A stretch of DNA of 64,000 bases from positions 248,001 to 312,000 of the forward strand of contig NZ_JACBFY010000005.1 in NCBI RefSeq assembly GCF_021401245.1. Direction: 5' to 3'. The DNA comes from Pseudacidovorax sp. NFM-22 (GTDB taxonomy: Bacteria; Pseudomonadota; Gammaproteobacteria; Burkholderiales; Burkholderiaceae_C). This document shows positions 1 through 64,000 of the stretch, piece after piece; the first letter of the stretch is position 1; each line of letters starts with the position of its first letter. The notes below the pieces were generated by a model, which saw only the letters and a list, made by a program, of their open reading frames with translations, searched no databases and was not told where the DNA came from. Made by a program: the position numbers and the translations under genes.

Positions 1-499
1 CGGCGCCTTCGGCGATGAAGCTGTCGACCACGGCCGGCGAGGTGGGCGCGCGTTCGATGGTGGCGGCCTTGAGTTCGCGCGTCAGGTGCAGGTCGTAGGC
101 GCTGCCCTTGCCCACCATCACGCGGGTGCCGGCGCGGTCCACCTCGTCGTTGGACTGCAGGGGCGACGCATCGCGCACCAGGTACGCGCCCTCGATCAGC
201 ACATAGGGCGCGGTGAAATGGATGCCCTCGCCGCGCAGCGGATCGATGGCGAAGAAGCCGATGTCGGCCTCTTCGGCCTTGACGGCGGCCACCGACTTGC
301 CGGCGGCGTCGAACACCACCAGTTCGATGCCCACGCCCAGCTTCTGCGCAAAGGCCCGCGCCAGATCCACCGAAACGCCGCCCACTTCGCCCGTGTCCGG
401 GTGGCGGTTGGCGAGGATGGGGTTGCCCAGGTTGATGGAAGCGCGCAGGACACCGCGCGGCGCGAAGGCGGCCACGATGGCCGGGTCGTTGAGGGACAT
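1..499 (-). CDS. Periplasmic-type solute-binding protein, SBP_bac_3-like (partial, 3' end outside window)
   Basis: The minus-strand reading frame opens with ATG at 499 behind a good ribosome site (AAGGAG, 7 bases upstream) and runs without a stop to the window edge, giving 166 residues. It reads as the first lobe of an amino-acid-type solute-binding protein (family 3): a beta strand RGVLRASINLGNP, then GGVSVDLARAFAQKLG, then EEADIGFFAIDPLRGEGIHFTAPYV. These are the usual landmarks of that fold, which normally binds a polar amino acid or carboxylate for an ABC transporter. There is no signal peptide; the folded domain begins almost at residue 1, so it may be cytoplasmic or use another export route. 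It is transcribed divergently from the TctC gene at 771. The partner transport genes, if any, lie left of the window. Confidence 0.8.
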   Translation of the reverse strand, partial: MSLNDPAIVAAFAPRGVLRASINLGNPILANRHPDTGEVGGVSVDLARAFAQKLGVGIELVVFDAAGKSVAAVKAEEADIGFFAIDPLRGEGIHFTAPYVLIEGAYLVRDASPLQSNDEVDRAGTRVMVGKGSAYDLHLTRELKAATIERAPTSPAVVDSFIAEGA

Positions 500-637
500 G
501 CAAGACTCCTTCGAAACACAGAAATGCGTGCGGCGGCCGGCGGCGACACGCCGGCAACGGCATCGATCATCGTCGACCCGGGAGACGGCCGCCGGCACCC
601 CGGCTGTCGACATCCAGGACGCAGCGCCCGCACCCGA

Positions 638-657
638 CTGAAAGCCTTTTGACAGCT
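638..657 (+). promoter_or_regulatory. Direct repeat with 11-bp period, candidate TctD-type operator (site A)
   Basis: CTGAAAGCC followed by TTTT and GACAGCT gives two half-sites (GAAAGCC at 640-646, GACAGCT at 651-657) whose starts are 11 bp apart. The same arrangement occurs at 9223-9242 and 10896-10915. OmpR/PhoB-family regulators bind direct repeats with this helical period, and two such regulators are encoded in this window. The site lies between the divergent genes starting at 499 and 771. Its assignment to a regulator is inference. Confidence 0.45.
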
Positions 658-770
658 TGTCTTGCGCACCATCGCGCCCCAGGCGTTCACACTGCCCCGG
701 CCCCCGTCGCTGCGCCCGTCGGTGGGCCCAGGGGCGCCGAGCCCGCCTTTCCCCATCGGAGACACACGCC

Positions 771-1781
771 ATGACCCACGATCCGCTCGCCCATCCCGCC
801 CTGCCCACCCGCCGCCGCCTGCTGCAGGGCGCGGCCGCCTCCGTCGCCGCCGGCGCCCTGCCCCACCTGGCCTTTGCGCAGGACAACTGGCCCACGCGCC
901 AGGTGCGCTTCGTGGTGCCCTTCGCGCCGGGAGGCTCGTCCGAGATCGTGGCACGATCCACCGCGGCCGAACTGGGCAAGACGCTGGGCCAGAGCGTCTA
1001 CGTCGACAACAAGCCGGGCGCCGCCGGCAACATCGCCATGCAGGACGTGGCCCGCGCCGACGACCAGCACACCATCATCCTGGGCCACATCGGCACGCTG
1101 GCGGTCAACCCGTACATCTTCGCCAAGCTGCCCTACGACCCCAACAAGGACTTCAAGCCCGTCAGCCTGCTGGCCAAGGTGCCCAGCCTGTACGTGATCC
1201 ACCCGGACGTGCCGGCCAAGAACCTCAAGGAGTTCGTCGCCTATGCCAAGACCCGCCCGGGCCGCCTGAGCTATGGGTCGGCCGGCAATGGCAGCGCCGG
1301 CCACCTGGCCATGGAATACCTGAAGATGAGCGCCGATATCTTCATGCTGCACGTGCCCTACAAGGGCACCGGCCCCATGCTCACCGACCTGATGGCCGGC
1401 CGGCTGGAGGCCTCGGCCATCGGCGCGGCGGCCGTGATTCCCTTCATCAAGTCGGGCAAGCTGCGCTGCATCGCCACCGGCTCCACGCGGCGCTTGCCGC
1501 AACTGCCCGACGTGCCCACGGTGGCCGAGCAGGGCTTCCCGGGCTTCGAGATGACGCAGTGGTACGGCATGATGGCCCCGGCCTCGATGACGCCGGCCCA
1601 CCTGGCCAAACTCTCCGCCGAGACCATGAAGGCGGCCAAGTCGCCCCCCGCACTGGAGCGCATGAGCGCCGATGCGGCCGAGGTGGTCGGTGGCACGCCG
1701 GAGCAGTTCGCGCAGTTCATCGCGGCCGAGCAGGCCCGCTGGCAGAAGGTCATCGCGCGGGCCAACATCAAGCCCGACTGA
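771..1781 (+). CDS. Bug/TctC family tripartite tricarboxylate transporter receptor
   Basis: This 336-residue protein belongs to the Bug (TctC) family of periplasmic receptors, which capture small carboxylates or related compounds for a TctAB-type membrane pair. The N-terminus has a Tat-like leader: Arg-Arg-Arg at 14-16, a hydrophobic stretch, then a likely cleavage after AFA near residue 36. The family signatures VPFAPGG and YDPNKDFKPV follow, along with the C-terminal section carrying NADIKPD-like residues. The start at 771 is preferred because GGAG lies just upstream and the signal sequence follows directly; the frame is open further upstream. No tctA or tctB gene is adjacent. The next gene, 53 bp downstream, is a TctD-like response regulator. 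The ligand cannot be read from the sequence. Confidence 0.88.
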   Translation: MTHDPLAHPALPTRRRLLQGAAASVAAGALPHLAFAQDNWPTRQVRFVVPFAPGGSSEIVARSTAAELGKTLGQSVYVDNKPGAAGNIAMQDVARADDQHTIILGHIGTLAVNPYIFAKLPYDPNKDFKPVSLLAKVPSLYVIHPDVPAKNLKEFVAYAKTRPGRLSYGSAGNGSAGHLAMEYLKMSADIFMLHVPYKGTGPMLTDLMAGRLEASAIGAAAVIPFIKSGKLRCIATGSTRRLPQLPDVPTVAEQGFPGFEMTQWYGMMAPASMTPAHLAKLSAETMKAAKSPPALERMSADAAEVVGGTPEQFAQFIAAEQARWQKVIARANIKPD

Positions 1782-1834
1782 CCGGCGCCGCCGGCTGCCG
1801 ACGCGGCCACGGGCCGCAGCTAGCATCGGCCCCC

Positions 1835-2500
1835 ATGCGCATCCTCCTGGCGGAAGACGAACACAACCTCGGCACCTGGCTGTGCCGGGCGCTGGAGCAT
1901 TCGGGCATCCAGGTCGAATGGGTGGACGACGGTCGCCTGGCCGACCGCGCCCTGCAGCAGCGCGACCACGACGCACTGGTGCTCGACCTGGGCCTGCCCG
2001 GCCTGGACGGCCACCGCGTGCTGCAGCGCCTGCGCGAGCGCGACCAGCGCATCCCGGCGCTCATCCTCACCGCGCGCGATTCGGTGGACGAGAAGGTGGC
2101 AGCGCTGAACGCAGGCGCCGACGACTTCCTCGCCAAGCCCTTCGCCCTTGCCGAGCTGGAAGCGCGGCTGCATGCGCTGGTGCGCCGCGCCCGCGGCGTG
2201 GAGCATCCGCGCTTCGCCTGCGGCCCGCTGGTGTACGACGGCACACGGCGGCAGTTCACGCTGCATGGCGAGGTGCTGGCACTGTCGCCGCGCGAGTCCG
2301 CCGTGCTGCGGGCGCTGGCGCAGCGCACGGGCGAGCCGCTGTCCAAGCAGCAGATCGTCGACCGCGTGTTCTCGGACCAGGACGATGTGCACCCCGAGGC
2401 CGTCGAGGTGCTGGTCTACCGGCTGCGCAGGCGCCTGGAAGGCAGCGGTGCGCGCATCGTCACCCTGCGCGGGCTGGGCTATGTGCTCGAGCCGGACTGA
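1835..2500 (+). CDS. tctD: OmpR-family response regulator, TctD-like
   Basis: This 221-residue two-component regulator has a receiver domain at 1-115 with the acidic pair E7/D8, phospho-acceptor D51 in LDLGLPG, T79 and K101 (AKPF). A winged-helix DNA-binding domain follows at about 125-219, ending GLGYVLEPD, a typical OmpR-type end. It overlaps the downstream sensor kinase by 20 bp, so the two are translated together. Pairing with a kinase that carries a TctE-like sensor domain, and with a TctC receptor downstream, suggests control of carboxylate uptake genes. It is paralogous to the regulator at 15330-16007. The symbol reflects subfamily likeness rather than proven function. Confidence 0.9.
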   Translation: MRILLAEDEHNLGTWLCRALEHSGIQVEWVDDGRLADRALQQRDHDALVLDLGLPGLDGHRVLQRLRERDQRIPALILTARDSVDEKVAALNAGADDFLAKPFALAELEARLHALVRRARGVEHPRFACGPLVYDGTRRQFTLHGEVLALSPRESAVLRALAQRTGEPLSKQQIVDRVFSDQDDVHPEAVEVLVYRLRRRLEGSGARIVTLRGLGYVLEPD

Positions 2501-3995
2501 GCCGCCGGCAGCCGCGCGCCCGGGGCTGCGCCCGCGCGTCGCCCGCTGGCTGCAGCGAAGCAGTCTGTGGCAGCGGCTGGCACTGCTCCTTCTGCCGGGG
2601 CTTGCGGCGGTGACGGCGCTGGAGCTGTGGATGACCCGGCACGATGCGCTGGAATCCGCCAATTCGGCCTATGACCGCTCCCTGCTGGGCGCTCTGAAGT
2701 CCATCGACGCCAACATCTCCACCGCCTCCGGCGGGCTCTCGCTGGAGATGCCCTACACCATGTTCGAGTTCTTCGAGCTCACGGCGAGCGGGCAGGTGTT
2801 CTTTCGCGTCGCCACCTCGGACGGGCTGGTCGAGCTGGGCAGCGCCGACTTCCCGCAGCCAAGCACCCCGCCGCCCATGGGCGTGCCGGTGTTCTACGAC
2901 GCGATGTACTTCGGCGAGCCGGTGCGACTGGCGGCCTATGAGCGCGAACTGGAGCGCATGCCCGCCGGCAGCACGGCGCGCCGCGTGATGATCCAGGTGG
3001 GCGAAAGCACCCGGTCGCGCGAGGTCTTCAGCGCCCGCTTCGTGCGCAGTGCCGCCTTGCGCGACCTGCTGGTGCTGCTCCTGATGCTGGGCGGCACCAC
3101 CTTCGCGCTGTTGGCAGCGCTGCGGCCGCTCTCGCGGCTGGCGCAGGAGGTCGAGGAGCGCGCGCCCGACGACCTGAACCGCATCTCGCAGGAGAACCTG
3201 CCCGCCGAGATCCGTCCCCTGGTGGCGGCGGTCAACCAGCAGATGGCGCGCACGCAGGAGCTGGTGTCGCTGCAGCGCCAGTTCCTGGACGATGCCTCGC
3301 ACCAGCTGCGCACCCATCTCACCACGCTGCAGATGCAGGTGGACTATGCGCGCCGTGAGCAGGACCCCGGCATGGTGCAGGACGCGCTCGCCGCCCTCGA
3401 AGCCGAAATCGCCAGTGCCACGCGCAGCGCGCAGCAGTTGCTGGCCCTCGGCCGCAGCGACACGGTGCCGGTGGAGGCGGCCTTCTTCGACAGCGGCGAA
3501 CTGCTGCGCGAGGTCGCACTGCAATGGCTGCCGACCGCCCGCCGCAAGCGCATCGACCTGGGCATCCAGCCCGAAGAGGGCGCCCCGGTCGCCGTCGGCG
3601 ACCGCCATCTGCTGCGCGAGGCCTTCGCCAACCTGGTGGCCAATGCCGTGGCCTACACACCCGACGGCGGCACGGTGACACTGCTGTCCGGCAGCGATGC
3701 GCAGGGCTGGTGGCTGGCCGTCGAGGACAACGGCCCCGGCCTGGATGCCGAGGACCGTGCGCGCCTGGGCCAGCGATTCCAGCGCGGCAGCGGCGCGCGG
3801 CCGGGCGGCTTCGGCCTGGGCCTGGCCATCGCGCGCTCCATCGCCCAGCGCCATCGCGGCGAACTGCGGCTGCTGGACCGTGCGCCATCATCCGGCCTGC
3901 ACGCCGGGATCTGGTGGCCGCGCGATCGCCGCGCCGACGCAACGAGAACGACAGGAGACACGCATGAGCCATCGCACCACGGTCCGCTCGCCTGA
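2481..3995 (+). CDS. tctE: Sensor histidine kinase, TctE-like, with a Pro-to-His change in the H-box
   Basis: This 504-residue inner-membrane kinase has a first membrane segment at about 30-48 and a periplasmic sensor region containing MPYTMFEFFELTASGQ, closely matched in the paralogue at 13931-15340. A second membrane segment (LRDLLVLLLMLGGTTFALL) follows, then a short HAMP-like linker. The HisKA domain has H274 in SHQLRTH. The ATPase domain has an N-box (ANLVANAVAYTPDGG), a G1 box (DNGPGLD) and a G2 box (GGFGLGLA). Residue 279 is His (CAT at 3315-3317), where nearly all kinases, including the paralogue, have Pro. A single C-to-A change from CCT would produce it. The ATG at 2481 lies inside the regulator gene, and the 3' end overlaps the next gene by 32 bp. 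Confidence 0.88.
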   Translation: MCSSRTEPPAAARPGLRPRVARWLQRSSLWQRLALLLLPGLAAVTALELWMTRHDALESANSAYDRSLLGALKSIDANISTASGGLSLEMPYTMFEFFELTASGQVFFRVATSDGLVELGSADFPQPSTPPPMGVPVFYDAMYFGEPVRLAAYERELERMPAGSTARRVMIQVGESTRSREVFSARFVRSAALRDLLVLLLMLGGTTFALLAALRPLSRLAQEVEERAPDDLNRISQENLPAEIRPLVAAVNQQMARTQELVSLQRQFLDDASHQLRTHLTTLQMQVDYARREQDPGMVQDALAALEAEIASATRSAQQLLALGRSDTVPVEAAFFDSGELLREVALQWLPTARRKRIDLGIQPEEGAPVAVGDRHLLREAFANLVANAVAYTPDGGTVTLLSGSDAQGWWLAVEDNGPGLDAEDRARLGQRFQRGSGARPGGFGLGLAIARSIAQRHRGELRLLDRAPSSGLHAGIWWPRDRRADATRTTGDTHEPSHHGPLA

Positions 3996-5034
3996 TCGCC
4001 GCCAGCTGCTGCTTCGCGCCGCCGCAGCCCTGACGCTGCCCACAGGCGCGTCGGGTACGGCGCTTGCCGCCACTGCGGCCGCCCCGTCCGCTGCAGCCCC
4101 AGACCCGAGCGCCCTGCCCGCCGAGTGCGTCATCCCGGCGAAGGCCGGCGGTGGCTTCGCGCTGACCTGCGCGTTGGCGCGCGACGCCCTGCAGGCGGTG
4201 CGGCCCCAGCGCCCCGCGCTGGGCCAGCGCTTCCTGCCCGGCGGCATCGGTGCCCTCGCCTTCGACCAGATCGCCACGGGGCGCATCGGCGGCCCGGGCA
4301 CGCTGGTCGCCTTTTCCGGCGGCTCGCTGCTGAACATCGCGCAGGGCCGCTTCGGCCCGCACCCGGTCTCGGCCGTGCGATGGCTTGCGTTGCTCGGCGC
4401 CGACTACGGCGTGATCGCCGTGCACGGCGACGCGCCCTATCGCCGACTGCATGACCTGGTGGAGGCGCTGCGCGCGAAGCCCGGCCGCGTGGCCTTCGGC
4501 GCCGGGGGCACGGTCGGCAGCCAGGACTGGGTGAAGGCCGCCCTGCTGGTCAGGGCCAGCGGCAGCGACCACAAGACCATGCGCTTCGTGGCCTTCGAGG
4601 GCGGCGGCGATGCACTGAATGCGCTGCAGGGGCGACATGTGGACGTGTTCTGCGGCGACGCCGCCGAAGCCGCCCAGGCCGTGGCTGCCGGCGCTTCACT
4701 GCGCTTCCTGGCCGTCTTTTCGGCCCAGCGCCTGGGCGGCGTGCTGCAGGGGGTGCCCACGGCGCGCGAACAGGGCATCGACATCGTCTGGCCGACCGTG
4801 CGCGGCGTGTACCTCAGCGCCGATGTGCCGGAGCCTGCGGTGCGCGCCTGGACCGCCGCGTTCGAGGAGGCGATGAAGGCGCCAGGCTATGCGCAGCTGC
4901 TGGCCCGCAATGCGCTCTATCCCTTTGCGCTCACCGGTCCGGCCCTGGAGCGATTCGTGGAAGCGGAGCTGGACAAGTACCAGAAGCTGGCGCCGGAACT
5001 GGGCCTGCGCCGATGGAGCCGCACGGGCGGCTGA
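3964..5034 (+). CDS. TctC-type carboxylate receptor encoded in an operon with tctD/tctE
   Basis: This 356-residue exported receptor of the TctC branch has a leader with Arg-Arg (SPDRRQLLLRAAA), suggesting Tat or Sec export, and a mature part starting near residue 40. It shares long motifs with the protein at 10962-11942, including GTLVAFSGGSLLNIAQG, GAGGTVGSQDW and RFVAFEGGGDA. The two are paralogues, more alike to each other than to the Bug receptors at 771 and 5994. Both keep the paired cysteines of the motif E-C-x5-K-x-GGGF-x-LTC. The gene overlaps the upstream kinase by 32 bp, so receptor, kinase and regulator form one operon. No tctA or tctB follows. It may deliver substrate to the TctBA pair at 11974-13949, or serve the sensor itself; both are inference. 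Confidence 0.86.
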   Translation: MSHRTTVRSPDRRQLLLRAAAALTLPTGASGTALAATAAAPSAAAPDPSALPAECVIPAKAGGGFALTCALARDALQAVRPQRPALGQRFLPGGIGALAFDQIATGRIGGPGTLVAFSGGSLLNIAQGRFGPHPVSAVRWLALLGADYGVIAVHGDAPYRRLHDLVEALRAKPGRVAFGAGGTVGSQDWVKAALLVRASGSDHKTMRFVAFEGGGDALNALQGRHVDVFCGDAAEAAQAVAAGASLRFLAVFSAQRLGGVLQGVPTAREQGIDIVWPTVRGVYLSADVPEPAVRAWTAAFEEAMKAPGYAQLLARNALYPFALTGPALERFVEAELDKYQKLAPELGLRRWSRTGG

Positions 5035-5061
5035 GAGGCTGCCGCGCGGCACCGACCCGGG

Positions 5062-5994
5062 TCAGTAGCCGGCGGCGCGGTCCACGGCCCGCAGTGGTGG
5101 CAGGCCGGCCTGCACGCGCGCAACCTCCTGGGCAAACTGCGCGACCACGTCGTCGATGTCCACGCGACGACAGGCATGCGGGGTGACGACGACGCGCGGG
5201 TGCTGCCAGAAGGGGCTGTCGGGCGGCAAAGGCTCCTGCCTGAAGACATCCAGCACCGCCGTGGCCAAGTGACCGCCATCCAGCGCGGCCAGCAGGTCGG
5301 CGTCCACCACATGCTCGCCGCGGCCAACGTTCAACAGCGATGCGCCCCTGGGCAGTTGCGCCAGCAAGCGCGCGTCGATCAGGTTCTCCGTGTCGGGCGT
5401 CAGCGGCAGCAGGTTGACCAGGATCTGCGAGCGGGCCAGCAACGCCTGCAGCCCCGCAGCGCCTTCGAAGACGTGGATGCCGTCCTCCGCCCTGGCCCGC
5501 CGCGCCCACGCGGCCACATCGAAGCCGACCTGCCGCAACAGGCGTGCCGCAGGCGCCGCCATCGCGCCGAAGCCGAGGAAGCCAACGCGGCGCTCGCGCA
5601 CGGGCAGCGGGGCGCGCTTGCGCCACCGCCCCTCGCGCTGGTCCAGCGCATAGGCTGGCAGCTCGCGGTGCAGCTGCAGCACCTGGGTCAGCACATACTC
5701 GTTCATCAGCACGTCGCCGGCCTGGGGCACGGGCCGCGTCAGCGGCACCGCAGCGGGAATGCCGCCCTCGCGCAGCAGGTGGTCCACACCGGCATGCAGC
5801 GAGCCCACCAGGCGAAGCCGGGGTAGCCCCTGCAGCGCCCCGTGCGGGATGCGCGAGACCAGCGCGAACTCGATCTCCGCCGCATCTCCGACATCGGGCC
5901 AGATGCGCACGGGCAGTTCGTCGCCGCAGTGCGCCTGCACCGCGGCGCGCAACTCCGGCAGGGGCACGGGCCCCGCATGCAGCAGCAGCGCCAT
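5062..5994 (-). CDS. D-2-hydroxyacid dehydrogenase, glyoxylate/hydroxypyruvate reductase A type
   Basis: This 310-residue protein is of the D-isomer-specific 2-hydroxyacid dehydrogenase family, of GhrA length and layout. The NAD(P)-binding turn is GFGAMA at 141-146. The catalytic triad is readable as R225 (NVGRGEH), E254 (FRQEPLP) and H273 (VTPHACRR). It would reduce a 2-oxoacid such as glyoxylate or hydroxypyruvate, or oxidise the hydroxyacid, in the cytoplasm. The ATG at 5994 shares one base with the TctC stop (TGATG), so it is translationally coupled to the receptor and lies in the operon hydrolase-TctC-dehydrogenase. A plausible role is metabolising the acid that the receptor brings in. 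It converges on the TctC gene ending at 5034 with a 27-bp gap. Confidence 0.87.
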   Translation of the reverse strand: MALLLHAGPVPLPELRAAVQAHCGDELPVRIWPDVGDAAEIEFALVSRIPHGALQGLPRLRLVGSLHAGVDHLLREGGIPAAVPLTRPVPQAGDVLMNEYVLTQVLQLHRELPAYALDQREGRWRKRAPLPVRERRVGFLGFGAMAAPAARLLRQVGFDVAAWARRARAEDGIHVFEGAAGLQALLARSQILVNLLPLTPDTENLIDARLLAQLPRGASLLNVGRGEHVVDADLLAALDGGHLATAVLDVFRQEPLPPDSPFWQHPRVVVTPHACRRVDIDDVVAQFAQEVARVQAGLPPLRAVDRAAGY

Positions 5995-6980
5995 CACTCG
6001 GCGCGAATGTTGTTGCGGCGGATCACCTCGCCCCAGCGCCGCTGCTCGCTGGCCAGCAGCTTCGCAAACTGCTCGGGGGTGCCGGTGCTGATCTCGCCGC
6101 CCCCGTTGGCCGCGAACTGCTGCATCTCGGCCGAGGCCATCCCCTTGGCCGCCGCTTCGCGCACGCGCGCGATGATGGGCGCGGGCGTGCCCAGCGGTGC
6201 CATCAGCCCCATCCAGTAGTCTGCGCCGGCGTCCAGCACCCCCAGTTCCACCAGCGTGGGCACACCGGGCATCAGGTTCGAGCGGGCGTCGCTGCTCAGA
6301 GCCAGCACCTTCACCTTGCCTTGTTTCATCCAGATCTGGGCGTTGGGCACGGTGTCGAAGTACATCTGCACCTCGTCGGCGGCCAAGGCCTGCACCGCGG
6401 CGGCCGAGCCCTTGTAGGGCACGTGCACCAGATCGAGCCCGGTACGGCTCTTGAACAGCTCGCCCAGCAGGTGGTTGGTGCTGCCCACGCCGGAAGATGC
6501 GTAGTTCAGCTTTCCGGGCCGCTGCTTGGCGTAGGCCATGAAGTCGGCCAGGGTCTTGCCCGGCACCGAGGTGCTCACCATCAACACGCCCAGATAGTGA
6601 ATCAGCAGCGTGATCGGCGCGAAGTCGCGCGCACCGTCGTAGGGTGGCTTCTCCAGCAAGAGCGGCGCGATCACCTGGTTGGTCGAGGTGGTGAACATCA
6701 GCGTGTAGCCGTCGGCCGGCGAGCGCATCGCCGCCTGAGTGCCAATGGTGCCGGTGGCGCCGGGCCGGTTGTCCATGACCACGGGCTGGCCCAGCTCGAT
6801 GCGCAGGCGGTCGGCCACCATCCGGGCGGTGATGTCCGTGGCGCCGCCGGGCGCGAACGGCACGATCAGCTTGATGGGCCGGTCGGGATAGCCACTCTGG
6901 GCCGAGGCCCCGAAGGCGAACGAGGCGGCGCCGGCTGCGGCTGCGGTCAGCACGCGGCGGCGGGGGATCGATGGGGGCAT
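5994..6980 (-). CDS. Bug/TctC family solute receptor
   Basis: This 328-residue periplasmic receptor has a leader with PRRRVLTAAAAG and probable cleavage after ASA near residue 28. The mature chain begins SGYPDRPIKLIVPFAPGGATD, the standard Bug family opening; MDNRPGATGTIG and VPYKGSAAAVQ follow as further landmarks. The start at 6980 is supported by GGAGAC upstream, although the frame stays open for another 35 codons. It is the second gene of a three-gene minus-strand operon: it begins 19 bp after the alpha/beta hydrolase and overlaps the dehydrogenase start by one base. The ligand is unknown; the neighbours suggest a compound cleaved by a hydrolase and then handled as a hydroxy- or oxo-acid. 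Confidence 0.88.
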   Translation of the reverse strand: MPPSIPRRRVLTAAAAGAASFAFGASAQSGYPDRPIKLIVPFAPGGATDITARMVADRLRIELGQPVVMDNRPGATGTIGTQAAMRSPADGYTLMFTTSTNQVIAPLLLEKPPYDGARDFAPITLLIHYLGVLMVSTSVPGKTLADFMAYAKQRPGKLNYASSGVGSTNHLLGELFKSRTGLDLVHVPYKGSAAAVQALAADEVQMYFDTVPNAQIWMKQGKVKVLALSSDARSNLMPGVPTLVELGVLDAGADYWMGLMAPLGTPAPIIARVREAAAKGMASAEMQQFAANGGGEISTGTPEQFAKLLASEQRRWGEVIRRNNIRAE

Positions 6981-6999
6981 GCTTGTCTCCTCGTGGCGA

Positions 7000-8160
7000 T
7001 CACCGAACTGGCGCGGTGTGTCCGCCCAGCACCTCGGCCACCCAATCCGCCATGTAGTCGGTGGCAGGCGCCTGGTTGTCGACATGGCAGTGCTCGCAGC
7101 CGCCTTCTTCGGCGGTGAAGACCCGCAGTTCGCGCCGCGCGCTGTGGACGGCGGCCGCGTAGACCTGATGCGCCTCGGTCACCGGCGTCTGCCGGTCATT
7201 GCCACCGTGCGTGATGAGCAGCGGGCAGCGGATGCGCTCGGCGATGCCGCCGAGATGCATGGGCGCCATCTTCGCGACGACGTCCTCGACGCCCTTGGCC
7301 CCGTACACCCACTCGGCGTGCTCCAGATGGAAGTGCACCGCCTGTGCGAGCTGGCCCTTGAGGCGCTTCTCGAAGAGCGAGCCCCAGTCCCACACCCCCG
7401 TCCAGGCGACGCAGCAGGCAAAGCGCGGCTCCAGCGCGGCGGAACGCACGGCGTGATAGCCACCCGCGGACGGTGCAATGATGCCGATGCGCGCCGGGTC
7501 CACGTCGCTGCGGCCCAGCAGGTACTCCAGGCTGGCGCGCGCCGGGCGCTCGGTCTCGGGCATGCCCAGCAGGCCCTGCAGGCGCAACGCCTCGCCCACG
7601 CCGGGATGGTCCACGATCAGCATCGAGATGCCTCGGCGGCGGAACTCCTCGTGGATCTGCATCAGGCAGATCGTCTCCTTCATGATGTCGAAGCCATCGA
7701 ACATCACCATGCAGGGCCCTCGCCCCTCGCCTGCCCGCACGAACAGTGCCGGCAGTGTGCTGCCTTCGTAGGGCACGGCACAGCGCTCCACGGGCTGCTC
7801 CAGCGTGGCCTGCCAGCCCGCAAAGGTGTCGAGCATGCGGTGGTAGACCGGCATGCGCTGGGGGTCCGCGTGGCGCATCTGCCGCTCGGCCATCATGTAG
7901 TAGGTGCAGGCGCGCTGCAGCTTGCGTCCTGCACTGAAGGCGCGACCGGCGCGCCGGTCGACTTCGGCCTGCGCCGACACGCGGTCGGCCACCTTCAGCC
8001 AACTCTGCGTCCATGCGAGGGACGAGGCGTCGCCTTTGACAGAGGCGTAGGGCCGCAGCGGCCTGCATGCTTCGTCGATATCGCCGATGGCGCCACCGCA
8101 GGTTTCGGCCATCATTACCGCCAGGCTCCAGGCGTAGTTGTCGGGGAAGTATTCGAACAT
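7000..8160 (-). CDS. Alpha/beta hydrolase, FrsA / dihydroxypseudooxynicotine-hydrolase-like
   Basis: This 386-residue cytoplasmic protein has a helical N-terminal part (1-130) followed by an alpha/beta hydrolase core. The nucleophile elbow is S231 in GIIAPSAGG, preceded by the strand ARIGII. The likely acid is D322 in THGGNDRQTP and the likely base H357 in GGCEHC. N-terminal helical caps of this kind occur in the family that includes C-C bond hydrolases of nicotine catabolism and FrsA-like esterases. The substrate cannot be assigned. I chose ATG at 8160 because MFEYFPDNY starts the conserved region; the frame extends a little further upstream. It heads an operon with a TctC receptor and a 2-hydroxyacid dehydrogenase. 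Confidence 0.75.
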   Translation of the reverse strand: MFEYFPDNYAWSLAVMMAETCGGAIGDIDEACRPLRPYASVKGDASSLAWTQSWLKVADRVSAQAEVDRRAGRAFSAGRKLQRACTYYMMAERQMRHADPQRMPVYHRMLDTFAGWQATLEQPVERCAVPYEGSTLPALFVRAGEGRGPCMVMFDGFDIMKETICLMQIHEEFRRRGISMLIVDHPGVGEALRLQGLLGMPETERPARASLEYLLGRSDVDPARIGIIAPSAGGYHAVRSAALEPRFACCVAWTGVWDWGSLFEKRLKGQLAQAVHFHLEHAEWVYGAKGVEDVVAKMAPMHLGGIAERIRCPLLITHGGNDRQTPVTEAHQVYAAAVHSARRELRVFTAEEGGCEHCHVDNQAPATDYMADWVAEVLGGHTAPVR

Positions 8161-8600
8161 CGTCTCGGTTGTTGAAGATGGCGACCGCGCACGGCTGCGC
8201 CACCAGGACCGCATGGGTGCTGGGCGGTAGGCGGCGGATCGTCGGGCCGGAGGCCGGCAGGGGTCGTGGTTCAGCCTCTCGGGCTGGCAGCGGCGGATGT
8301 CTTGGTCAGTCTTGTCTCCTTCTGCGATCAGCGTCTTGGGCGCATGCCGTCGTGCTTCGATGGGCGGCGGTGTCGATCACTGCCGACCCACGGCCTGGGC
8401 ATGCACTCGGACCGCCGAAGTCGCCTGGCGGAGAGGGTGCGTGTGAGGCCGTGATGAGCGGCGCTCAGCATAGGAGTGCGGACAGGGGCGGCACCAATGG
8501 AATCTGGCGATGGTTCGCATCGCCGCGGACGATGCATGCATCGCCCGCGCACCTTCAGTGCCTCGGCAGAAGCGAATGCTGCGGGCCGAGCGAACGCCGC
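8161..8600. other. Non-coding stretch of 440 bp upstream of the hydrolase operon
   Basis: I find no convincing gene in this stretch. On the minus strand a strong ribosome site (AAGGAGACAAG near 8310) is followed by a frame that stops after about a dozen codons. This could be the relic of a start region or a leader. The segment separates the hydrolase operon (promoter expected here, firing leftwards) from the 3' end of the small exported protein at 8601-9143. No repeat or clear terminator stands out. Confidence 0.5.
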
Positions 8601-9143
8601 TCAGTCGTTCGGCGGCAGCTCGAATTCGCGCTGCGCCGCCTGGATCGTTGCGGCCGAAGGCATCGATCGCAAGGCCGCAGCCCGCTGCGGCGACGTCGGC
8701 AGGCGGTCGGCCACCGGCCGCGCCGGCCTGGGCGTCTGCACCAGGGGATCGACAGCCGTCGCAGCAAGCGGCGGCGTGCGACCCGTCATCGACACCGTCG
8801 CGCCAGGCACGGCAGCCGACGCCTGGGTCGCGCTCAAGGTCACCACGATGCGCCGACCCTCGACGGTGCGCAGCACCACCTCATCGACGCGCACGGCTTC
8901 GATCGTCCACGCCGGCGTGACGGCGGAACGGGCCCGATACAACTGCCAGCCCGACGGTCCCACAGCCATGAGCGCCAGGCTGCGGGTCGCGTCGGCATGC
9001 ACCACGGTTCCGCCCAGCTGAACGACGGGCGCGTCGTCTGCCCATGCTGCCTGCACGCCAGCAACGACAAGCATGGCGCATGCGAGCCGCACGCGACGCA
9101 GGAGATGCGCGAGCGGTGGGCAGGCAACGCGAGGAAAGGTCAT
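8601..9143 (-). CDS. Small exported protein with a GspC-like core, function unknown
   Basis: This 180-residue protein has a signal-like N-terminus (LLRRVRLACAMLVVAGVQAAWA, cleavage near residue 32). The core runs VQLGGTVVHADATRSLALMAV, then WTIEAVRVDEVVLRTVEGRRIVVTL. A small beta domain of this type, ending in a strand that repeats the gene's own value-and-label pattern, resembles the HR region of type II secretion protein C or pilus accessory proteins. A Pro- and Ala-rich tail follows. No other secretion genes are nearby, so it is an orphan and the likeness may be only structural. No ribosome site is obvious before ATG 9143. It is divergent from the lipoprotein gene at 9302. Confidence 0.5.
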   Translation of the reverse strand: MTFPRVACPPLAHLLRRVRLACAMLVVAGVQAAWADDAPVVQLGGTVVHADATRSLALMAVGPSGWQLYRARSAVTPAWTIEAVRVDEVVLRTVEGRRIVVTLSATQASAAVPGATVSMTGRTPPLAATAVDPLVQTPRPARPVADRLPTSPQRAAALRSMPSAATIQAAQREFELPPND

Positions 9144-9222
9144 GGGTTCGGAATGGCCAAGCGCAGCACACGATTGTTCCCACTCTGGAGCCGCTTTCCA
9201 TCGGTACAGGTCCCAGGACGAA

Positions 9223-9242
9223 CTGAAAGCCAATTGAAAGGC
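9223..9242 (+). promoter_or_regulatory. Direct repeat with 11-bp period, candidate TctD-type operator (site B)
   Basis: GAAAGCC at 9225-9231 and GAAAGGC at 9236-9242 start 11 bp apart and are preceded by CT. The site sits 60 bp before the lipoprotein ATG at 9302. A weak -10-like TATGGT lies at 9252-9257, nine bases after the second half-site. That is the geometry expected when an OmpR/PhoB-type activator replaces the -35 element. It matches site C (10896-10915) in both half-sites. Confidence 0.5.
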
Positions 9243-9301
9243 GCGACCTTCTATGGTCGCTGCGCGCGGGCCACCGTGGCGCCCGCACCTCTGGAGACAA
9301 G

Positions 9302-10492
9302 ATGAACAGAACCTTTGCCCTGACGGGCATTTGCGCAGCCGTGGTGCTGCTGGCCGCATGCGGCGGCGGAAGCAAGCAGACCAGCGTGGGCCTCGTGGCA
9401 CCCCCACCCCCCTCTTCCGAACAGCCCAGCACGCCGACGCCACCGCCGCCGGCCGTCGATCCGCTGGCCAAGGCACCTGCCGATGTACGGATGACCTGGT
9501 TCGGCATCACCAACTGGCACTACCAGATCGGCGACAAGGGCGTGATGCTCGACGGCGAAGTCGTGAACGCCGGGCGCACGGCCAATGCCGCCGCCGTCAC
9601 CAAGGCCCTGACGGCACTGACCGACGGCGTGGCCGGCAACTCGGTCGATGTCGTGCTGCTCGGTCATGTGCATCCCGACCATTCCGTGCAACTGCCTGAA
9701 TGGGCCAAGCAGACGGGCAAGCGCGTGTACGCACCGCCAGCCGCCTGCGCCACGCTGGTGGGCAGCAACGGCATCCCGGCCGACCAATGCGTGGGCCTCA
9801 AGGGTGGCGAAGTGATCGATCTCGACGCCTTCACCCAGATCCGGGCCGTGCGCTGGGTGCACAGCGTGGACTGCGACGAGTTCAGCAATGGCACCGGCGG
9901 CGCCGAGACCTTCGGCTTCCTCTTCACCACCAGGATCAAAACGGGCGAGACGCTGAGCTGGTTCGTCTCCGACAGCGGCGCAGGCGGCCCCGACCTCACG
10001 GCACCGCGCGTGGTCACGACGGTGGAGAACGGCCAGAACGTCACCACCACCTACGGCTCGCCGCTGCAGAACCTCAAGGATGCCCTCAAGTCCGCGGGCC
10101 TCAAGAGCTTCGACGTGTGGCAGGGGGGACCCGAGTCGCGCATGGTCTACCAGGCCCGCACGGTGATCCCGGAGTTCGAGGTGAAGACCTTCATGCCGCA
10201 CCACCTCAATTCGCGTGCGGCGGGCGGGCAGTCCTTCAGCCTGACCTACGGCATGCACTATGCCTACAGCGAGGACGACCAGCCCAAGCTGAAGGAGTTC
10301 CTGAAGACGGTGGAGGTCCCGCAGATCTATCCGACCAATTATTTCGACGCCTGGACCTATGGCCGCGACGGCGTGAAGGTGGTGGCCAACGACAAGATGA
10401 AGGCCGCCTACGGCCTGCCGGCCACCGGCCCCGGCCCCGGCCAGCAGTTCCCCAACCCGCGCGCGGGCGCCCTGGAATGCAAGTACGACTGA
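9302..10492 (+). CDS. Metallo-beta-lactamase-fold lipoprotein
   Basis: This 396-residue predicted lipoprotein has a lipobox LLAAC with Cys20 as the lipidated residue, then a Pro/Ser-rich linker to about residue 55. The catalytic-fold motif HxHxDH is intact as H122-V-H124-P-D126-H127, so it should bind one or two metal ions. The downstream ligand region includes FVSDSGAGG and FMPHHLNSR. The family covers hydrolases of lactones, phosphodiesters and thioesters, and I cannot choose among them. The membrane anchor places it in the periplasm or outer membrane. It overlaps the next small gene by 16 bp and has candidate operator B upstream, hinting at shared control with the tricarboxylate genes. Confidence 0.8.
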   Translation: MNRTFALTGICAAVVLLAACGGGSKQTSVGLVAPPPPSSEQPSTPTPPPPAVDPLAKAPADVRMTWFGITNWHYQIGDKGVMLDGEVVNAGRTANAAAVTKALTALTDGVAGNSVDVVLLGHVHPDHSVQLPEWAKQTGKRVYAPPAACATLVGSNGIPADQCVGLKGGEVIDLDAFTQIRAVRWVHSVDCDEFSNGTGGAETFGFLFTTRIKTGETLSWFVSDSGAGGPDLTAPRVVTTVENGQNVTTTYGSPLQNLKDALKSAGLKSFDVWQGGPESRMVYQARTVIPEFEVKTFMPHHLNSRAAGGQSFSLTYGMHYAYSEDDQPKLKEFLKTVEVPQIYPTNYFDAWTYGRDGVKVVANDKMKAAYGLPATGPGPGQQFPNPRAGALECKYD

Positions 10493-10899
10493 GGTCGCGC
10501 CGCGCCCTCGTGCGGTGCGCTGGTGCGCTGCTGCTGGTCGCGTCGCCATGGGTGGCCTTCGCCCACGGCGACTGGCCGCCCAAGCATGGCGGGGTGATGA
10601 ACGACGGCGAGACCTCCTTCGAGCTGGTGCAGCGCCGCGACGGCCTGCACTTCTACGTCGAGGACCACGGTGAGCGCGTGCGTACGGCAGGCAGCACGCC
10701 GACGCTGCTCGTGCGTCGAAACGGCACGGAGAAGAGTCATGCGGGCAAGCCACAGGGCGACAACGTGCTCTTCTTCGCGGGCGTGCGTCTGCACCCTTCG
10801 GACGACGTGATGGTCCGTGTGACCTTCGCCCACGGCGCCACCGCCGTGGGCCGCTTTCCGCCACTGCTGCGGGCCAGGGTTTCTACGGCATCCCGCTGA
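10477..10899 (+). CDS. Small periplasmic protein with histidine-rich start, HGG-type
   Basis: This 140-residue exported protein starts at ATG 10477, inside the lipoprotein gene. Its leader RALVRCAGALLLVASPWVAFA is cleaved before HGDWPPKHGGVMNDG. The body contains TSFELVQRRDGLHFYVEDHGE and LLVRRNGTEKSHAGKPQGDN, a small all-beta layout seen in uncharacterised periplasmic proteins near metal-efflux genes. The His and Asp residues at the mature N-terminus could bind a metal; that is inference. Overlap with the metallo-hydrolase lipoprotein suggests the two work together, for example as metal chaperone and enzyme. Confidence 0.65.
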   Translation: MQVRLRSRRALVRCAGALLLVASPWVAFAHGDWPPKHGGVMNDGETSFELVQRRDGLHFYVEDHGERVRTAGSTPTLLVRRNGTEKSHAGKPQGDNVLFFAGVRLHPSDDVMVRVTFAHGATAVGRFPPLLRARVSTASR

Positions 10900-10915
10900 A
10901 AGCCGGACGAAAGGC
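10896..10915 (+). promoter_or_regulatory. Direct repeat with 11-bp period, candidate TctD-type operator (site C)
   Basis: GAAAGCC at 10898-10904 and GAAAGGC at 10909-10915 start exactly 11 bp apart, as in site B. They lie 46 bp before the tctC start at 10962 and just at the end of the preceding gene. A -10-like GATAAG is at 10923-10928. The position in front of tctCBA, with tctDE encoded convergently, makes regulation by a TctD protein a reasonable hypothesis. Confidence 0.55.
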
Positions 10916-10961
10916 GTGCGCCGATAAGGTCAGGGGACTCGAGACCCTTTGGAGACCTTTC

Positions 10962-11942
10962 ATGCCTGTGCGTCCTCTTTCCCTGTCCCTCGTCCTCATG
11001 GCCGCCGCCACGGCCGCGCTCGCCGGCCCCCTCGACAAGACCGAATGCATCGCGCCGGCCAAGCCGGGCGGCGGGTTCGATCTGACCTGCAAGCTGGTGC
11101 AAAGCGGCCTGCTCGACGGCAAGTACATCGCCGATCCGATGCGCGTGACCTACATGCCAGGCGGCATCGGCGCGGTGGCCTACAACACCGTCATCGCGCA
11201 GCGCCCCGATGCGGCCAACACCATCGTGGCCTTCTCGGGCGGCTCGCTGCTCAACCTCGCGCAAGGCAAGTTCGGCCGCTATTCCGAGAACGACGTGAAG
11301 TGGCTCGCTGCCATCGGCACCGACTACGGGGCCGTGGTGGTGGCCGAGAACTCGCCCTACAAGACCTTGCAGGACGTGATGGCCGCGATGAAGGCCGACC
11401 CCGCCAAGGTTGTGCTCGGTGCCGGCGGCACCATCGGCAGCCAGGACTGGATGAAGGCTGCGCTGCTGGCGCGGGCCGCAGGCGTCAACCCGCGGCAGAT
11501 GCGCTTCGTGGCCTTCGAGGGCGGCGGCGAAGCCATGACGGCCCTGCAAGGCGGCCACATCCATGTGTTCACCGGCGATGCGGCCGAGACACTGCAGCAG
11601 GCCAAGGCCGGCACCAAGGTGCGCGTGCTGGCCGTCATGTCCGACAAGCGCCTGCCCGGCGAGTTCGCCAAGGTGCCCACGGCGAAGGAGGCCGGCGCGG
11701 ACATCCAGTGGCCCATCGTGCGCGGCTTCTACCTGGGCCCCAAGGTGAGCCAGGCCGATTACGACACCTGGGCCCAGACCTTCTCGAAGATGATGGCCAC
11801 GCCCGCCTACGAGAAGCTGCGCGACGAGCGCGGCCTGTTCCCGCTGGCCATCGTGGGCAGCGAGCTCGACGGCTACGTCAAGCAGCAGGTGGCGCAGTAC
11901 CGCAAGCTGGTCGAGGACTTCGGCCTGAAGGTCGCGAATTGA
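10962..11942 (+). CDS. tctC: Tripartite tricarboxylate transporter receptor TctC
   Basis: This 326-residue periplasmic receptor has a Sec signal peptide (MPVRPLSLSLVLMAAATAALA) and a mature start at GPLDKTECIAPAKPGGGF. Landmarks are TECIAPAKPGGGFDLTC, VAFSGGSLLNLAQGKFG, GAGGTIGSQDW and RFVAFEGGGEA. It is the first gene of tctCBA: tctB starts 31 bp downstream and tctA overlaps tctB. In the characterised system TctC binds citrate or tricarballylate in the periplasm and docks on TctAB for sodium-driven uptake. The ribosome site GGAGACC lies 4 bases upstream. The substrate here is probably a di- or tricarboxylate, but this is inferred from the family. Confidence 0.92.
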   Translation: MPVRPLSLSLVLMAAATAALAGPLDKTECIAPAKPGGGFDLTCKLVQSGLLDGKYIADPMRVTYMPGGIGAVAYNTVIAQRPDAANTIVAFSGGSLLNLAQGKFGRYSENDVKWLAAIGTDYGAVVVAENSPYKTLQDVMAAMKADPAKVVLGAGGTIGSQDWMKAALLARAAGVNPRQMRFVAFEGGGEAMTALQGGHIHVFTGDAAETLQQAKAGTKVRVLAVMSDKRLPGEFAKVPTAKEAGADIQWPIVRGFYLGPKVSQADYDTWAQTFSKMMATPAYEKLRDERGLFPLAIVGSELDGYVKQQVAQYRKLVEDFGLKVAN

Positions 11943-11973
11943 ACACCGCGCACAGCGCACGAGCGACCGACGC

Positions 11974-12420
11974 ATGACCGACCGAATCCTTGGCGTGGCG
12001 TGCGTGCTGGCGGCGGCCGTCATGGCCCTCGCAGCACGCCATTACGTGGCCGACATCTCCTATGAACCCGTGGGCCCGCGTGCCTTTCCGATGCTGCTGG
12101 CCGGCCTGCTGGCCGTGGCAGGCCTGTGGCTGGCCGTCAAGCCCTCGCCCGACGCGACCGACTACCGCGGCCTGCCGCTGAAGCAGGTGGCGGTGGTCCT
12201 GGGCGCTGTCTTTGCCTATGCCCTGTGCTTCGAGGTGATGGGCTTTGCGCTGGCGACCACGCTGGTGGCAGTGCCCGTGGGCATGGCCTTCGGCGGCAAG
12301 CCGCTGAAGTGCCTGGCCGCCGGCGCAGTGCTGGGGGTGGGCGCCTTCTACATGTTCGACCGGCTGCTCGATGTGGTGCTGCCGATGGGCTGGCTGGCGC
12401 CGGTGCTGGGAGCCCTCTGA
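11974..12420 (+). CDS. tctB: Tripartite tricarboxylate transporter small membrane subunit TctB
   Basis: This 148-residue protein has four hydrophobic segments (about 5-21, 38-55, 70-95 and 108-125), as expected of TctB. Typical residues include YVADISYEPVGPRAFPMLLAGLL near the N-terminus. It forms the membrane unit with TctA. Its stop codon shares bases with the tctA start (TGATG at 12418-12422), showing translational coupling. It starts 31 bp after tctC with no terminator between them. Confidence 0.92.
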   Translation: MTDRILGVACVLAAAVMALAARHYVADISYEPVGPRAFPMLLAGLLAVAGLWLAVKPSPDATDYRGLPLKQVAVVLGAVFAYALCFEVMGFALATTLVAVPVGMAFGGKPLKCLAAGAVLGVGAFYMFDRLLDVVLPMGWLAPVLGAL

Positions 12421-13949
12421 TGGAGACGCTGCACTTCCTGCTCAGCGGCTTCGGCGTGGCCTTCACGCCGGTCAACCTGATCACGGCGGCACTGGGCGCC
12501 TTCATCGGTACCGTGGTCGGCCTGCTGCCCGGGCTGGGGCCGATCAACGGCGTCGCCATCCTGATGCCCCTGGCCTTCGCCATGAAGCTGCCGCCGGAGA
12601 CATCGCTGATCCTGCTGGCCGCCGTGTACATCGGCTGCGAGTATGGCGGGCGCATCTCGTCGATCCTGCTGAACATCCCGGGCGATGCGGGCGCGATCAT
12701 GACGGCGCTCGACGGCTACCCGATGGCCCGCAAAGGGCTGGGCGGCGTGGCGCTGTCGATCTCGGCGTGGAGCTCCTTCGTGGGCTCGCTGATCGCCACC
12801 GCCGGCATCGTGATGCTGGCCCCGCTGCTGGCGCGGTGGGCCATCTCTTTCGGCCCGGCCGAGTACTTCGCGCTGATGTGCTTCGCCTTTGCCTGCATCA
12901 CCGGCCTGCTGGGCGATGCGCCGGTCAAGGCCGGTATCGCCGCGATCCTGGGGTTGGCGCTGTCCTGCGTGGGGCTGGACTCCAACTCGGGCATCTACCG
13001 CTTCACCGGCGGCGACGTGCACCTGTCAGACGGCGTTCAGTTCGTGGTGGTGGTGATCGGCGTGTTCTCGATCAGCGAGATCCTGCTCATGCTGGAGGCC
13101 CACCACAGCACCGGCGGCATGGTGCGCCAGACCGGCCGCAAGCTCTTCAACTGGTTCGAGGTCAAGTACACCTGGGTGAGCACACTGCGCTCGAGCGTGG
13201 TGGGCTTCGTGGTGGGCATCCTGCCCGGCGCGGGCGCCACGGTGGCCAGCGCCATGACCTACAGCATGGAAAAGCGCCTCCTCGACAAGGAAGGCACCTT
13301 CGGCCACGGCGACATCCGCGGCGTGGCGGCACCGGAGGCAGCCAACAACTCCGCGGCCACGGGCTCCTTCGTGCCCATGCTGACGCTCGGCGTGCCCGGC
13401 TCGGGCACCACCGCCGTGATGATGGGCGCGCTGGCGCTCTACAACATCACGCCCGGACCGGCCCTGTTCAGCATGCAGCCGGACCTGGTGTGGGGCTTCA
13501 TCGCCTCGCTGTTCCTGGCCAACGTGATCCTGCTGGTCATCAACATCCCGATGGTGGGGCTGTTCACCAAGCTCTTGTCGGTGCCCAACTGGCTGCTGGT
13601 GCCCGCCATCCTGACGGTGAGCACCGTGGGCGTCTATGCGGTGCATGCCACCACCTTCGACCTGGTGCTGATGGCGGTGCTCGGCGTGGCCGGCTACCTG
13701 CTGCGCAAGCAGGGCGTGCCCATGGCACCGCTGATCCTGGGATTCGTGCTCGGGCCGCTGATGGAGCAGAACCTGCGCCGCGCCCTGTCGATCACGCAGG
13801 GCGACACAGCCATCCTGGTGGAAAGCCCCATCTCGCTGGGCCTGTGGATCTGCGCTGCCCTGATGCTGGTGGTGCCACCGCTGCTGCGCCTGCGTCGGCA
13901 GCGCGAACGGCAACGTGCCGCGTCGCCCGATCAGGCACCTGCGGCCTGA
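12420..13949 (+). CDS. tctA: Tripartite tricarboxylate transporter large permease TctA
   Basis: This 509-residue, highly hydrophobic protein is the length of known TctA (about 500). Two characteristic glycine-proline loops are present: LLPGLGPINGVAILMPL near residue 37 and ILPGAGATVASAMTY near 265. CEYGGRISSILLNIPGDAG and APEAANNSAATGSFVPML are also clear family signatures. It carries substrate across the inner membrane, probably with sodium. The only TctA/TctB pair in this window is this one, although four Bug/TctC receptors are encoded within 12 kb. Its 3' end overlaps the convergent sensor kinase gene by 19 bp. Confidence 0.95.
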   Translation: METLHFLLSGFGVAFTPVNLITAALGAFIGTVVGLLPGLGPINGVAILMPLAFAMKLPPETSLILLAAVYIGCEYGGRISSILLNIPGDAGAIMTALDGYPMARKGLGGVALSISAWSSFVGSLIATAGIVMLAPLLARWAISFGPAEYFALMCFAFACITGLLGDAPVKAGIAAILGLALSCVGLDSNSGIYRFTGGDVHLSDGVQFVVVVIGVFSISEILLMLEAHHSTGGMVRQTGRKLFNWFEVKYTWVSTLRSSVVGFVVGILPGAGATVASAMTYSMEKRLLDKEGTFGHGDIRGVAAPEAANNSAATGSFVPMLTLGVPGSGTTAVMMGALALYNITPGPALFSMQPDLVWGFIASLFLANVILLVINIPMVGLFTKLLSVPNWLLVPAILTVSTVGVYAVHATTFDLVLMAVLGVAGYLLRKQGVPMAPLILGFVLGPLMEQNLRRALSITQGDTAILVESPISLGLWICAALMLVVPPLLRLRRQRERQRAASPDQAPAA

Positions 13950-15340
13950 TCGCCACGGGGCGGCGCGGCGGGCAGCCACAGGCTGGCCCGCAGCCCGCCC
14001 GCCGGTGCGCGGGCCAGTTCCAGGCGGCCGTGCAGCCGCGTCGCAATGGACTGCACGATGGCCAGGCCCAGGCCGGTGCCCTCGCCCTGCGCATTGCTCG
14101 CGCGAAAGAAGCGCTGGGTCACGAGCGGCAGTTCATCCTCGGGGATGCCCGGGCCATCGTCGGTCACGTCGATGCAGCATCCGCCCGCCTCGGCCCGAAC
14201 GCCCACGGTGACGCTGCCGCCGGCCGGCGTGTGGCGCAGGGCGTTGTCGACCAGGTTGGACAGCGCTTCCTGCACCAGGCCCGCATGTGCCAGCGCCATC
14301 ACCGGGGCACCCTCGTGCTCCAGCCCCAGGTCCACCGCTTTGCGGCGTGCGACGGGCCATAGCCTGCGCACCAATTCGCCCGCCAGCCCCGCCAGGTCGG
14401 TGCGCTCGGACTGCAGCGGCGAGGTGTCCGCGCGTGCCAGCACAAGCAGCTGGTTGACGCGCCGGATCATGGTCCGCAGCTGCACACGCATGGCCTCCAT
14501 GGTTTCACGCACGCGCCGGTCGTCCGGCTCGCGCAGCGCATAGCCAGCCTGGGTCAGCAAGGTGGTCAGCGGGGTGCGCAGCTGGTGCGAGGCATCGTCG
14601 AGGAAGCGCCGCTGCGTGGCCAGCAGCGTGCGGTAGCGGCCCAGGTGGTCGTTGGTCGCCTGCACCAGGGGCAGCACATCCACCGGCACCCGGGCCGTGT
14701 CGATGGGCGAAAGGTCATCGGCCTGCCGGGCCTGCACACCTTCGCGCAGTTGCTTGAGCGGCCGCAGCGACCAGCTCACGGTCATCGCCGCCATGGCCGC
14801 CGCCAGCACGGCCAGCAGCACGTCGCGGATGACGGCCTGGAGGATGAACTGCCGGCTGAACTCTGCGCGCGAGGCCAGCGATTCGGCCACCTGGATGACG
14901 ATGTTGCCGCTCGCCGGCTCGTCGAGCGGCCGCACGTAGGTGCCCACGCGCGCCGGGCCGTCGACATAGTCCACGGTCTGGAAGTGCGGGGTGCGCAGCG
15001 CCGTGGGCTCGTCCGGCATCGGGATGTCGGGGCTGCCGATCTCCACCAGCCCATCCTCGGTAGCCACCCGGTAGTGGACCGGACCGCTGGCCGTCAGTTC
15101 GAAGAACTCGAGCAGCACATAGGGCAGCTCCACGCCGATGCCGCCGCTCTCGGTGGAGATGCTCGCATCGATGGCACGGATGGCACCGTACAGCGAGCGG
15201 TCGAACGCCGCATTCACGGCCGCATCGGCGGTGCGCCAGGTGGCGAGCACCTGCAGCACGCTGCCGGCCAGCACCCCCGCCATCAGAACCACGGTCAACG
15301 TGCGGCGCAGGCTGGTGCGGTGCAGCGCATCAAGGCGCAT
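13931..15340 (-). CDS. tctE: Sensor histidine kinase TctE
   Basis: This 469-residue kinase has a membrane segment at about 13-33 and a periplasmic sensor region with ELPYVLLEFFELTASGPVHYR. A second membrane segment (VLLAVLAAAMAAMTV) follows. The HisKA motif DDASHQLRTPLTT keeps its proline; the ATPase part has ALSNLVDNALRHTPAGG, DDGPGIP and GEGTGLGLAIVQS. ATG 15340 overlaps the end of the response regulator gene by 11 bp; a GTG-less upstream ATG at 15361 in the same frame is possible. It lies convergently to tctCBA, the standard partner operon. It is a paralogue of the kinase at 2481-3995, with near-matching sensor domains. The 3' end overlaps tctA tail to tail by 19 bp. Confidence 0.92.
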   Translation of the reverse strand: MRLDALHRTSLRRTLTVVLMAGVLAGSVLQVLATWRTADAAVNAAFDRSLYGAIRAIDASISTESGGIGVELPYVLLEFFELTASGPVHYRVATEDGLVEIGSPDIPMPDEPTALRTPHFQTVDYVDGPARVGTYVRPLDEPASGNIVIQVAESLASRAEFSRQFILQAVIRDVLLAVLAAAMAAMTVSWSLRPLKQLREGVQARQADDLSPIDTARVPVDVLPLVQATNDHLGRYRTLLATQRRFLDDASHQLRTPLTTLLTQAGYALREPDDRRVRETMEAMRVQLRTMIRRVNQLLVLARADTSPLQSERTDLAGLAGELVRRLWPVARRKAVDLGLEHEGAPVMALAHAGLVQEALSNLVDNALRHTPAGGSVTVGVRAEAGGCCIDVTDDGPGIPEDELPLVTQRFFRASNAQGEGTGLGLAIVQSIATRLHGRLELARAPAGGLRASLWLPAAPPRGDQAAGA

Positions 15341-16007
15341 GGCCGACCGCCTCCAGCACATAGCCCAGGCCGCGCATCGTCGTCACCTGGACATCGCTGC
15401 CGAGCAGGCGCTTGCGCAGCCGGTGGATGACCACTTCCACGGCTTCGGGGTTGACCTCGGCGTCGCCAGGGAACACCTGCTGCATCAGCTCGGCCTTGCC
15501 CACCGGCTGACCCGGTGCGCGGATCAGCACACCCAGCAGGGCGTGCTCGCGCGGTGTGAGCGTCAGGGGCTGCGCACCCAGCTGAAACCGCTTGCCGACC
15601 GGATCGAAGCTGAGCGAGCCGCAGCCCGGCCGCGCCGGCTCGCGGCTGCGGGCCCGGCGCACGAGCGCCAGCAGTCGCGCCTCCAGCTCCTCGATCTCGA
15701 AGGGCTTGGCCATGAAGTCGTCGGCGCCTCCCCGCAGCGTGGACACCCGCTGTGCGAGCGTGTCCCGCGCCGTGAGCACCAGTACCGGCAGTGCCTCGTC
15801 GTCCTCGCGCAGATTGGCCAGCACGTCCTCGCCGTCCAGTCCGGGCAGGCCCAGATCGAGGATCAGCGCGTCGTAGCGCTCGGCGCGCAGCGAGCGCGAG
15901 ACCAGACGACCGTCGGCCACCCAGTCCACCGAACTGCCGCTCTGCGTCAGCGCGCGCATCATCCAGTCGGCCAGCGCCGCCTCGTCCTCTGCCAACAACA
16001 ACTTCAT
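15330..16007 (-). CDS. tctD: OmpR-family response regulator TctD
   Basis: This 225-residue regulator has receiver residues E7/D8, phospho-acceptor D51 (LDLGLPG), T79 and K101 in AKPFE. The winged-helix domain runs from about 125 to 218, ending MRGLGYVLEAVGHAP. It precedes and overlaps tctE, forming a two-gene operon that faces tctCBA. In characterised enterobacterial systems TctD switches on tricarboxylate uptake. Direct repeats with an 11-bp period at 638, 9223 and 10896 are candidate binding sites for this protein or its paralogue at 1835-2500. Confidence 0.93.
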   Translation of the reverse strand: MKLLLAEDEAALADWMMRALTQSGSSVDWVADGRLVSRSLRAERYDALILDLGLPGLDGEDVLANLREDDEALPVLVLTARDTLAQRVSTLRGGADDFMAKPFEIEELEARLLALVRRARSREPARPGCGSLSFDPVGKRFQLGAQPLTLTPREHALLGVLIRAPGQPVGKAELMQQVFPGDAEVNPEAVEVVIHRLRKRLLGSDVQVTTMRGLGYVLEAVGHAP

Positions 16008-16046
16008 GCTTGCCCTCTCGAAGTTGCCATTGTCCAGGCGCAGGCC

Positions 16047-16706
16047 CTACTGGATCACCCCCGCCGCCACATTGATCGACAGCGCCAGCACCACCATGTT
16101 GAAGCCGAAGGAGAGCACGCTGTGCAGCAGCGTCAGCCGCCGCATCTCGCGCGTGGTGACCTGCACGTCGGAGACCTGCGAGGTCATGCCGACCACGAAG
16201 GCGTAGTACATGAAGTCGCCGTAGTCGGGCTCGGCCTTGCCCGGAAAGTCCAGCCCGCCCTCGTCGGGCGTGCCGTCGTCGCGGTAGTAGCGGTGCGCGT
16301 AGTGGAAGGCGTAGACGGTGTGGATCATCAGCCACGAGCCGGCCAGCGCGACCATGCCCAGCACGATGTGCGCGCCCCGCTCCACGCCACCGAGCTGCTT
16401 GACCTGCTGCAGCAGCAGGCCGATGGCGATCACGCTGCTGACGATGGCCGCCGAGACGATGGCCAGGATGATGGGCCCCGGCGGATCGAGCGAGCGGGCC
16501 CGGGCCTTGACCTGCGCCGCGTCGAAGATGCGCGCCTGCCAGGCCGCCCAGCCCAGGTAGGCGGCCACCGCCGCGCACCAGCCGAGCAGGCCCGCCGGCC
16601 GCGCGGCCATGCCGCCCGCGCTGCACAGGCCGGCCACGGCCAGGCCGGCGAGGGCGCCATAGGAAAGTCGCTGGGTGCCGTTGACATGTCGAAAGTGCCG
16701 TCGCAT
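16047..16706 (-). CDS. DUF1345 family integral membrane protein
   Basis: This 219-residue inner-membrane protein has about five hydrophobic segments: 17-33, 36-53, 76-98, 109-127 and 192-215. The DUF1345 signature is clear near the C-terminus: DYGDFMYYAFVVGMTSQVSDVQVTTREMRRLTLLH, then SFGFNMVVLALSINVAAG. No function is established for the family. It stands alone between the tctD promoter region and the glutathione S-transferase gene, on the same strand as both. Confidence 0.85.
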   Translation of the reverse strand: MRRHFRHVNGTQRLSYGALAGLAVAGLCSAGGMAARPAGLLGWCAAVAAYLGWAAWQARIFDAAQVKARARSLDPPGPIILAIVSAAIVSSVIAIGLLLQQVKQLGGVERGAHIVLGMVALAGSWLMIHTVYAFHYAHRYYRDDGTPDEGGLDFPGKAEPDYGDFMYYAFVVGMTSQVSDVQVTTREMRRLTLLHSVLSFGFNMVVLALSINVAAGVIQ

Positions 16707-16742
16707 CCGGTCACTGTAGCGGGCGGGGCCTGCCGACGGTCT

Positions 16743-16757
16743 GACCCGGGACGGGTC
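16743..16757. terminator. Short perfect hairpin between two minus-strand genes
   Basis: GACCCG, GGA, CGGGTC forms a 6-bp stem with a 3-base loop in the 60-bp gap between the glutathione S-transferase (ending at 16767) and the DUF1345 gene (starting at 16706). There is no T-run, so termination is only a possibility. Confidence 0.3.
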
Positions 16758-16766
16758 CGTTGCGCC

Positions 16767-17372
16767 TCACAGCGCCCAGGTCGCCTGCATGCTGGCCCGC
16801 TGCCGGAAACCTTCGTACCACGCGGCCGTGGGGCCATGGCGCTCGCGCCAGCCAAGGTCGGGAAAGCGCAGGTCCAGGTACCACAGCGCACAGCCCACGG
16901 TGAGCGCCCCCAGGTCCACACGACCGGCGAGCAGGGCCGGTTGTGCATCCAGGTGGGCCAGCGAGGTCTCGACCTTGTCCAGCTGCGCGGCCCGCCATTC
17001 GGGCCAGCGGATGGCCTCGGGCCGGGCCACGTCCTCGTAGCGGGCGAGCAGCGCCGCGTCGAGCATGCCGTCGCCCAGCGACTGCAACGTGAGCGTGGTC
17101 CAGCGCGCCGCGCCCGAGGCGGGAATGAGGCGGCCACCGGCCTGCACGTCCAGGTATTCGCAGATCACCCGGCTGTCGTAGAGCACCTGACCGTCGTCGG
17201 TGAAGAAGGTGGGCACCTTGCCCAGTGGGTTGTGGCTGATGATCGCGGGGTCGCGCTGGACGGGATGGGCGTTGGAGGGCAGCAGCTGGATCTGCCCCTC
17301 CAGGCCGAGCTCGTGCGCGGTGACCAGGCACTTGCGCACATAGGGGGAGAAGGGCGAGAACAGGATCTTCAT
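16767..17372 (-). CDS. Glutathione S-transferase family protein
   Basis: This 201-residue protein has an N-terminal thioredoxin-like domain starting MKILFSPFSPYVRKCLVTAHELG and containing NPLGKVPTF and DSRVICEYLD, the glutathione-binding cis-Pro and Asp-Ser motifs. The C-terminal helical domain follows. A serine in the SPFSPYVRK loop is the likely catalytic residue. The start at 17372 is fixed by homology; it overlaps (ATGA) the stop codon of the truncated FAD-dehydrogenase relic at 17369-17494. The gene was therefore once the downstream member of an operon with that dehydrogenase and has lost its original promoter region. Confidence 0.88.
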   Translation of the reverse strand: MKILFSPFSPYVRKCLVTAHELGLEGQIQLLPSNAHPVQRDPAIISHNPLGKVPTFFTDDGQVLYDSRVICEYLDVQAGGRLIPASGAARWTTLTLQSLGDGMLDAALLARYEDVARPEAIRWPEWRAAQLDKVETSLAHLDAQPALLAGRVDLGALTVGCALWYLDLRFPDLGWRERHGPTAAWYEGFRQRASMQATWAL

Positions 17373-17494
17373 GCGTGGGACTCCGCAGTGGGGGTGTGGG
17401 CCAGGTGCTGGCCGGCCAGCCAGCCGAAGGTCAGCGCCGGGCCGAGCGTGATGCCGGGCGCAGGATACTGCCCACCCATCCGCGAAGCAGTGAT
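17369..17494 (-). pseudogene. C-terminal relic of a FAD-dependent (3-ketosteroid/fumarate-type) dehydrogenase
   Basis: The minus-strand frame ending with TGA at 17369-17371 reads ITASRMGGQYPAPG, then ITLGPALTFGWLAGQHLA and a short tail. The pattern ASxMGGxYPxPGxTxGPAxTFGxxAGxH is the FAD-binding C-terminal end of flavoprotein dehydrogenases of the 3-ketosteroid dehydrogenase/fumarate reductase type. Nothing upstream in any frame continues the protein, so more than 400 residues are missing. The relic ends exactly on the start codon of the glutathione S-transferase, as an operon partner would. Confidence 0.7.
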
Positions 17495-17657
17495 CGGCGG
17501 CGACGCCGCGCGTGCCGAGCAGCTGATGCGCGAGCACGTCTACTACGCCGGCCTCATCCTCCGTCGCAACTACGAGGCGTTGCTCGACGCCGGCAAGGAC
17601 GCGCCGGGGCTGCGCCCTTCGCGCCGTTCAGACGATGGCGCCCCGGGCGCCGGCTGA
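17478..17657 (+). pseudogene. C-terminal relic of a GntR/FCD-family regulator
   Basis: The plus-strand frame 17478-17657 reads IREAVIGGDAARAEQLMREH, then VYYAGLILRRNYEALLDAG. This is the last helix pair of the FCD ligand domain found in FadR-type GntR regulators, where (H)xxIxxAIxxGDAxxAxxLMxxH is diagnostic. The DNA-binding domain and most of the FCD domain are absent. The break coincides with that of the FAD-dehydrogenase relic on the other strand (shared bases 17478-17494). The 3' end overlaps the convergent CoA-transferase gene. Confidence 0.65.
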
Positions 17658-18866
17658 GACGGGCGAGGCGTCCACAGTCGCAGCGGCGTCCCCGAACTCG
17701 CGGCGGATCGCACTGCCCTGCGCGTCCAGTGCGGGTGCAGGCGCGAACTCGGCGGACTCCCACGGCACCGACCAGGGCGATGCGGGCACCTGGGCCGTCA
17801 TGCCGTTGACGGCCATGGGCCGCGTCTTCAGCTGGGGGTGGGCGATCAGGTCGTCCACCGAATTGATGCTGCCGTAGGCCGTCTGGGCCTGCCTCAGGCG
17901 CCGGCGCATCTCCTCGCTGGTCTGGGCGGCGAACACCTCGGCCACCGCGCCGTCCACATAGGCCCGGTTGGCCACGCGCACCGCGTTGCCGGCGCAGCGC
18001 GGGTCCTGCAGCAGCTCGGGCCGCTGCAGCACGGTGCGGCAGAAGTCGGCCCACTCGCGCTCGTTCTGGATCGACAGCACGATGTCGCGGCCGTCGGCAC
18101 AGCGGAAGGCACCATAGGGCGCGATGGTCGGATGCCTGAGGCCCACGCGCTGGGGCGCGCTGCCGCCGTAGCGGGTCTGCAGGTAGGGCACGCTCATCAG
18201 CTCGGCGGCCGAGCCGAAGAGGGACACCTTCACCGCCGCGCCCTCGCCGGTGCGCTCGCGCTGCATCAGCGCCTGCTGGATGCCGATCAGCGCATTCGTG
18301 CCCGCCGTGATGTCGCACAACGACACGCCGATGCGGCCCCATTCGCCCGGCGCACCGCTCACCGACACCAGGCCGCTCTCGGCCTGCACCAGCAGGTCGT
18401 AGGCCTTGAGCTCGCGCAGCGCGCCCTCGTCGCCGTAGCCGGTGATGTCGCAGGTGATGAGGCGCGGATGCCGTTCGCGCAGCGTGGCCGAGCCGATGCC
18501 CAGGCGCTCCGTGGCGCCGGGCGCCAGGTTCTGGATGAACACGTCGGCGCGGGCGAGCAGGCGCTCCAGCAGCGCGAGGTCGTCGGCCTTCTTGACGTCG
18601 AGCGCGATGGATTCCTTGCCCCGGTTGATCCACACCCAGTACGACGATTCGCCGCCCACGGTGCGGTCGTAGCCGCGGGCGAAGTCGCCCTCGCTGCGTT
18701 CGATCTTGATGACCCGGGCGCCGGCATCGGCGAGGCGGCTGCTGCAGTAGGGCGCGGCCACGGCCTGTTCCAGGGCCACCACGAGGACGCCCTCCAGCGG
18801 GCCGGCGGGCCGGCGGTCGGCGGCGCGGGAGGAAGTCGGGTCCGGGGCTTGGGCATGGGTCGTCAT
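17628..18866 (-). CDS. Family III CoA-transferase (CaiB/BaiF type)
   Basis: This 412-residue protein opens the conserved region with PLEGVLVVALEQAVAAPYCSS, followed by GARVIKIERSEGDFARGYD. The catalytic aspartate region is SLCDITAGTNALIGIQQAL, and YGGSAPQRVGLRHPTIAPYGAF follows. Such enzymes move CoA between carboxylic acids in the cytoplasm. The start at 18866 gives a normal N-terminus, although the frame is open for 45 more codons. It reads towards the truncated GntR relic. Upstream, a TTGC-N6-GCAA element (18904-18917) shares the 9-mer TTCGTGCAA with the palindrome in front of the nearby LysR gene. The CitE-like lyase at 20233 is a natural partner, since it would cleave the acyl-CoA made here. 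Confidence 0.9.
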   Translation of the reverse strand: MTTHAQAPDPTSSRAADRRPAGPLEGVLVVALEQAVAAPYCSSRLADAGARVIKIERSEGDFARGYDRTVGGESSYWVWINRGKESIALDVKKADDLALLERLLARADVFIQNLAPGATERLGIGSATLRERHPRLITCDITGYGDEGALRELKAYDLLVQAESGLVSVSGAPGEWGRIGVSLCDITAGTNALIGIQQALMQRERTGEGAAVKVSLFGSAAELMSVPYLQTRYGGSAPQRVGLRHPTIAPYGAFRCADGRDIVLSIQNEREWADFCRTVLQRPELLQDPRCAGNAVRVANRAYVDGAVAEVFAAQTSEEMRRRLRQAQTAYGSINSVDDLIAHPQLKTRPMAVNGMTAQVPASPWSVPWESAEFAPAPALDAQGSAIRREFGDAAATVDASPVSAGARGAIV

Positions 18867-18903
18867 GGGCTGGATTCTGGAAGCGCGCCGCCCTGCGCCG
18901 GAA

Positions 18904-18917
18904 TTGCTTTCGTGCAA
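18904..18917. promoter_or_regulatory. TTGC-N6-GCAA element upstream of the CoA-transferase
   Basis: The inverted repeat TTGC/GCAA lies 38-51 bp before the CoA-transferase start. It contains TTCGTGCAA (18909-18917), which recurs at 20045-20053 in the LysR/CitE promoter region. It is a candidate site for the LysR protein encoded at 19098-20006. Confidence 0.4.
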
Positions 18918-19097
18918 ATCCAGCCTTGCGGGGCAGGCAAGGCGGCCCTTCCCCAAAGGCGGGACGAGCCGGTATCTGGCCGGCTGCATGGGCACCAACA
19001 AGGTGTCGGCGTTCGAGCGGGTGCCGGCCCTGCAGAGCGAGAACGGGGTGAGCCCGCGCAGTTGACCGCTGAGGTGCCCACGCGCCCACGGGCCCCC

Positions 19098-20006
19098 TCA
19101 GCCGCCCTGCTCCTGGGGCGCCGCCGCGCAGGCCTCCAGGTGCGCCAGCAGCGTGTCCAGCGGCGTCTGCGCGGCCGGCTGGGCGCGCGTGCACAGCTGC
19201 ATGCGGCGCACGGCCCAGTCGTCGGCGAGCGGCAGCACCTTGAGCTGCAGCGCATGCGCGAAGCTGCCGGCCGCCGCCAGGGGCAGGATGCCGACGCCCA
19301 GGCCGGCCTGCACCGCGCGGCACACGGCCTCGAAGCTGCGCACCTGCACCCGCAGCGCCATCGGCCGGCTCTGCGCCGAGGCCTGGGCGGTGATGAGGCG
19401 CGTGAGCGTGCTGCTGCCCTCCAGGCCCACCAGGTCGCGGTCCAGCAGGTCGGCGAAGGCCACCGTCTCGCCCACCGGCGCATCGGCTTCGCGGGTGACG
19501 GCGGCCAGCCGGTCGCTGCGGTAGGGCCGCACCCACAGGCCCGACACGTCGCAGCCTTCCACCACCACGCCCACGTCGGCCTCGCCGGCGCGCACGCGGC
19601 GGGCGGCCTCGTCGCTCCAGCATTCCTCCAGCACGATGCGCGCCCCGGCATGGTCGCCCTGGAAGCGCGCCACGTCGCCGGGCAGGAACTGCGACATGGC
19701 CGAGGTGTTGCCGTGCACCCGCAGCACCGCGAAGTTGCCGGCCGCGTAGTTGACCATCTCGGCGCGCATGTGCTGGACGTCGGCGATCACGTTGCGCGCC
19801 AGGCGCAGCAGGTGCTCGCCGGCCGGCGTGAGCTGCAGGCCGCGCGAATGGCGTGCGAAGAGCGTGGCATTGAACTGGTGCTCCAGCTGCGTGAGCCGGC
19901 GGCTGGCCGCCGGCACCGTGATGTGGCTGGCCTCGGCCGCGCGGGTGAGGTTGCGCAGCTCGGCCGCGCGCACGAAGAGGGCCAGGGAATCGATGTCCGG
20001 GAGCAT
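19098..20006 (-). CDS. LysR-family transcriptional regulator
   Basis: This 302-residue regulator has a winged helix-turn-helix at residues 3-62 (LALFVRAAELRNLTRAAEASHITVPAASRRLTQLE), then a linker helix and a two-lobe effector domain (VLRVHGNTSAMSQFLPGDVARFQ and onward). It is divergent from the CitE-like lyase gene and upstream of the CoA-transferase on the same strand, the usual place for a pathway-specific LysR regulator. A 17-bp palindrome with T-N11-A geometry (20038-20054) lies 32 bp before its start. The effector is probably an acid or acyl-CoA of that pathway, by inference. Confidence 0.92.
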   Translation of the reverse strand: MLPDIDSLALFVRAAELRNLTRAAEASHITVPAASRRLTQLEHQFNATLFARHSRGLQLTPAGEHLLRLARNVIADVQHMRAEMVNYAAGNFAVLRVHGNTSAMSQFLPGDVARFQGDHAGARIVLEECWSDEAARRVRAGEADVGVVVEGCDVSGLWVRPYRSDRLAAVTREADAPVGETVAFADLLDRDLVGLEGSSTLTRLITAQASAQSRPMALRVQVRSFEAVCRAVQAGLGVGILPLAAAGSFAHALQLKVLPLADDWAVRRMQLCTRAQPAAQTPLDTLLAHLEACAAAPQEQGG

Positions 20007-20037
20007 GGCGGCCGATTCTGCCGCCCCACCGGCTTGT

Positions 20038-20054
20038 CTTGCCGTTCGTGCAAG
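20038..20054. promoter_or_regulatory. CTTGC-N7-GCAAG palindrome, probable LysR operator
   Basis: The perfect 5-bp arms CTTGC (20038-20042) and GCAAG (20050-20054) fit the T-N11-A pattern (T40 to A52) of LysR-family sites. The palindrome lies in the divergent promoter region between the LysR gene (start 20006) and the CitE-like gene (start 20233), nearer to the regulator. Confidence 0.55.
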
Positions 20055-20137
20055 GCGGCGTTGATCGCTTTCCAATTCACGGCCGTGGCCGCGCTGCCTA
20101 CATTGCACGACGTTCCATGCACCAGAGGAGGCCCGAC

Positions 20138-20233
20138 ATGAGACAGAGATTCATTGGCTGCCCGCGAACGGGCGCAGCGCACGCTCGCCTGCCGTCCGTG
20201 CCGTCGCCGGTGGGCGGCGGGCGCACCATCTGA
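20138..20233 (+). other. Possible 31-codon leader frame before the CitE-like gene
   Basis: ATG at 20138 follows a strong ribosome site (AGAGGAGG). It opens a 31-residue frame, MRQRFIGCPRTGAAHARLP and so on, whose TGA overlaps the downstream ATG (TGATG at 20231-20235). It may be a leader peptide that couples translation, or the stump of a lost gene. I recognise nothing in its sequence. Confidence 0.35.
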
Positions 20234-21063
20234 TGGTCGCCCTGCACCGCCCGCCGCGCAGCTACCTCTTCGTGCCGGGCGACCGGCCCGAGCGCTTCGC
20301 CAAGGCCTGGGACAGCAATGCCGACGCCGTCATCCTCGACCTGGAGGACGCCGTCGCGCCGCAGGACAAGGATGCCGCCCGGGCAGCGGTGGCCGCCTGG
20401 CTGTCGGCCGAGCGACCGGTGTGGGTCCGCATCAATGCCTGCGACACGGCGGCCTTCGAGGGCGACCTGCAGCTCATCGGCCGGCCGGGCCTGGCGGGGC
20501 TGATGGTGCCCAAGGCCGAGGCGCTTCCGCCCGCCCTGCTCGCCGCGGCCACGGCGGCCGACTGCCCGCTGCTCGCCCTGGTGGAGACGGCCCGTGGCAT
20601 CGCCCTGGCCCAGGAGATCGCCCGCACGCCGGGCGTGGCGCGGCTGGCCTTCGGCAGCATCGACTTCCAGGCCGACCTCGGCATCGAGAGCGAGGAAGGC
20701 CTGCTGCCCTTCCGCAGCATGCTGGTGCTGGCTTCGCGGCTGGCAGGCCTGCCGCCGCCCGTGGACGGCGTCTGTACGGCGCTGGACGACGCCACCGTGC
20801 TGGACGCCGACAGCCGCCGCTCGCGCGCCCTGGGCTTCGGGGGCCGGCTGTGCATCCATCCGAAGCAGGTCGGGCCGGTGCATGCCGCCTGGGCGCCCAC
20901 ACCGGCCGAACAGGCCTGGGCCCGGCGCGTGGTCGAGGCCATGGACGCCAGCGGCGGCAGCGCCGTGCGCGTGGACGGCAAGATGGTCGACCAGCCCGTG
21001 CTGATCCGGGCCCGCCAGTGGCTGGACGCGGCGGACACGGGGCGGCGCCCGCGCGGCGGCTGA
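20233..21063 (+). CDS. CitE-like lyase (HpcH/HpaI aldolase family, citrate lyase beta subunit type)
   Basis: This 276-residue TIM-barrel protein has landmarks SYLFVPGDRPERFAKA, DAVILDLEDAV (acidic residues E38 and D39), R66 in VRINACD, E118 in LVETARG and D144 in GSIDFQADLG. LCIHPKQVG is the usual C-terminal signature. Enzymes of this family cleave or form (3S)-malyl-, citramalyl- or citryl-CoA-type esters using a metal ion. Stand-alone copies next to a family III CoA-transferase usually serve an acyl-CoA pathway rather than the citrate lyase complex, and no citD or citF genes are present. It lies divergent from the LysR regulator. Confidence 0.88.
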   Translation: MVALHRPPRSYLFVPGDRPERFAKAWDSNADAVILDLEDAVAPQDKDAARAAVAAWLSAERPVWVRINACDTAAFEGDLQLIGRPGLAGLMVPKAEALPPALLAAATAADCPLLALVETARGIALAQEIARTPGVARLAFGSIDFQADLGIESEEGLLPFRSMLVLASRLAGLPPPVDGVCTALDDATVLDADSRRSRALGFGGRLCIHPKQVGPVHAAWAPTPAEQAWARRVVEAMDASGGSAVRVDGKMVDQPVLIRARQWLDAADTGRRPRGG

Positions 21064-21161
21064 CGGGCGCGGGCGCGTGCAGGCGGCCTGGCCGCCTGAG
21101 CGTTTTCCCTGCACAACAAGGGCCAATCACGCTCCAGACACGCATCCCTACCTCAACATCC

Positions 21162-21211
21162 GCAGGATATCGTTGATCCCCGTCGAATTCGATCCAGAAG
21201 TTGCAGGATAT
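21162..21211. promoter_or_regulatory. GCAGGATAT direct repeat upstream of hpd
   Basis: The 9-mer GCAGGATAT occurs at 21162-21170 and again at 21203-21211. The spacing is 41 bp, close to four helical turns. Both copies are inside the 210-bp gap in front of hpd, 63 bp before its start at the nearest. It is a candidate operator for an aromatic amino acid regulator; no regulator gene for it is in the window. Confidence 0.35.
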
Positions 21212-21273
21212 GTGCGCGGCCCTCTGCCTACAGTAGAGCCTTTACGACCATCCCTACGACTCTGGAGCCAACG

Positions 21274-22383
21274 ATGTCCGACCTCTTCGACAACCCCATG
21301 GGCCTGTGCGGCTTCGAATTCGTCGAATTCGCCTCGCCCACGCCGAATGTCCTGGAGCCGCTGTTCGAGAAGATGGGCTTCACGCTGGTGGCCAAGCACC
21401 GCTCCAAGGACGTGCTGCTCTACCGCCAGGGCGGCATCAACTTCATCGTCAACCGCGAGCCGCGCAGCCCGGCCGCCTACTTCGCCGCCGAGCACGGCCC
21501 CTCGGCCTGCGGCCTCGCCTTCCGCGTGAAGGACTCGCACCACGCCTACAAGCGCGCCCTGGAGCTGGGCGCCCAGCCCGTCGAGATCGCCACCGGTCCC
21601 ATGGAGCTGCGCCTGCCGGCCATCAAGGGCATCGGCGGCGCGCCGCTGTACCTGATCGACCGCTACGAGGACGGCAAGTCCATCTACGACATCGACTTCG
21701 AATTCCTGCCCGGCGTCGAGCGCCATCCGCAAGGCCACGGCTTCCAGGTGGTGGACCACCTGACGCACAACGTCTACCGCGGCCGCATGAGCTACTGGGC
21801 GGACTTCTACAGCAAGCTCTTCAACTTCCGCGAGATCCGCTACTTCGACATCAGCGGCGAGTACACCGGCCTGACCTCCAAGGCCATGACCGCACCGGAC
21901 GGCCTGGTGCGCATTCCGCTGAACGAGGAGTCGCGCCAGGGCGGCGGCCAGATCGAGGAATTCCTGATGCAGTTCAACGGCGAAGGCATCCAGCACATCG
22001 CCCTGCTCACGGACAACCTGCTCGAGTCCATCGACCGGCTGCAGATGGCCGGCGTGCCGCTGCTGACGGCGCCCAACGACATCTACTACCAGAACCTGGA
22101 CAAGCGCCTGCCCGGTCACGGCCAACCCGTGGGCGAACTGCAGGCCCGCGGCATCCTGCTGGACGGCACCACCGAAGGCGGCCAGCCGCGCCTGCTGCTG
22201 CAGATCTTCTCGGAGCCCACGCTGGGCCCGGTCTTCTTCGAATTCATCGAGCGCAAGGGCGACTATCGCGAAGGCTTCGGCGAGGGCAACTTCAAGGCCC
22301 TGTTCGAGTCGCTGGAGCGCGACCAGATCAACCGCGGCGTGCTGAAGGTGGACGACAAGGCCGCCGAGAAGGAAGCCGCGTGA
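21274..22383 (+). CDS. hpd: 4-Hydroxyphenylpyruvate dioxygenase
   Basis: This 369-residue Fe(II) dioxygenase converts 4-hydroxyphenylpyruvate to homogentisate in tyrosine catabolism. The metal ligands are H162 (VVDHLTHNV), H241 ([10 protein letters not shown]) and E323 ([10 protein letters not shown]), one residue away from the numbering of the Pseudomonas enzyme. The C-terminal helix [21 protein letters not shown], which closes the active site, is present. It is the first gene of a block hpd-phhB-phhA-SDR, all tightly spaced. Its stop overlaps the phhB GTG start. Homogentisate dioxygenase and the aromatic aminotransferase are not in the window. Confidence 0.97.
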
Positions 22384-22715
22384 GCGCAGCGCCCGCCCGG
22401 CTCGACGGCGAGGCATTGACCGCGCAGCTCCAGGCGCTGCCGCACTGGCGCCATGCGCCGGATCGCGGCGGCCTGATCGTGCGCGAATTCGTCTTCGCCG
22501 ATTTCGTGGCCGCCTTCGGCTTCATGGCCCAGGTGGCCCTGCATGCGGAACGCATGAACCACCATCCCGAGTGGTTCAACGTCTACAACCGCGTGCAGGT
22601 CACCCTGACCACGCACGATGCCAACGGCCTGTCGACCAAGGACATCGAGATGGCCGGCCTGATGGACCGGCTGGCCACCGCCCTGGGCGCACGCGCCCCC
22701 GCCTCCTCCACCTAG
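22380..22715 (+). CDS. phhB: Pterin-4a-carbinolamine dehydratase
   Basis: This 111-residue enzyme dehydrates 4a-hydroxytetrahydrobiopterin, the product of phenylalanine hydroxylase, to quinonoid dihydropterin. The family motif is complete: E57, H61-H62-P63 and the downstream His79 in [12 protein letters not shown]. No ATG is available; the likely start is GTG at 22380, overlapping the hpd stop (GTGA), which gives the normal length. It lies between hpd and phhA, so enzyme and cofactor recycler are made together. Confidence 0.92.
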
Positions 22716-22724
22716 GAGCCCTCC

Positions 22725-23627
22725 ATGCTGCAGACCTCCAACACCGCGCCGGCCAAGCATGGCCTGGCGGCGGGGACGGGCCACGCCCCGGCCCGACCCG
22801 ACTGGACCATCGACCAGGACTGGGGCCGCTACACCGCCGAAGAGCACGGCGTGTGGCGCACGCTCTTCGAACGCCAGAGCCGGCTGCTGCCCGGCCGCGC
22901 CTGCGACGAATTCATCCGCGGCATGCAGGACCTGCCCATCGGCCCCGAGCAGATTCCCGACTTCGAACAGATGTCCAAGGTGCTGCGCCAGCGCACCGGC
23001 TGGGAGGTGGTGGCCGTGCCAGGCCTGGTGCCCGACGACGTGTTCTTCGAGCACTTGGCCAACCGCCGCTTTCCGGCCGGCCAGTTCATCCGCAAGCCGC
23101 ACGAGTTGGACTACCTGGAAGAGCCCGACGTCTTCCATGACGTGTTCGGCCACGTGCCGATGCTGATGAACCCGGTGATCGCCGACTACATCCAGGCCTA
23201 CGGCGAAGGCGGCCTCAAGGCCAACCGCCTGGGCATGCTGGAGAAGCTGGCCCGGGTGTACTGGTACACGGTGGAGTTCGGCCTGGTGCAGCAGAGCGAC
23301 GGCCTGCGCATCTATGGCGCGGGCATCGCGTCATCCTTCAGCGAGACGCGCTTCGCGGTCGAGTCCGACTCGCCCAACCGCGTCCGCTTCGAGCTGGCGC
23401 GCGTGATGCAGACGCACTACCGCATCGACGACTTCCAGGAAACCTACTTCGTGCTGGGCCACCTTGACGAGCTGCTGGAGCTGGCCCGCATCGACTTCGC
23501 GCCGCTCTACCAGCGCCTGGCCGGTGCGCCCGAGCATGAACCGGGCGACGTGCTGCCCGGCGACACGGTGCTCACGCGCGGCCGCGGCCACTACCACGCG
23601 GCGCGCCGCAACGCGGGCGCGGCCTGA
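22725..23627 (+). CDS. phhA: Phenylalanine 4-monooxygenase
   Basis: This 300-residue pterin-dependent hydroxylase makes tyrosine from phenylalanine. The iron ligands are H138 and H143 (VFHDVFGHVP) and E184 (WYTVEFGLV), exactly the numbering of the Chromobacterium violaceum enzyme. There is no regulatory ACT domain, as usual in bacteria. The ribosome site AGGAG lies before ATG 22725, 9 bp after phhB. With hpd it gives two of the three steps from phenylalanine to homogentisate; the transaminase must be encoded elsewhere. Confidence 0.97.
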   Translation: MLQTSNTAPAKHGLAAGTGHAPARPDWTIDQDWGRYTAEEHGVWRTLFERQSRLLPGRACDEFIRGMQDLPIGPEQIPDFEQMSKVLRQRTGWEVVAVPGLVPDDVFFEHLANRRFPAGQFIRKPHELDYLEEPDVFHDVFGHVPMLMNPVIADYIQAYGEGGLKANRLGMLEKLARVYWYTVEFGLVQQSDGLRIYGAGIASSFSETRFAVESDSPNRVRFELARVMQTHYRIDDFQETYFVLGHLDELLELARIDFAPLYQRLAGAPEHEPGDVLPGDTVLTRGRGHYHAARRNAGAA

Positions 23628-23641
23628 AGGAACCCCAGTCC

Positions 23642-24340
23642 ATGACGACCCCCTCCCCCGCCCGGAAGATCGTGCTGATCACCGGCGCGTCCGGCCAGCT
23701 GGGCCGCGCCGTCGCGCAGGCCTTCCTCGACCAGGGCGCGCGGCTCATCCTGCTGGACCGTCACCGCGGCGTGCTGCCCGATGGCGAGGACCTGCGCCAT
23801 GTGACGGTCGACCTCGCCGACCGCACGCAGGTCGTGCAGCGCATCGGCGAAGCCACCGCGCAGATGGGCGGCCTGCACACGGTCTGCCACATCGCCGGCG
23901 GCTTCCGCATGGGCGAGGCGGTGCACGAGACCAGCGCCGCGACCTGGGACCTCCTGATGGACCTCAACGCCCGCTCGCTGCTGCACGTGGCCGCGGCCAC
24001 CGTGCCGCTGCTGCTCGCGCAGGGCGGCGGCCAGATCGTGACGGTGGGCGCCGGCGCGGCCGCCCGCGGCGGTGCGCAGATGGGTGCCTACAGTGCGTCC
24101 AAGAGCGCGCTGATCCGCCTGACCGAATCGATGTCGGCGGAACTGAAGGACCAGGGCATCCGGGTCAACTGCGTGCTGCCCTCGATCATCGACACGCCGG
24201 ACAACCGGCGGTCCATGCCCGAGGCCGACTTCGGCCGGTGGGTGACGCCCCAGGCCCTGGCAGAGGTGATCGCCTTCCTGGCCTCCGATGCGGCGCGCGC
24301 GATCCACGGCGCGGCGATCCCGGTCAGCGGGCGGGTCTGA
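23642..24340 (+). CDS. Short-chain dehydrogenase of dihydropteridine-reductase (QDPR) type
   Basis: This 232-residue Rossmann protein has a nucleotide turn TGASGQLG (GxxGxxG spacing, not the usual GxxxGxG) and the active-site pair Y150-x3-K154. The classical catalytic Ser, expected 13 residues before the Tyr, is Ala in VGAGAAARGG. The C-terminal section DTPDNRRSMPEADFGRW (184-200) matches the equivalent stretch of animal quinonoid dihydropteridine reductase almost residue for residue as I recall it. That enzyme also lacks the Ser and has GxxGxxG. It follows phhA by 14 bp. A role in regenerating tetrahydropterin for phhA fits the context, although the same motif occurs in a wider bacterial SDR clade. 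Confidence 0.7.
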   Translation: MTTPSPARKIVLITGASGQLGRAVAQAFLDQGARLILLDRHRGVLPDGEDLRHVTVDLADRTQVVQRIGEATAQMGGLHTVCHIAGGFRMGEAVHETSAATWDLLMDLNARSLLHVAAATVPLLLAQGGGQIVTVGAGAAARGGAQMGAYSASKSALIRLTESMSAELKDQGIRVNCVLPSIIDTPDNRRSMPEADFGRWVTPQALAEVIAFLASDAARAIHGAAIPVSGRV

Positions 24341-24448
24341 CGGCCGCCCAGGCGCTCGGCGCGAGCGGCGCCCCGCTCGCTCGCGGCATGGCATCGGGGT
24401 AGTTGCGGTCGTCGTTACCCCATCGATCGAGCCGCCACCCCATCCGGT

Positions 24449-25255
24449 TCAGCTCGGAATGCCCAGCAGCTGCTTCACCAGGCCGTACTGCGCATCGAGC
24501 ATCGAGGTGCCGAGCGAGATCCGGCAGCCGCGGGCCTGCGCCGCCACCAGCAGCGGCGTGAGCGCGGGCGTCATGATGATCTCGGCCACATCGGTGGAAG
24601 CGGCGAGCCGACCGACGTCCATGGGCAGCGGATCGCCCTCGTGCATGCCCATCGAGGTGGTGTTGATCACCACGTCGAATCCACGCGGATCGTCCGGCCC
24701 CGACGCGGCCGCACAGCCCGGCCAGGCCGCGCCCACCGCCTCGGCCAGCGCCTGCGCGCGCGCCGCCGTGCGGTTGTGGATGACGAGCGCGCTCGCGCCC
24801 GCCTCGGCGACGGCGAAGGCCACCGCACGGCCTGCACCGCCCGCGCCCAGCTGCAGCACGCGGCGGCCGGCCAGGCCGATGCCGCTGGCCGCCAGGCCGT
24901 CCACGAAGCCCTGACCGTCGAGGTTGTCGCCCGTGAGGCGGCCGTCGGGATCGCGGCGGACGAAGTTGACCGCGCCGATCAGGCGCGCACGCGGCGTGAC
25001 CGCATCCAGCAGCGGCATCACCGCGATCTTGTGCGGAATGGTCACGCCGAAGCCCTGCACGTTCTGCAGCAGGCGCAGCGTGCCGATGACGGTCGCCAGG
25101 TCCTTCGGCTGCACATGCAGCGGCGACACCGCCATGTCCAGCCCCTCTGCTGCAAAGCGCGCGTTGAGCCGGTCCGAGCCGACCACATGCGCGACCGGAT
25201 CGGCCAGGATGAACAGGATGCCGGTGCGGCCGGTGATGCGCAGGGCGGCGCTCAA
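24449..25255 (-). CDS. Shikimate dehydrogenase family protein lacking the Ser-x-Ser substrate motif
   Basis: This 268-residue protein has AroE architecture: K76 in VTIPHKIAVMPLLD, N97 in IGAVNF, D113 in DNLDGQGF, a nucleotide turn LGAGGAGRA and NTTSMGM. The N-terminal motif that holds the shikimate carboxylate (HSxSPxxHN in AroE) reads AHVVGSDRLN, so both serines are displaced and the proline is absent. A catabolic or specialised substrate is therefore more likely than shikimate. The start is TTG at 25255, overlapping the transketolase stop (TTGA). It is the last gene of the GntR-amidohydrolase-transketolase operon. Confidence 0.82.
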   Translation of the reverse strand: MSAALRITGRTGILFILADPVAHVVGSDRLNARFAAEGLDMAVSPLHVQPKDLATVIGTLRLLQNVQGFGVTIPHKIAVMPLLDAVTPRARLIGAVNFVRRDPDGRLTGDNLDGQGFVDGLAASGIGLAGRRVLQLGAGGAGRAVAFAVAEAGASALVIHNRTAARAQALAEAVGAAWPGCAAASGPDDPRGFDVVINTTSMGMHEGDPLPMDVGRLAASTDVAEIIMTPALTPLLVAAQARGCRISLGTSMLDAQYGLVKQLLGIPS

Positions 25256-26310
25256 CGCGCGTCTCCTGCGGCCAGCGCACGGCGCACCGCCTCGGCCACC
25301 GCCGGCGGCGTGAGGCCATGGCGCTCGAACAGCCAGGGCATCGAGGCGCCCTGCGCGAACTGGTCGCGCACGCCCAGGCGCAGCAGGCGCGCGCCGCCGC
25401 CAGCCTCCGCCATCGCCTCGGCGACGGCCGAGCCCAGCCCGCCGATCACCGAATGGTTCTCCAGCGTCACGATCAGCCGGCGCTGCCGGGCCTGCGCACG
25501 CACGAAGTCCTCGTCGAAGGGCTTGAGCGTGTGGGCGTTGGCCACGGCCACGCCCACCCCCCCGGCCCGCAGGCGCGCGGCGGCGGCCAGCGCCACCTCG
25601 ACCATCAGGCCGCTGGCGATCAGCAGCACCTCGCCCTCTGCGGCCTCCAGCGGCTGGATCTCGCCGATGCGCAACGGCATCCAGGGCGTGCCCGCAGGCA
25701 GGGCCTGGCTGGCGCGCAGCAGGCGCAGGTAGACGGGTCCCTTGTGGTCGGCCGCCGCACGGACGGCGGCGGGCACCTGGGCCGGTCCGGCCGGCTCGAT
25801 CACCGTCATGTTCGGCAGGGCCCGCATCAGCGCGATGTCGTCGATGGCCTGATGGCTCACGCCCAGGATGGTGGCGAGCCCGGGCAGGAAGCCCACGATC
25901 TTCACGTCCGCCTTCGGGTAAGCCACCTGCATGGCCACCTGGTCGTAGGGCCGCCGCGTGGCGAAGACGCAGAAGGTGTGGACCCAGGCCTGCAGGCCGC
26001 AGCGCGCCAGTCCGCCCGCCACGCCGACCATGTTGGCCTCGGCGATGCCGGCATTGATGAAGCGCTCGGGCAGCGCATCGCGGAACAGGTCGGTCTCGGT
26101 GGAGCTGCTCAGGTCGGCCGACAGCGCCACGATGTGGCCGCGCTCGCGCGCCAGGGCCAGCAGCGTCTCGCCGTAGTAGCGTGGCACGGCGGCCGGACTG
26201 GTGGCCGTGGCGCTTGCGGCCGGCGCGACGGCATGCGCGCCGCCCTGCGTGAAGTCGTCGACCACGACGGCATCCGCCTGCGCCGACGGGGAAAGGTTGG
26301 CATCACCCAT
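25252..26310 (-). CDS. Transketolase-like protein, C-terminal subunit
   Basis: This 352-residue protein corresponds to the pyrimidine-binding and C-terminal domains of transketolase. Landmarks are ALSADLSSSTETDLFRD, ERFINAGIAEANMVGVAGGLA (with the thiamine-activating Glu), HQAIDDIALMRALPNMTV, a typical domain junction and ENHSVIGGLGSAVAE in the last domain. It needs the N-terminal subunit encoded just upstream, with which it overlaps by 8 bp. Split transketolases of this type often belong to catabolic operons and transfer a two-carbon unit or act on a deoxy-sugar phosphate. The start MGDANLSPS has a low-complexity, Ala-rich N-terminal extension of about 50 residues. Confidence 0.88.
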   Translation of the reverse strand: MGDANLSPSAQADAVVVDDFTQGGAHAVAPAASATATSPAAVPRYYGETLLALARERGHIVALSADLSSSTETDLFRDALPERFINAGIAEANMVGVAGGLARCGLQAWVHTFCVFATRRPYDQVAMQVAYPKADVKIVGFLPGLATILGVSHQAIDDIALMRALPNMTVIEPAGPAQVPAAVRAAADHKGPVYLRLLRASQALPAGTPWMPLRIGEIQPLEAAEGEVLLIASGLMVEVALAAAARLRAGGVGVAVANAHTLKPFDEDFVRAQARQRRLIVTLENHSVIGGLGSAVAEAMAEAGGGARLLRLGVRDQFAQGASMPWLFERHGLTPPAVAEAVRRALAAGDAR

Positions 26311-27235
26311 GGCGGGCCTCCAGTTCGGCCAGGGCCGCATCGGCCAGATCGGCAGGCAGCTTCGCGTTGTGGCTGATCACCCCCTCCAGCGCACGCACGC
26401 CCTTGCCCGGCACGGTGGTGGCGATCAGGATGGTGGGCTGCGCCCGGTTGGCGCGGGCCAGACCGAAGGCCGCGACCAGCGCATCCAGGTCATGGCCGTC
26501 GACCTCGATGGCCTGCCAGCCGAAGGCCCGCCACTTGTCGGCGATGGGCGCGAGCCGCAGCACCTGGTCGGTGTGGCCCTCCACCTGCATCCAGTTCAGG
26601 TCGAGGATCACGCACAGGTTGCCCAGCTTCTGGGAGCCCGCGAACATCGCGGCCTCCCACACCTGGCCCTCTTCGAGTTCGCCGTCGCCGAGGATGACGT
26701 TGACCCGCCAGTCCACGCCCGACAGCCGCGAGGCCAGCGCCATGCCGGCCGCGGCCGAGACGCCCTGCCCCAGCGAGCCGAAGGTGCCTTCGACCACGGG
26801 CCCCAAGCGCTCGGAAACATTGATCTCCAGCGCGGAGCCGTCCACCACGTAGCCCGCCAGGTCGGCCTCGGGAATCATCCCGCGCAGCGCCAGCGCCGCA
26901 TGGAAGAGCGCCGAGTTGTGGGCGGTGGAAAGGATGCAGCGGTCGCGCCGCGGCCAGCGCGGCTCGGCCGGATCGATGGCCGCCTCGTGGAAGTAGAGGC
27001 TCGCGAACAGCTCGGCCGCGCCCAGGCCCTGCTGCACATAGCCCTGGCCATGGCGGCGCACCAGTTGCACCACCTGGCGGCGCAGCAGGCGGGCCACCTC
27101 GCGCAGCTCGTGGGTGGGCAGGGCCAGCCGGCCTGCCGCCTGCCAGCGCGGATCGGCACCCGACGCCGTCACTGCGCGAGCGGCGGCGGCACCCGCGTCG
27201 CTGCTGTCCTGAGCAAGGGCCGGGCGGGCACTCAT
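26303..27235 (-). CDS. Transketolase-like protein, N-terminal (thiamine-diphosphate-binding) subunit
   Basis: This 310-residue protein matches the first third of transketolase. It has STAHNSALFHAALALRG at the active site, GTFGSLGQGVSAAAGMALA, and the diphosphate motif GDGELEEGQVWEAAMFAGSQ, ending with LDLNWMQVEG. The start at 27235 overlaps the stop of the upstream amidohydrolase gene (ATGA). Together with the C-terminal subunit it should form a complete heteromeric transketolase. Its position directly behind the dimethylformamidase-like genes is unusual and suggests a joint pathway. Confidence 0.88.
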   Translation of the reverse strand: MSARPALAQDSSDAGAAAARAVTASGADPRWQAAGRLALPTHELREVARLLRRQVVQLVRRHGQGYVQQGLGAAELFASLYFHEAAIDPAEPRWPRRDRCILSTAHNSALFHAALALRGMIPEADLAGYVVDGSALEINVSERLGPVVEGTFGSLGQGVSAAAGMALASRLSGVDWRVNVILGDGELEEGQVWEAAMFAGSQKLGNLCVILDLNWMQVEGHTDQVLRLAPIADKWRAFGWQAIEVDGHDLDALVAAFGLARANRAQPTILIATTVPGKGVRALEGVISHNAKLPADLADAALAELEARHG

Positions 27236-29499
27236 GCCGGCACCTCGAAGGGCGCCGGGTCCAGGAAGCGCTGCAGCACATTGCCCGTGATGCGGCTGAT
27301 GTTGTTGTCGTAGCCGTTGTGGCTGAGCGAGAGCACGTACGAGATCGACCCCGTCGCGAAGACCGCACCGCCGTTGGCCGTCTCGAAGAACACCATGTCC
27401 GCCCGCACCAGCGCGTTCTGCTCGCCGTCCAGGCCGTGCACCGTGGTGCGGTACTCCTCGGGCGTGGGCAGCGCGCCCGGCCCCAGGCCGTGCGAGGTCG
27501 CCAGCATCACCGCATGCGGCGGCGAGCCCAGGCCGACGTCGAAGCGGTCGATCTCGATGCCCACGGCCCCGCCGATGCGCACGCCGTAGTCGCCGATGCG
27601 CTCGCTGGGCGCGATGCCCTCGACCGCGAAGGCCACACGCGGGTTGGCCGCATCGGGCGTCAGCAGGTAGTAGCCGGCATGGTCGTAGACCATGGCCGCG
27701 AAGCCCACGCCGATCAGCTTCTGCGGCGCGAAGCCGCTGTGGCGCCACAGCGCCCCGGGCTCGCCGGTGCCGGCCAGGTGCACCTCGCCGGGTTGCGATT
27801 CCCAGGTGCGGGTGCCGGCCATGCCGCGGCGCACTTCCACCGCGGCGGGCGCCTGCGGATGGAAGGCACAACGCCAGTAAAAGCCGTTGGCGCCCAGGGC
27901 CAGGTGGCGGCCACCCGCGTTCTGGAAGGCCATGATGCCGTTCATCATGGCCTCGCTGTAGTACTCGGGATGCGACAGCGTGGCGAGCGTGCGGTAGCCG
28001 GCCAGCGCGCCGGGCCCCTGGCGGTCCAGTTCGACGTCGGTGATGACGTCGTAGTCGATGCCCTTCTCTTCCAGCCAGTCCAGGAAGTGGCTGTCGATGG
28101 CGAGGTTGCCGGGCGTGGAGCGGGGGCGCATGTTCAGCACCGGCCGCAGCCAGGAGCTGTAGGCCCGGCCGCTGCCGTCGATGTGGTGGTCGTAGGTGGA
28201 CTGACCCACCTCCGGATGCTCCTGCAGGTAGACGTCGTCGCCCGTCAGCATCAGCAGCCGCTCGGTCAGCACCTCGAAGTGCACGGCATGCAGCCGCAGC
28301 GCACTGTTGGCATAGGCCATGTAGGTCATGCTGGCCGCCAGCACCGCCAGGGGTGCCCGCGCCGCATCGGCCGCGGGCGTGATGAAGAAGGTGATGAAGG
28401 TCTCGGCATCGTCCGCGGCGCGCGCGCCGCCCTGCCCCGGCGGGCGCAGGCGCAGGGCGTAGAAGCCGGACTTCCAACTGCGCGGCACGTCCAGCGCCAG
28501 CGTGGCCGGCCATTCGCAGTCGTAGATGTCGTCGCTGTGGAAGTGGATGGCGCCGTACTGCTGCGGCGCGGCGCGCCAGTCGTGCACGTCGCCCGTCCAG
28601 CGCACGCCCGTCATGGCGCGACAGGGCAGCTGGTGCAAACGGCCGTGCAGGCGGTTGGCCGAGATGTCCGGCACGTCCAGCGTCTCGATGCCCTGCGAGA
28701 AGTCCCAGCACGCCACCAGCTGCGCATCGGCCTGGCCGGGCCGGGGCGCCTCGTCGCAGCGGCGCAGCGCGTCGGCCTCCATGCGGCCCAGCACGAGACG
28801 GGGACCTTCGATCTTGCCGTCGTAGTGGCCCGCGCACAGGGTGCCCGTGCGGGTGCGCAGGTGCGCGCCGACCGTCAACGCGCACTGCGCGTCGACCTGC
28901 CAGGGGGCCGGGGCCGTGCGACGCGCCTCGTGGCGTTGCTCGGGCAGGGCGCCTTCGGCCAGGCGAATCTGCAGCACCTGCAGCTCGCCGGTGGCCGGGT
29001 CCAGGCTGGCCTGCACCCAGTACCAGCGCCGCTGCTCCAGCGCGACACCCGTGCCCAACACGATGCTGCCCGCATCGCTTCCCACGCGAAGGCCGACGCC
29101 GGCGCGGCTCACCTGCAGTGCATAGCCGCGGCTGGTGTCGTCGCACCAGCGGGCCACCACGGTCTGGGGCGTGTCGGTCAGGCGCGTGGGCCAGATGTAG
29201 GCGCCGAAGGTGAAGGCCCCGTCGGGCGCCAGGCGCGCGTCCTCCGGCACATGCAGGAAGGAACCGCAGGGCACCTCGCGGTGCGCCACCGCATGCAGGC
29301 CGTCGAGCGGCGACGCCATCTCCTGGTACTTGATGCCCGGGCCGGTGGCGTCGGCATCGGCGCAGCGCACGCGCACGAACTTCACGTCGGCCTGCGTCTG
29401 CTGCGCGCTGCTGAGGTGGAAGCGGATGCGCTCGCCCGCGCGCACGCTGAGTTGGTCGGGATAGCCGACGAAGGCGTTGGTCTCGATGGGGAAGGTCAT
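27232..29499 (-). CDS. dmfA2: N,N-dimethylformamidase-like amidohydrolase, large (beta) subunit
   Basis: This 755-residue protein is close to the roughly 760 of known DmfA2. N,N-dimethylformamidase splits dimethylformamide into formate and dimethylamine using a mononuclear iron held by two Tyr and one Glu. Candidate ligands are present in order and with fitting spacing: Y396 (MTYMAYANSA), Y436 (STYDHHID) and E512 (LSHPEYYS). The first 300 residues include a concanavalin-like beta domain (RRWYWVQASLDPATGELQ). The small subunit is encoded 29 bp upstream, as in dmfA1A2. The true substrate may be another amide, because the operon also holds a transketolase and an AroE-like protein. The symbol is given for homology only. 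Confidence 0.85.
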   Translation of the reverse strand: MTFPIETNAFVGYPDQLSVRAGERIRFHLSSAQQTQADVKFVRVRCADADATGPGIKYQEMASPLDGLHAVAHREVPCGSFLHVPEDARLAPDGAFTFGAYIWPTRLTDTPQTVVARWCDDTSRGYALQVSRAGVGLRVGSDAGSIVLGTGVALEQRRWYWVQASLDPATGELQVLQIRLAEGALPEQRHEARRTAPAPWQVDAQCALTVGAHLRTRTGTLCAGHYDGKIEGPRLVLGRMEADALRRCDEAPRPGQADAQLVACWDFSQGIETLDVPDISANRLHGRLHQLPCRAMTGVRWTGDVHDWRAAPQQYGAIHFHSDDIYDCEWPATLALDVPRSWKSGFYALRLRPPGQGGARAADDAETFITFFITPAADAARAPLAVLAASMTYMAYANSALRLHAVHFEVLTERLLMLTGDDVYLQEHPEVGQSTYDHHIDGSGRAYSSWLRPVLNMRPRSTPGNLAIDSHFLDWLEEKGIDYDVITDVELDRQGPGALAGYRTLATLSHPEYYSEAMMNGIMAFQNAGGRHLALGANGFYWRCAFHPQAPAAVEVRRGMAGTRTWESQPGEVHLAGTGEPGALWRHSGFAPQKLIGVGFAAMVYDHAGYYLLTPDAANPRVAFAVEGIAPSERIGDYGVRIGGAVGIEIDRFDVGLGSPPHAVMLATSHGLGPGALPTPEEYRTTVHGLDGEQNALVRADMVFFETANGGAVFATGSISYVLSLSHNGYDNNISRITGNVLQRFLDPAPFEVPA

Positions 29500-29528
29500 G
29501 GTGATGGAATGCGGTGCGCGGGGGGCGC

Positions 29529-29867
29529 TCAGTCGATGTCAAGCGCAGTGCCGGCGAGTGCCTGCCAGCGCAGCTTGAAGACATGCCACTCGGCCTCGTC
29601 CAGCGACTCGAAGACCACGTCGTGGAAGACCTTCACCTTCTGCCCGCGCTCGTCGGGCATCTGCGCCAGCGCCCAGCGGCGGCCGGGCTCGACCGTCAGC
29701 AGCAGGTAGCGACCCGGAAAGGCGCCCCAGCGCATGCGGTGCAGCAGCTTGCGCAGCTCTTCGCTGTGGGGGCCTCGGATGTTGCGGCGGAACTCGCTGG
29801 CGAGCTCGGTGCGGCTCGGGTCCAGCACATAGCGCGCGGCCTGGGGGTCGCTGGTGTGGTCCATCAT
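29529..29867 (-). CDS. dmfA1: N,N-dimethylformamidase-like amidohydrolase, small (alpha) subunit
   Basis: This 112-residue protein lies directly before the large subunit gene, as in known dmfA1-dmfA2 pairs, where the small subunit has about 130 residues. It reads as a compact mixed fold, with ELRKLLHRMRWGAFPGRYLLL and FHDVVFESLDEAEWHVFKLRW. The start at 29867 (an ATG pair) lies 2 bp after the GntR regulator stop, so regulator and enzyme are co-transcribed. No independent catalytic motif is expected in this subunit. Confidence 0.82.
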   Translation of the reverse strand: MMDHTSDPQAARYVLDPSRTELASEFRRNIRGPHSEELRKLLHRMRWGAFPGRYLLLTVEPGRRWALAQMPDERGQKVKVFHDVVFESLDEAEWHVFKLRWQALAGTALDID

Positions 29868-29869
29868 GG

Positions 29870-30619
29870 TCAGGGCGGTGTCTTGCCGGGCGGCGCCGGC
29901 TGGTTGCGAAGCGCCAGCAGTTCGGCCGCGCGCTCGGGGTTGTGGTCGATCTCGGTGAGCACCTTCACGAAATTGCGTCCGCCCTCGACCAGGTCGTCGC
30001 GGATGGCCTGCGTGACCAGGGCCACGTTGCGGGCCTGCAGGCCCTTGAGGACGTTCATGTGCTGGTGCTCGGCGTCGTAGCTGGGATGGCCGTGCGGGTA
30101 CAGAAAGTTCAGCATCGGGCCCACCTGCACCCAGATGCGGTCGAGCAACTCGGTGAGCTGCGGCATGCCAGAGCGGCGGTAGATGCCGAAGTGGAAGTCG
30201 AAGTTGTGCTGCAGCGCGGCGCGGTAGTCGCGCGTCTTTTCCGCCCGCATCAGCAGGCGGTGCGACTCGGTCAGCTGCCGGATCGCGGCATCGTCGAGCA
30301 GCGGGATGGCCCGCTCGGCGGCCAGCGGTTCCAGCGCCAGCCGGATGTCGCGCAACTCCAGGTACTCGGCCAGGCTCAGCTGCCGCACGCGGATGAAATA
30401 GCCTTCCTTCATCTCCAGGGCGCGGTCGCGCACCAGCTGGATCAGGGCCTCGCGCACGGGCGTCTCGCTGGTGCCGATCTCCTTGGCCAGTTCGCGGATC
30501 TTGAGCCGCTGCCCGGGCTGGAAGACCGCGGACATGAGCTTCTCGCGCAGGCTTTCGTAGATCTGGCTGGCGAGGTTGGTTCGGCCGACGACGTTGAGAC
30601 CAGGGGTGGACATGTTCAT
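29870..30619 (-). CDS. GntR/FadR-family regulator of the amidohydrolase operon
   Basis: This 249-residue protein has a winged helix at about 15-80 (SQIYESLREKLMSAVFQPGQRLKIRELAKEIGTSETPVREALIQL), then an FCD ligand domain with the metal-binding histidines in HNFDFHFGIYRRSG. It ends with the A-I-R-D-D-L-VEGG helix. It sits immediately before dmfA1 and after the transporter genes, so it probably controls the whole run in response to an organic acid or amide product. Its operator may be the repeat at 36070-36082. Confidence 0.92.
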   Translation of the reverse strand: MNMSTPGLNVVGRTNLASQIYESLREKLMSAVFQPGQRLKIRELAKEIGTSETPVREALIQLVRDRALEMKEGYFIRVRQLSLAEYLELRDIRLALEPLAAERAIPLLDDAAIRQLTESHRLLMRAEKTRDYRAALQHNFDFHFGIYRRSGMPQLTELLDRIWVQVGPMLNFLYPHGHPSYDAEHQHMNVLKGLQARNVALVTQAIRDDLVEGGRNFVKVLTEIDHNPERAAELLALRNQPAPPGKTPP

Positions 30620-30704
30620 CTCTGTGGGGCTGCGAAGGGAGCCGCCGGGGCGGCGGCGCAGCGAGTATCGGGGCCGCTGCGCACCGCCTGCCCGGCCTTG
30701 CGAC

Positions 30705-31784
30705 TCAGCGGCCCAGCCAGGCGATCCAGCGGTCGCGCAGCATCTGGCGGTTGTTGCCGATCCATTCGTAGTCGGCCACGATCAGCTTGTCGAAGTTCTC
30801 GGCCGAGGTCGCCAGCATGGCGCGGCGCTCGGGCGGGAACAGGTTGGCGGTCTTGGCGTTGCCGGTGTCGTAGCTGACGGCATCGACGAACTTCACGTGC
30901 TGCTCGGGCGGCAGGCTGTAGAAGAAGTCCAGGTAGGCCATGGCGGCCTTGGGGTGCGGCGCCCCCTTGGGAATGGCCATGTAGCCCACGTCGCGGATGG
31001 CGCCGTCCCACGACACGGCCAGCGGCACCTTGGCGTTGATCAGCGAGATCAGGCGGCCCGAATAGCCCATGGTCATGACCACCTCCTTGCTGCGCATGGT
31101 CTGCTGGAGCTGGTCGCCGCTCTTCCACCACACGGCGATGCTGGGGCGCAGCTTGTCGAGCTTCTTGTAGGCGCGGTCCAGGTCGAGCGGGAAAAGCTTG
31201 TCGGGCGCCACGCCATCGGCCAGCAGGGCGGCCACGGGCACCCACCATTCGCGGTCGCCGGTGTCGGGCAGGCCGCGCGGGCCGGGGAATTTGGCGGTGT
31301 CCCAGAAGTCGGCCCAGGTCCGGGGGCCCTTGCCGTCCTTGAAGACGTCGGTGTTGTAGCCGATCTGCATGCCGCCCACGGTGCGCATCACGCCATAGGG
31401 CGTGCAGGCGCCCTTGACGCCGTTGGCCGTCACGCTGGGCAGCTTGCTGCAGTCGATGGGCTGCAGCAGGTCCTTCTTCTGCACCAGGTCGGGCGGCGTG
31501 GCGGTGACGATGTCGAACTCCATGCCGCCGCTGCGCGACATGGCCTGCACCTTGGCCCACTGGTCGGGCACCTCGATGGCGGCAGGGATCACGTCCACGC
31601 CCTTGGCCTTGGAGAAGGGCGTGTAGAAGGACTGCACCAGCGCCTTCTCGATCAGACCGCCGGTGGTGGCGATCACCAGTTCCTTCTCGAGGGCCTGCGC
31701 CGAGGCGCCGGCGGCACCGAGCAGGGCAACGCCGCCGAGGACGAGCGCGCGGGCGCCCTTGCGTGGATCGAGCCAATTCATCAT
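30705..31784 (-). CDS. ABC transporter substrate-binding protein, polyamine (PotD/PotF) type
   Basis: This 359-residue periplasmic protein has a signal peptide (ARALVLGGVALLGAAGASA) and a mature part beginning ALEKELVIATTGG. Type II binding-protein features include VPDQWAKVQAMSRSGGMEFDIVTATPPDL, GYNTDVFKDGKGPRTWADFWD and GAPHPKAAMAYLDFFYSLPPEQ. The ribosome site AAGGAG precedes the ATG pair at 31784. It is encoded after its permeases and ATPase on the same strand. The substrate is likely a cationic or amide compound related to the downstream amidohydrolase, which is inference from context. Confidence 0.9.
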   Translation of the reverse strand: MMNWLDPRKGARALVLGGVALLGAAGASAQALEKELVIATTGGLIEKALVQSFYTPFSKAKGVDVIPAAIEVPDQWAKVQAMSRSGGMEFDIVTATPPDLVQKKDLLQPIDCSKLPSVTANGVKGACTPYGVMRTVGGMQIGYNTDVFKDGKGPRTWADFWDTAKFPGPRGLPDTGDREWWVPVAALLADGVAPDKLFPLDLDRAYKKLDKLRPSIAVWWKSGDQLQQTMRSKEVVMTMGYSGRLISLINAKVPLAVSWDGAIRDVGYMAIPKGAPHPKAAMAYLDFFYSLPPEQHVKFVDAVSYDTGNAKTANLFPPERRAMLATSAENFDKLIVADYEWIGNNRQMLRDRWIAWLGR

Positions 31785-31834
31785 CACGAACTCCTTGCGA
31801 GTGAAGACCAGGGAAAGAAAGAGAGGACTGGCGC

Positions 31835-32674
31835 TCAGCGGCTGCGCCGCCGGGCCTCCAGCACGCGCAGCAGCGCGGCGGCGACGAGCACCGCGATCGA
31901 CAGCAGGGTCAGCAGCGTCGCGATGGCGGGAATGACCGGCGTGAGGTTCTGCTCGATGTCCTCGAACATCCGGCGCGGCAGCGTGCGCTGGCGCACGCTG
32001 GAGACGAAGAAGGACACCACCGGTTCGTCGAAGGAGATGATGAACGCGAACAGCGCCCCGCTCAGCAGGCCCGGCACGATCAGCGGCAGCGTCACCAGGA
32101 AGAAGGCGCGCAACCGGCTCGCGCCGCAGCTCATCGCGGCCGACTCCAGGTCGGGGTCCACGCGCGACAGCGCCGCCGAGACGGTGAAGACCACGAAGGG
32201 CAGCGCCAGCACGGTGTGCGCGGCCACGAAGCCGGTCATCGTGCCCACCACGCCCAGGCGCTGGTAGAACAGGTAACAGGCCACCGCTACCGCGATGTGC
32301 GGCGCGATCACCGGGCCGATCACCATGAGCTGCGTGGCCGAACGCAGGCGCGCGGCACCGCGCACGATGGCATACGCCACCATGGTGCCGATCACCACCG
32401 AGCAGACCATGGTGAGCGCCGCCACGCGCAGGCTCAACAGGGCGGCGCGCTGCCACTGGGGATCGGCGAAGAACTCCTCGTACCAGTGCAGCGTGAAGCC
32501 GCGCGGCGGGAACTCGAGGTAGTCCGCCGGGCTGAAGGACATCGGCACGATGATCAGCGTGGGCAGCATGATGAACAGCACCACCAGCCACACGTAGACG
32601 CGCAGCGAGAGGCTGCCCAGGTCGAAGGGCGCCCGGTTGCGGCGGGCCGGCGGGACGCTCGGGGTGTCGGTCAT
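31835..32674 (-). CDS. ABC transporter permease, PotC type
   Basis: This 279-residue inner-membrane protein has six hydrophobic segments. It carries the EAA loop that contacts the ATPase as ESAAMSCGASRLRAFFLVTLPLIVPGLLSG. The overlap with the upstream permease (ATGA at 32671-32674) shows coupling. The 50-bp gap to the binding-protein gene carries only that gene's ribosome site. It is one half of the channel for the polyamine-type transporter. Confidence 0.92.
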   Translation of the reverse strand: MTDTPSVPPARRNRAPFDLGSLSLRVYVWLVVLFIMLPTLIIVPMSFSPADYLEFPPRGFTLHWYEEFFADPQWQRAALLSLRVAALTMVCSVVIGTMVAYAIVRGAARLRSATQLMVIGPVIAPHIAVAVACYLFYQRLGVVGTMTGFVAAHTVLALPFVVFTVSAALSRVDPDLESAAMSCGASRLRAFFLVTLPLIVPGLLSGALFAFIISFDEPVVSFFVSSVRQRTLPRRMFEDIEQNLTPVIPAIATLLTLLSIAVLVAAALLRVLEARRRSR

Positions 32675-33585
32675 GCGCCGCCTCCCATCAGACGGTTGAA
32701 GCTCACGGCCTTGTTGAAGACCATCGTCAGGCTGGCGACGACCACCATCAGCACACCGATCAGCGCGGCAGCGAAGGGCCAGTCGAGCATCTCGCGCACC
32801 TGCTGCGACACCAGCGTGGCGATCATCAGCTCCTGCGGGCTGCCCACCAGCGCGGGCGTGACGAAGAAGCCCAGCGCCGAGAGGAAGACCATCAGGCAGC
32901 CGCTCCAGATGCCGGCCCGGCTCATGGGCAGCAGCACCTCGAAGAAGGCGCGCCGGCGGTTGGCGCCCAGCATGGCCGCCGCCCGCATGTAGTCGTCGGG
33001 AATGTTCTTGAGCGCCGAGTAGATCGGCAGGATCAGGAAGGGCAGCAGTACATGGGCCATAGCCAGCACCACGGCGCCCTCGGTGTAGAGCAGCTTCATG
33101 GGCGCCCCGGTCAGGCCCAGCCACTGCAGGGCGTTGTTGACGATGCCGTCGCGGCGCAGCAGCACGATCCAGGCCGCCGTGCGCACCAGCACGCTGGACC
33201 ACAGCGGCAGCAGCACGCAGGCCGTCAGCAGCAGGGCGACCGCGCCTTTCACGCGCGTCATCATGTAGGCGATGGGAAAGCCCAGCACCAGCGCCAGCGC
33301 GGTGGTGAGCAGGCTGATCCAGCCGGTGCGCACCATCACACGCAGATAGACGGGGTTGTCGAACACGCGCGCATAGTTGTCCAGCGTCGGGTGCGGCTCC
33401 AGCACGCTCAGCGACAGCAGGCTCAGCAGCGGATAGACGAAGACCACCAGCAGCAGCGCGAAGAAGGGCGCGAGCAGCAGCGCCGTCCAGCCGCCACTGA
33501 GCTGCCGGCCGCCCAGCCACAGGCGGCGCAGCGGCGACGGTGGTGCCAGGGCGGCCGCGGCCACCGAAGGGGCGACGGCGCTCAT
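32671..33585 (-). CDS. ABC transporter permease, PotB type
   Basis: This 304-residue inner-membrane protein has about six hydrophobic segments and the EAA loop RAAAMLGANRRRAFFEVLLPMSRAG. The start MSAVAPS at 33585 overlaps the ATPase stop (ATGA). It pairs with the permease at 31835-32674. Confidence 0.92.
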   Translation of the reverse strand: MSAVAPSVAAAALAPPSPLRRLWLGGRQLSGGWTALLLAPFFALLLVVFVYPLLSLLSLSVLEPHPTLDNYARVFDNPVYLRVMVRTGWISLLTTALALVLGFPIAYMMTRVKGAVALLLTACVLLPLWSSVLVRTAAWIVLLRRDGIVNNALQWLGLTGAPMKLLYTEGAVVLAMAHVLLPFLILPIYSALKNIPDDYMRAAAMLGANRRRAFFEVLLPMSRAGIWSGCLMVFLSALGFFVTPALVGSPQELMIATLVSQQVREMLDWPFAAALIGVLMVVVASLTMVFNKAVSFNRLMGGGA

Positions 33586-34724
33586 GCTGCCGCCACCTCG
33601 TCGCCATACACGCGCAGCGCCTCGGGCGCCCAGCGCAGGCCGACCTGGTCGCCGGCCTGCACGCTGACGCGGCTGGGGTCGGACAGGCGCGCGCGCAGCT
33701 CGGTGCCGTCGTCCAGGTTGGCGATGCACAGCACGGTGGAGCCGCTGTAGATCACGCCGGCCACGCGGGCCCGCAGGGCCGACGGGTCTTCGGGATTCAC
33801 CAGCGCGATCTGCTCCGGCCGCAGCGCCGCCACGCCCTGCCCGCCCGCGGCGCCCAGGCCGACCAGCGCCTGCGCGTCCACCTCGCAGGGGTGCGCGCCG
33901 CCCGGCAGCTGCACCGTGGCCGCCTCGCCGCGCAGCGGCCCCACGCCGACGGGGATGAAGTTGGTCTCGCCGATGAAGCCGGCGACGAAGCGGTTGCGCG
34001 GCCGTTCGTACAGTGCCTTGGGTTCGTCCAGCTGCTGGATGCGGCCCTGGTTGAGTATGGCGACGCGGTCGGCCATGGTCAGCGCCTCGCCCTGGTCGTG
34101 CGTCACGAAGACCACGGTGATGCCCAACTGCGACTGCAGGCGCTTGATCTCCAGCTGCATCTCCTCGCGCAGGTTCTTGTCGAGCGCGCTGAGCGGCTCG
34201 TCCATCAGCAGCACCTTGGGCCGGTAGACGATGGCGCGGGCCAGGGCCACGCGTTGCTGCTGGCCGCCCGACAGTTGCGCGGGCATGCGGTCGCCCAGGC
34301 CCGCGAGCCGCACGGTGGCCAGCGCCTGCTCGGCGAGCCGGTGGCGCTCGGGCTTGGCCACACCGCGCATCTTGAGGCCGAAGGCCACGTTGTCCAGCAC
34401 CGTCAGGTGCGGGAACAGCGTGTACTTCTGGAACACCATGCCCAGGTTGCGGTGGTTGGCCGGCAGGTAGGTCACGTCGCGGCCGTCGATGGCGATCTGG
34501 CCGGCGTCGGGCAGCTCGAAGCCGGCGATGCTCATCAGGATCGAGGTCTTGCCGGAGCCGCTGGGGCCCAGCAGCGCCAGGAACTCACCCGGCCGGACAT
34601 GCAGCGAGACATCGTCCACGGCACGGACGGCGCCGAAGCGCTTGGCCAGCCGCGTGATCTCGATGGAGGCGCCGCCGACGTAGTCGGCCGTGCCGGCGGG
34701 CGTGGGACGGGGGGCGGATGCCAT
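33582..34724 (-). CDS. ABC transporter ATP-binding protein, PotA type
   Basis: This 380-residue ATPase has Walker A LLGPSGSGKTS, a Q-loop (GMVFQKYTLFPHLT), signature LSGGQQQRVALARA, Walker B VLLMDEPLSALD and the switch histidine in FVTHDQGEA. The C-terminal TOBE domain runs from about 290. Of two ATGs, 34730 and 34724, the second is 8 bases from AGGAG and is preferred. It follows the aminotransferase by 47 bp and powers the transporter encoded downstream. Confidence 0.93.
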   Translation of the reverse strand: MASAPRPTPAGTADYVGGASIEITRLAKRFGAVRAVDDVSLHVRPGEFLALLGPSGSGKTSILMSIAGFELPDAGQIAIDGRDVTYLPANHRNLGMVFQKYTLFPHLTVLDNVAFGLKMRGVAKPERHRLAEQALATVRLAGLGDRMPAQLSGGQQQRVALARAIVYRPKVLLMDEPLSALDKNLREEMQLEIKRLQSQLGITVVFVTHDQGEALTMADRVAILNQGRIQQLDEPKALYERPRNRFVAGFIGETNFIPVGVGPLRGEAATVQLPGGAHPCEVDAQALVGLGAAGGQGVAALRPEQIALVNPEDPSALRARVAGVIYSGSTVLCIANLDDGTELRARLSDPSRVSVQAGDQVGLRWAPEALRVYGDEVAAA

Positions 34725-34771
34725 CTGCATCTCTCCTGCAATCGTGGAGGGGGGCGGCGCGCTCGGCCGCG

Positions 34772-36025
34772 TCATCGGGACCCGAAGCGCCGGGACACGG
34801 CGGCGAAGGCGGCGTCGGTGGCCTCGAGTGCCTGGTCGATGTCGGCCTCGGTGTGCGCGAGCGAGAGGAACATGTTGTGGCGGGGATGCAGGTAGACCCC
34901 GCGGCGCAGGGCCTCGACGGTGAAGGCCGAGCCCTTCTCGAAGGCCGGATCGTCCTCGAACAGGATCAGCGGCAGCGCGGCGGGGCCGGACTGGCGCACC
35001 GGCATGCCGTGGCTGGCGGCCTGGGCCGCGATGCCGTCGCGCAGGCGCTGGCCCATGGCCTGCACGTGGCCGACCACATCCTGCGCATCGGCCACGTCCA
35101 GCGTGGCCAGGCTGGCCGCCATGGCCACGCCGCCCGACCAGAAGGAGCCCGTCGCATAGATGCGGGTGGCCGCATCGCGCAGGCTGTCCACGCCGGTGAC
35201 GGCAGCGAGGGCGTAGCCGTTGGCGATGGACTTGCTCCAGGCGCACAGGTCGGGCCGCACGCCCACCGTCTCCCAGCTGCCGCCCGCATGCACGCGCATC
35301 CCGGCCCGCACCTCGTCCACGATCAGGGCCGCCCCGGCCTTGTCGCACAGCTGGCGGGCATGGCGTGCGAATGTGGGGGTGGGCAGCTCCTGGTCGACGC
35401 CCAGGTCATGCTTGAAGGCGGCGCACACGATGGCGGCCAGGTCGTCGCCGGCCTTGGCCACAGCCGCGTCCAGGCTCGCCGTGTCGTTGTAGGTGTAGTG
35501 GATGAGGTGCGCCCGGTCCTCGGCCGTGATGCCCACCGGCACCGGCGTGCACCACGGGTCGGCGCCGTGGTAGGCCTTGGTGGCCACCAGCACCTTGCGC
35601 TTGCCGGTGGCGGCGCGCGCCACCATCAGGCAGATGGTGGTGGCGTCGGTGCCGTTCTTCTGGAACAGCGCCCAGTCCGCATGCGCGGTGCGGGCCACGA
35701 AGCGCTCGGCCAGCTCGACGAAGCGCTCCGTCGGGCCGTTGAAGCAGTCGCCCAGCGCCTGCTGGCGGCGGGCCGCCTCGTCCACCTGCGGATGGGCATG
35801 GCCCAGCAGGTTGGGGCCCCAGCTGCACATGAAGTCAATGTACTCGCGGCCATCGACGTCCCACAGCCGGCACCCCTGGCCGCGGGCGAAGTACTGCGGA
35901 TAGCCCGCGGGCAGCTGGGCCGCGTTCAGGTGCCCGGTCATGCCGCCCGGCACCACCTTGAGGGCGCGCTGGCGCAGAAGTTGGTCGCGCTCGCCGACGG
36001 TGGCGCTGGAGGTTTCGGAAGACAT
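34772..36025 (-). CDS. Class III aminotransferase, glutamate-1-semialdehyde aminomutase-like
   Basis: This 417-residue enzyme of fold type I uses pyridoxal phosphate. Landmarks are LWDVDGREYIDFMCSWGPNLLGH, QKNGTDATTICLMVARA, LIVDEVRAGMR and the Schiff-base lysine in CAWSKSIANGYALAAVTG. The layout resembles glutamate-1-semialdehyde aminomutase, but the place at the head of a transport and amidase operon argues for a catabolic amine, for example release of the nitrogen brought in by the polyamine-type transporter. Start 36025 is the MSSETSS codon; the frame is open 16 codons further up. It is divergent from otnK. Confidence 0.87.
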   Translation of the reverse strand: MSSETSSATVGERDQLLRQRALKVVPGGMTGHLNAAQLPAGYPQYFARGQGCRLWDVDGREYIDFMCSWGPNLLGHAHPQVDEAARRQQALGDCFNGPTERFVELAERFVARTAHADWALFQKNGTDATTICLMVARAATGKRKVLVATKAYHGADPWCTPVPVGITAEDRAHLIHYTYNDTASLDAAVAKAGDDLAAIVCAAFKHDLGVDQELPTPTFARHARQLCDKAGAALIVDEVRAGMRVHAGGSWETVGVRPDLCAWSKSIANGYALAAVTGVDSLRDAATRIYATGSFWSGGVAMAASLATLDVADAQDVVGHVQAMGQRLRDGIAAQAASHGMPVRQSGPAALPLILFEDDPAFEKGSAFTVEALRRGVYLHPRHNMFLSLAHTEADIDQALEATDAAFAAVSRRFGSR

Positions 36026-36069
36026 GGAAAGAAGCCTTGGGTGGTCGTCGATTTCGGCCGTAGGATATA

Positions 36070-36082
36070 TCATGTTTCATGT
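36070..36082. promoter_or_regulatory. TCATGT direct repeat / CATG inverted pair in a divergent promoter region
   Basis: TCATGT occurs twice (36070-36075 and 36077-36082). The two CATG units at 36071-36074 and 36078-36081 also form an inverted repeat with a TTT centre. It lies in the 112-bp gap between the aminotransferase (leftward) and otnK (rightward), in a locally AT-rich stretch (ATATATCATG). It is a candidate operator for the GntR regulator of the operon. Confidence 0.35.
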
Positions 36083-36137
36083 AACGCGATAGCCCCTGGA
36101 CGCCGCGGGCGCTTTTTTCCAACGCAAGGAGACTTGA

Positions 36138-37421
36138 ATGGCCCTTCTGTTCGGCGCCCTCGCCGATGACCTGACCGGCGGCATGGAGCTCGCCGCCATG
36201 CTCGTGGCCCAAGGGGTGCGCTGCGGCTTCGTGACGCATCCGGCCGAACTGGACGCGCTGCCCGCCGACATCGAGGCGGCCGTCATCGCCGGCAAGACGC
36301 GCGTGGTGCCGGCGCAGGACGCGGTGCGGGCCTTTGCCGACGGCGCCCGGGCGCTGCAGGCGCGCGGCGCCCGGCAGCTCTTCTTCAAGTACTGCGCCAC
36401 CTTCGACTCCACCGACGCCGGCAACATCGGCCCCTGCGCCGACCTGCTGCGCGAGATGACGGGGGCGCGCTTCACGGCCTTCTGCCCCTCCTTTCCGGAG
36501 GCGGGCCGCCGCGTGTTCCAGGGCCACCTGTTCGCGGACGACATGCTGATCTCGGAGTCGCCCAAGCGCTTCGATCCGCTCACGCCCATGCTCGACCCCA
36601 GCCTCGTGCGCACGCTGCAGCGCCAGACGGCAACGAAGGTGGGGCTGCTGCCCCAGCAGGTGGTGCATGCCGGGCTGGCGGCGATGCGCGCGCATGTGGC
36701 GCAGCTGCAGGCCGCGGGCGTGGGCTTCGCCATCGCCGATGCCGCCGAGCCGGACGACCTGGCAGCGCTCGCGGCCCTGACCTGGGACTGGCCGCTGATG
36801 ACGGGCAATTCGTCGATCGGCGCCTACTACCCCGCGCACTGGCGCCGCAACGGCTGGCTGACGTCCGCCCCGGCCGACCCGGCGCTGCCGGCCGTGGAAG
36901 GCCCCGCGGTCGTCCTGGCCGGCAGTTGCGCCGGCCGCTCCATCGAGCAGCTGCGCGCCTTCGGCCAGCAACGCCCGGTGCTCTGGATCGACATGGTCCG
37001 CGCGCTGGAAGGCGCCGACGTGGTGGGCGAGGCCCTTGCCTGGGCGCTGCCCCTGCTCGCGGCGGGCCCGGTGGCCATTGCCACTTCGGCCGAGGCGGCC
37101 GAAGTCGAACGTGTGCAGGCCCGCGCGGGCAAGCTGGGCGCCGCCGCACTGGCCGAGGAGGTGCTGGGCCGCCTGGCGCTGCGCCTGCGCGATGCGGGCG
37201 TGCGGCGCTTCGTCATCTCCGGCGGCGAGACCTCCGGCGCCGTGCTCCGGCACCTGGCCGTCACCCGCCTCACCGTGGGCGCCTACGAGGGCCCCGGCGT
37301 GGCCCGCGCGGTGACCGACGACCCCGGCGAGGGCCGGCTCGCGCTGTGCCTCAAGTCCGGCAAGCTGGGGCCCGTCGACATGCTGCTGCCCATGCTCCAG
37401 GGCATGGCCTCCGGCGGATAG
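36138..37421 (+). CDS. otnK: Four-carbon acid sugar kinase (3-oxo-tetronate kinase)
   Basis: This 427-residue protein belongs to the DUF1537 family, with the N-terminal motif ADDLTGGMELA, FKYCATFDSTDAGNIGP and the C-terminal nucleotide-binding sections ISGGETSGAVLRH and ALCLKSGKLG. The characterised OtnK enzymes phosphorylate 3-oxo-tetronates at C4. The next gene encodes the matching decarboxylase, so the two would convert a 3-oxo-tetronate to dihydroxyacetone phosphate and CO2. The ribosome site AAGGAG lies 8 bases before ATG 36138. It is divergent from the aminotransferase operon. Confidence 0.93.
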   Translation: MALLFGALADDLTGGMELAAMLVAQGVRCGFVTHPAELDALPADIEAAVIAGKTRVVPAQDAVRAFADGARALQARGARQLFFKYCATFDSTDAGNIGPCADLLREMTGARFTAFCPSFPEAGRRVFQGHLFADDMLISESPKRFDPLTPMLDPSLVRTLQRQTATKVGLLPQQVVHAGLAAMRAHVAQLQAAGVGFAIADAAEPDDLAALAALTWDWPLMTGNSSIGAYYPAHWRRNGWLTSAPADPALPAVEGPAVVLAGSCAGRSIEQLRAFGQQRPVLWIDMVRALEGADVVGEALAWALPLLAAGPVAIATSAEAAEVERVQARAGKLGAAALAEEVLGRLALRLRDAGVRRFVISGGETSGAVLRHLAVTRLTVGAYEGPGVARAVTDDPGEGRLALCLKSGKLGPVDMLLPMLQGMASGG

Positions 37422-37480
37422 GCCCCATGCCATCCGCCGTCCCGTACCGACCTCCACCCCTTCAGAAGAAAGCCGATCCG

Positions 37481-38167
37481 ATGACGACTCCCCTCGACAC
37501 CCCGATCTCCGAAGACGCCCTTCGCCAGGCCCTGGCCGACGGCTACCGCCGTCTGGCCGAACTCGGCCTCAACACGGGCAGCGCCGGCAACATCAGCTGC
37601 CGCTTCGACGGCGGCGCGCTGATCAGCCCTTCCGGCGCGGATGCCCACAGCATCGACGCGCAGGCCATCGTCTCGATCACCATGGATGGCGAGAACCGCT
37701 CGCCGGGCATTCCGTCCAGCGAATGGTCCATGCACACCGCCATCTACCGGCACTATCCGCAGGCCCTGGCGGTGGTGCATACCCATTCGGACGCCTGCGT
37801 GGCCCTGTCGGCCCAGCGCCGGCCGCTCCCCGCCTTCCACTACATGCTGGCGGGCTTCGGCGGCGACGGGGTGCCTTGTGCCAAGTACGCCACCTTCGGC
37901 ACCGACGCCCTGGCGCAATCGGCGGTCGACGCGCTGGCCGGCCACACGGCCTGCCTGCTGGCCAACCACGGAATGATCTGCCATGCGGTCTCCATCGAGA
38001 AGGCCGTCGCCAATGCGGCCAAGCTGGAGACGCTGGCGCGCCAGTACTGGATGAGCGCCCAACTGGGCGCCCCCGTGGTGCTGGACGCGGCGGAGATGGC
38101 GACGGTGCGCGACCGCTACCGCAGCTACGGCAAGGCGAGGCTGCCGCGCGGCGCCGGCGCCGCCTGA
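37481..38167 (+). CDS. otnC: 3-Oxo-tetronate 4-phosphate decarboxylase, class II aldolase family
   Basis: This 228-residue zinc enzyme of the class II aldolase/adducin family has GNISCRFDGGALISPSG, SSEWSMH and the metal-binding pair in VVHTHSDAC, with NHGMICHA later on. It follows otnK by 59 bp, a pairing diagnostic for tetronate catabolism (OtnK-OtnC). No upstream oxidising enzyme such as LtnD and no isomerase OtnI are in the window, so the pathway is incomplete here. Confidence 0.9.
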   Translation: MTTPLDTPISEDALRQALADGYRRLAELGLNTGSAGNISCRFDGGALISPSGADAHSIDAQAIVSITMDGENRSPGIPSSEWSMHTAIYRHYPQALAVVHTHSDACVALSAQRRPLPAFHYMLAGFGGDGVPCAKYATFGTDALAQSAVDALAGHTACLLANHGMICHAVSIEKAVANAAKLETLARQYWMSAQLGAPVVLDAAEMATVRDRYRSYGKARLPRGAGAA

Positions 38168-38201
38168 GCAGGGGCCGCGCCTTCCGGAAGAACGATGGCG
38201 C

Positions 38202-38531
38202 TCAGGGCAGCCGTACGGTGCCCTGGATGACCACTCCGGGCTCGCGCGGCGCCGGGTAGACGGGCACCGGCACGGGCACATAGGCCGGCGCGGGCGCCGG
38301 GCGGTAACCCACAGGTCCGCCGTCCTTGCATTTGCGCTTCTCGTCGAAGTCGCCGTTCTTCTTCCACTTGCGCTCGATCTTGCAGGGGCCGTCCCAGTAG
38401 GTCTCCTTGTGGCCGGGACCATGGCCCTTGCCATGGCCGCGACCGTGGGGCGGATCGGCCAAGGCAAGCGTGGGAGCGATGAGCAGGGCGCCGGCGAGGC
38501 CGGCGAACAGGCGCGTTCTTGTGGTTGTCAT
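38202..38531 (-). CDS. Small exported His/Gly-rich protein, function unknown
   Basis: This 109-residue protein has a signal peptide (FAGLAGALLIAPTLALA), then GRGHGKGHGPGHKETYWDGP. A charged section with two Cys (PCKIERKWKKNGDFDEKRKC) follows, then a Pro/Val-rich tail. A pair of Cys could form a disulfide in the periplasm. Similar small proteins are common in this bacterial group but have no known role. It converges with otnC across a 34-bp gap. Confidence 0.65.
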   Translation of the reverse strand: MTTTRTRLFAGLAGALLIAPTLALADPPHGRGHGKGHGPGHKETYWDGPCKIERKWKKNGDFDEKRKCKDGGPVGYRPAPAPAYVPVPVPVYPAPREPGVVIQGTVRLP

Positions 38532-38722
38532 GGCGGACGGATGGTGACGGGTGGACGACTTCTTGCGCAGCGGAGCCTAGCCGCCCCCTTGCCGCGCGCA
38601 AGTCGGCAAAGTTCAACCGCCCGCATCGGACAACGGGACGACGGCAGCCACCTCAGCAGCTGCGCGGCGCCGACAAGGCACAGGGCCGCCAGGCGCGGCT
38701 GCGCGCGGGCCGGCTCTTTCGG

Positions 38723-39706
38723 TCAGGCCCCGTCCGGCAGCACGTTCCACGCGACCGACAAGCGCATGGACTCGCCCTTGCGCAACAGCCGCAGGCCCTC
38801 CTGTCCCGGCAGGTGGAAAGCGTCGATGGGATGGGTGATCGGCTCCAGGCAGAAGGCCTCGCCGTGCGGCAGCCGGTAGACCAGACAGTGGCCGTCGCCG
38901 TGCACGGCCGGCTCGATCTGCCGCAGCTGCACCTGCAGCCCCCACGCGGGCCAGCGCACCGTGGCGACGCCGTCCCAGCCGAAGAAGGCGTTGTCGATGA
39001 AGCTGCCATGGGCCGGCATGCCGGTTGGCAGGTTCCAGTCGGCCGGCAGCGTGGTGCTGCGGCCGGTGGGGATGGGATCGGCCCCGCTCAGCCACACGCC
39101 CTGCACCGCCGCATGGATGCGCGTATCGGTCGCGCGCACGAACCATGGATGCAGGCCCAGGCCGTAGGGCAGCGGCTCGTCGCCTTCGTGGCGCACCTCG
39201 ACCCGTTGGTCCAGGCCATGCTCGCGCAGCCGAAGCACCTGCCGTGCGAAGAAGCGGTAGGGGCTGCCGCCGAAACCGTCGGACTGCAGCGTCATCTCGA
39301 TCTCGCCTGGGCCCGTCTGCCGCAGCTGCCAGGGCTGCAGCCAGCCATCGCCATGGATCGGATAGGGCTCGCCCACGCGATTGGGCTGCATGGCATGGAA
39401 GCGGCCCGCCGCCTCGAAGCCGCCCTGCGCGATGCGGTTGGACCACGGCACCATCGCGAAGGAGGCCTGGCGGTAGAGGTCGTCGCTGCCATCCCAGGGG
39501 CGCCACAGGTCCATCGGCGCCCCTTGTGGCGGCAGCCACTGCCAGGCGGCCACGGCGCCGCCGCGCGAGGGCACGACCGCCAGCCGCTGGCCGGCATGCT
39601 GCAGCCAGTGGCGGCCCTGGGCGTCGGCCATGGGCGCCATGCTGTCGGCACCCTGGACCGGATCGGGGGACGATGCCGGCGAGCCGGCGATGTCGGAGAC
39701 GTTCAT
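38723..39706 (-). CDS. Aldose 1-epimerase family protein
   Basis: This 327-residue beta-sandwich protein has the mutarotase signatures WSNRIAQGGF, PIHGDGWL, YGLGLHPWF with the catalytic His, and EPITHPIDAFH with the catalytic Glu. It interconverts sugar anomers in the cytoplasm, supplying the beta-form that the dehydrogenase at 40761 oxidises. The ATG at 39706 overlaps the stop of the lactonase gene (ATGA), and the two form an operon. Confidence 0.9.
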   Translation of the reverse strand: MNVSDIAGSPASSPDPVQGADSMAPMADAQGRHWLQHAGQRLAVVPSRGGAVAAWQWLPPQGAPMDLWRPWDGSDDLYRQASFAMVPWSNRIAQGGFEAAGRFHAMQPNRVGEPYPIHGDGWLQPWQLRQTGPGEIEMTLQSDGFGGSPYRFFARQVLRLREHGLDQRVEVRHEGDEPLPYGLGLHPWFVRATDTRIHAAVQGVWLSGADPIPTGRSTTLPADWNLPTGMPAHGSFIDNAFFGWDGVATVRWPAWGLQVQLRQIEPAVHGDGHCLVYRLPHGEAFCLEPITHPIDAFHLPGQEGLRLLRKGESMRLSVAWNVLPDGA

Positions 39707-40638
39707 GCGGCAACTCCAAAGGCATGGGCCGGCAGGCCGGCCACGTTCATCGGCACGGCAAAAAGCCCACCAGCCAGCGGCTCGCCGCGCAGGGCCACAT
39801 CGTCCAGACCCACGCGGGCGGTCGTGATGTAGAGCGTGCGCAGGTCCTCGCCGCCGAAGGCGCAGTGCGTGACCTGGCTGGCGGGCACGGCGATGCGGTC
39901 CAGCTCCTCGCCCGTGTCGGGGTCGTGGGCGCTGACGCAGCCGCCACCCCAGTGTGCGATCCACAGCCGGCCGTCGGCGTCGACCGTCATGCCGTCGGGA
40001 TGGCCGTCACCGGCAGAGAAGGTCAGCCAGGGACGCAGCGGCACACGCGGGCCACTGGCCGGGTCCACCTCGCAGGCCAGCACATGCCGGCCCACCGTGT
40101 CGTTCACGTACATGCGCCGCCCGTCCAGCGACCAGGCGGGGCCGTTGGTCACGCGCAGGCCGAGCAGCAGGCGCTCGCAGCGGCCCGCCTCGTCATAGCA
40201 GTACAGGTGGCCGGTGGGCTGGCGGGCGTCGAAGTCCATGCTGCCGGCCCAGAAGCGGCCGTGGTGGTCGCAGCGGCCGTCGTTGAAGCGGTTGCTGGCC
40301 GGCTCGCCCTCGGGCCGGTGCAGGTAGACCGGCCGCGAGCCCGGTGCGTCGGGATCGAAGTGCGCCATGCCCCGGCGCAGCGCCAGCATCAGGCCGGTGC
40401 CGTCGCGCCGCTCGGCCACGGCCGAGACCTCTTCGTCGAACTGCCAGCACAGGGCCTCGCCGTCGGCCGGGCGCCAGCGGAAGAGGCGGTGCGACAGGAT
40501 GTCCACCCACCACAACGCCCGGCGGCGCGGCGACCACAGGGCGCCCTCGCCCAACTGGGCGCGGGCATCGAGCACGCACTGCGCCCGGCCGGCATGCAGC
40601 GGCGCGCCGCTGGCGGCAGGCAAGAAGGAAGAAGTCAT
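39703..40638 (-). CDS. SMP-30/gluconolactonase family sugar lactonase
   Basis: This 311-residue beta-propeller has metal ligands in order: E in LGEGALWS, N in NRFNDGRCD, N in VTNGPAWS and D in GHPDGMTVDADG. It hydrolyses the sugar lactone made by the dehydrogenase whose gene is divergent from it at 40761. Lactonases of this family close the second step of the oxidative L-arabinose, D-xylose and D-galactose routes. It overlaps the epimerase start by 4 bp. Confidence 0.92.
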   Translation of the reverse strand: MTSSFLPAASGAPLHAGRAQCVLDARAQLGEGALWSPRRRALWWVDILSHRLFRWRPADGEALCWQFDEEVSAVAERRDGTGLMLALRRGMAHFDPDAPGSRPVYLHRPEGEPASNRFNDGRCDHHGRFWAGSMDFDARQPTGHLYCYDEAGRCERLLLGLRVTNGPAWSLDGRRMYVNDTVGRHVLACEVDPASGPRVPLRPWLTFSAGDGHPDGMTVDADGRLWIAHWGGGCVSAHDPDTGEELDRIAVPASQVTHCAFGGEDLRTLYITTARVGLDDVALRGEPLAGGLFAVPMNVAGLPAHAFGVAA

Positions 40639-40689
40639 GCAGGAAGCCTCATCACGCGGTGTCGCGTCTGTCTCGTCGTTTGTCTCGTC

Positions 40690-40719
40690 TTGACGCCATC
40701 GATGCTAGCCGGGCATATT
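40690..40719 (+). promoter_or_regulatory. Probable sigma-70 promoter for the sugar dehydrogenase gene
   Basis: TTGACG at 40690-40695 and CATATT at 40714-40719 are separated by 18 bp, 42 bp before the ATG at 40761. A small palindrome, ATCAT-TGC-ATGAT (40724-40736), follows in the position of an operator near the transcription start. Confidence 0.4.
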
Positions 40720-40760
40720 GATGATCATTGCATGATTTCTTTGCCTCATTCGATACACAA

Positions 40761-41555
40761 ATGAATATCCCATCTTCGAACACTGCCGAAGCCGGCTCGG
40801 CCCGCTACCCGGGCCTTCAGGGCCGCCGCGCCTTCGTCACCGGGGGCGGCAGCGGCATCGGCGCCGCCATCGTGGGCGAGCTGGCCCGCCAGGGCATGCA
40901 GGTCGCCTTCATCGACATCGCCGAGGCGCCCAGCCGGGCGCTGGCGGAATCGCTGGCGGCCGAAGGCCTGCCGGCGCCCTGGTGGCGGCGCTGCGACGTG
41001 CGCGACGTGCCCGCGCTGCAGGCCGCCATCGCCGACGCGGCCACGGCACTGGGCGACTTCCATGTGCTGGTCAACAACGTGGCCAGCGACGACCGGCACA
41101 CGCTCGAATCGGTGACGCCGCAGTACTACGACGAGCGCATGGCCATCAACGAGCGGCCGGCCTTCTTCGCGATCCAGTCCGTGGTGCCCGGCATGCGCCG
41201 GCTGGGCGGCGGATCGGTGGTCAACCTGGGCTCCACCGGCTGGCAGGGCAAGGGCAGCGGCTATCCCTGCTATGCCATCGCCAAGTCGTCGGTGAACGGC
41301 CTGACGCGCGGCCTGGCCCGCACGCTGGGGCAGGACCGCATCCGCATCAACACCGTCTCGCCCGGCTGGGTGATGACCGAGCGGCAGATCGCGCTGTGGC
41401 TCGATGCCGAGGGCGAGAAGGAACTGGCCCGCAACCAGTGCCTGCCCGACCGCCTGGCGCCACAGGACATCGCGCACATGGTGGCCTTCCTGGCCAGCGA
41501 CGCGGGGCGCATGTGCACGGCGCAGGAGTTCACGGTGGACGCAGGCTGGGTTTGA
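40761..41555 (+). CDS. Short-chain sugar 1-dehydrogenase (L-arabinose/D-xylose/D-galactose type)
   Basis: This 264-residue protein of the classical SDR fold has TGGGSGIG at 27-34, NNVASDDRH in place of the usual NNAG, and the catalytic triad S158 (NLGSTGW), Y171 and K175. It resembles Caulobacter D-xylose dehydrogenase over much of its length, sharing GRR-FVTGGGSGIGA, FIDIAE and CDVRD. It oxidises an aldose to the lactone in the first step of a non-phosphorylative route. ATG 40761 is preferred; a TTG start 33 bases upstream is possible. The neighbours (lactonase, dehydratase, sugar transporters) agree with the role. Confidence 0.88.
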   Translation: MNIPSSNTAEAGSARYPGLQGRRAFVTGGGSGIGAAIVGELARQGMQVAFIDIAEAPSRALAESLAAEGLPAPWWRRCDVRDVPALQAAIADAATALGDFHVLVNNVASDDRHTLESVTPQYYDERMAINERPAFFAIQSVVPGMRRLGGGSVVNLGSTGWQGKGSGYPCYAIAKSSVNGLTRGLARTLGQDRIRINTVSPGWVMTERQIALWLDAEGEKELARNQCLPDRLAPQDIAHMVAFLASDAGRMCTAQEFTVDAGWV

Positions 41556-41612
41556 GCATGGTCAGCGGAGACTACCGCGTGACGGATCGAGCGCCCGCGG
41601 CCCCTCGCCCAA

Positions 41613-41633
41613 CCTCTCCCCAGAGGGGAGAGG
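41613..41633. repeat. REP-like perfect hairpin CCTCTCCCC-AGA-GGGGAGAGG
   Basis: A 9-bp perfect inverted repeat with a 3-base loop lies in the 90-bp gap between two convergent genes (SDR ending at 41555, LysR ending at 41646). The surrounding CCCCTCGCCCAACCTCTCCCC is typical of extragenic palindromes spread through many proteobacterial genomes. It may also terminate both transcripts. Confidence 0.65.
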
Positions 41634-41645
41634 CGCAAGTCAGGG

Positions 41646-42608
41646 TCACGGGCTGAGGCCGTAGACGGGCCGGCAGGCGGTGCGCAGCGCCTGCATCAGC
41701 AGCGTGGCGCCCGGGGACAGCTGCCGGTCGGTGCGGGTGATGAGGCCGAAGTCGTCCATGTGGCAGGGCATGTCCAGCGGCAGGATGCTCAGGATGCCGT
41801 GACCGGCGTAGTAGCGCGCGACCTCGGTGGCCATGACGCACAGCATGTCGCTCTGCTGCAGCATGCGGGTGATGAAGAGCAGCGCCGCCGTCTCCACCAC
41901 GTCGAAGGGCGGCGCCAGGCCGGCCTCCTGGAACATCAGGTCGAAGCGGTGCCGCAGCACGCTGCCTGCGGGCGGCACGATCCACGGCCGGGTGGCCACG
42001 TCGCCCAGCGTCAGCCCCGCCGCGCTCGACAGCGGATGCCCCGGCCGCGCCACCGCGCACACCGGCTCGCCCGTCAGCGGCTCGTAGCGCAGGTTCGACT
42101 TGTCGTCGTCGGCAAAGATGCGCGCCACCAGGATGTCCAGCCGGCCCTGGCGCAGGTAGTCGACCAGCACCGGGCTGGTCTCGATCTCCAGCACCACGCG
42201 CAGGCTGGGCTGCTCGCGCTTGACCGCCGCCACCGCCTGCGGCAGCAGCGCGAGGCCGGGCGAGGTGATGGCGCCCACGCCCACCTGGCCGTAGCGGCCG
42301 GCCTTGAGCGACATGAGCTCCTCGTGTGCCTGGTTGAGGCTGGCCAGCGCCTGGCGGGCGTGGCGGATCATGGTCTCGCCATACCAGGTGGGCCGCATGC
42401 CCCGCGGCAGGCGCTCGAAGAGCGGCACCTCCAGCACGTCTTCCAGGTCCTTGAGCAGCTTGCTGGCCGCCGGCTGCGTGATGTTGAGCGCGCGGGCGGC
42501 GGCGTGGATGTTGCCCTCGTCGGCCAGGGCCGTGAGCAGCAGCAGCTGCCGCGTCTTGAGGCGGGCGCGCAGGAACCAGTGCGGGTTGGAGGGGGAAGGG
42601 TTGCTCAT
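41646..42608 (-). CDS. LysR-family regulator, GbpR-like (sugar operon)
   Basis: This 320-residue regulator has its helix-turn-helix at about 15-75 (RLKTRQLLLLTALADEGNIHAAARALNITQPAASKLLKDLE), then a two-lobe effector domain. The sequence type is that of GbpR, the regulator of galactose/arabinose binding-protein genes in rhizobia and Azospirillum. It is divergent from the ytfQ-like binding-protein gene, with a shared 188-bp promoter region that contains an 8-bp inverted repeat at 42666-42701. Sugars or lactones are the likely effectors. Confidence 0.9.
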   Translation of the reverse strand: MSNPSPSNPHWFLRARLKTRQLLLLTALADEGNIHAAARALNITQPAASKLLKDLEDVLEVPLFERLPRGMRPTWYGETMIRHARQALASLNQAHEELMSLKAGRYGQVGVGAITSPGLALLPQAVAAVKREQPSLRVVLEIETSPVLVDYLRQGRLDILVARIFADDDKSNLRYEPLTGEPVCAVARPGHPLSSAAGLTLGDVATRPWIVPPAGSVLRHRFDLMFQEAGLAPPFDVVETAALLFITRMLQQSDMLCVMATEVARYYAGHGILSILPLDMPCHMDDFGLITRTDRQLSPGATLLMQALRTACRPVYGLSP

Positions 42609-42665
42609 CGATAGGTGGCCGGCGTCGCCTGCCGGCGCCGAGGGTTTGTGCGAATGCTCCGATTG

Positions 42666-42701
42666 ATATCCATTCTCTTCAAAAAACCATTGGATGGATA
42701 T
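42666..42701. promoter_or_regulatory. ATATCCAT-N20-ATGGATAT inverted repeat, probable LysR operator
   Basis: Perfect 8-bp arms at 42666-42673 and 42694-42701 lie midway between the divergent LysR gene (start 42608) and the transporter operon (start 42797), in an AT-rich stretch that stands out in this GC-rich region. The left arm is part of ATTGATATCC, and ATTGAT also occurs at 40717-40722 near the sugar dehydrogenase promoter. Confidence 0.55.
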
Positions 42702-42796
42702 TTTTTTGCTTCATACACTGCCTTCACGTTCGATGCGGTGCGGGTGCGCCGCACGGCGCCCACAACACCATCGATTCCTTCATCAGGAGACAACCC

Positions 42797-43765
42797 ATGC
42801 GCCCCTCCCGTCGTCAGCTCGTCGCCCTGGCCGCCGGCCTGCCCCTCGCCATGGCCCTGCCCAGTGCCGCCTGGGCGCAGAAGAAGATCGTGCTCGGCTT
42901 CAGCCAGGTGGGCGCCGAAAGCGAATGGCGCACCGCCAATACGGAATCGATCAAGTCGGCCGCCAAGGAGGGGGGCATCGAGCTCAAGTTCTCCGACGCG
43001 CAGCAGAAGCAGGAAAACCAGATCAAGGCCATCCGCGCCTTCATCGCCCAGAAGGTGGACGTGATCGCCTTCTCGCCGGTGGTCGAGACCGGCTGGGACA
43101 ACGTGCTGCGCGAGGCCAAGGCCGCCAAGATCCCGGTGGTGCTGACGGACCGCGCCGTCAACACCAAGGACACCTCGCTCTACGTCACCTTCATGGGCTC
43201 TGACTTCGTCGAAGAGGGCCGCAAGGCCGGCCGCTGGCTGGTGGACAAGATGAAGGACCAGAAGGGCGAAGTCCGCATCGTCGAGCTGCAGGGCACCGTG
43301 GGCTCGGCCCCCGCCATCGACCGCAAGAAGGGCTTCGAGGAAATCATCAAGGCCGATCCCAAGTTCAAGATCGTGCGCTCGCAGACCGGCGACTTCACCC
43401 GCGCCAAGGGCAAGGAGGTGATGGAAGCCTTCCTGAAGGCCGAGGGCAAGAACGGCATCAATGTGCTCTACGCGCACAACGACGACATGGCCATCGGCGC
43501 CATCCAGGCCATCGAGGAAGCGGGCCTGAAGCCCGCCAAGGACATCACCATCATCTCGGTGGACGCGGTCAAGGGCGCCTTCGAGGCCATGATGGCCGGC
43601 AAGCTCAACGTCTCCGTCGAATGCTCGCCGCTGCTGGGGCCGCAGTTGATGACGGCGGTGAAGGACATCGTGGCGGGCAAGCCGGTGGCCAAGCGCATCG
43701 TCACCGAGGAAGGCATCTTCCCCATGGAGACGGCCGCTGCCGAGTTCCCGAAGCGCAAGTACTGA
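42797..43765 (+). CDS. ytfQ: Sugar ABC transporter binding protein, YtfQ type
   Basis: This 322-residue periplasmic protein has a signal peptide ending SAAWA (about residue 27) and the mature section KKIVLGFSQVGAESEWRTAN. DAQQKQENQIKAIRAFIAQKVDVIAFSPVVETGW is the hallmark of YtfQ, the galactofuranose/pentofuranose-binding protein. Matching ATPase and permeases (ytfR, ytfT, yjfF types) are encoded at 47688-51299, separated from it by a complete second transporter. It heads the long plus-strand sugar operon behind the LysR operator region. Confidence 0.92.
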   Translation: MRPSRRQLVALAAGLPLAMALPSAAWAQKKIVLGFSQVGAESEWRTANTESIKSAAKEGGIELKFSDAQQKQENQIKAIRAFIAQKVDVIAFSPVVETGWDNVLREAKAAKIPVVLTDRAVNTKDTSLYVTFMGSDFVEEGRKAGRWLVDKMKDQKGEVRIVELQGTVGSAPAIDRKKGFEEIIKADPKFKIVRSQTGDFTRAKGKEVMEAFLKAEGKNGINVLYAHNDDMAIGAIQAIEEAGLKPAKDITIISVDAVKGAFEAMMAGKLNVSVECSPLLGPQLMTAVKDIVAGKPVAKRIVTEEGIFPMETAAAEFPKRKY

Positions 43766-43786
43766 TCTTCGAGGGAGCACAACAAC

Positions 43787-44860
43787 ATGAAGCGCACCTT
43801 CCTCAAGACCCTCGTGGCCGGCGCAGCGCTGGCCGCCACCAGCCTGCTGCCACCACTCGCGCAAGCCCAGGACAAGGGCCTCATCGGCATCGCCATGCCG
43901 ACCAAGTCCTCGGCACGCTGGATCGCCGATGGCGACAACATGGTCAAGGTGCTGAAGGACCGGGGCTACAAGACCGACCTGCAGTACGCCGAGGACGACA
44001 TTCCCAACCAGCTGGCGCAGATCGAGAACATGATCACCCGCGGCGCCAAGGTGCTGGTGGTGGCCTCCATCGACGGCACCACGCTCGGCAAGGCGCTGCA
44101 GAACGCGGCCGACCGCGGCATCAAGGTCATCGCCTACGACCGGCTGATTCGCAACAGCAAAAACGTCGACTACTACGCCACCTTCGACAACTTCCAGGTC
44201 GGCGTGCTGCAGGCCAACTCCATCGTGGACAAGCTGGGCCTCAAGCAGGGCAAAGGCCCCTTCAACATCGAGCTGTTCGGCGGCTCGCCCGACGACAACA
44301 ACGCCTTCTTCTTCTACGACGGGGCGATGAGCGTGCTCAAGCCCTACATCGACAGCGGCAAGCTGGTGGTGCGCAGCAAGCAGATGGGCATGGACAAGGT
44401 GGGCACGCTGCGCTGGGACGGCGCGGTGGCACAGGCCCGCATGGACAACCTGCTGTCGGCCTTCTACGGCAACGCGCGCGTCGATGCAGTGCTCTCGCCG
44501 TACGACGGGCTGTCCATCGGCATCCTTTCGTCGCTCAAGGGCGTGGGCTACTGCACCGCGCAGCAGCCCTGCCCCGTGGTGAGCGGGCAGGACGCCGAGG
44601 TGCCTTCGGTCAAGTCGATCCTGCGCGGCGAGCAGTCCTCCACCGTGTTCAAGGACACGCGCGAGCTGGCCAAGGTCACGGCCGACATGGTCGACGCCGT
44701 GGTCTCGGGCAAGCAGCCCCAGGTCAACGACACCAAGACCTACAACAACGGCGTGAAGGTGGTGCCGTCGTACCTGCTCAAGCCGGTGAGCGTGGACAAG
44801 AGCAACTGGGAACAGGTGCTCGTGGGCAGCGGCTACTACAAGGCCGCGCAGTTCAAGTAA
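43787..44860 (+). CDS. chvE: Multiple-sugar-binding protein ChvE
   Basis: This 357-residue periplasmic protein has a leader ([23 protein letters not shown]) and a mature start at [42 protein letters not shown] and [19 protein letters not shown] are typical of ChvE, which binds aldoses such as arabinose, galactose and xylose. It starts 21 bp after ytfQ with its own ribosome site (GGGAG). The ATPase and permease of the same system (GguA, GguB) follow. Confidence 0.93.
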
Positions 44861-44909
44861 CAGCCAGGCCGGCGCTGCGCCCCCCGGGCAAAGCGCCGGC
44901 AACCCTGCC

Positions 44910-46475
44910 ATGACCTTGCTGCTGGAGATGCGCCACATCCGCAAGACCTTTCCCGGGGTCGTGGCCCTGGACCGGGTGGAGCTGGGTGTCGAAGCCGGAA
45001 AGATCCACGCCCTGGTGGGCGAGAACGGCGCGGGCAAGTCCACGCTGATGAAGGTGCTGAGCGGCGTCTACCCGCACGGCGAGTACGAGGGCGAGATCGT
45101 CTACGACGGCCAGGTGCAGCGCTTCGGCGGCATCCACGACAGCGAGCGCGCCGGCATCATCATCATCCACCAGGAGCTGGCGCTGGTGCCCATGCTCTCC
45201 ATCGCCGAGAACCTGTTCCTGGGCAACGAGGTGGCGCGCGGCGGCGTCATCGACTGGACCGAGGCGCACCGCCGCACCCGCGCGCTGCTGGCCAAGGTGG
45301 GCCTGCGCATGTCGCCCGAGACGCCGGTGGGCGACCTGGGCATCGGCCAGCAGCAGTTGGTGGAGATCGCCAAGGCCCTGGCCAAGCAGGTGCGCCTGCT
45401 GATCCTGGACGAGCCCACCGCCAGCCTCAATGAGAACGACAGCGCCGCCCTGCTCGAGCTGCTGATGGAGCTGCGCACGCAGGGCATCACCTGCATCCTG
45501 ATCTCGCACAAGCTCAACGAGATCGCTCGCGTGGCCGACACCGTGACGGTGCTGCGCGACGGCAGCAGCGTGCAGACGATCGACTGCAGCGCCGGCCCAG
45601 TGGATGAGAACGAGGTCATCCGCGCCATGGTCGGCCGCGCCATGGCCGACCGCTACCCGCCGCGCATGCCGAAGATCGGCGCCGTCGGATTCGAGGTGAG
45701 CGGCTGGCAGGCGCACCATCCGCAGCGGCCCGAGCGGCCCTTCCTGCAGGACCTGAACCTGACCGTGCGCCGCGGCGAGGTGGTGGGCATCGCCGGCTTG
45801 ATGGGGGCTGGCCGCACCGAGTTCGCCATGAGCGTGTTCGGCCGCAGCTGGGGCCAGCGCGTGGCCGGCACGGTGCGCATCGATGGCCGCGAAGTCGATG
45901 TGAGCACGGTGGGCAGGGCCATCGCCCAGGGCCTGGCCTACGTGACCGAGGACCGCAAGGGCGCCGGCCTGGTGCTGGACGAGAGCATCCGCTTCAACAC
46001 CTCGCTCGCCCACCTGAAGGGCGTGTCGCGCGCCGGCGTGATCGATCCGCTGCAGGACACGGCCGTGGCCGAGCGCTTTCGCCGCGCCATGCGCATCCGC
46101 ACGCCCGACGTGCTGCAGAAGACGCTGAACCTCTCGGGCGGCAACCAGCAGAAGGTGGTGCTGGGCAAGTGGCTGTTCACCGAGCCCAAGGTGCTGATCC
46201 TCGACGAGCCGACGCGCGGCATCGACGTCGGCGCCAAGTACGAGATCTACGCGCTCATCGCCGAGCTGGCGGCCCAGGGCCGCTGCGTGATCGTCATTTC
46301 CTCCGAGATGCCCGAGCTGCTGGGCATCACCGACCGCATCTACGTGATGAACGAAGGCCGCTTCGTCGCCGAGATGCCCACGGCCGAGGCCACGCAGGAG
46401 CGGATCATGGGCGCCATCGTGCGCGGCCATGGCGCCGCGCGCGGGCCCGTGGCCAAGACGGAAGCCCTTGCATGA
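44910..46475 (+). CDS. gguA: Sugar ABC transporter ATP-binding protein GguA
   Basis: This 521-residue ATPase has two ABC domains. The first has Walker [10 protein letters not shown] (37-45), [15 protein letters not shown] and [11 protein letters not shown]. The second has the degenerate loop GLMGAGRTE usual for RbsA/MglA-type proteins, with signature [15 protein letters not shown] and [14 protein letters not shown]. It belongs with ChvE upstream and GguB downstream, whose start overlaps it (ATGA). Confidence 0.95.
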
Positions 46476-47683
46476 CCGACAACGCCGCCTCCCTCCCCCG
46501 CGCCGCCGCACCGGCGGCCGCGCCGGCGCCTTCCACCGCCGCCTTCCTGCGTCACAACTTCCGCGAGTACGGCATGCTGGTGTGCCTGGTCGCGATCATG
46601 GTGCTCTTCCAGGTGCTGACCGACGGCACGCTGATGCAGCCGCTCAACCTCACCAACCTGGTGCTGCAGAACAGCTACATCGTCATCATGGCGCTGGGCA
46701 TGCTGCTGGTGATCGTGGCGGGCCACATCGACCTGTCGGTGGGCTCGGTCAGCGGCTTCATCGGCGCGCTGGCGGCGGTACTGATGGTCAACCACGACTG
46801 GCCGGTGATCCCGGCCGCGCTGGCCTGCCTGGTGGGCGGCGCGCTCATCGGCGCGGCGCAGGGCTGGTTCGTCGCCTATGCGCGCATCCCCTCCTTCATC
46901 GTCACCCTGGCGGGCATGCTGGTGTTCAAGGGCCTGGCACTGGCGCTGCTGCAGGGGCAATCGGTGGGGCCCTTTCCCGACAGCTTCCAGCGGCTGAGTT
47001 CCGGCTTCATCCCCGATGCCTTCGGCACCCAGGGCCTGCGGCTGACCTCGCTGCTGATCGGCGTGGCCATGGCCACCGTCTTCGCCGTCGCCGGGTGGCG
47101 ATCGCGGCAACGCCAGCAGGCGCATGGCATCGTGGACGAGCCGGCCGGGTTCTTCGCGGCCAAGACGCTGGTCTTCGCAGGCCTGCTGATCGGCTTCGCC
47201 TGGATGATGGCCTCGTACCGCGGCCTGCCCAATGTGCTGGTGGTGATGGCGGTGCTGATCGTGCTGTTCGACTTCGTCACCCGCCGCACGGTGCTGGGCC
47301 GACGCGTGTACGCCCTCGGCGGCAACGAGAAGGCGGCACGGCTGTCGGGCATCGACACGCGGCGGCTGAGCTTCTATGCCTTCGTCAACATGGGCGTGCT
47401 GGCGGCGCTGGCGGGCCTGGTGTTCGCGGCGCGGCTCAACACCGCCACGCCCAAGGCCGGCCTGGGCTTCGAGCTGGACGTGATCGCGGCCTGCTTCATC
47501 GGCGGGGCCTCGGCCTCGGGTGGCGTGGGCAAGGTCACCGGTGCGGTGATCGGCGCCTTCGTCATGGGCGTGATGAACAACGGCATGTCGATCATGGGCA
47601 TCGGCATCGACTACCAGCAGGTGATCAAGGGGCTGGTGCTTCTGGCCGCCGTGTTCATCGACGTCTGGCACAAGAACCGCTGA
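46472..47683 (+). CDS. gguB: Sugar ABC transporter permease GguB
   Basis: This 403-residue inner-membrane protein has 8-10 hydrophobic segments. Characteristic stretches are [38 protein letters not shown] and [21 protein letters not shown]. The added loop with [10 protein letters not shown] is typical of the longer XylH/GguB permeases. It completes the ChvE-GguAB transporter. Its stop lies 4 bp before the next ATPase gene. Confidence 0.94.
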
Positions 47684-47687
47684 AGCC

Positions 47688-49229
<1,542 letters not shown>

Positions 49230-49230
49230 C

Positions 49231-50271
49231 ATGCCTCCTTCCCTCCTCTCACGACTGATGCAGCACCGCCTTGCCTGGCCGCTGCTCACGCTGGCGCTGC
49301 TGCTGGCGGTCAACGCCGGCTTCAACCCGGGCTTCCTGCACCTGGAGTGGCGCGACGGCCACCTCTACGGCAGCCTGGTCGACATCCTCAACCGCGCGGC
49401 GCCGCTGGTGGTGGTGTCGCTGGGCATGACGCTGGTGATCGCCACGCGCGGCATCGACATCTCGGTGGGCGCGGTGGTCGCCATCTGCGCGGCCGTGGCG
49501 GCCTGGCTGATCGGCGGCGCGGTCGATGGCCAGAGCGCCCGCTTCGGCCTGCCGCTGGCGGTGGCCGGTGCCCTGGGCGTGGCCCTGCTGTGCGGGCTGT
49601 GGAACGGCCTGCTGGTGGGCGCCATCGGCATGCAGCCCATCATCGCGACGCTGATCCTGATGGTGGCCGGCCGCGGCCTGGCGCAGCTGATCACCGACGG
49701 GCAGATCCTGACCATCTACTACAAGCCCTTCTTCTTCATCGGTGGCGGCTACCTGGTTGGCCTGCCCTTCTCGGTGTACGTGGCGGCGGCCGTGCTCGCG
49801 CTGCTGGGCCTGGCCTGCACCCGCACCGCCCTAGGCCTGTTCATCCAGGCCGTGGGCATCAATCCGACGGCGGCGCGGGTGGCGGGCGTGAAGGCGCGGC
49901 GACTCATCGTCGGCTGCTATGCGGTGTGCGGGCTGTGCGCCGGCATCGCCGGGCTGCTGATCAGCTCGAACGTCAAGAGTGCGGACGGCAACAACGCCGG
50001 CCAGTTGATGGAGCTGGACGCCATCCTGGCCGTGACACTGGGCGGCACACTGCTCACCGGCGGACGCTTCAGCCTGGTGGGCAGCGCCATCGGTGCGCTC
50101 ATCATCCAGACGCTGACCTATGCCATCTATTCGCTGGGCGTGCCGCCCGAGATCAACCTGGTGGTCAAGGCGGCCGTGGTGTTCGTCGTGATGCTGCTCC
50201 AGTCCGCCGAATTCCGCGCCATGCTGCGCACCCTGGCCGTGCGGCCCGCCCCGCGGGAGCAGCTGCGATGA
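49231..50271 (+). CDS. ytfT: Sugar ABC transporter permease, YtfT type
   Basis: This 346-residue membrane protein has the signature VIATRGIDISVGAVVAICAAVAAWL and, at the end, LDAILAVTLGGTLLTGGRFSLVGSAIGALIIQTL. TDGQILTIYYKPFFFIGGGYLVGLP is typical of YtfT. It starts 1 bp after ytfR and overlaps yjfF by 4 bp, so the three are coupled. Confidence 0.93.
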   Translation: MPPSLLSRLMQHRLAWPLLTLALLLAVNAGFNPGFLHLEWRDGHLYGSLVDILNRAAPLVVVSLGMTLVIATRGIDISVGAVVAICAAVAAWLIGGAVDGQSARFGLPLAVAGALGVALLCGLWNGLLVGAIGMQPIIATLILMVAGRGLAQLITDGQILTIYYKPFFFIGGGYLVGLPFSVYVAAAVLALLGLACTRTALGLFIQAVGINPTAARVAGVKARRLIVGCYAVCGLCAGIAGLLISSNVKSADGNNAGQLMELDAILAVTLGGTLLTGGRFSLVGSAIGALIIQTLTYAIYSLGVPPEINLVVKAAVVFVVMLLQSAEFRAMLRTLAVRPAPREQLR

Positions 50272-51299
50272 GCGCCGTATTGCCCACCGCCCGCGCCGCC
50301 GACAAGGCAAGGTCCATGACGCCGGCACGACCGCGCCGCCGCCTCGACCCCAAGTACCTGCCCCTGGCCGCCACCATCTCGCTCTTCGCGGCCGTGGTGC
50401 TGGCCGGCTCGCTGCGCTACGACGGCTTCTTCTCGCTGCAGGTCTTCCTCAACCTGCTGATCGACAACAGCTTCCTGCTGGTGGTGGCGGTGGGCATGAC
50501 CTTCGTCATCCTCACCGGCGGCATCGACCTGTCGGTGGGCTCGGTGATCGCCTTCTCGACCATGGTGCTCGCCACGCTGGTGGAGCAACACGGCTGGAGC
50601 CCCGCACCGGCCATCGCCGTGGTGCTGGTGATGGGCACGGCCTTCGGTGCTTTCATGGGCCTCCTGATCGAGCGCTTCCGGCTGCAGCCCTTCATCGTCA
50701 CGCTGGCCGGCATGTTCCTGGCGCGGGGGCTGTGCTATCTGATCAGCATCGACTCCATCAGCATCACCAGCGAGGCCTACACCGAGCTGGCCCAGCTGCG
50801 CCTGCCCTTCTTCGCCGAGACCTCGCTGTCGCTGGGCGCCGTGATCGGCGTGGCGGTGCTGCTGGTCGCGATGTACGTGGCCCACTGCACGCCCTTCGGC
50901 CGCACGGTGTACGCCATCGGCGGCAACGAGCATTCGGCCCATCTCATGGGCCTGCCGGTGCGCCGCACGCTTGTGGGCGTGTATGCCCTGTCGGGCCTGT
51001 GCTCGGCCCTGGCCGGCGTGCTCTTCACCTTCTACATGCTCTCGGGCTACGGCCTGCATGCCGTGGGCATGGAGCTGGACGCCATCGCCGCCGTGGTGAT
51101 CGGCGGCGCGCTGCTCAGCGGCGGCGTGGGCTACGTGGCCGGCACGCTGTTCGGCGTGCTGATGCTGGGCGTGATCCAGACTCTCATCGCCTTCGACGGC
51201 ACCCTGAGCTCGTGGTGGACGCGCATCGTCGTCGGCCTGCTGCTCTTCGCCTTCTGCCTGCTGCAGCGCGTGGTGTCGCTGCGCACGGCGCGTCGCTGA
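50268..51299 (+). CDS. yjfF: Sugar ABC transporter permease, YjfF type
   Basis: This 343-residue membrane protein has [50 protein letters not shown] and MELDAIAAVVIGGALLSGGVGYVAGTLFGV. It pairs with the YtfT-type permease to form the channel. ATG 50268 overlaps the previous stop (ATGA). An Arg/Pro-rich segment of about 25 residues precedes the first membrane span, so a later ATG (SMTPARP) is also possible. Confidence 0.93.
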   Translation: MSAVLPTARAADKARSMTPARPRRRLDPKYLPLAATISLFAAVVLAGSLRYDGFFSLQVFLNLLIDNSFLLVVAVGMTFVILTGGIDLSVGSVIAFSTMVLATLVEQHGWSPAPAIAVVLVMGTAFGAFMGLLIERFRLQPFIVTLAGMFLARGLCYLISIDSISITSEAYTELAQLRLPFFAETSLSLGAVIGVAVLLVAMYVAHCTPFGRTVYAIGGNEHSAHLMGLPVRRTLVGVYALSGLCSALAGVLFTFYMLSGYGLHAVGMELDAIAAVVIGGALLSGGVGYVAGTLFGVLMLGVIQTLIAFDGTLSSWWTRIVVGLLLFAFCLLQRVVSLRTARR

Positions 51300-51353
51300 C
51301 CCTGCCTCCCGCCCCCTTCAAAGACCGTTGCCTCCGACCTCCTGAAAGCCACC

Positions 51354-53093
51354 ATGTCCGACACAACCCCCAAGAAAAAGCTGCGCTCCACCGAGTGGTT
51401 CGGCCACAACGACAAGAACGGCTTCATGTACCGCAGCTGGATGAAGAACCAGGGCTTCCCCGACCATGAGTTCGACGGCCGCCCGGTGATCGGCATCTGC
51501 AACACCTGGTCGGAGCTGACGCCCTGCAATGCCCACTTCCGCAAGATCGCCGAGCATGTGCGGCGCGGCGTGTACGAGGCGGGTGGCTTTCCGGTGGAGT
51601 TCCCGGTGTTCTCCAACGGCGAGTCCAACCTGCGGCCCACCGCCATGCTCACCCGCAACCTGGCGGCCATGGACGTGGAGGAGGCCATCCGCGGCAACCC
51701 CATCGACGCCGTGGTGCTGCTGGCCGGTTGCGACAAGACCACGCCCGCGCTGCTGATGGGCGCCGCCAGCTGCGACGTGCCGGCCATCGTGGTCTCGGGT
51801 GGGCCCATGCTCAACGGCAAGCTCGACGGCAAGAACATCGGCTCGGGCACCTCGGTGTGGCAGCTGCACGAGTCGCTCAAGGCCGGCGAGATCGACCTGC
51901 ACAAGTTCCTCTCGGCCGAAGGCGGCATGTCGCGCTCGGCCGGCACCTGCAACACCATGGGCACGGCCTCGACCATGGCCTGCATGGCCGAGTCGCTGGG
52001 CGTCACGCTGCCGCACAACGCCGCCATTCCGGCGGTGGACGCGCGGCGCTATGTGCTGGCGCACCTGTCGGGCCAGCGCATCGTGCAGATGGCCAAGGAC
52101 GACCTCACGCTGTCGAAGATCCTCACCCGCCAGGCCTTCGAGAACGCCATCCGCACCAACGCGGCCATCGGCGGCTCGACCAACGCGGTGATCCACCTCA
52201 AGGCCATTGCCGGGCGCATCGGCGTGGACCTGGAGCTGGAGGACTGGACGCGCGTCGGCCAGGGCATGCCCACGCTGGTGGACCTGATGCCCTCGGGCCG
52301 CTTCCTGATGGAGGAGTTCTATTACGCCGGCGGCCTGCCGGGCGTGCTGCGCCGCATGGGCGAGGCGGGGCTGCTGCCGCATCCCGAGGCCCTGACCGTG
52401 AACGGCCACAGCCTGTGGGACAACGTGCGCGAAGCGCCCATCCACGACCCCGAGGTCATCCGCCCGCTGGACAAGCCGCTCATCGCCGACGGCAGCATCC
52501 GCGTGCTGCGCGGCAACCTGTCGCCGCGCGGCGCCGTGCTCAAGCCTTCCGCCGCCACGCCGGCCCTGCTCAAGCACCGGGGCCGGGCCGTGGTGTTCGA
52601 GAACCTGGAGCACTACAAGGAGCGCATCGTCGACGAGGCCCTCGACGTCGATGCCGACTCGGTGCTGGTGCTCAAGAACTGCGGCCCGCGCGGCTACCCC
52701 GGCATGGCCGAGGTGGGCAACATGGGCCTGCCGCCCAAGCTGCTGCGCCAGGGCATCAAGGACATGGTCCGCATCTCCGACGCCCGCATGAGCGGCACCG
52801 CCTACGGCACCGTGGTGCTGCACGTCGCGCCCGAGGCGGCGGCCGGCGGGCCGCTGGCCATGGTGCGCGACGGCGACTGGATCGAGCTGGACAGCGACGC
52901 CGGCCGCCTGCACCTGGACATCTCCGACGAGGAATACGCGAGCCGCATGGCCGACGTGCAGAAGAGCCTGACGCCCCCCGGCGGCGGCTACCGCAAGCTG
53001 TACGTGGAGCATGTGCTGCAGGCCGACGAGGGCTGCGACCTGGACTTTCTGGTGGGCTGCCGCGGCGCCGCGGTGCCGCGCCATTCGCACTGA
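51354..53093 (+). CDS. IlvD/Edd-family sugar-acid dehydratase (L-arabinonate/D-xylonate type)
   Basis: This 579-residue iron-sulfur dehydratase has cluster cysteines C58 (WSELTPCN), C126 (AGCDKTTP) and C199 (SAGTCNTMG), with K128 next to the second. These are within one residue of the Rhizobium L-arabinonate dehydratase, which has a [2Fe-2S] cluster and a carbamylated lysine. It converts a pentonate to its 2-keto-3-deoxy acid, the third step of the oxidative pentose route. It follows yjfF by 54 bp in the same operon. Confidence 0.92.
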   Translation: MSDTTPKKKLRSTEWFGHNDKNGFMYRSWMKNQGFPDHEFDGRPVIGICNTWSELTPCNAHFRKIAEHVRRGVYEAGGFPVEFPVFSNGESNLRPTAMLTRNLAAMDVEEAIRGNPIDAVVLLAGCDKTTPALLMGAASCDVPAIVVSGGPMLNGKLDGKNIGSGTSVWQLHESLKAGEIDLHKFLSAEGGMSRSAGTCNTMGTASTMACMAESLGVTLPHNAAIPAVDARRYVLAHLSGQRIVQMAKDDLTLSKILTRQAFENAIRTNAAIGGSTNAVIHLKAIAGRIGVDLELEDWTRVGQGMPTLVDLMPSGRFLMEEFYYAGGLPGVLRRMGEAGLLPHPEALTVNGHSLWDNVREAPIHDPEVIRPLDKPLIADGSIRVLRGNLSPRGAVLKPSAATPALLKHRGRAVVFENLEHYKERIVDEALDVDADSVLVLKNCGPRGYPGMAEVGNMGLPPKLLRQGIKDMVRISDARMSGTAYGTVVLHVAPEAAAGGPLAMVRDGDWIELDSDAGRLHLDISDEEYASRMADVQKSLTPPGGGYRKLYVEHVLQADEGCDLDFLVGCRGAAVPRHSH

Positions 53094-53130
53094 GTCTTCC
53101 CCTTCAAACCAGCCCACACGCGACCCGCCC

Positions 53131-54057
53131 ATGGCCCATCCCGCCACCCCGTACCGCGGCATCTTCCCGGTGGTGCCCACCACCTTCACCGAGAGCGGCG
53201 AGCTCGACCTGCCCAGCCAGAAGCGCGCGCTCGACTTCATGATCGACGCGGGGGTGGACGGCCTGGCCATCCTCGCCAACTTCTCGGAGCAGTTCTCGCT
53301 GTCGGACCAGGAGCGCGAGGTGCTCACCCGCACCGCGCTGGAACATGTGGCCGGTCGCGTGCCGGTGATCGTCACCACCTCGCACTACGCCACGCGCATC
53401 TGCGCCGAGCGCAGCCGCCGCGCGCAGGACATGGGCGCCGCCATGGTGATGGTGATGCCGCCCTACCACGGCGCCACCTTCCGCGTGCCCGAGGCGCAGA
53501 TCCAGGCCTTCTACCAGCAGGTGTCGGACGCCATCGACATTCCCATCATGGTCCAGGACGCGCCCGCCAGCGGCACGGTGCTCGCGCCCGGCTTCCTGGC
53601 CCGCATGGCGCGCGAGATCGAACATGTGTCGTACTTCAAGATGGAGACCGCCGGCGCCGCCAACAAGCTGCGCGAGCTGATCCAGCTGGGCGGCGACGCC
53701 ATCGAAGGGCCCTGGGACGGCGAAGAAGCCATCACCCTGCTGGCCGACCTGCATGCCGGCGCCACGGGCGCCATGACCGGCGGCGGCTTCCCGGACGGCA
53801 TCCGCCCCATCCTGGAGGCACACCGCCGCGGGGACATGGACGGCGCCTTCGCGCACTACCAGCGCTGGCTGCCCCTGATCAACCACGAGAACCGCCAGGC
53901 CGGCATGTTGGCGGCCAAGGCGCTGATGAAGGAAGGCGGCGTGATCGCCTGCGAGGCGCCGCGACACCCGCTGCCGCCCATGCACCCGGCCACGCGCCGC
54001 GAGCTGATCGACATCGCACGGCGGCTGGATCCGCTGGTGCTGCGCTGGGGGCGGTGA
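53131..54057 (+). CDS. DapA-family dehydratase for 2-keto-3-deoxy-pentonate (L-KDA type)
   Basis: This 308-residue TIM-barrel enzyme has a Schiff-base lysine at K170 in HVSYFKMETAGAANKL and the N-terminal motif GIFPVVPTTF. The sequence type is 2-keto-3-deoxy-L-arabonate dehydratase, which yields 2-oxoglutarate semialdehyde, rather than dihydrodipicolinate synthase. Its place behind the sugar-acid dehydratase agrees. The last 90 bp (53968-54057) recur at 56375-56464 with five substitutions. The final dehydrogenase to 2-oxoglutarate is not in the window. Confidence 0.9.
   Translation: MAHPATPYRGIFPVVPTTFTESGELDLPSQKRALDFMIDAGVDGLAILANFSEQFSLSDQEREVLTRTALEHVAGRVPVIVTTSHYATRICAERSRRAQDMGAAMVMVMPPYHGATFRVPEAQIQAFYQQVSDAIDIPIMVQDAPASGTVLAPGFLARMAREIEHVSYFKMETAGAANKLRELIQLGGDAIEGPWDGEEAITLLADLHAGATGAMTGGGFPDGIRPILEAHRRGDMDGAFAHYQRWLPLINHENRQAGMLAAKALMKEGGVIACEAPRHPLPPMHPATRRELIDIARRLDPLVLRWGR
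53968..54057 (+). repeat. Copy A of a 90-bp direct repeat (3' end of the sugar-acid dehydratase gene)
   Basis: The last 29 codons and stop of the dehydratase gene align without gaps to 56375-56464 in the same orientation, 85 of 90 bases identical. The differences are in codons ACG/ACC, GCA/GCG, CGG/CCG, GAT/GCT and CGG/CGC, three of them silent. Confidence 0.9.
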
Positions 54058-54095
54058 AGGGGCGGGGCGTTGCGGGAGTGCCCGGCCATCGAAGC

Positions 54096-54197
54096 CAGAT
54101 CGACGTCCGCCGCCGTCTTGGCCTGATCGATCCGATACGGGAAAAGTCTGAACAACTCCGCGCGGGCCTGCGGCGCGAACATCACGGCAAAGGTCAT
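54096..54197 (-). pseudogene. Truncated RelE/ParE-family toxin
   Basis: ATG 54197 overlaps the antitoxin stop (ATGA), the standard toxin-antitoxin arrangement. The product begins MTFAVMFAPQARAELFRLFP, then YRIDQAKTAADVDLA, which fits the first 34 residues of a RelE/ParE toxin. After this the frame runs into sequence with no family likeness and then into the antisense of the dehydratase gene (open to 53856). The remaining two thirds of a normal 95-100-residue toxin are missing, so it is unlikely to be active. Confidence 0.6.
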
Positions 54198-54484
54198 CGC
54201 GCCTTGGCTTGCGCAACCCCCAGCTGCTTGCGCCGGCTCTCCAGACGCTGGCGCATTTCGCCGATGACCTCACCGGCAGGATGCGCCACACCCGTGCGCG
54301 AATACGCCTGCCACGCCGCCTCGCCCCGGGCATGAAACTCCGCCTCGGCGCGCCGGTACGCCACTGCGCTGCGCACGCTGTCTTCGATGAACCCGGCCAA
54401 CGACTCGCCGTCGCGAAGCAGGGACTCCAGCTCGGCGCGAAGCTCTGGCTCGACGCCTACCTCAGGAAGGATGGCTGACTTCAT
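54194..54484 (-). CDS. YlcI/YnfO-type ribbon-helix-helix antitoxin
   Basis: This 96-residue protein begins MKSAILPEVGVEPELRAELE, then SLLRDGESLAGFIEDSVRSAV, and ends in a charged helix (GEVIGEMRQRLESRRKQLG). This is the pattern of small antitoxins paired with RelE/ParE toxins, where the first part forms a ribbon-helix-helix DNA-binding dimer and the tail wraps the toxin. The toxin gene is present only as a stump (54096-54197). The antitoxin may therefore persist as a solitary repressor. It is divergent from the serine hydrolase gene. Confidence 0.75.
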   Translation of the reverse strand: MKSAILPEVGVEPELRAELESLLRDGESLAGFIEDSVRSAVAYRRAEAEFHARGEAAWQAYSRTGVAHPAGEVIGEMRQRLESRRKQLGVAQAKAR

Positions 54485-54651
54485 CCGAAAATTGTGCTTC
54501 AAGTGTGTGCATCGACACGGCGCCGCATTCCGAGTCGACAGCCCGCCGGGACACCACCCTCGCGGCCCCATCCTGCAGCCCGTCGCCGTATCCAGCGCTT
54601 GCTCGCGTCGTCGCATTCCCGCAAGATGCGGCGCACCGACCAAGGCCCAAC

Positions 54652-55734
54652 ATGCAGAACGAGACGCCATCGCGCCGAACGCTCATCTCCCGCGGATTGG
54701 CGCTCACAGCCGGGACGCTGCTGCCCCTTCCTGCCGCCATGGCGGCGGAAAGCCCGGCGGACTGGGCCGCGCCGAAGGCAGACGCCAGCGCCCAGGATGT
54801 CGCGATCCGAAGGGTTCTGGACGAAGCGCAGTCGGTGGCCGCACTCCGAAGCGTCCTGGTGGTCAGGAACGGGGACCTCGTCGCCGAACAGTACTACGGT
54901 GGCGCGACGGCCTCGGCGCTGCAAGGGGTGAACTCGGTGACCAAGAGCGTCGCATCGATGCTCGTGGGCATGGCCATCGACCAGGGCAGGATCAAGGGTC
55001 TGTCGGAGACGGTCGCTACCCTCCTGCCGTCGGCGGCGGCCAACGCGCCGGGCTCGCCCGTCCTGGCGGTCACACTCGAACAGATTCTGAGTGGCACGTC
55101 GGGGCTGGTCTACGACTTCCGGACCGGCATGGCAGCGCTGCAGGCGGCTGAAGATCCGGTCGCCTACGCACTGAGCCTCCCCGTCGATCCGGCGCAGGTC
55201 GGACGATGGGGCTACAACGACGCGGCGGTGTCGTTGCTGTCGCCCATACTCACCCAGGCGCAGGGCATGCCTGTAGATCAGTTCGCCCAGCGCGACCTGT
55301 TCGGTCCACTGGGCATCGAGCGCGTCGCGGCGGTCCGCGACAAGGCGGGTCGCTTCATGAGCTTCGGCGGTCTGCGCCTGCGCGCACGGGACCTCGCCAA
55401 GATTGCCTGGACCATGGCCGACGACGGCCGCTGGAAGGGGCGGCAGGTGGTGCCGAAGGAATGGGTGGACGCCAGCACGCGCCCTCGTGTGCCCACCACA
55501 TGGCAGGCCGGGCCCGTGAAGAACACGAGCTACGGCTACCTGTGGTTCTCAGGCAGCCTGACCGGCCGCCCGGTCTTCTGGGCCTGGGGCTACGGCGCGC
55601 AGTTTGCGCTGGTAGTGCCCTCTCTGCGACTCGCCGTGACCACGACCGCGACGAATCCGCCCGTCCGCGAGCTGGCGGCACAGAACAGCGCGGTGATGAC
55701 GGTGGTGGAGAGGATCGTGGCGGCAGCGGGATGA
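54652..55734 (+). CDS. Exported serine hydrolase of the beta-lactamase/penicillin-binding family
   Basis: This 360-residue protein has a leader with a twin arginine (PSRRTLISRGLALTAG) and cleavage near residue 31. The nucleophile motif S95-V-T-K98 lies in GVNSVTKSVAS, and the second element is Y188-N-D in GRWGYNDAAVS. The third box corresponds to WAWGYGAQFAL. This places it among class C beta-lactamase-related esterases and 6-aminohexanoate-dimer-hydrolase-like proteins, so drug resistance should not be assumed. It lies inside the segment bounded by the 90-bp repeats. ATG 54652 is the first that gives a normal leader. Confidence 0.85.
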   Translation: MQNETPSRRTLISRGLALTAGTLLPLPAAMAAESPADWAAPKADASAQDVAIRRVLDEAQSVAALRSVLVVRNGDLVAEQYYGGATASALQGVNSVTKSVASMLVGMAIDQGRIKGLSETVATLLPSAAANAPGSPVLAVTLEQILSGTSGLVYDFRTGMAALQAAEDPVAYALSLPVDPAQVGRWGYNDAAVSLLSPILTQAQGMPVDQFAQRDLFGPLGIERVAAVRDKAGRFMSFGGLRLRARDLAKIAWTMADDGRWKGRQVVPKEWVDASTRPRVPTTWQAGPVKNTSYGYLWFSGSLTGRPVFWAWGYGAQFALVVPSLRLAVTTTATNPPVRELAAQNSAVMTVVERIVAAAG

Positions 55735-55737
55735 GCG

Positions 55738-55758
55738 CCTGTGGCCGGAGCCCACAGG
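55738..55758. terminator. CCTGTGG-N7-CCACAGG hairpin between convergent genes
   Basis: A perfect 7-bp stem with a 7-base loop begins 4 bp after the serine hydrolase stop, ahead of the convergent acetyltransferase gene (ending at 55846). There is no T-run, but the position fits a terminator. Confidence 0.45.
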
Positions 55759-55845
55759 TCTCGCACCCAGTGGTGGTCGACTCTGCAGGCATCTTCTCGC
55801 GCACCGACGCCCGCGTGACGCCCGCCTTCTCGCCAAGCAGTCAGT

Positions 55846-56283
55846 TCAGCAGCGCGGCGTCGACAGCGATTTCTTCATGCAACAGAGATAGAAGCCCGGC
55901 GCATAGTCATCGATGCGGGCGTATTCCTCATAGCCATGCTTGCGATAGAACGCCGGCGCCTGCCACTCGAAGGTTTCCAGCTTGGCATGCCGGGCGCCCA
56001 GTTCAATGGCCTGCCGCTCGGCCTCGGCAAGCAGGCGGCTCCCGAGACCAGCGCCACGCGCATCGGCCTCGACGAAGAGCACGTCGATGGTGAGCCAATG
56101 GAGGAAGACGACGCTGCGCAGCCCACCCAGCAGCCGCCCGTAGCGGTCTCGCGCGTTGAGCCGGATGTACTGCTGGTCAGGATACTCACCGACGAAGCCG
56201 TAGTTGTACTGACGCAATCGGCGGCCGAGCTCGCCGGAGTGCACTTCTTCCGGGGTGGCCGTGGCAATCGTGATGTTGTCCAT
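55846..56283 (-). CDS. GNAT-family N-acetyltransferase
   Basis: This 145-residue protein carries the acetyl-CoA-binding motif A as EADARGAGLGSRLLAEAERQA, followed by LGARHAKLETFEWQAPAFYRKHGYEEY. It starts at ATG 56283 (MDNITIATATPEEV). The substrate is not evident. It lies in the segment between the two 90-bp repeats and reads towards the serine hydrolase. Confidence 0.85.
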   Translation of the reverse strand: MDNITIATATPEEVHSGELGRRLRQYNYGFVGEYPDQQYIRLNARDRYGRLLGGLRSVVFLHWLTIDVLFVEADARGAGLGSRLLAEAERQAIELGARHAKLETFEWQAPAFYRKHGYEEYARIDDYAPGFYLCCMKKSLSTPRC

Positions 56284-56374
56284 CGTGAGGAACCGGGGTG
56301 GATTCGGCGGCGATCTGCCGCTGGACGAGGCTGTCGGCGCGAGCATAGACCTGAGCGCCGCACCCTGCACCCAT

Positions 56375-56464
56375 CCGCTGCCGCCCATGCACCCGGCCAC
56401 CCGCCGCGAGCTGATCGACATCGCGCGGCCGCTGGCTCCGCTGGTGCTGCGCTGGGGGCGCTGA
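56375..56464 (+). pseudogene. Copy B of the 90-bp repeat: orphan 3' end of a DapA-family dehydratase gene
   Basis: These 90 bases encode PLPPMHPATRRELIDIARPL and so on to the stop, matching the C-terminus of the dehydratase at 53131-54057 (94% identical in DNA, 27 of 29 residues). Upstream of it no part of the rest of that gene is found; the match fades a few codons further up (HPLPP preceded by an unlike APCT). It is the remnant of a second copy or of a homologous gene. Confidence 0.85.
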
Positions 56465-56485
56465 GCAGCGCCCCATCCGTCAGCC

Positions 56486-58093
<1,608 letters not shown>

Positions 58094-58103
58094 GGATACC
58101 TTC

Positions 58104-59303
58104 TCACAGGCCCAGCACATGCTTGGCCATGATGTTCTTCTGCACTTCAGTACTGCCGCCGTAGATGGTCATGGCCCGGCAGAACTGGTAGCTCGCCACC
58201 GGCCCCAGCGCATGCGCGGGCCCCAGCAGCGGTGTCTCGCCGTCGCCGAACAGCCAGTCGGGCTGGAAGCGCTGCGCATCGGGTCCGCTGGCCATGACCC
58301 GCAGCTCGGTGATGCGCTGGGCGATCTCGGTGCCCCGGATCTTGATGAAGGACGAGGTGCCCGGCGCCGCCGCCTGGCCCGCCTGCGCGTCGGAGAGCAG
58401 GCGCAGCAGCCCGATCTCCAGCGCCTTGAACTGCGCCTCCACCTGCGCCAGTTCGCGCGCGAAGGCGGGGTCGTCGATCAGCCGGCGGCCGCCACTGCCC
58501 CCCTCGGCCGCCACCTCGCGCAGCCGCGCGAGCTCCTGGGTGATGAAGCGCAGGTTCGCGTTCTCCACCCGCTCATGCGCGAGCAGGAACTTGGCGTAGG
58601 TCCAGCCGCGGTCGACTTCGCCGATGAGGTTCTCGCGCGGCACGCGCACGTCGTCGAAGAAGACCGCGTTGAGGTAGTGCCGGCCGTCCATCATGCGGAT
58701 CGGCTGCACCTGCACCCCCGGTGTCTTCATGTCGATCAGCAGGAAGGAGATGCCCGCCTGCTTCGGCCCTTCGGTGCTGGTGCGCACGAGGCAGAACATC
58801 CAGTCGGCGAAGTGCGCGTACGAGGTCCAGATCTTCTGGCCGTTGACGAGGAAGTGATCGCCCCGGTCCAGCGCCTGCGTCTTGAGCGCGGCCAGGTCCG
58901 AACCGGCACCCGGCTCCGAATAGCCCTGGCACCACCACACGGACGAGTCGCGGATGGCGGGCAGGTGCTGCGCCTTCTGCGCCTCGGTGCCGAAGGTGTA
59001 GATCACCGGCCCGACCATCGCGGGGCCGAAGACCTGCAGCTCGGGGCAGTGCATCTCGCCGGCCACGCGGTTGAAGATCAGCGTGTGCAGGGCGCTCCAG
59101 TCCAGGCCGCCCTGGGCCCGCGGCCAGGCGCCGGTGAACCAGCCGCGCCGGGCCAGGATCTGCTGCCAGCGCATGAAGTCGTCGCGCGCCAGGGTGCGGT
59201 CCAGCCGCACCTTCTCGCGGATGTCCGCCGGCAGTTCGGCGGCGATGAAGGCCCGCACCTCGGCTTCGAAGGCGCGGTCCTGGTCGCTCAGGCGGAGGTC
59301 CAT
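58104..59303 (-). CDS. Acyl-CoA dehydrogenase (large, 399 residues)
   Basis: This flavoprotein of the acyl-CoA dehydrogenase family has GYSEPGAGSDLAALKT, VNGQKIWTSYAHFADWMF and the C-terminal signature MTIYGGSTEVQKNIMAKHVLG, which contacts FAD. Together with the next-upstream gene it probably makes a heteromeric dehydrogenase, as in pimeloyl-CoA and steroid side-chain systems where two unlike subunits are encoded side by side. The gap between them is 10 bp. Confidence 0.92.
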   Translation of the reverse strand: MDLRLSDQDRAFEAEVRAFIAAELPADIREKVRLDRTLARDDFMRWQQILARRGWFTGAWPRAQGGLDWSALHTLIFNRVAGEMHCPELQVFGPAMVGPVIYTFGTEAQKAQHLPAIRDSSVWWCQGYSEPGAGSDLAALKTQALDRGDHFLVNGQKIWTSYAHFADWMFCLVRTSTEGPKQAGISFLLIDMKTPGVQVQPIRMMDGRHYLNAVFFDDVRVPRENLIGEVDRGWTYAKFLLAHERVENANLRFITQELARLREVAAEGGSGGRRLIDDPAFARELAQVEAQFKALEIGLLRLLSDAQAGQAAAPGTSSFIKIRGTEIAQRITELRVMASGPDAQRFQPDWLFGDGETPLLGPAHALGPVASYQFCRAMTIYGGSTEVQKNIMAKHVLGL

Positions 59304-59313
59304 CGTGCGGGCC

Positions 59314-60450
59314 TCACTGCGCCATGTAGCGCTCGGCGTGCCAGTCGGCGTCGCCGAAGCCCAGGCGGATCATCGACAGGCGCTTGAAGTAGTGGCCCAC
59401 GGCCAGTTCCTCGGTCACGCCCATGGCGCCGTGCATCTGCACCGCCTCCTGCCCGACCAGGCGGGCCGTGCGGTCGATCTCCATCTTGGCGGCCGACAGC
59501 GCGCGGCGGCGCGCCGGGGCGTCGGCCTCGCGCAGCATCAGCGCCGCGTACAGCGCCATGGACCGCGCCTCGTCCAGCGCGATGGTCATGTCGACCATGC
59601 GGTGCTGCAGCGCCTGGTTGGTGCCGATGGGCCGGCCGAACTGCTGCCGGGTCTTGAGGTAGTCGAGCGTGGTGTCCACCAGCACCGCCATGGCGCCGAC
59701 CGCCTCGGCGGCGAGCGCGGCGATGCCGTGGTCGACCACCCGCTCCAGCGCATCGCCCACCTCCGTCCCGTCGGCCGGCACCAGCCGGCGCGACGCATCC
59801 ACCGTCACGCCGTCCAGGCGCAGGTCGGCCGCGCGCTGCCCATCGTGCATGGCATAGGCCGTGCGCGACAGGCCCGGCGCATCCGCATCGACCACGAAGG
59901 CCTGCAACCCGGCGCGCTCTCCGGGCGCGCCGGCGCTGCGGGCGATCACCACCAGGGCTTCGGCGCAGTCGCCGCCGTAGACCAGCGCCTTCGTGCCGTC
60001 CAGGCGCCAGACGCCGCCTTCCTGGCGTGCCGTCGCGGCGATGTGGAAGGGGTCGTAGCGCGAGCCCGGCTCGGCATAGGCCAGGGCCAGGCGCAGCTCG
60101 CCGGCCATCATGGGCTGCAGCCATTCGGCCTTCTGCGCCTCGCTGCCGATCAGGCTGAGCAGGCCGCCGCCCAGCACCACGCTGGCCAGGTAGGGCTCGA
60201 GCAGCAGGCCGCGGCCCACGCCCTCCATGACGATGCCGGTGTCCACCGCATCGCCGCCGATGCCGCCCTCGGCCTCGGAGAAGGGGATGGCCAGCCAGCC
60301 GAAGTCGGCATAGCGGCGCCAGCAGTCGGCGGCATGGCCGAGCTCGCTGGCGGCCACGCGCCGCCGGTGGCTGAAGTCGTAGGCCTCGCGCACGAAGCGC
60401 TCCACGCTCTCGCGCAGCTGGTGTTGTTCGGGGGTGTATTGCAGGTCCAT
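59314..60450 (-). CDS. Acyl-CoA dehydrogenase (small, 378 residues)
   Basis: This second acyl-CoA dehydrogenase-fold protein begins MDLQYTPEQHQLRESVERFV. It has YAEPGSRYDPFHIAATARQEGG and WRLDGTKALVYGGDCAEALVV in the middle domain, and the C-terminal QMHGAMGVTEELAVGHYFKRL. It is shorter and more divergent than its neighbour, the usual pattern for the partner subunit of an alpha2beta2 dehydrogenase. It is encoded between the transporter ATPase LivF and the first dehydrogenase. Confidence 0.9.
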   Translation of the reverse strand: MDLQYTPEQHQLRESVERFVREAYDFSHRRRVAASELGHAADCWRRYADFGWLAIPFSEAEGGIGGDAVDTGIVMEGVGRGLLLEPYLASVVLGGGLLSLIGSEAQKAEWLQPMMAGELRLALAYAEPGSRYDPFHIAATARQEGGVWRLDGTKALVYGGDCAEALVVIARSAGAPGERAGLQAFVVDADAPGLSRTAYAMHDGQRAADLRLDGVTVDASRRLVPADGTEVGDALERVVDHGIAALAAEAVGAMAVLVDTTLDYLKTRQQFGRPIGTNQALQHRMVDMTIALDEARSMALYAALMLREADAPARRRALSAAKMEIDRTARLVGQEAVQMHGAMGVTEELAVGHYFKRLSMIRLGFGDADWHAERYMAQ

Positions 60451-60469
60451 GGTCGGTGTCGCTCGGCAG

Positions 60470-61174
60470 TCACAGCGCCAGGTAGCGCTGCTGGATCTCG
60501 GGGTGGCGGTCGAAGGCGGCCCAGTCGCCCTCGAAGACGAGGCGGCCGGTGTCGATGACGTAGACGTGGTCGGTGCAGCGGCGGGCGAACCAGATGTTCT
60601 GCTCGCACAGCAGCAGGGCCACGCCGTTGTCGGTGCAGCTGCGCACCAGGTCGTGGGCCATCTCCTCCACGATGATGGGCGCCAGGCCCTCGGTGGGTTC
60701 GTCCAGCAGCAGCAGACGCGGATGGGCGGCCATGGCCCGCGCCACGGCCAGCAGCTGCTGCTGCCCGCCGCTGAGCTGCCCGCCGTGGCGCTGCAGCAGG
60801 CTGGCCAGCATGGGAAAGCGCTGCACGATCTCGTCCACCGGCACGGCGGGCCGTCCCGGGCCGGCGCCGTAGCGGGCCATGGCGATGTTCTCGGCCACGG
60901 TCAGGTGGGTGAAGATGCGGCGGTCCTCCGGCACCAGCGACAGGCCCAGCCGGGTGCGCCGGTGCGTGGGCAGCGCGGCCAGGTCCTGGCCGTCGAAGCG
61001 CACGGTGCCGCGCACGCGCGGCCCGGCATTCATGACGCTCTTGAGCAGCGTCGACTTGCCTGCGCCATTGCGGCCCAGCAGCGCCACGCGCTGGCCGGCC
61101 GCCACCGACAGCCGCAGGCCGAAGAGGATGTGGCTGTCGCCATAGAAGGCGTCCAGGTCGCGCAGATCAAGCAT
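60470..61174 (-). CDS. livF: Branched-chain-type ABC transporter ATP-binding protein LivF
   Basis: This 234-residue ATPase has [18 protein letters not shown], signature GGQLSGGQQQLLAVARAMA and LLLLDEPTEGLAP. LivF-type proteins act with LivG under a LivHM channel to import branched-chain amino acids or, in catabolic operons, aromatic and alicyclic acids. It overlaps livG by 8 bp and precedes the dehydrogenase genes by 19 bp. Confidence 0.94.
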   Translation of the reverse strand: MLDLRDLDAFYGDSHILFGLRLSVAAGQRVALLGRNGAGKSTLLKSVMNAGPRVRGTVRFDGQDLAALPTHRRTRLGLSLVPEDRRIFTHLTVAENIAMARYGAGPGRPAVPVDEIVQRFPMLASLLQRHGGQLSGGQQQLLAVARAMAAHPRLLLLDEPTEGLAPIIVEEMAHDLVRSCTDNGVALLLCEQNIWFARRCTDHVYVIDTGRLVFEGDWAAFDRHPEIQQRYLAL

Positions 61175-61940
61175 GGACCATCTCCTTGCCGAGGTAGACC
61201 TCGCGCACCCGCGGATCGGCCCGCACGGCCTCGACGCTGCCCGTGGACACCACCTCGCCGTAGTTCATCACCATGATCCGGTCGGCCAGGCCGAAGACCA
61301 CGTCCATGTCGTGCTCGGTCATCACCACGGTGATGCCGCGCTCGCGCTGCATGCGGGCGATGAGCGCGGCCACGTCCGCCCGGTCGCTGGGGGACATGCC
61401 CGCCGTGGGCTCGTCCAGCATCAGGATGGCGGGCCGGCCCGCCAGGGCGATGGCGAACTCCAGCCGCTTCTTGTCGCCATGCGACAGGAAGCGCGCGCCC
61501 TGCTGCGCATGCCCGGCGAGGCGCAGGTCGGCCAGCAGCGCCATCGCCTCGTCCCGGATGTCGGGCGACGGCGCGCAGCGCCGCCACGCGCCGAGCGGCT
61601 CGCCGGTGTGGCGCCGCCGCGCCTCGATGGCGACCACGACGTTGTCCAGCACATCGAAGTCGGCGAACACCCGCGCCACCTGGAAGGTGCGGCCGAAGCC
61701 GCGGCGCACCCGCTCGTGCGACGGCAGGCGGGTGACGTCCTCGCCCTTGAAGCGGATGCTGCCGCCGTTGCAGGCGACCTCGCCCGTCATCACCCGGAAC
61801 ATGGTCGTCTTGCCCGCCCCGTTGGGGCCGATGATGGCGAACACCTGCCCGGGCTCGACCGCCAGGCTGACGCCGCGCAGCACCTCGATGGGGCCGTAGT
61901 TCTTGCGCACCTGGCTCACTTCCAGCAAGGCGCCGCTCAT
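61167..61940 (-). CDS. livG: Branched-chain-type ABC transporter ATP-binding protein LivG
   Basis: This 257-residue ATPase has IIGPNGAGKTTMFRVMTG, a variant signature FLSHGDKKRLEFAIALA (His and Asp-Lys-Lys in place of YGQQR) and ILMLDEPTAGMSPSDR. The extra segment with RRHTGEPLGAWRR is the LivG-type insertion. It starts at 61940, overlapping the permease gene by 4 bp, and overlaps livF at the other end. Confidence 0.94.
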   Translation of the reverse strand: MSGALLEVSQVRKNYGPIEVLRGVSLAVEPGQVFAIIGPNGAGKTTMFRVMTGEVACNGGSIRFKGEDVTRLPSHERVRRGFGRTFQVARVFADFDVLDNVVVAIEARRRHTGEPLGAWRRCAPSPDIRDEAMALLADLRLAGHAQQGARFLSHGDKKRLEFAIALAGRPAILMLDEPTAGMSPSDRADVAALIARMQRERGITVVMTEHDMDVVFGLADRIMVMNYGEVVSTGSVEAVRADPRVREVYLGKEMVHA

Positions 61941-63910
61941 GGCGTGCCTCCCGCGCGCAGCGGCTGACCGGCGGCCCGGGGCGCGGCCTGTGAATGCGGC
62001 TCGGGCGGCGCGGGGGTGCGGGCGCGCTCGCCCCACAGCCGGGCTTCCAGGCTGCGCCACAGGCCCACCGCCCCGTTCGGCGCCAGCAGGATGATCGCCA
62101 GCAGGCCGCAGCCCACGATCAGCTCCGACAGCCCGACCAGGGTGCGCGTGGCATAGGCGATGGCGGCGAACAGCCCCGCCCCCACCACCGGTCCCCAGAA
62201 GGAGCTGACGCCGCCGAGCAGCGTGTTGAGCATCGGCTGGGCCGAGGCCAGCCAGTGCACCTCCTCCACCGTCACGATGCGCGACCAGGGCGCGTACAGG
62301 CAGCCGGCCACCGCGGCCACGGCGCCGGAGATGACGAAGGCGGCCAGCCGGTAGCTGGCCACCGGTGTGCCCATGAAGGCGGCGCGCTCCGGGTCCTGGC
62401 GGATGGTCTGCAGCGTGCGGCCGAAGCGGCTGTGCAGCAGCCACCACAAGGCGCCGGTGATCAGCACGCAGGTCGCCAGCAGGAACAGGTAGTAGGCGTT
62501 GGAGCTGCCGAGGTCCACGCGCAGCAGCAACAGGTCGAGCACCGGCCGCGGGATGTCGGTGATGCCGTCCTCGCGCCCCAGGAAGGCGCTGAAGCCGATG
62601 ACCAGCCGCAGAGCCTCGGCCAGCGCCACGGTCAGCACCGCCAGGAACACCCCGCTCATGCGGCGCAGGGCCAGCACGCCGATCAGCCAGGCCGCCGCTG
62701 CACCCAGCAGCGCGGCACCGCCCATCACGAGCAGGAAGGGCACGCCGGCCACGTGCCGCAGCGCCAGCGCCGTCAGGTAGGCGCCGATGGCGAAGAAGCC
62801 CGCATGGCCGAAGGAGACCAGGCCGGTGTAGCCGAAGAGGATGTTCCACGACAGCGCGAACACCACCTGGATCAGCACCGTGCCCACCACATACAGCGGG
62901 CCGGCGCCCACCCACCAGGGCAGCGTCGCCAGCAGCAGCACCAGCGCCGTGCCCAGCCCCTGCCAGACCGGGCGCGGCACGCGCGGACGGTGCAGGCTGC
63001 CGCCAGTGCCGGCCTCGTGGTGGCCGGCGTCCTGGCTGCCCACCGCCGGGAACAGGCCGCTGGGCTTGCACAGCAGGAAGATCGCCAGCACCACGTACAC
63101 CGCCAGGCCCGGCACCTGCGGCAGCAGCACGGTGTTCAGGCTCTGCACCAGCCCCAGCACCAGCGAGCCGATGAAGGCGCCGCGGATGTTGCCGAGCCCG
63201 CCGATGATGACGGCGAAGAAGGCATACATGAGGTAGGAGTCGCCCAGGCCCGTCGACAGGCTCTGGTTGGGCAGCAGCAACCCGCCCGCCAGGCCGGCGA
63301 GCATGAAGCTGGCCATCACGCTGAGCGCGACGCCGAAGGACACATTCAGCCCCAGCACGCCCGACATCCACGGATCGGCCGCCAGCGCCTGCATGAGCTT
63401 GCCGAACCACAGGCGGTGGATGGCGATCTCGAGCAGCACGTAGATCACCAGGCCGGCCGCGATCACGAAGATCTGGTAAGCCGAGAAGAACAGCCCGAAG
63501 GGATTGAGCGGCTGATCCAGCCCCGGCGGCGGGTTGACGGAGAAGAAGTCCACCCCCCACACCAGCTTGGTGACGCCGGTGCACACCATCATGAGCGCGA
63601 AGGTGGCGATCAGCACATAGTGCGGATCGACATGGCGCAGCCGCCGCAGCACCAGCCGGTCGGTGACCAGCCCCAGCACCGCCACCACCACGCCGCCCGC
63701 CAGGGCGGCCAGCAGGAACATGCCCAGCGACTGCACGTCGCGGCCCATGACCGAATAGGCTGTGTAGGCACCGATCATGAAGAAGCCGCCCTGCGCCATG
63801 TTGAGCAGCCGCAGCAGCCCGAAGATGAGCGTCAGCCCGGCCGCCACCAGGAAGATGGCCATGCCGAAGGCGGCGGCGTTGAAGAAGGCGAAGAGGATCT
63901 CGTTGGCCAT
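61937..63910 (-). CDS. Fused LivH-LivM permease of a branched-chain-type ABC transporter
   Basis: This 657-residue membrane protein joins two usually separate subunits. Residues 1-295 are LivH-like: GLTLIFGLLRLLNMAQGGFFMIGAY, then FFAVIIGGLGNIRGAFIGSLVLG. A charged His/Gly-rich linker (SQDAGHHEAGTGGSLHRPR) follows, and residues from about 320 are LivM-like: LSWNILFGYTGLVSFGHAGFFAIGAYL, then LGGVSSFWGPVVGAGLFAAIA. Each half has 7-10 hydrophobic segments. Fusion forces a one-to-one channel. It is followed by livG and livF and preceded by a gene that runs off the window. Confidence 0.93.
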   Translation of the reverse strand: MANEILFAFFNAAAFGMAIFLVAAGLTLIFGLLRLLNMAQGGFFMIGAYTAYSVMGRDVQSLGMFLLAALAGGVVVAVLGLVTDRLVLRRLRHVDPHYVLIATFALMMVCTGVTKLVWGVDFFSVNPPPGLDQPLNPFGLFFSAYQIFVIAAGLVIYVLLEIAIHRLWFGKLMQALAADPWMSGVLGLNVSFGVALSVMASFMLAGLAGGLLLPNQSLSTGLGDSYLMYAFFAVIIGGLGNIRGAFIGSLVLGLVQSLNTVLLPQVPGLAVYVVLAIFLLCKPSGLFPAVGSQDAGHHEAGTGGSLHRPRVPRPVWQGLGTALVLLLATLPWWVGAGPLYVVGTVLIQVVFALSWNILFGYTGLVSFGHAGFFAIGAYLTALALRHVAGVPFLLVMGGAALLGAAAAWLIGVLALRRMSGVFLAVLTVALAEALRLVIGFSAFLGREDGITDIPRPVLDLLLLRVDLGSSNAYYLFLLATCVLITGALWWLLHSRFGRTLQTIRQDPERAAFMGTPVASYRLAAFVISGAVAAVAGCLYAPWSRIVTVEEVHWLASAQPMLNTLLGGVSSFWGPVVGAGLFAAIAYATRTLVGLSELIVGCGLLAIILLAPNGAVGLWRSLEARLWGERARTPAPPEPHSQAAPRAAGQPLRAGGTP

Positions 63911-63914
63911 CGCG

Positions 63915-64000
63915 TCAGGCCTCGTACTTGCGGCCGGGCGACGGCGGCTCGACGATCTCGGATTCGTCCAGGCGGATCACCTGCTCCAGGCCATAGCCGG
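63915..64000 (-). CDS. C-terminal end of an upstream gene (partial)
   Basis: The frame with stop 63915-63917 reads YGLEQVIRLDESEIVEPPSP, then GRKYEA, with the rest outside the window. It lies 4 bp before the LivH-LivM start, so it belongs to the same operon. A binding protein (LivK type) would be the expected neighbour, but 28 residues are too few to identify it. Confidence 0.6.
   Translation of the reverse strand, partial: GYGLEQVIRLDESEIVEPPSPGRKYEA

Follow-up and report, generated by a model that had tools for sequence, protein, structure and literature searches.

An eleven-gene operon on the minus strand (36025-24449) is real and conserved, and it faces a divergent kinase-aldolase pair. 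The window (the whole 64-kb stretch of DNA analysed here) carries all eleven genes just as an earlier note had described them. By coordinates, their ten junctions comprise five overlaps of 4-8 bases, one gap of 2 bases and four gaps of 29-85 bases. Pseudacidovorax L027 and L033 and Variovorax J22G73 (L028) show the full gene order again, with the divergent pair included. Given this recurrence, the gene set is not a product of chance, and the claim of a single catabolic operon inherited together is supported. We read the locus as a regulon, inducible and catabolic, whose substrate would be a vicinal amino alcohol carrying an N-acyl group. An N-acyl 2-amino-1,3-diol is the most probable candidate, and to this reading we assign slightly less than an even chance.

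In the proposed pathway, the substrate, HOCH2-CH(NH-acyl)-CHOH-R, would be taken up by the Pot transporter. The D1D2 iron amidohydrolase would strip the acyl group, and the FumI-type aminotransferase, with pyruvate as amino acceptor, would then convert the freed amino alcohol into a ketose-like 1,3-dihydroxy-2-ketone, HOCH2-CO-CHOH-R. This ketone could be cleaved by either or both of two routes. In the kinase-aldolase route, the kinase would phosphorylate C1 and the FucA-like aldolase would release dihydroxyacetone phosphate and R-CHO. In the transketolase route, the split transketolase would pass the two-carbon end to another aldehyde, whereby R-CHO is freed. Both divergent transcripts would be governed by the FCD-GntR protein via GATATATC-type sites.

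An engineered transketolase-transaminase cascade that makes 2-amino-1,3,4-butanetriol employs the identical two enzyme classes and the same type of intermediate in the opposite direction, as the available part of its description has it (PMC5813273). However, that cascade is synthetic and anabolic. Chloramphenicol itself belongs to the proposed substrate type, being an N-acyl 2-amino-1,3-diol, but the routes described for its catabolism (chd cluster, capO) use a GMC oxidoreductase, a hippurate hydrolase and an L-threonine aldolase (PMC13400229; PMC9590159). A bolder proposal, less likely than not, is that the locus is the natural reverse of the engineered cascade. In this modular regulon under GntR control, an aminotransferase of the FumI family would produce 1,3-dihydroxy-2-ketones for swappable cleavage modules. 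Its substrates would be 2-amino-1,3-diols freed of their acyl group and resembling sphingoids, phenicols or aminopolyols. The modules would be a transketolase clade that has lost two contact histidines, a kinase with a FucA-like aldolase, or an acetoin-dehydrogenase-type complex. If true, this would be a general, so far nameless bacterial strategy for amino alcohols. If the amino-diol reading is right, the locus would also offer a natural source of enzymes that make or break 2-amino-1,3-diols, the structural core of both sphingoid bases and phenicol antibiotics.

The class III aminotransferase (34772..36025, minus strand; Pfam Aminotran_3) has FumI as its nearest relative among the solved members of its class, with 430.9 bits to 6hbs (FumI, aminopentol aminotransferase) and 169.8 bits to the next best solved protein. 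Fumonisin lacks a C1 hydroxyl, so FumI is no proof that a 1,3-diol would be accepted. The fumonisin cluster also holds a ThDP enzyme, FumJ, which was not found in the literature searched. In the FumI reaction, a 2-amino-3-hydroxy compound gives up its 2-amino group to pyruvate and becomes a 2-ketone (PMC2933618). The window resembles fumonisin catabolism in Sphingopyxis MTA144 (FumD-FumI) in that a FumI-family aminotransferase follows a hydrolase, with an alpha-hydroxyketone as product and pyruvate as acceptor, but FumD is a carboxylesterase while the window's hydrolase is an iron amidohydrolase; the available part of the cluster's description names neither a split transketolase nor a kinase-aldolase pair (PMC2933618). 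If the proposed pathway is true, it would give a function to FumI-like aminotransferases that now lie nearest to glutamate-1-semialdehyde aminomutase models or are merely called class III.

Among Rhizobiales loci, a split transketolase lies beside 6 of 20 FumI-type aminotransferases but beside none of the 38 remaining class III aminotransferases encoded in the same genomes. When any C-C cleavage set was counted (split transketolase; sugar kinase plus class II aldolase; acetoin-dehydrogenase-type E1/E2), the figures were 10/20 and 1/38. Against the proposed pathway, the other ten Rhizobiales loci had none of these sets within the stretch fetched, and in L079, L083, L086 and L088 the scan recognised no partner except PotA-type ATPase matches. 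Five Bradyrhizobium loci have the dmf genes and the aminotransferase without a transketolase, while Variovorax VAI-C has the aminotransferase and the transketolase with other amidases and no dmf gene within the 25 kb shown. The parts are thus modular, and the earlier note's strict dmf-transketolase unit fails by the test that note had itself set, linkage of the two pairs in related genomes. What survives is a regulon centred on the aminotransferase, which is the core and the linking part of the system in place of the dmf/transketolase pair. N-acyl hydrolases adjoin relatives of this aminotransferase, and other aminotransferase loci carry an amidase or a penicillin acylase. In L075, L076 and L082 a fused E1 plus E2 lies next to the aminotransferase, again without transketolase, and the L075 E2 exceeds the acetoin dehydrogenase cut-off (374 vs 307). 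These E1/E2 genes recall acetoin dehydrogenase (AcoABC), of which the window's operon, however, has none. Since transketolase, kinase with FucA-like aldolase, and E1/E2 all suit an alpha-hydroxyketone, the varied partners support the amino-diol substrate.

The hydrolase consists of two subunits encoded by adjacent minus-strand genes. D1 (29529..29867), the DMFase-type small subunit, matches the small protein encoded next to the Paracoccus aminophilus dmfA2 gene by blastp (E 8e-8) and hhalign (96.8%), and had no match in the PDB by sequence or by profile. D2 (27232..29499; PF20254, 297 bits) is a DMFA2-type large subunit with 468 bits to DMFase 6lvb and 404 bits to N-acetyl-(R)-beta-phenylalanine acylase 8huy, an enzyme that, to judge by its PDB name, acts on an N-acyl amine. 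The iron ligands of DMFase are Tyr-Tyr-Glu (Y399, Y440, E521), as stated in the available part of PMC7686228. D2 keeps all three (Y396, Y436, E512), as do 51 of 51 D2 rows in the alignment; the second position is Val or Leu in 7/7 D2-paralogue rows. The kinship to DMFase and to an N-acyl amino-acid acylase, with the iron ligands kept, counts for deacylation, and the suggestion that one operon combines amide hydrolysis with an aminotransferase for the released amine is likewise supported. The enzyme thus resembles Paracoccus dimethylformamidase DmfA1A2 in its two subunits, ligands and neighbouring small subunit, but the window's D2 is accompanied by an aminotransferase and ketose-cleaving enzymes and falls in a clade of its own, at 35.7% identity to the Paracoccus aminophilus protein. 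The proposed pathway, if true, would explain why DMFA2-like amidohydrolases and split transketolases adjoin such aminotransferases in soil and root-nodule bacteria.

The divergent pair comprises an OtnK-type four-carbon acid sugar kinase (36138..37421, plus strand) and a class II aldolase (37481..38167, plus strand). D-erythronate/L-threonate catabolism uses OtnK-OtnC, and the earlier note had named the pair accordingly. The kinase bears this out, as it passes the 3-oxo-tetronate kinase model (NF043035, 392.8 bits, cut-off 350). Its partner, in contrast, scores 104.9 bits against an OtnC cut-off of 250, with five relatives at 101 to 115, and the OtnC identity was rejected. The window differs further from that catabolism in having no OtnI-type isomerase among the annotated operon genes. 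The aldolase is FucA/ribulose-1-phosphate aldolase-like (PRK08087, 189.2 bits, cut-off 264; fucA, 177.5, cut-off 400; RU1PAldHalo, 164.8, cut-off 300). All six tested aldolases score better with FucA models than with OtnC; none reaches a FucA cut-off, which counts against the proposed pathway, and FucA is therefore the best-fitting model and not a certified membership.

A kinase above the 3-oxo-tetronate kinase cut-off better suits a four-carbon acid, which counts against the amino-diol substrate. An alternative substrate, the R = COOH case of the general formula, would be N-acyl 3-amino-2,4-dihydroxybutanoate: D1D2 would deacylate it, the aminotransferase would yield 3-oxo-tetronate, the kinase its 4-phosphate, and the aldolase homologue would decarboxylate this to dihydroxyacetone phosphate. 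The kinases of L029, L069, L096 and L162 pass the same cut-off as the window's, and D2 is akin to a beta-amino-acid N-acylase. We nevertheless consider this route unlikely, since all six aldolases lie far below the OtnC model and fit FucA/ribulose-1-phosphate aldolase models better, the L075 kinase fails the tetronate model (286 vs 350), the transketolase would be superfluous, and we know of no common natural source of such a compound.

The split transketolase is encoded by an N chain (26303..27235, minus strand; PF00456; 213 bits to the N chain 6yak) and a C chain (25252..26310, minus strand; PF02779 and PF02780; 215 bits to the C chain 6yaj). The C chain keeps its Glu and the GDG...N stretch is likewise retained; to both we ascribe ThDP binding. 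Of the three histidines that we take to contact the substrate (E. coli H26, H66 and H100), all are kept in the N chains of one clade (L084, L085, L089, L096, L099, L100), whereas the window's clade (with L028, L031, L033, L066, L074 and L104) keeps only the H66 equivalent; having lost two of the three, the window's enzyme may not be a plain transketolase, a point against the proposed pathway. With its C chain as query, 2 of 299 genomes of the phylum matched at E 1e-90, one being the window's own, and two plasmid records matched at E 1e-60. Every match in both searches adjoins a FumI-type aminotransferase.

The presence of both a transketolase and a kinase-aldolase pair looks redundant, which also argues against the amino-diol substrate. 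A single linear route employing all C-C enzymes would have the transketolase add its two-carbon unit to glyoxylate, giving 3-oxo-tetronate, which the kinase and aldolase would convert to dihydroxyacetone phosphate and CO2. This would account for the co-occurrence of kinase and transketolase (window, L066, L084, L085, L096) and fits the kinase score. It is nonetheless very unlikely: the aldolases are not OtnC-like, the operon encodes no glyoxylate source, L084 and L085 have the kinase with no aldolase recognised, and nothing closely related to the window's transketolase is present in the five Bradyrhizobium genomes.

The last gene of the operon encodes an AroE-like dehydrogenase (24449..25255, minus strand; TTG start; PF08501), which fits nowhere in the amino-diol scheme and counts against it. 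Its identity as shikimate dehydrogenase AroE was rejected. The protein is under all 19 shikimate/quinate-type cut-offs listed (best 159.2 vs 252; TIGR00507, 156.2 vs 200.2), and it has HVVGS in place of HSxS, presumably the carboxylate-binding motif of shikimate dehydrogenase; the K and D that we assume to be catalytic are retained. The Bradyrhizobium and SSA_523 AroE-like proteins have HVRAS at this position. An aminoshikimate/AHBA cluster (RifI with a split transketolase) would be expected to hold AHBA synthase and aminoDHQ synthase; the operon's eleven genes include neither, its aminotransferase belongs to class III, and this pathway was rejected for the operon as well.

With the cut-offs missed and HSxS lost, a quinate-like or ring substrate, as the earlier note had envisaged, is without support. 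Its full scheme had a polyhydroxy-acid or cyclic-polyol amide undergo ring oxidation by the AroE-like enzyme, rearrangement by the transketolase and exit through OtnK-OtnC. All parts are co-conserved in Pseudacidovorax and Variovorax J22G73, and the binding protein is nearest to opine (sugar-amine) binders; yet OtnC is not borne out, the shikimate-carboxylate motif is gone, and related loci miss the transketolase or the AroE-like gene, each in some, which leaves the scheme with little probability. The transporter comprises a PotA-type ATPase (33582..34730; TIGR01187 potA, 359.5 bits, cut-off 355.6), PotB-type (32671..33585; PF00528) and PotC-type (31835..32674; PF00528) permeases and a PotD-type periplasmic binding protein (30705..31784; PF13416), all on the minus strand. 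The closest solved relatives of the binding protein include 5l9s (mannopine, 188 bits) and 6hly (agropine permease, 133); it also matches 4eq7 ('polyamine', 127 bits) and 6dgv (GABA sensor, 115 bits).

Wherever the AroE-like gene is present (10 of 45 aminotransferase loci), D2, kinase and aldolase accompany it, and in Variovorax VAI-C aminotransferase, GntR and transketolase form a separate block. Both observations would fit a conjugate degraded by two pathways, both encoded in one operon: D1D2, the AroE-like protein, kinase and aldolase would act on the acid part of an amide of a polyhydroxy acid, and aminotransferase and transketolase on its amine part. We hold this to be improbable: in L081, L091 and L095 the kinase pair accompanies the aminotransferase without D1D2 or the AroE-like gene (a single operator site separates pair and aminotransferase in L095), so the pair is not bound to the acid part.

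The GntR regulator has an FCD domain (29870..30619, minus strand; PF00392 and PF07729). An operator-like palindrome, GATATATC, lies in the divergent promoter region between aminotransferase and kinase (36064..36071), the sole copy in the window against 0.03 expected. The aminotransferase start is 42 bp away from it and the kinase start 71 bp, a spacing nearly the same in L027, L028 and L033. The palindrome was found in 14 of 16 loci with an FCD-GntR gene and in 1 of 18 without; over these 34 non-redundant loci the counts are 14/2/1/17 (p 1.6e-6). As counter-examples, L099 and L104 combine a transketolase with the aminotransferase but have neither GntR nor operator. Sixteen aminotransferase loci had played no part in the discovery of the palindrome; in these, five of nine sites fell between -60 and +150 bp from a partner start, compared with 3.1% of random positions (p 3e-6), and widening the limit to +450 gave p 2e-4. 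Since the palindrome sits between aminotransferase and kinase, recurs before partner genes in other loci and tracks GntR, the regulon takes in the kinase-aldolase pair. The earlier note's linking of this pair to the operon is thus supported by the shared operator region and by the five Bradyrhizobium loci, in which kinase, aldolase and AroE-like gene adjoin transporter genes. We infer that GntR binds these sites, as well as the direction of regulation. If the reading is right, the motif would predict pathway members. Among 37 TGATATATCA sites in 16 genomes, 26 lie within aminotransferase loci, in favour of the regulon, and 11 lie outside them, against it.

Eleven tightly packed minus-strand genes run from 36025 to 24449, and a kinase-aldolase pair diverges from them at 36138-38167. 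Gene coordinates, Pfam and NCBIfam confirmed this operon as the earlier note had observed it, and Pfam and NCBIfam upheld its gene names with two corrections. The second divergent gene, which had been named OtnC, reached 104.9 of the 250 bits that the OtnC model requires; models of L-fuculose-phosphate aldolase and ribulose-1-phosphate aldolase fitted better, below their own cut-offs. The aldolases of the window and of five loci of relatives (L029, L069, L075, L077 and L096) behaved alike: 6/6 preferred FucA or ribulose-1-phosphate aldolase models over OtnC, and none reached a cut-off. The AroE-like protein fell under every shikimate dehydrogenase cut-off listed, so the quinate-like step proposed for it was not borne out. 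A consensus scan of 24200-38600 gave no sigma-70 promoter, and terminator-like sites in the same stretch numbered 6 against 3.4 expected, in every case on the plus strand. Just past the operon, on the opposite strand (21274-23627), lie genes which on reading their translations resemble 4-hydroxyphenylpyruvate dioxygenase and phenylalanine hydroxylase.

The amidohydrolase comprises a DMFase-type small subunit (D1) and a DMFA2-type iron-dependent large subunit (D2). The iron ligands of DMFase, taken from the available part of PMC7686228, are kept in D2 as Y396, Y436 and E512 in 51/51 D2 rows. D1 has as a homologue the small protein encoded next to dmfA2 in the Paracoccus aminophilus dmf locus and had no match in the PDB by sequence or by profile, while D2 matched N-acetyl-(R)-beta-phenylalanine acylase with 404 bits. 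By the topology of a midpoint-rooted FastTree phylogeny, the D2 proteins of loci with the operon's aminotransferase fall together in one clade. Its one member lacking the aminotransferase, from A. larrymoorei (L070), has in that place an SDR and a 3-hydroxy-D-aspartate-aldolase-like enzyme (292 bits, cut-off 690). A second DMFA2-family protein (L029:12322-14025 and relatives) has Val or Leu at the second iron-ligand Tyr in 7/7 rows; in L096 it occurs with transketolase and aminotransferase, and without D1D2.

Next, we examined how these genes are distributed. D2 is 96% identical in two Pseudacidovorax records, and homologues at E 1e-80 or better occur in 13/399 genomes of the family; the close form is confined to the window's genome, G177 and G300, the other ten being 36-41% identical. 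A scan of 84,980 species, one genome each, gave 39 D2 loci. The complete set with the divergent pair was found again in Pseudacidovorax (L027, L033) and Variovorax J22G73 (L028). In Diaphorobacter aerolatus (L031), the stretch covered contains neither the AroE-like gene nor the divergent pair. Here the D2 gene is split in two pieces (L031:10000-12273) and an in-frame stop is reported at the edge of the transketolase C match; decay of this cluster or a sequencing error may be the cause. Five Bradyrhizobium loci (L029, L030, L032, L034 and L059) carry kinase, aldolase, AroE, Pot transporter, D1 and D2, the second DMFA2 protein, GntR and aminotransferase, and no transketolase. The best transketolase C chains of these five genomes reach at most 38% identity and are unlinked; four adjoin an SDR. 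Rhizobium SSA_523 (L066) combines the Bradyrhizobium arrangement with a transketolase pair. Variovorax VAI-C has an aminotransferase-GntR-transketolase-amidase-penicillin acylase-Dpp block without D1D2 within the 25 kb covered; its D1D2 genes lie in two other places, with a different, 52-54% identical aminotransferase. Here they belong to a pair of much alike aminotransferase-DppA-D1-D2-SDR-Dpp clusters located on different replicons (L067, L068), in which TetR replaces GntR and GATATATC is absent. Since the Bradyrhizobium loci lack the transketolase and the VAI-C transketolase block lacks D1D2, the dmf and transketolase genes are separable and do not form the core that had been proposed. The link between them is the aminotransferase.

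The aminotransferase (class III, 34772..36025) matches FumI with 430.9 bits, the next solved protein scoring 169.8. FumI uses pyruvate as partner and converts a 2-amino-3-hydroxy compound to the 2-ketone, according to the part of PMC2933618 available. Relatives at E 1e-95 occur in 4/399 family genomes, the window's included, and in 22/397 genomes of Bradyrhizobium's order. Twenty of these 22 loci served as the test set, the Bradyrhizobium genomes G401 and G407 being omitted because the analysis already covered them. Near-identical pairs among the 20 were retained, and were removed by hand only in the count of 34 loci described below. The controls were 38 other class III aminotransferases from the same 20 genomes, chosen as the first among the matches listed under 345 bits, with at most two per genome and contig ends skipped. 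The same tblastn scan was applied to both sets, in which some stretches are under 20 kb (L085, L098, L107, L137). With transketolase and main kinase references taken from the window, a split transketolase was found in 6/20 test loci versus 0/38 controls (p 0.001) and an OtnK-type kinase in 6/20 versus 1/38 (p 0.005). Any C-C cleavage set was present in 10/20 versus 1/38 (p 3e-5), an N-acyl hydrolase in 8/20 versus 4/38 (p 0.012), a Dpp or Pot transporter in 15/20 versus 11/38 (p 0.001) and a flavoprotein in 5/20 versus 0/38 (p 0.003), where the counts for amidase, flavoprotein, E1 and Dpp are biased towards the test group because their references came from plasmid aminotransferase loci.

Close relatives of the C chain of the window's transketolase were found at E 1e-90 in 2/299 genomes of the phylum, namely G947 and that of the window itself, and at E 1e-60 in 2 plasmid records; all four matches adjoin this aminotransferase. 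The N chain of the window's transketolase clade lacks the equivalents of two of three histidines, which we take to be transketolase contact residues; in six other aminotransferase loci the transketolase has retained all three. Instead of a transketolase, the loci of Shinella, Agrobacterium T29 and Sinorhizobium RAC02 carry an E2 and a fused E1 chain, along with kinase and aldolase, and the Shinella E2 lies above the acetoin dehydrogenase cut-off. A flavin-dependent monooxygenase-like protein (L068:16954-18783) accompanies the aminotransferase in 8/45 loci, with GntR absent in 8/8; it is perhaps an alternative means of opening the ketone.

We tentatively favour a scheme in which the substrate is an N-acyl 2-amino-1,3-diol. 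The amide would first be hydrolysed, transamination beside a hydroxyl would then give an alpha-hydroxyketone, and this would be cleaved by whichever module the genome has. If a C1 hydroxyl is present, the ketone would be ketose-like, fitting both the transketolase and the kinase with its FucA-like aldolase, which would yield dihydroxyacetone phosphate and an aldehyde. Judged from gene content, this single scheme could cover most parts of the operon, the AroE-like protein excepted. The outline of the earlier pathway is kept in part, without its OtnC step, quinate-like step and dmf-transketolase core. An engineered transketolase-transaminase route to 2-amino-1,3,4-butanetriol, as described in the accessible part of PMC5813273, employs the same chemistry in reverse. 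Among solved and named relatives of the operon's binding protein, the nearest with a named ligand are mannopine and agropine binders. The scheme has weak points: the kinase model points at 3-oxo-tetronate, two cleavage modules in one operon seem redundant, and the AroE-like protein is left without a role. Chloramphenicol catabolism was rejected as the operon's identity, and chloramphenicol was kept only as a possible substrate type, because the routes described for it in the available portions of the sources employ other enzymes. The AroE-like protein, split transketolase and aminotransferase also recall AHBA or aminoshikimate-like biosynthesis; this reading was rejected because the operon has a transporter and no AHBA synthase. 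Neither a dimethylformamidase combined with a transketolase nor the term 'split transketolase' was found in open-licence literature, and fumJ, acetolactate and fumK were not found in PMC4845651.

A candidate operator lies at 36064..36071, between aminotransferase and kinase. GATATATC occurs once in the 64-kb window, inside the 112-base divergent region (0.03 expected), and in relatives the same palindrome, mostly as TGATATATCA, precedes the aminotransferase and kinase genes. Across 36 loci, a count that takes in near-identical loci and two selected because they hold a site, 38/46 GATATATC sites fall between -60 and +450 bp relative to an aminotransferase, kinase, PotA, DppA, transketolase N, E1 or GntR start; among the eight remaining, two duplicate two more (L089/L162 overlap). 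In 16 aminotransferase loci independent of motif discovery, 5/9 sites fall between -60 and +150 bp relative to the start of a partner gene (random 3.1%; p 3e-6), a limit fixed after the positions had been seen (p 2e-4 with +450), and 4/9 lie away from any recognised partner start. Including L161 and L162, fetched for holding a site, gave 7/11 (p 8e-9). At the locus level, a site was present in 5/16 independent loci versus 1/38 controls (p 0.007), namely in 4/5 with GntR and 1/11 without.

Sixteen whole genomes held 37 TGATATATCA sites versus 5 for the reversed pattern. By eye, 26/37 fall in aminotransferase loci, one of them before a kinase gene that is 13 kb away from its aminotransferase (L162 in G411). 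The count is circular in part, because 6-7 of the 16 genomes gave motif-discovery loci or are near-identical to such. The 11 sites outside count against the operator reading: five mark one conserved, unrelated-looking place, before a small gene shared by five genomes of Bradyrhizobium (L152-L154, L156, L157), one adjoins GntR, Dpp and a transketolase fragment (G527), one precedes Dpp-like genes (G499) and four are elsewhere. Also against it, the second ATGATATATC of the window's own genome is beside a ribonucleotide-reductase-like gene, named from its translation start; this copy is taken as unrelated.

Of 34 non-redundant aminotransferase loci, left from 45 once near-identical loci were removed, 14 have both GntR and a site, 2 GntR alone, 1 a site alone and 17 neither (p 1.6e-6). 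The FCD-GntR protein is therefore the likely regulator, predicted to act through the palindrome. Aminotransferase, kinase, transporter, transketolase and E1 likely form one predicted regulon. It would be a catabolic regulon made from known enzyme families, and no description of the whole gene combination was found in open-licence literature, searched by titles and abstract openings. In G411 (L162:900-8630), the interval from aminotransferase to kinase contains two hydantoinase/oxoprolinase-like gene pairs, named from their translations and separated by an operator copy; they hint at a further amide-opening module.
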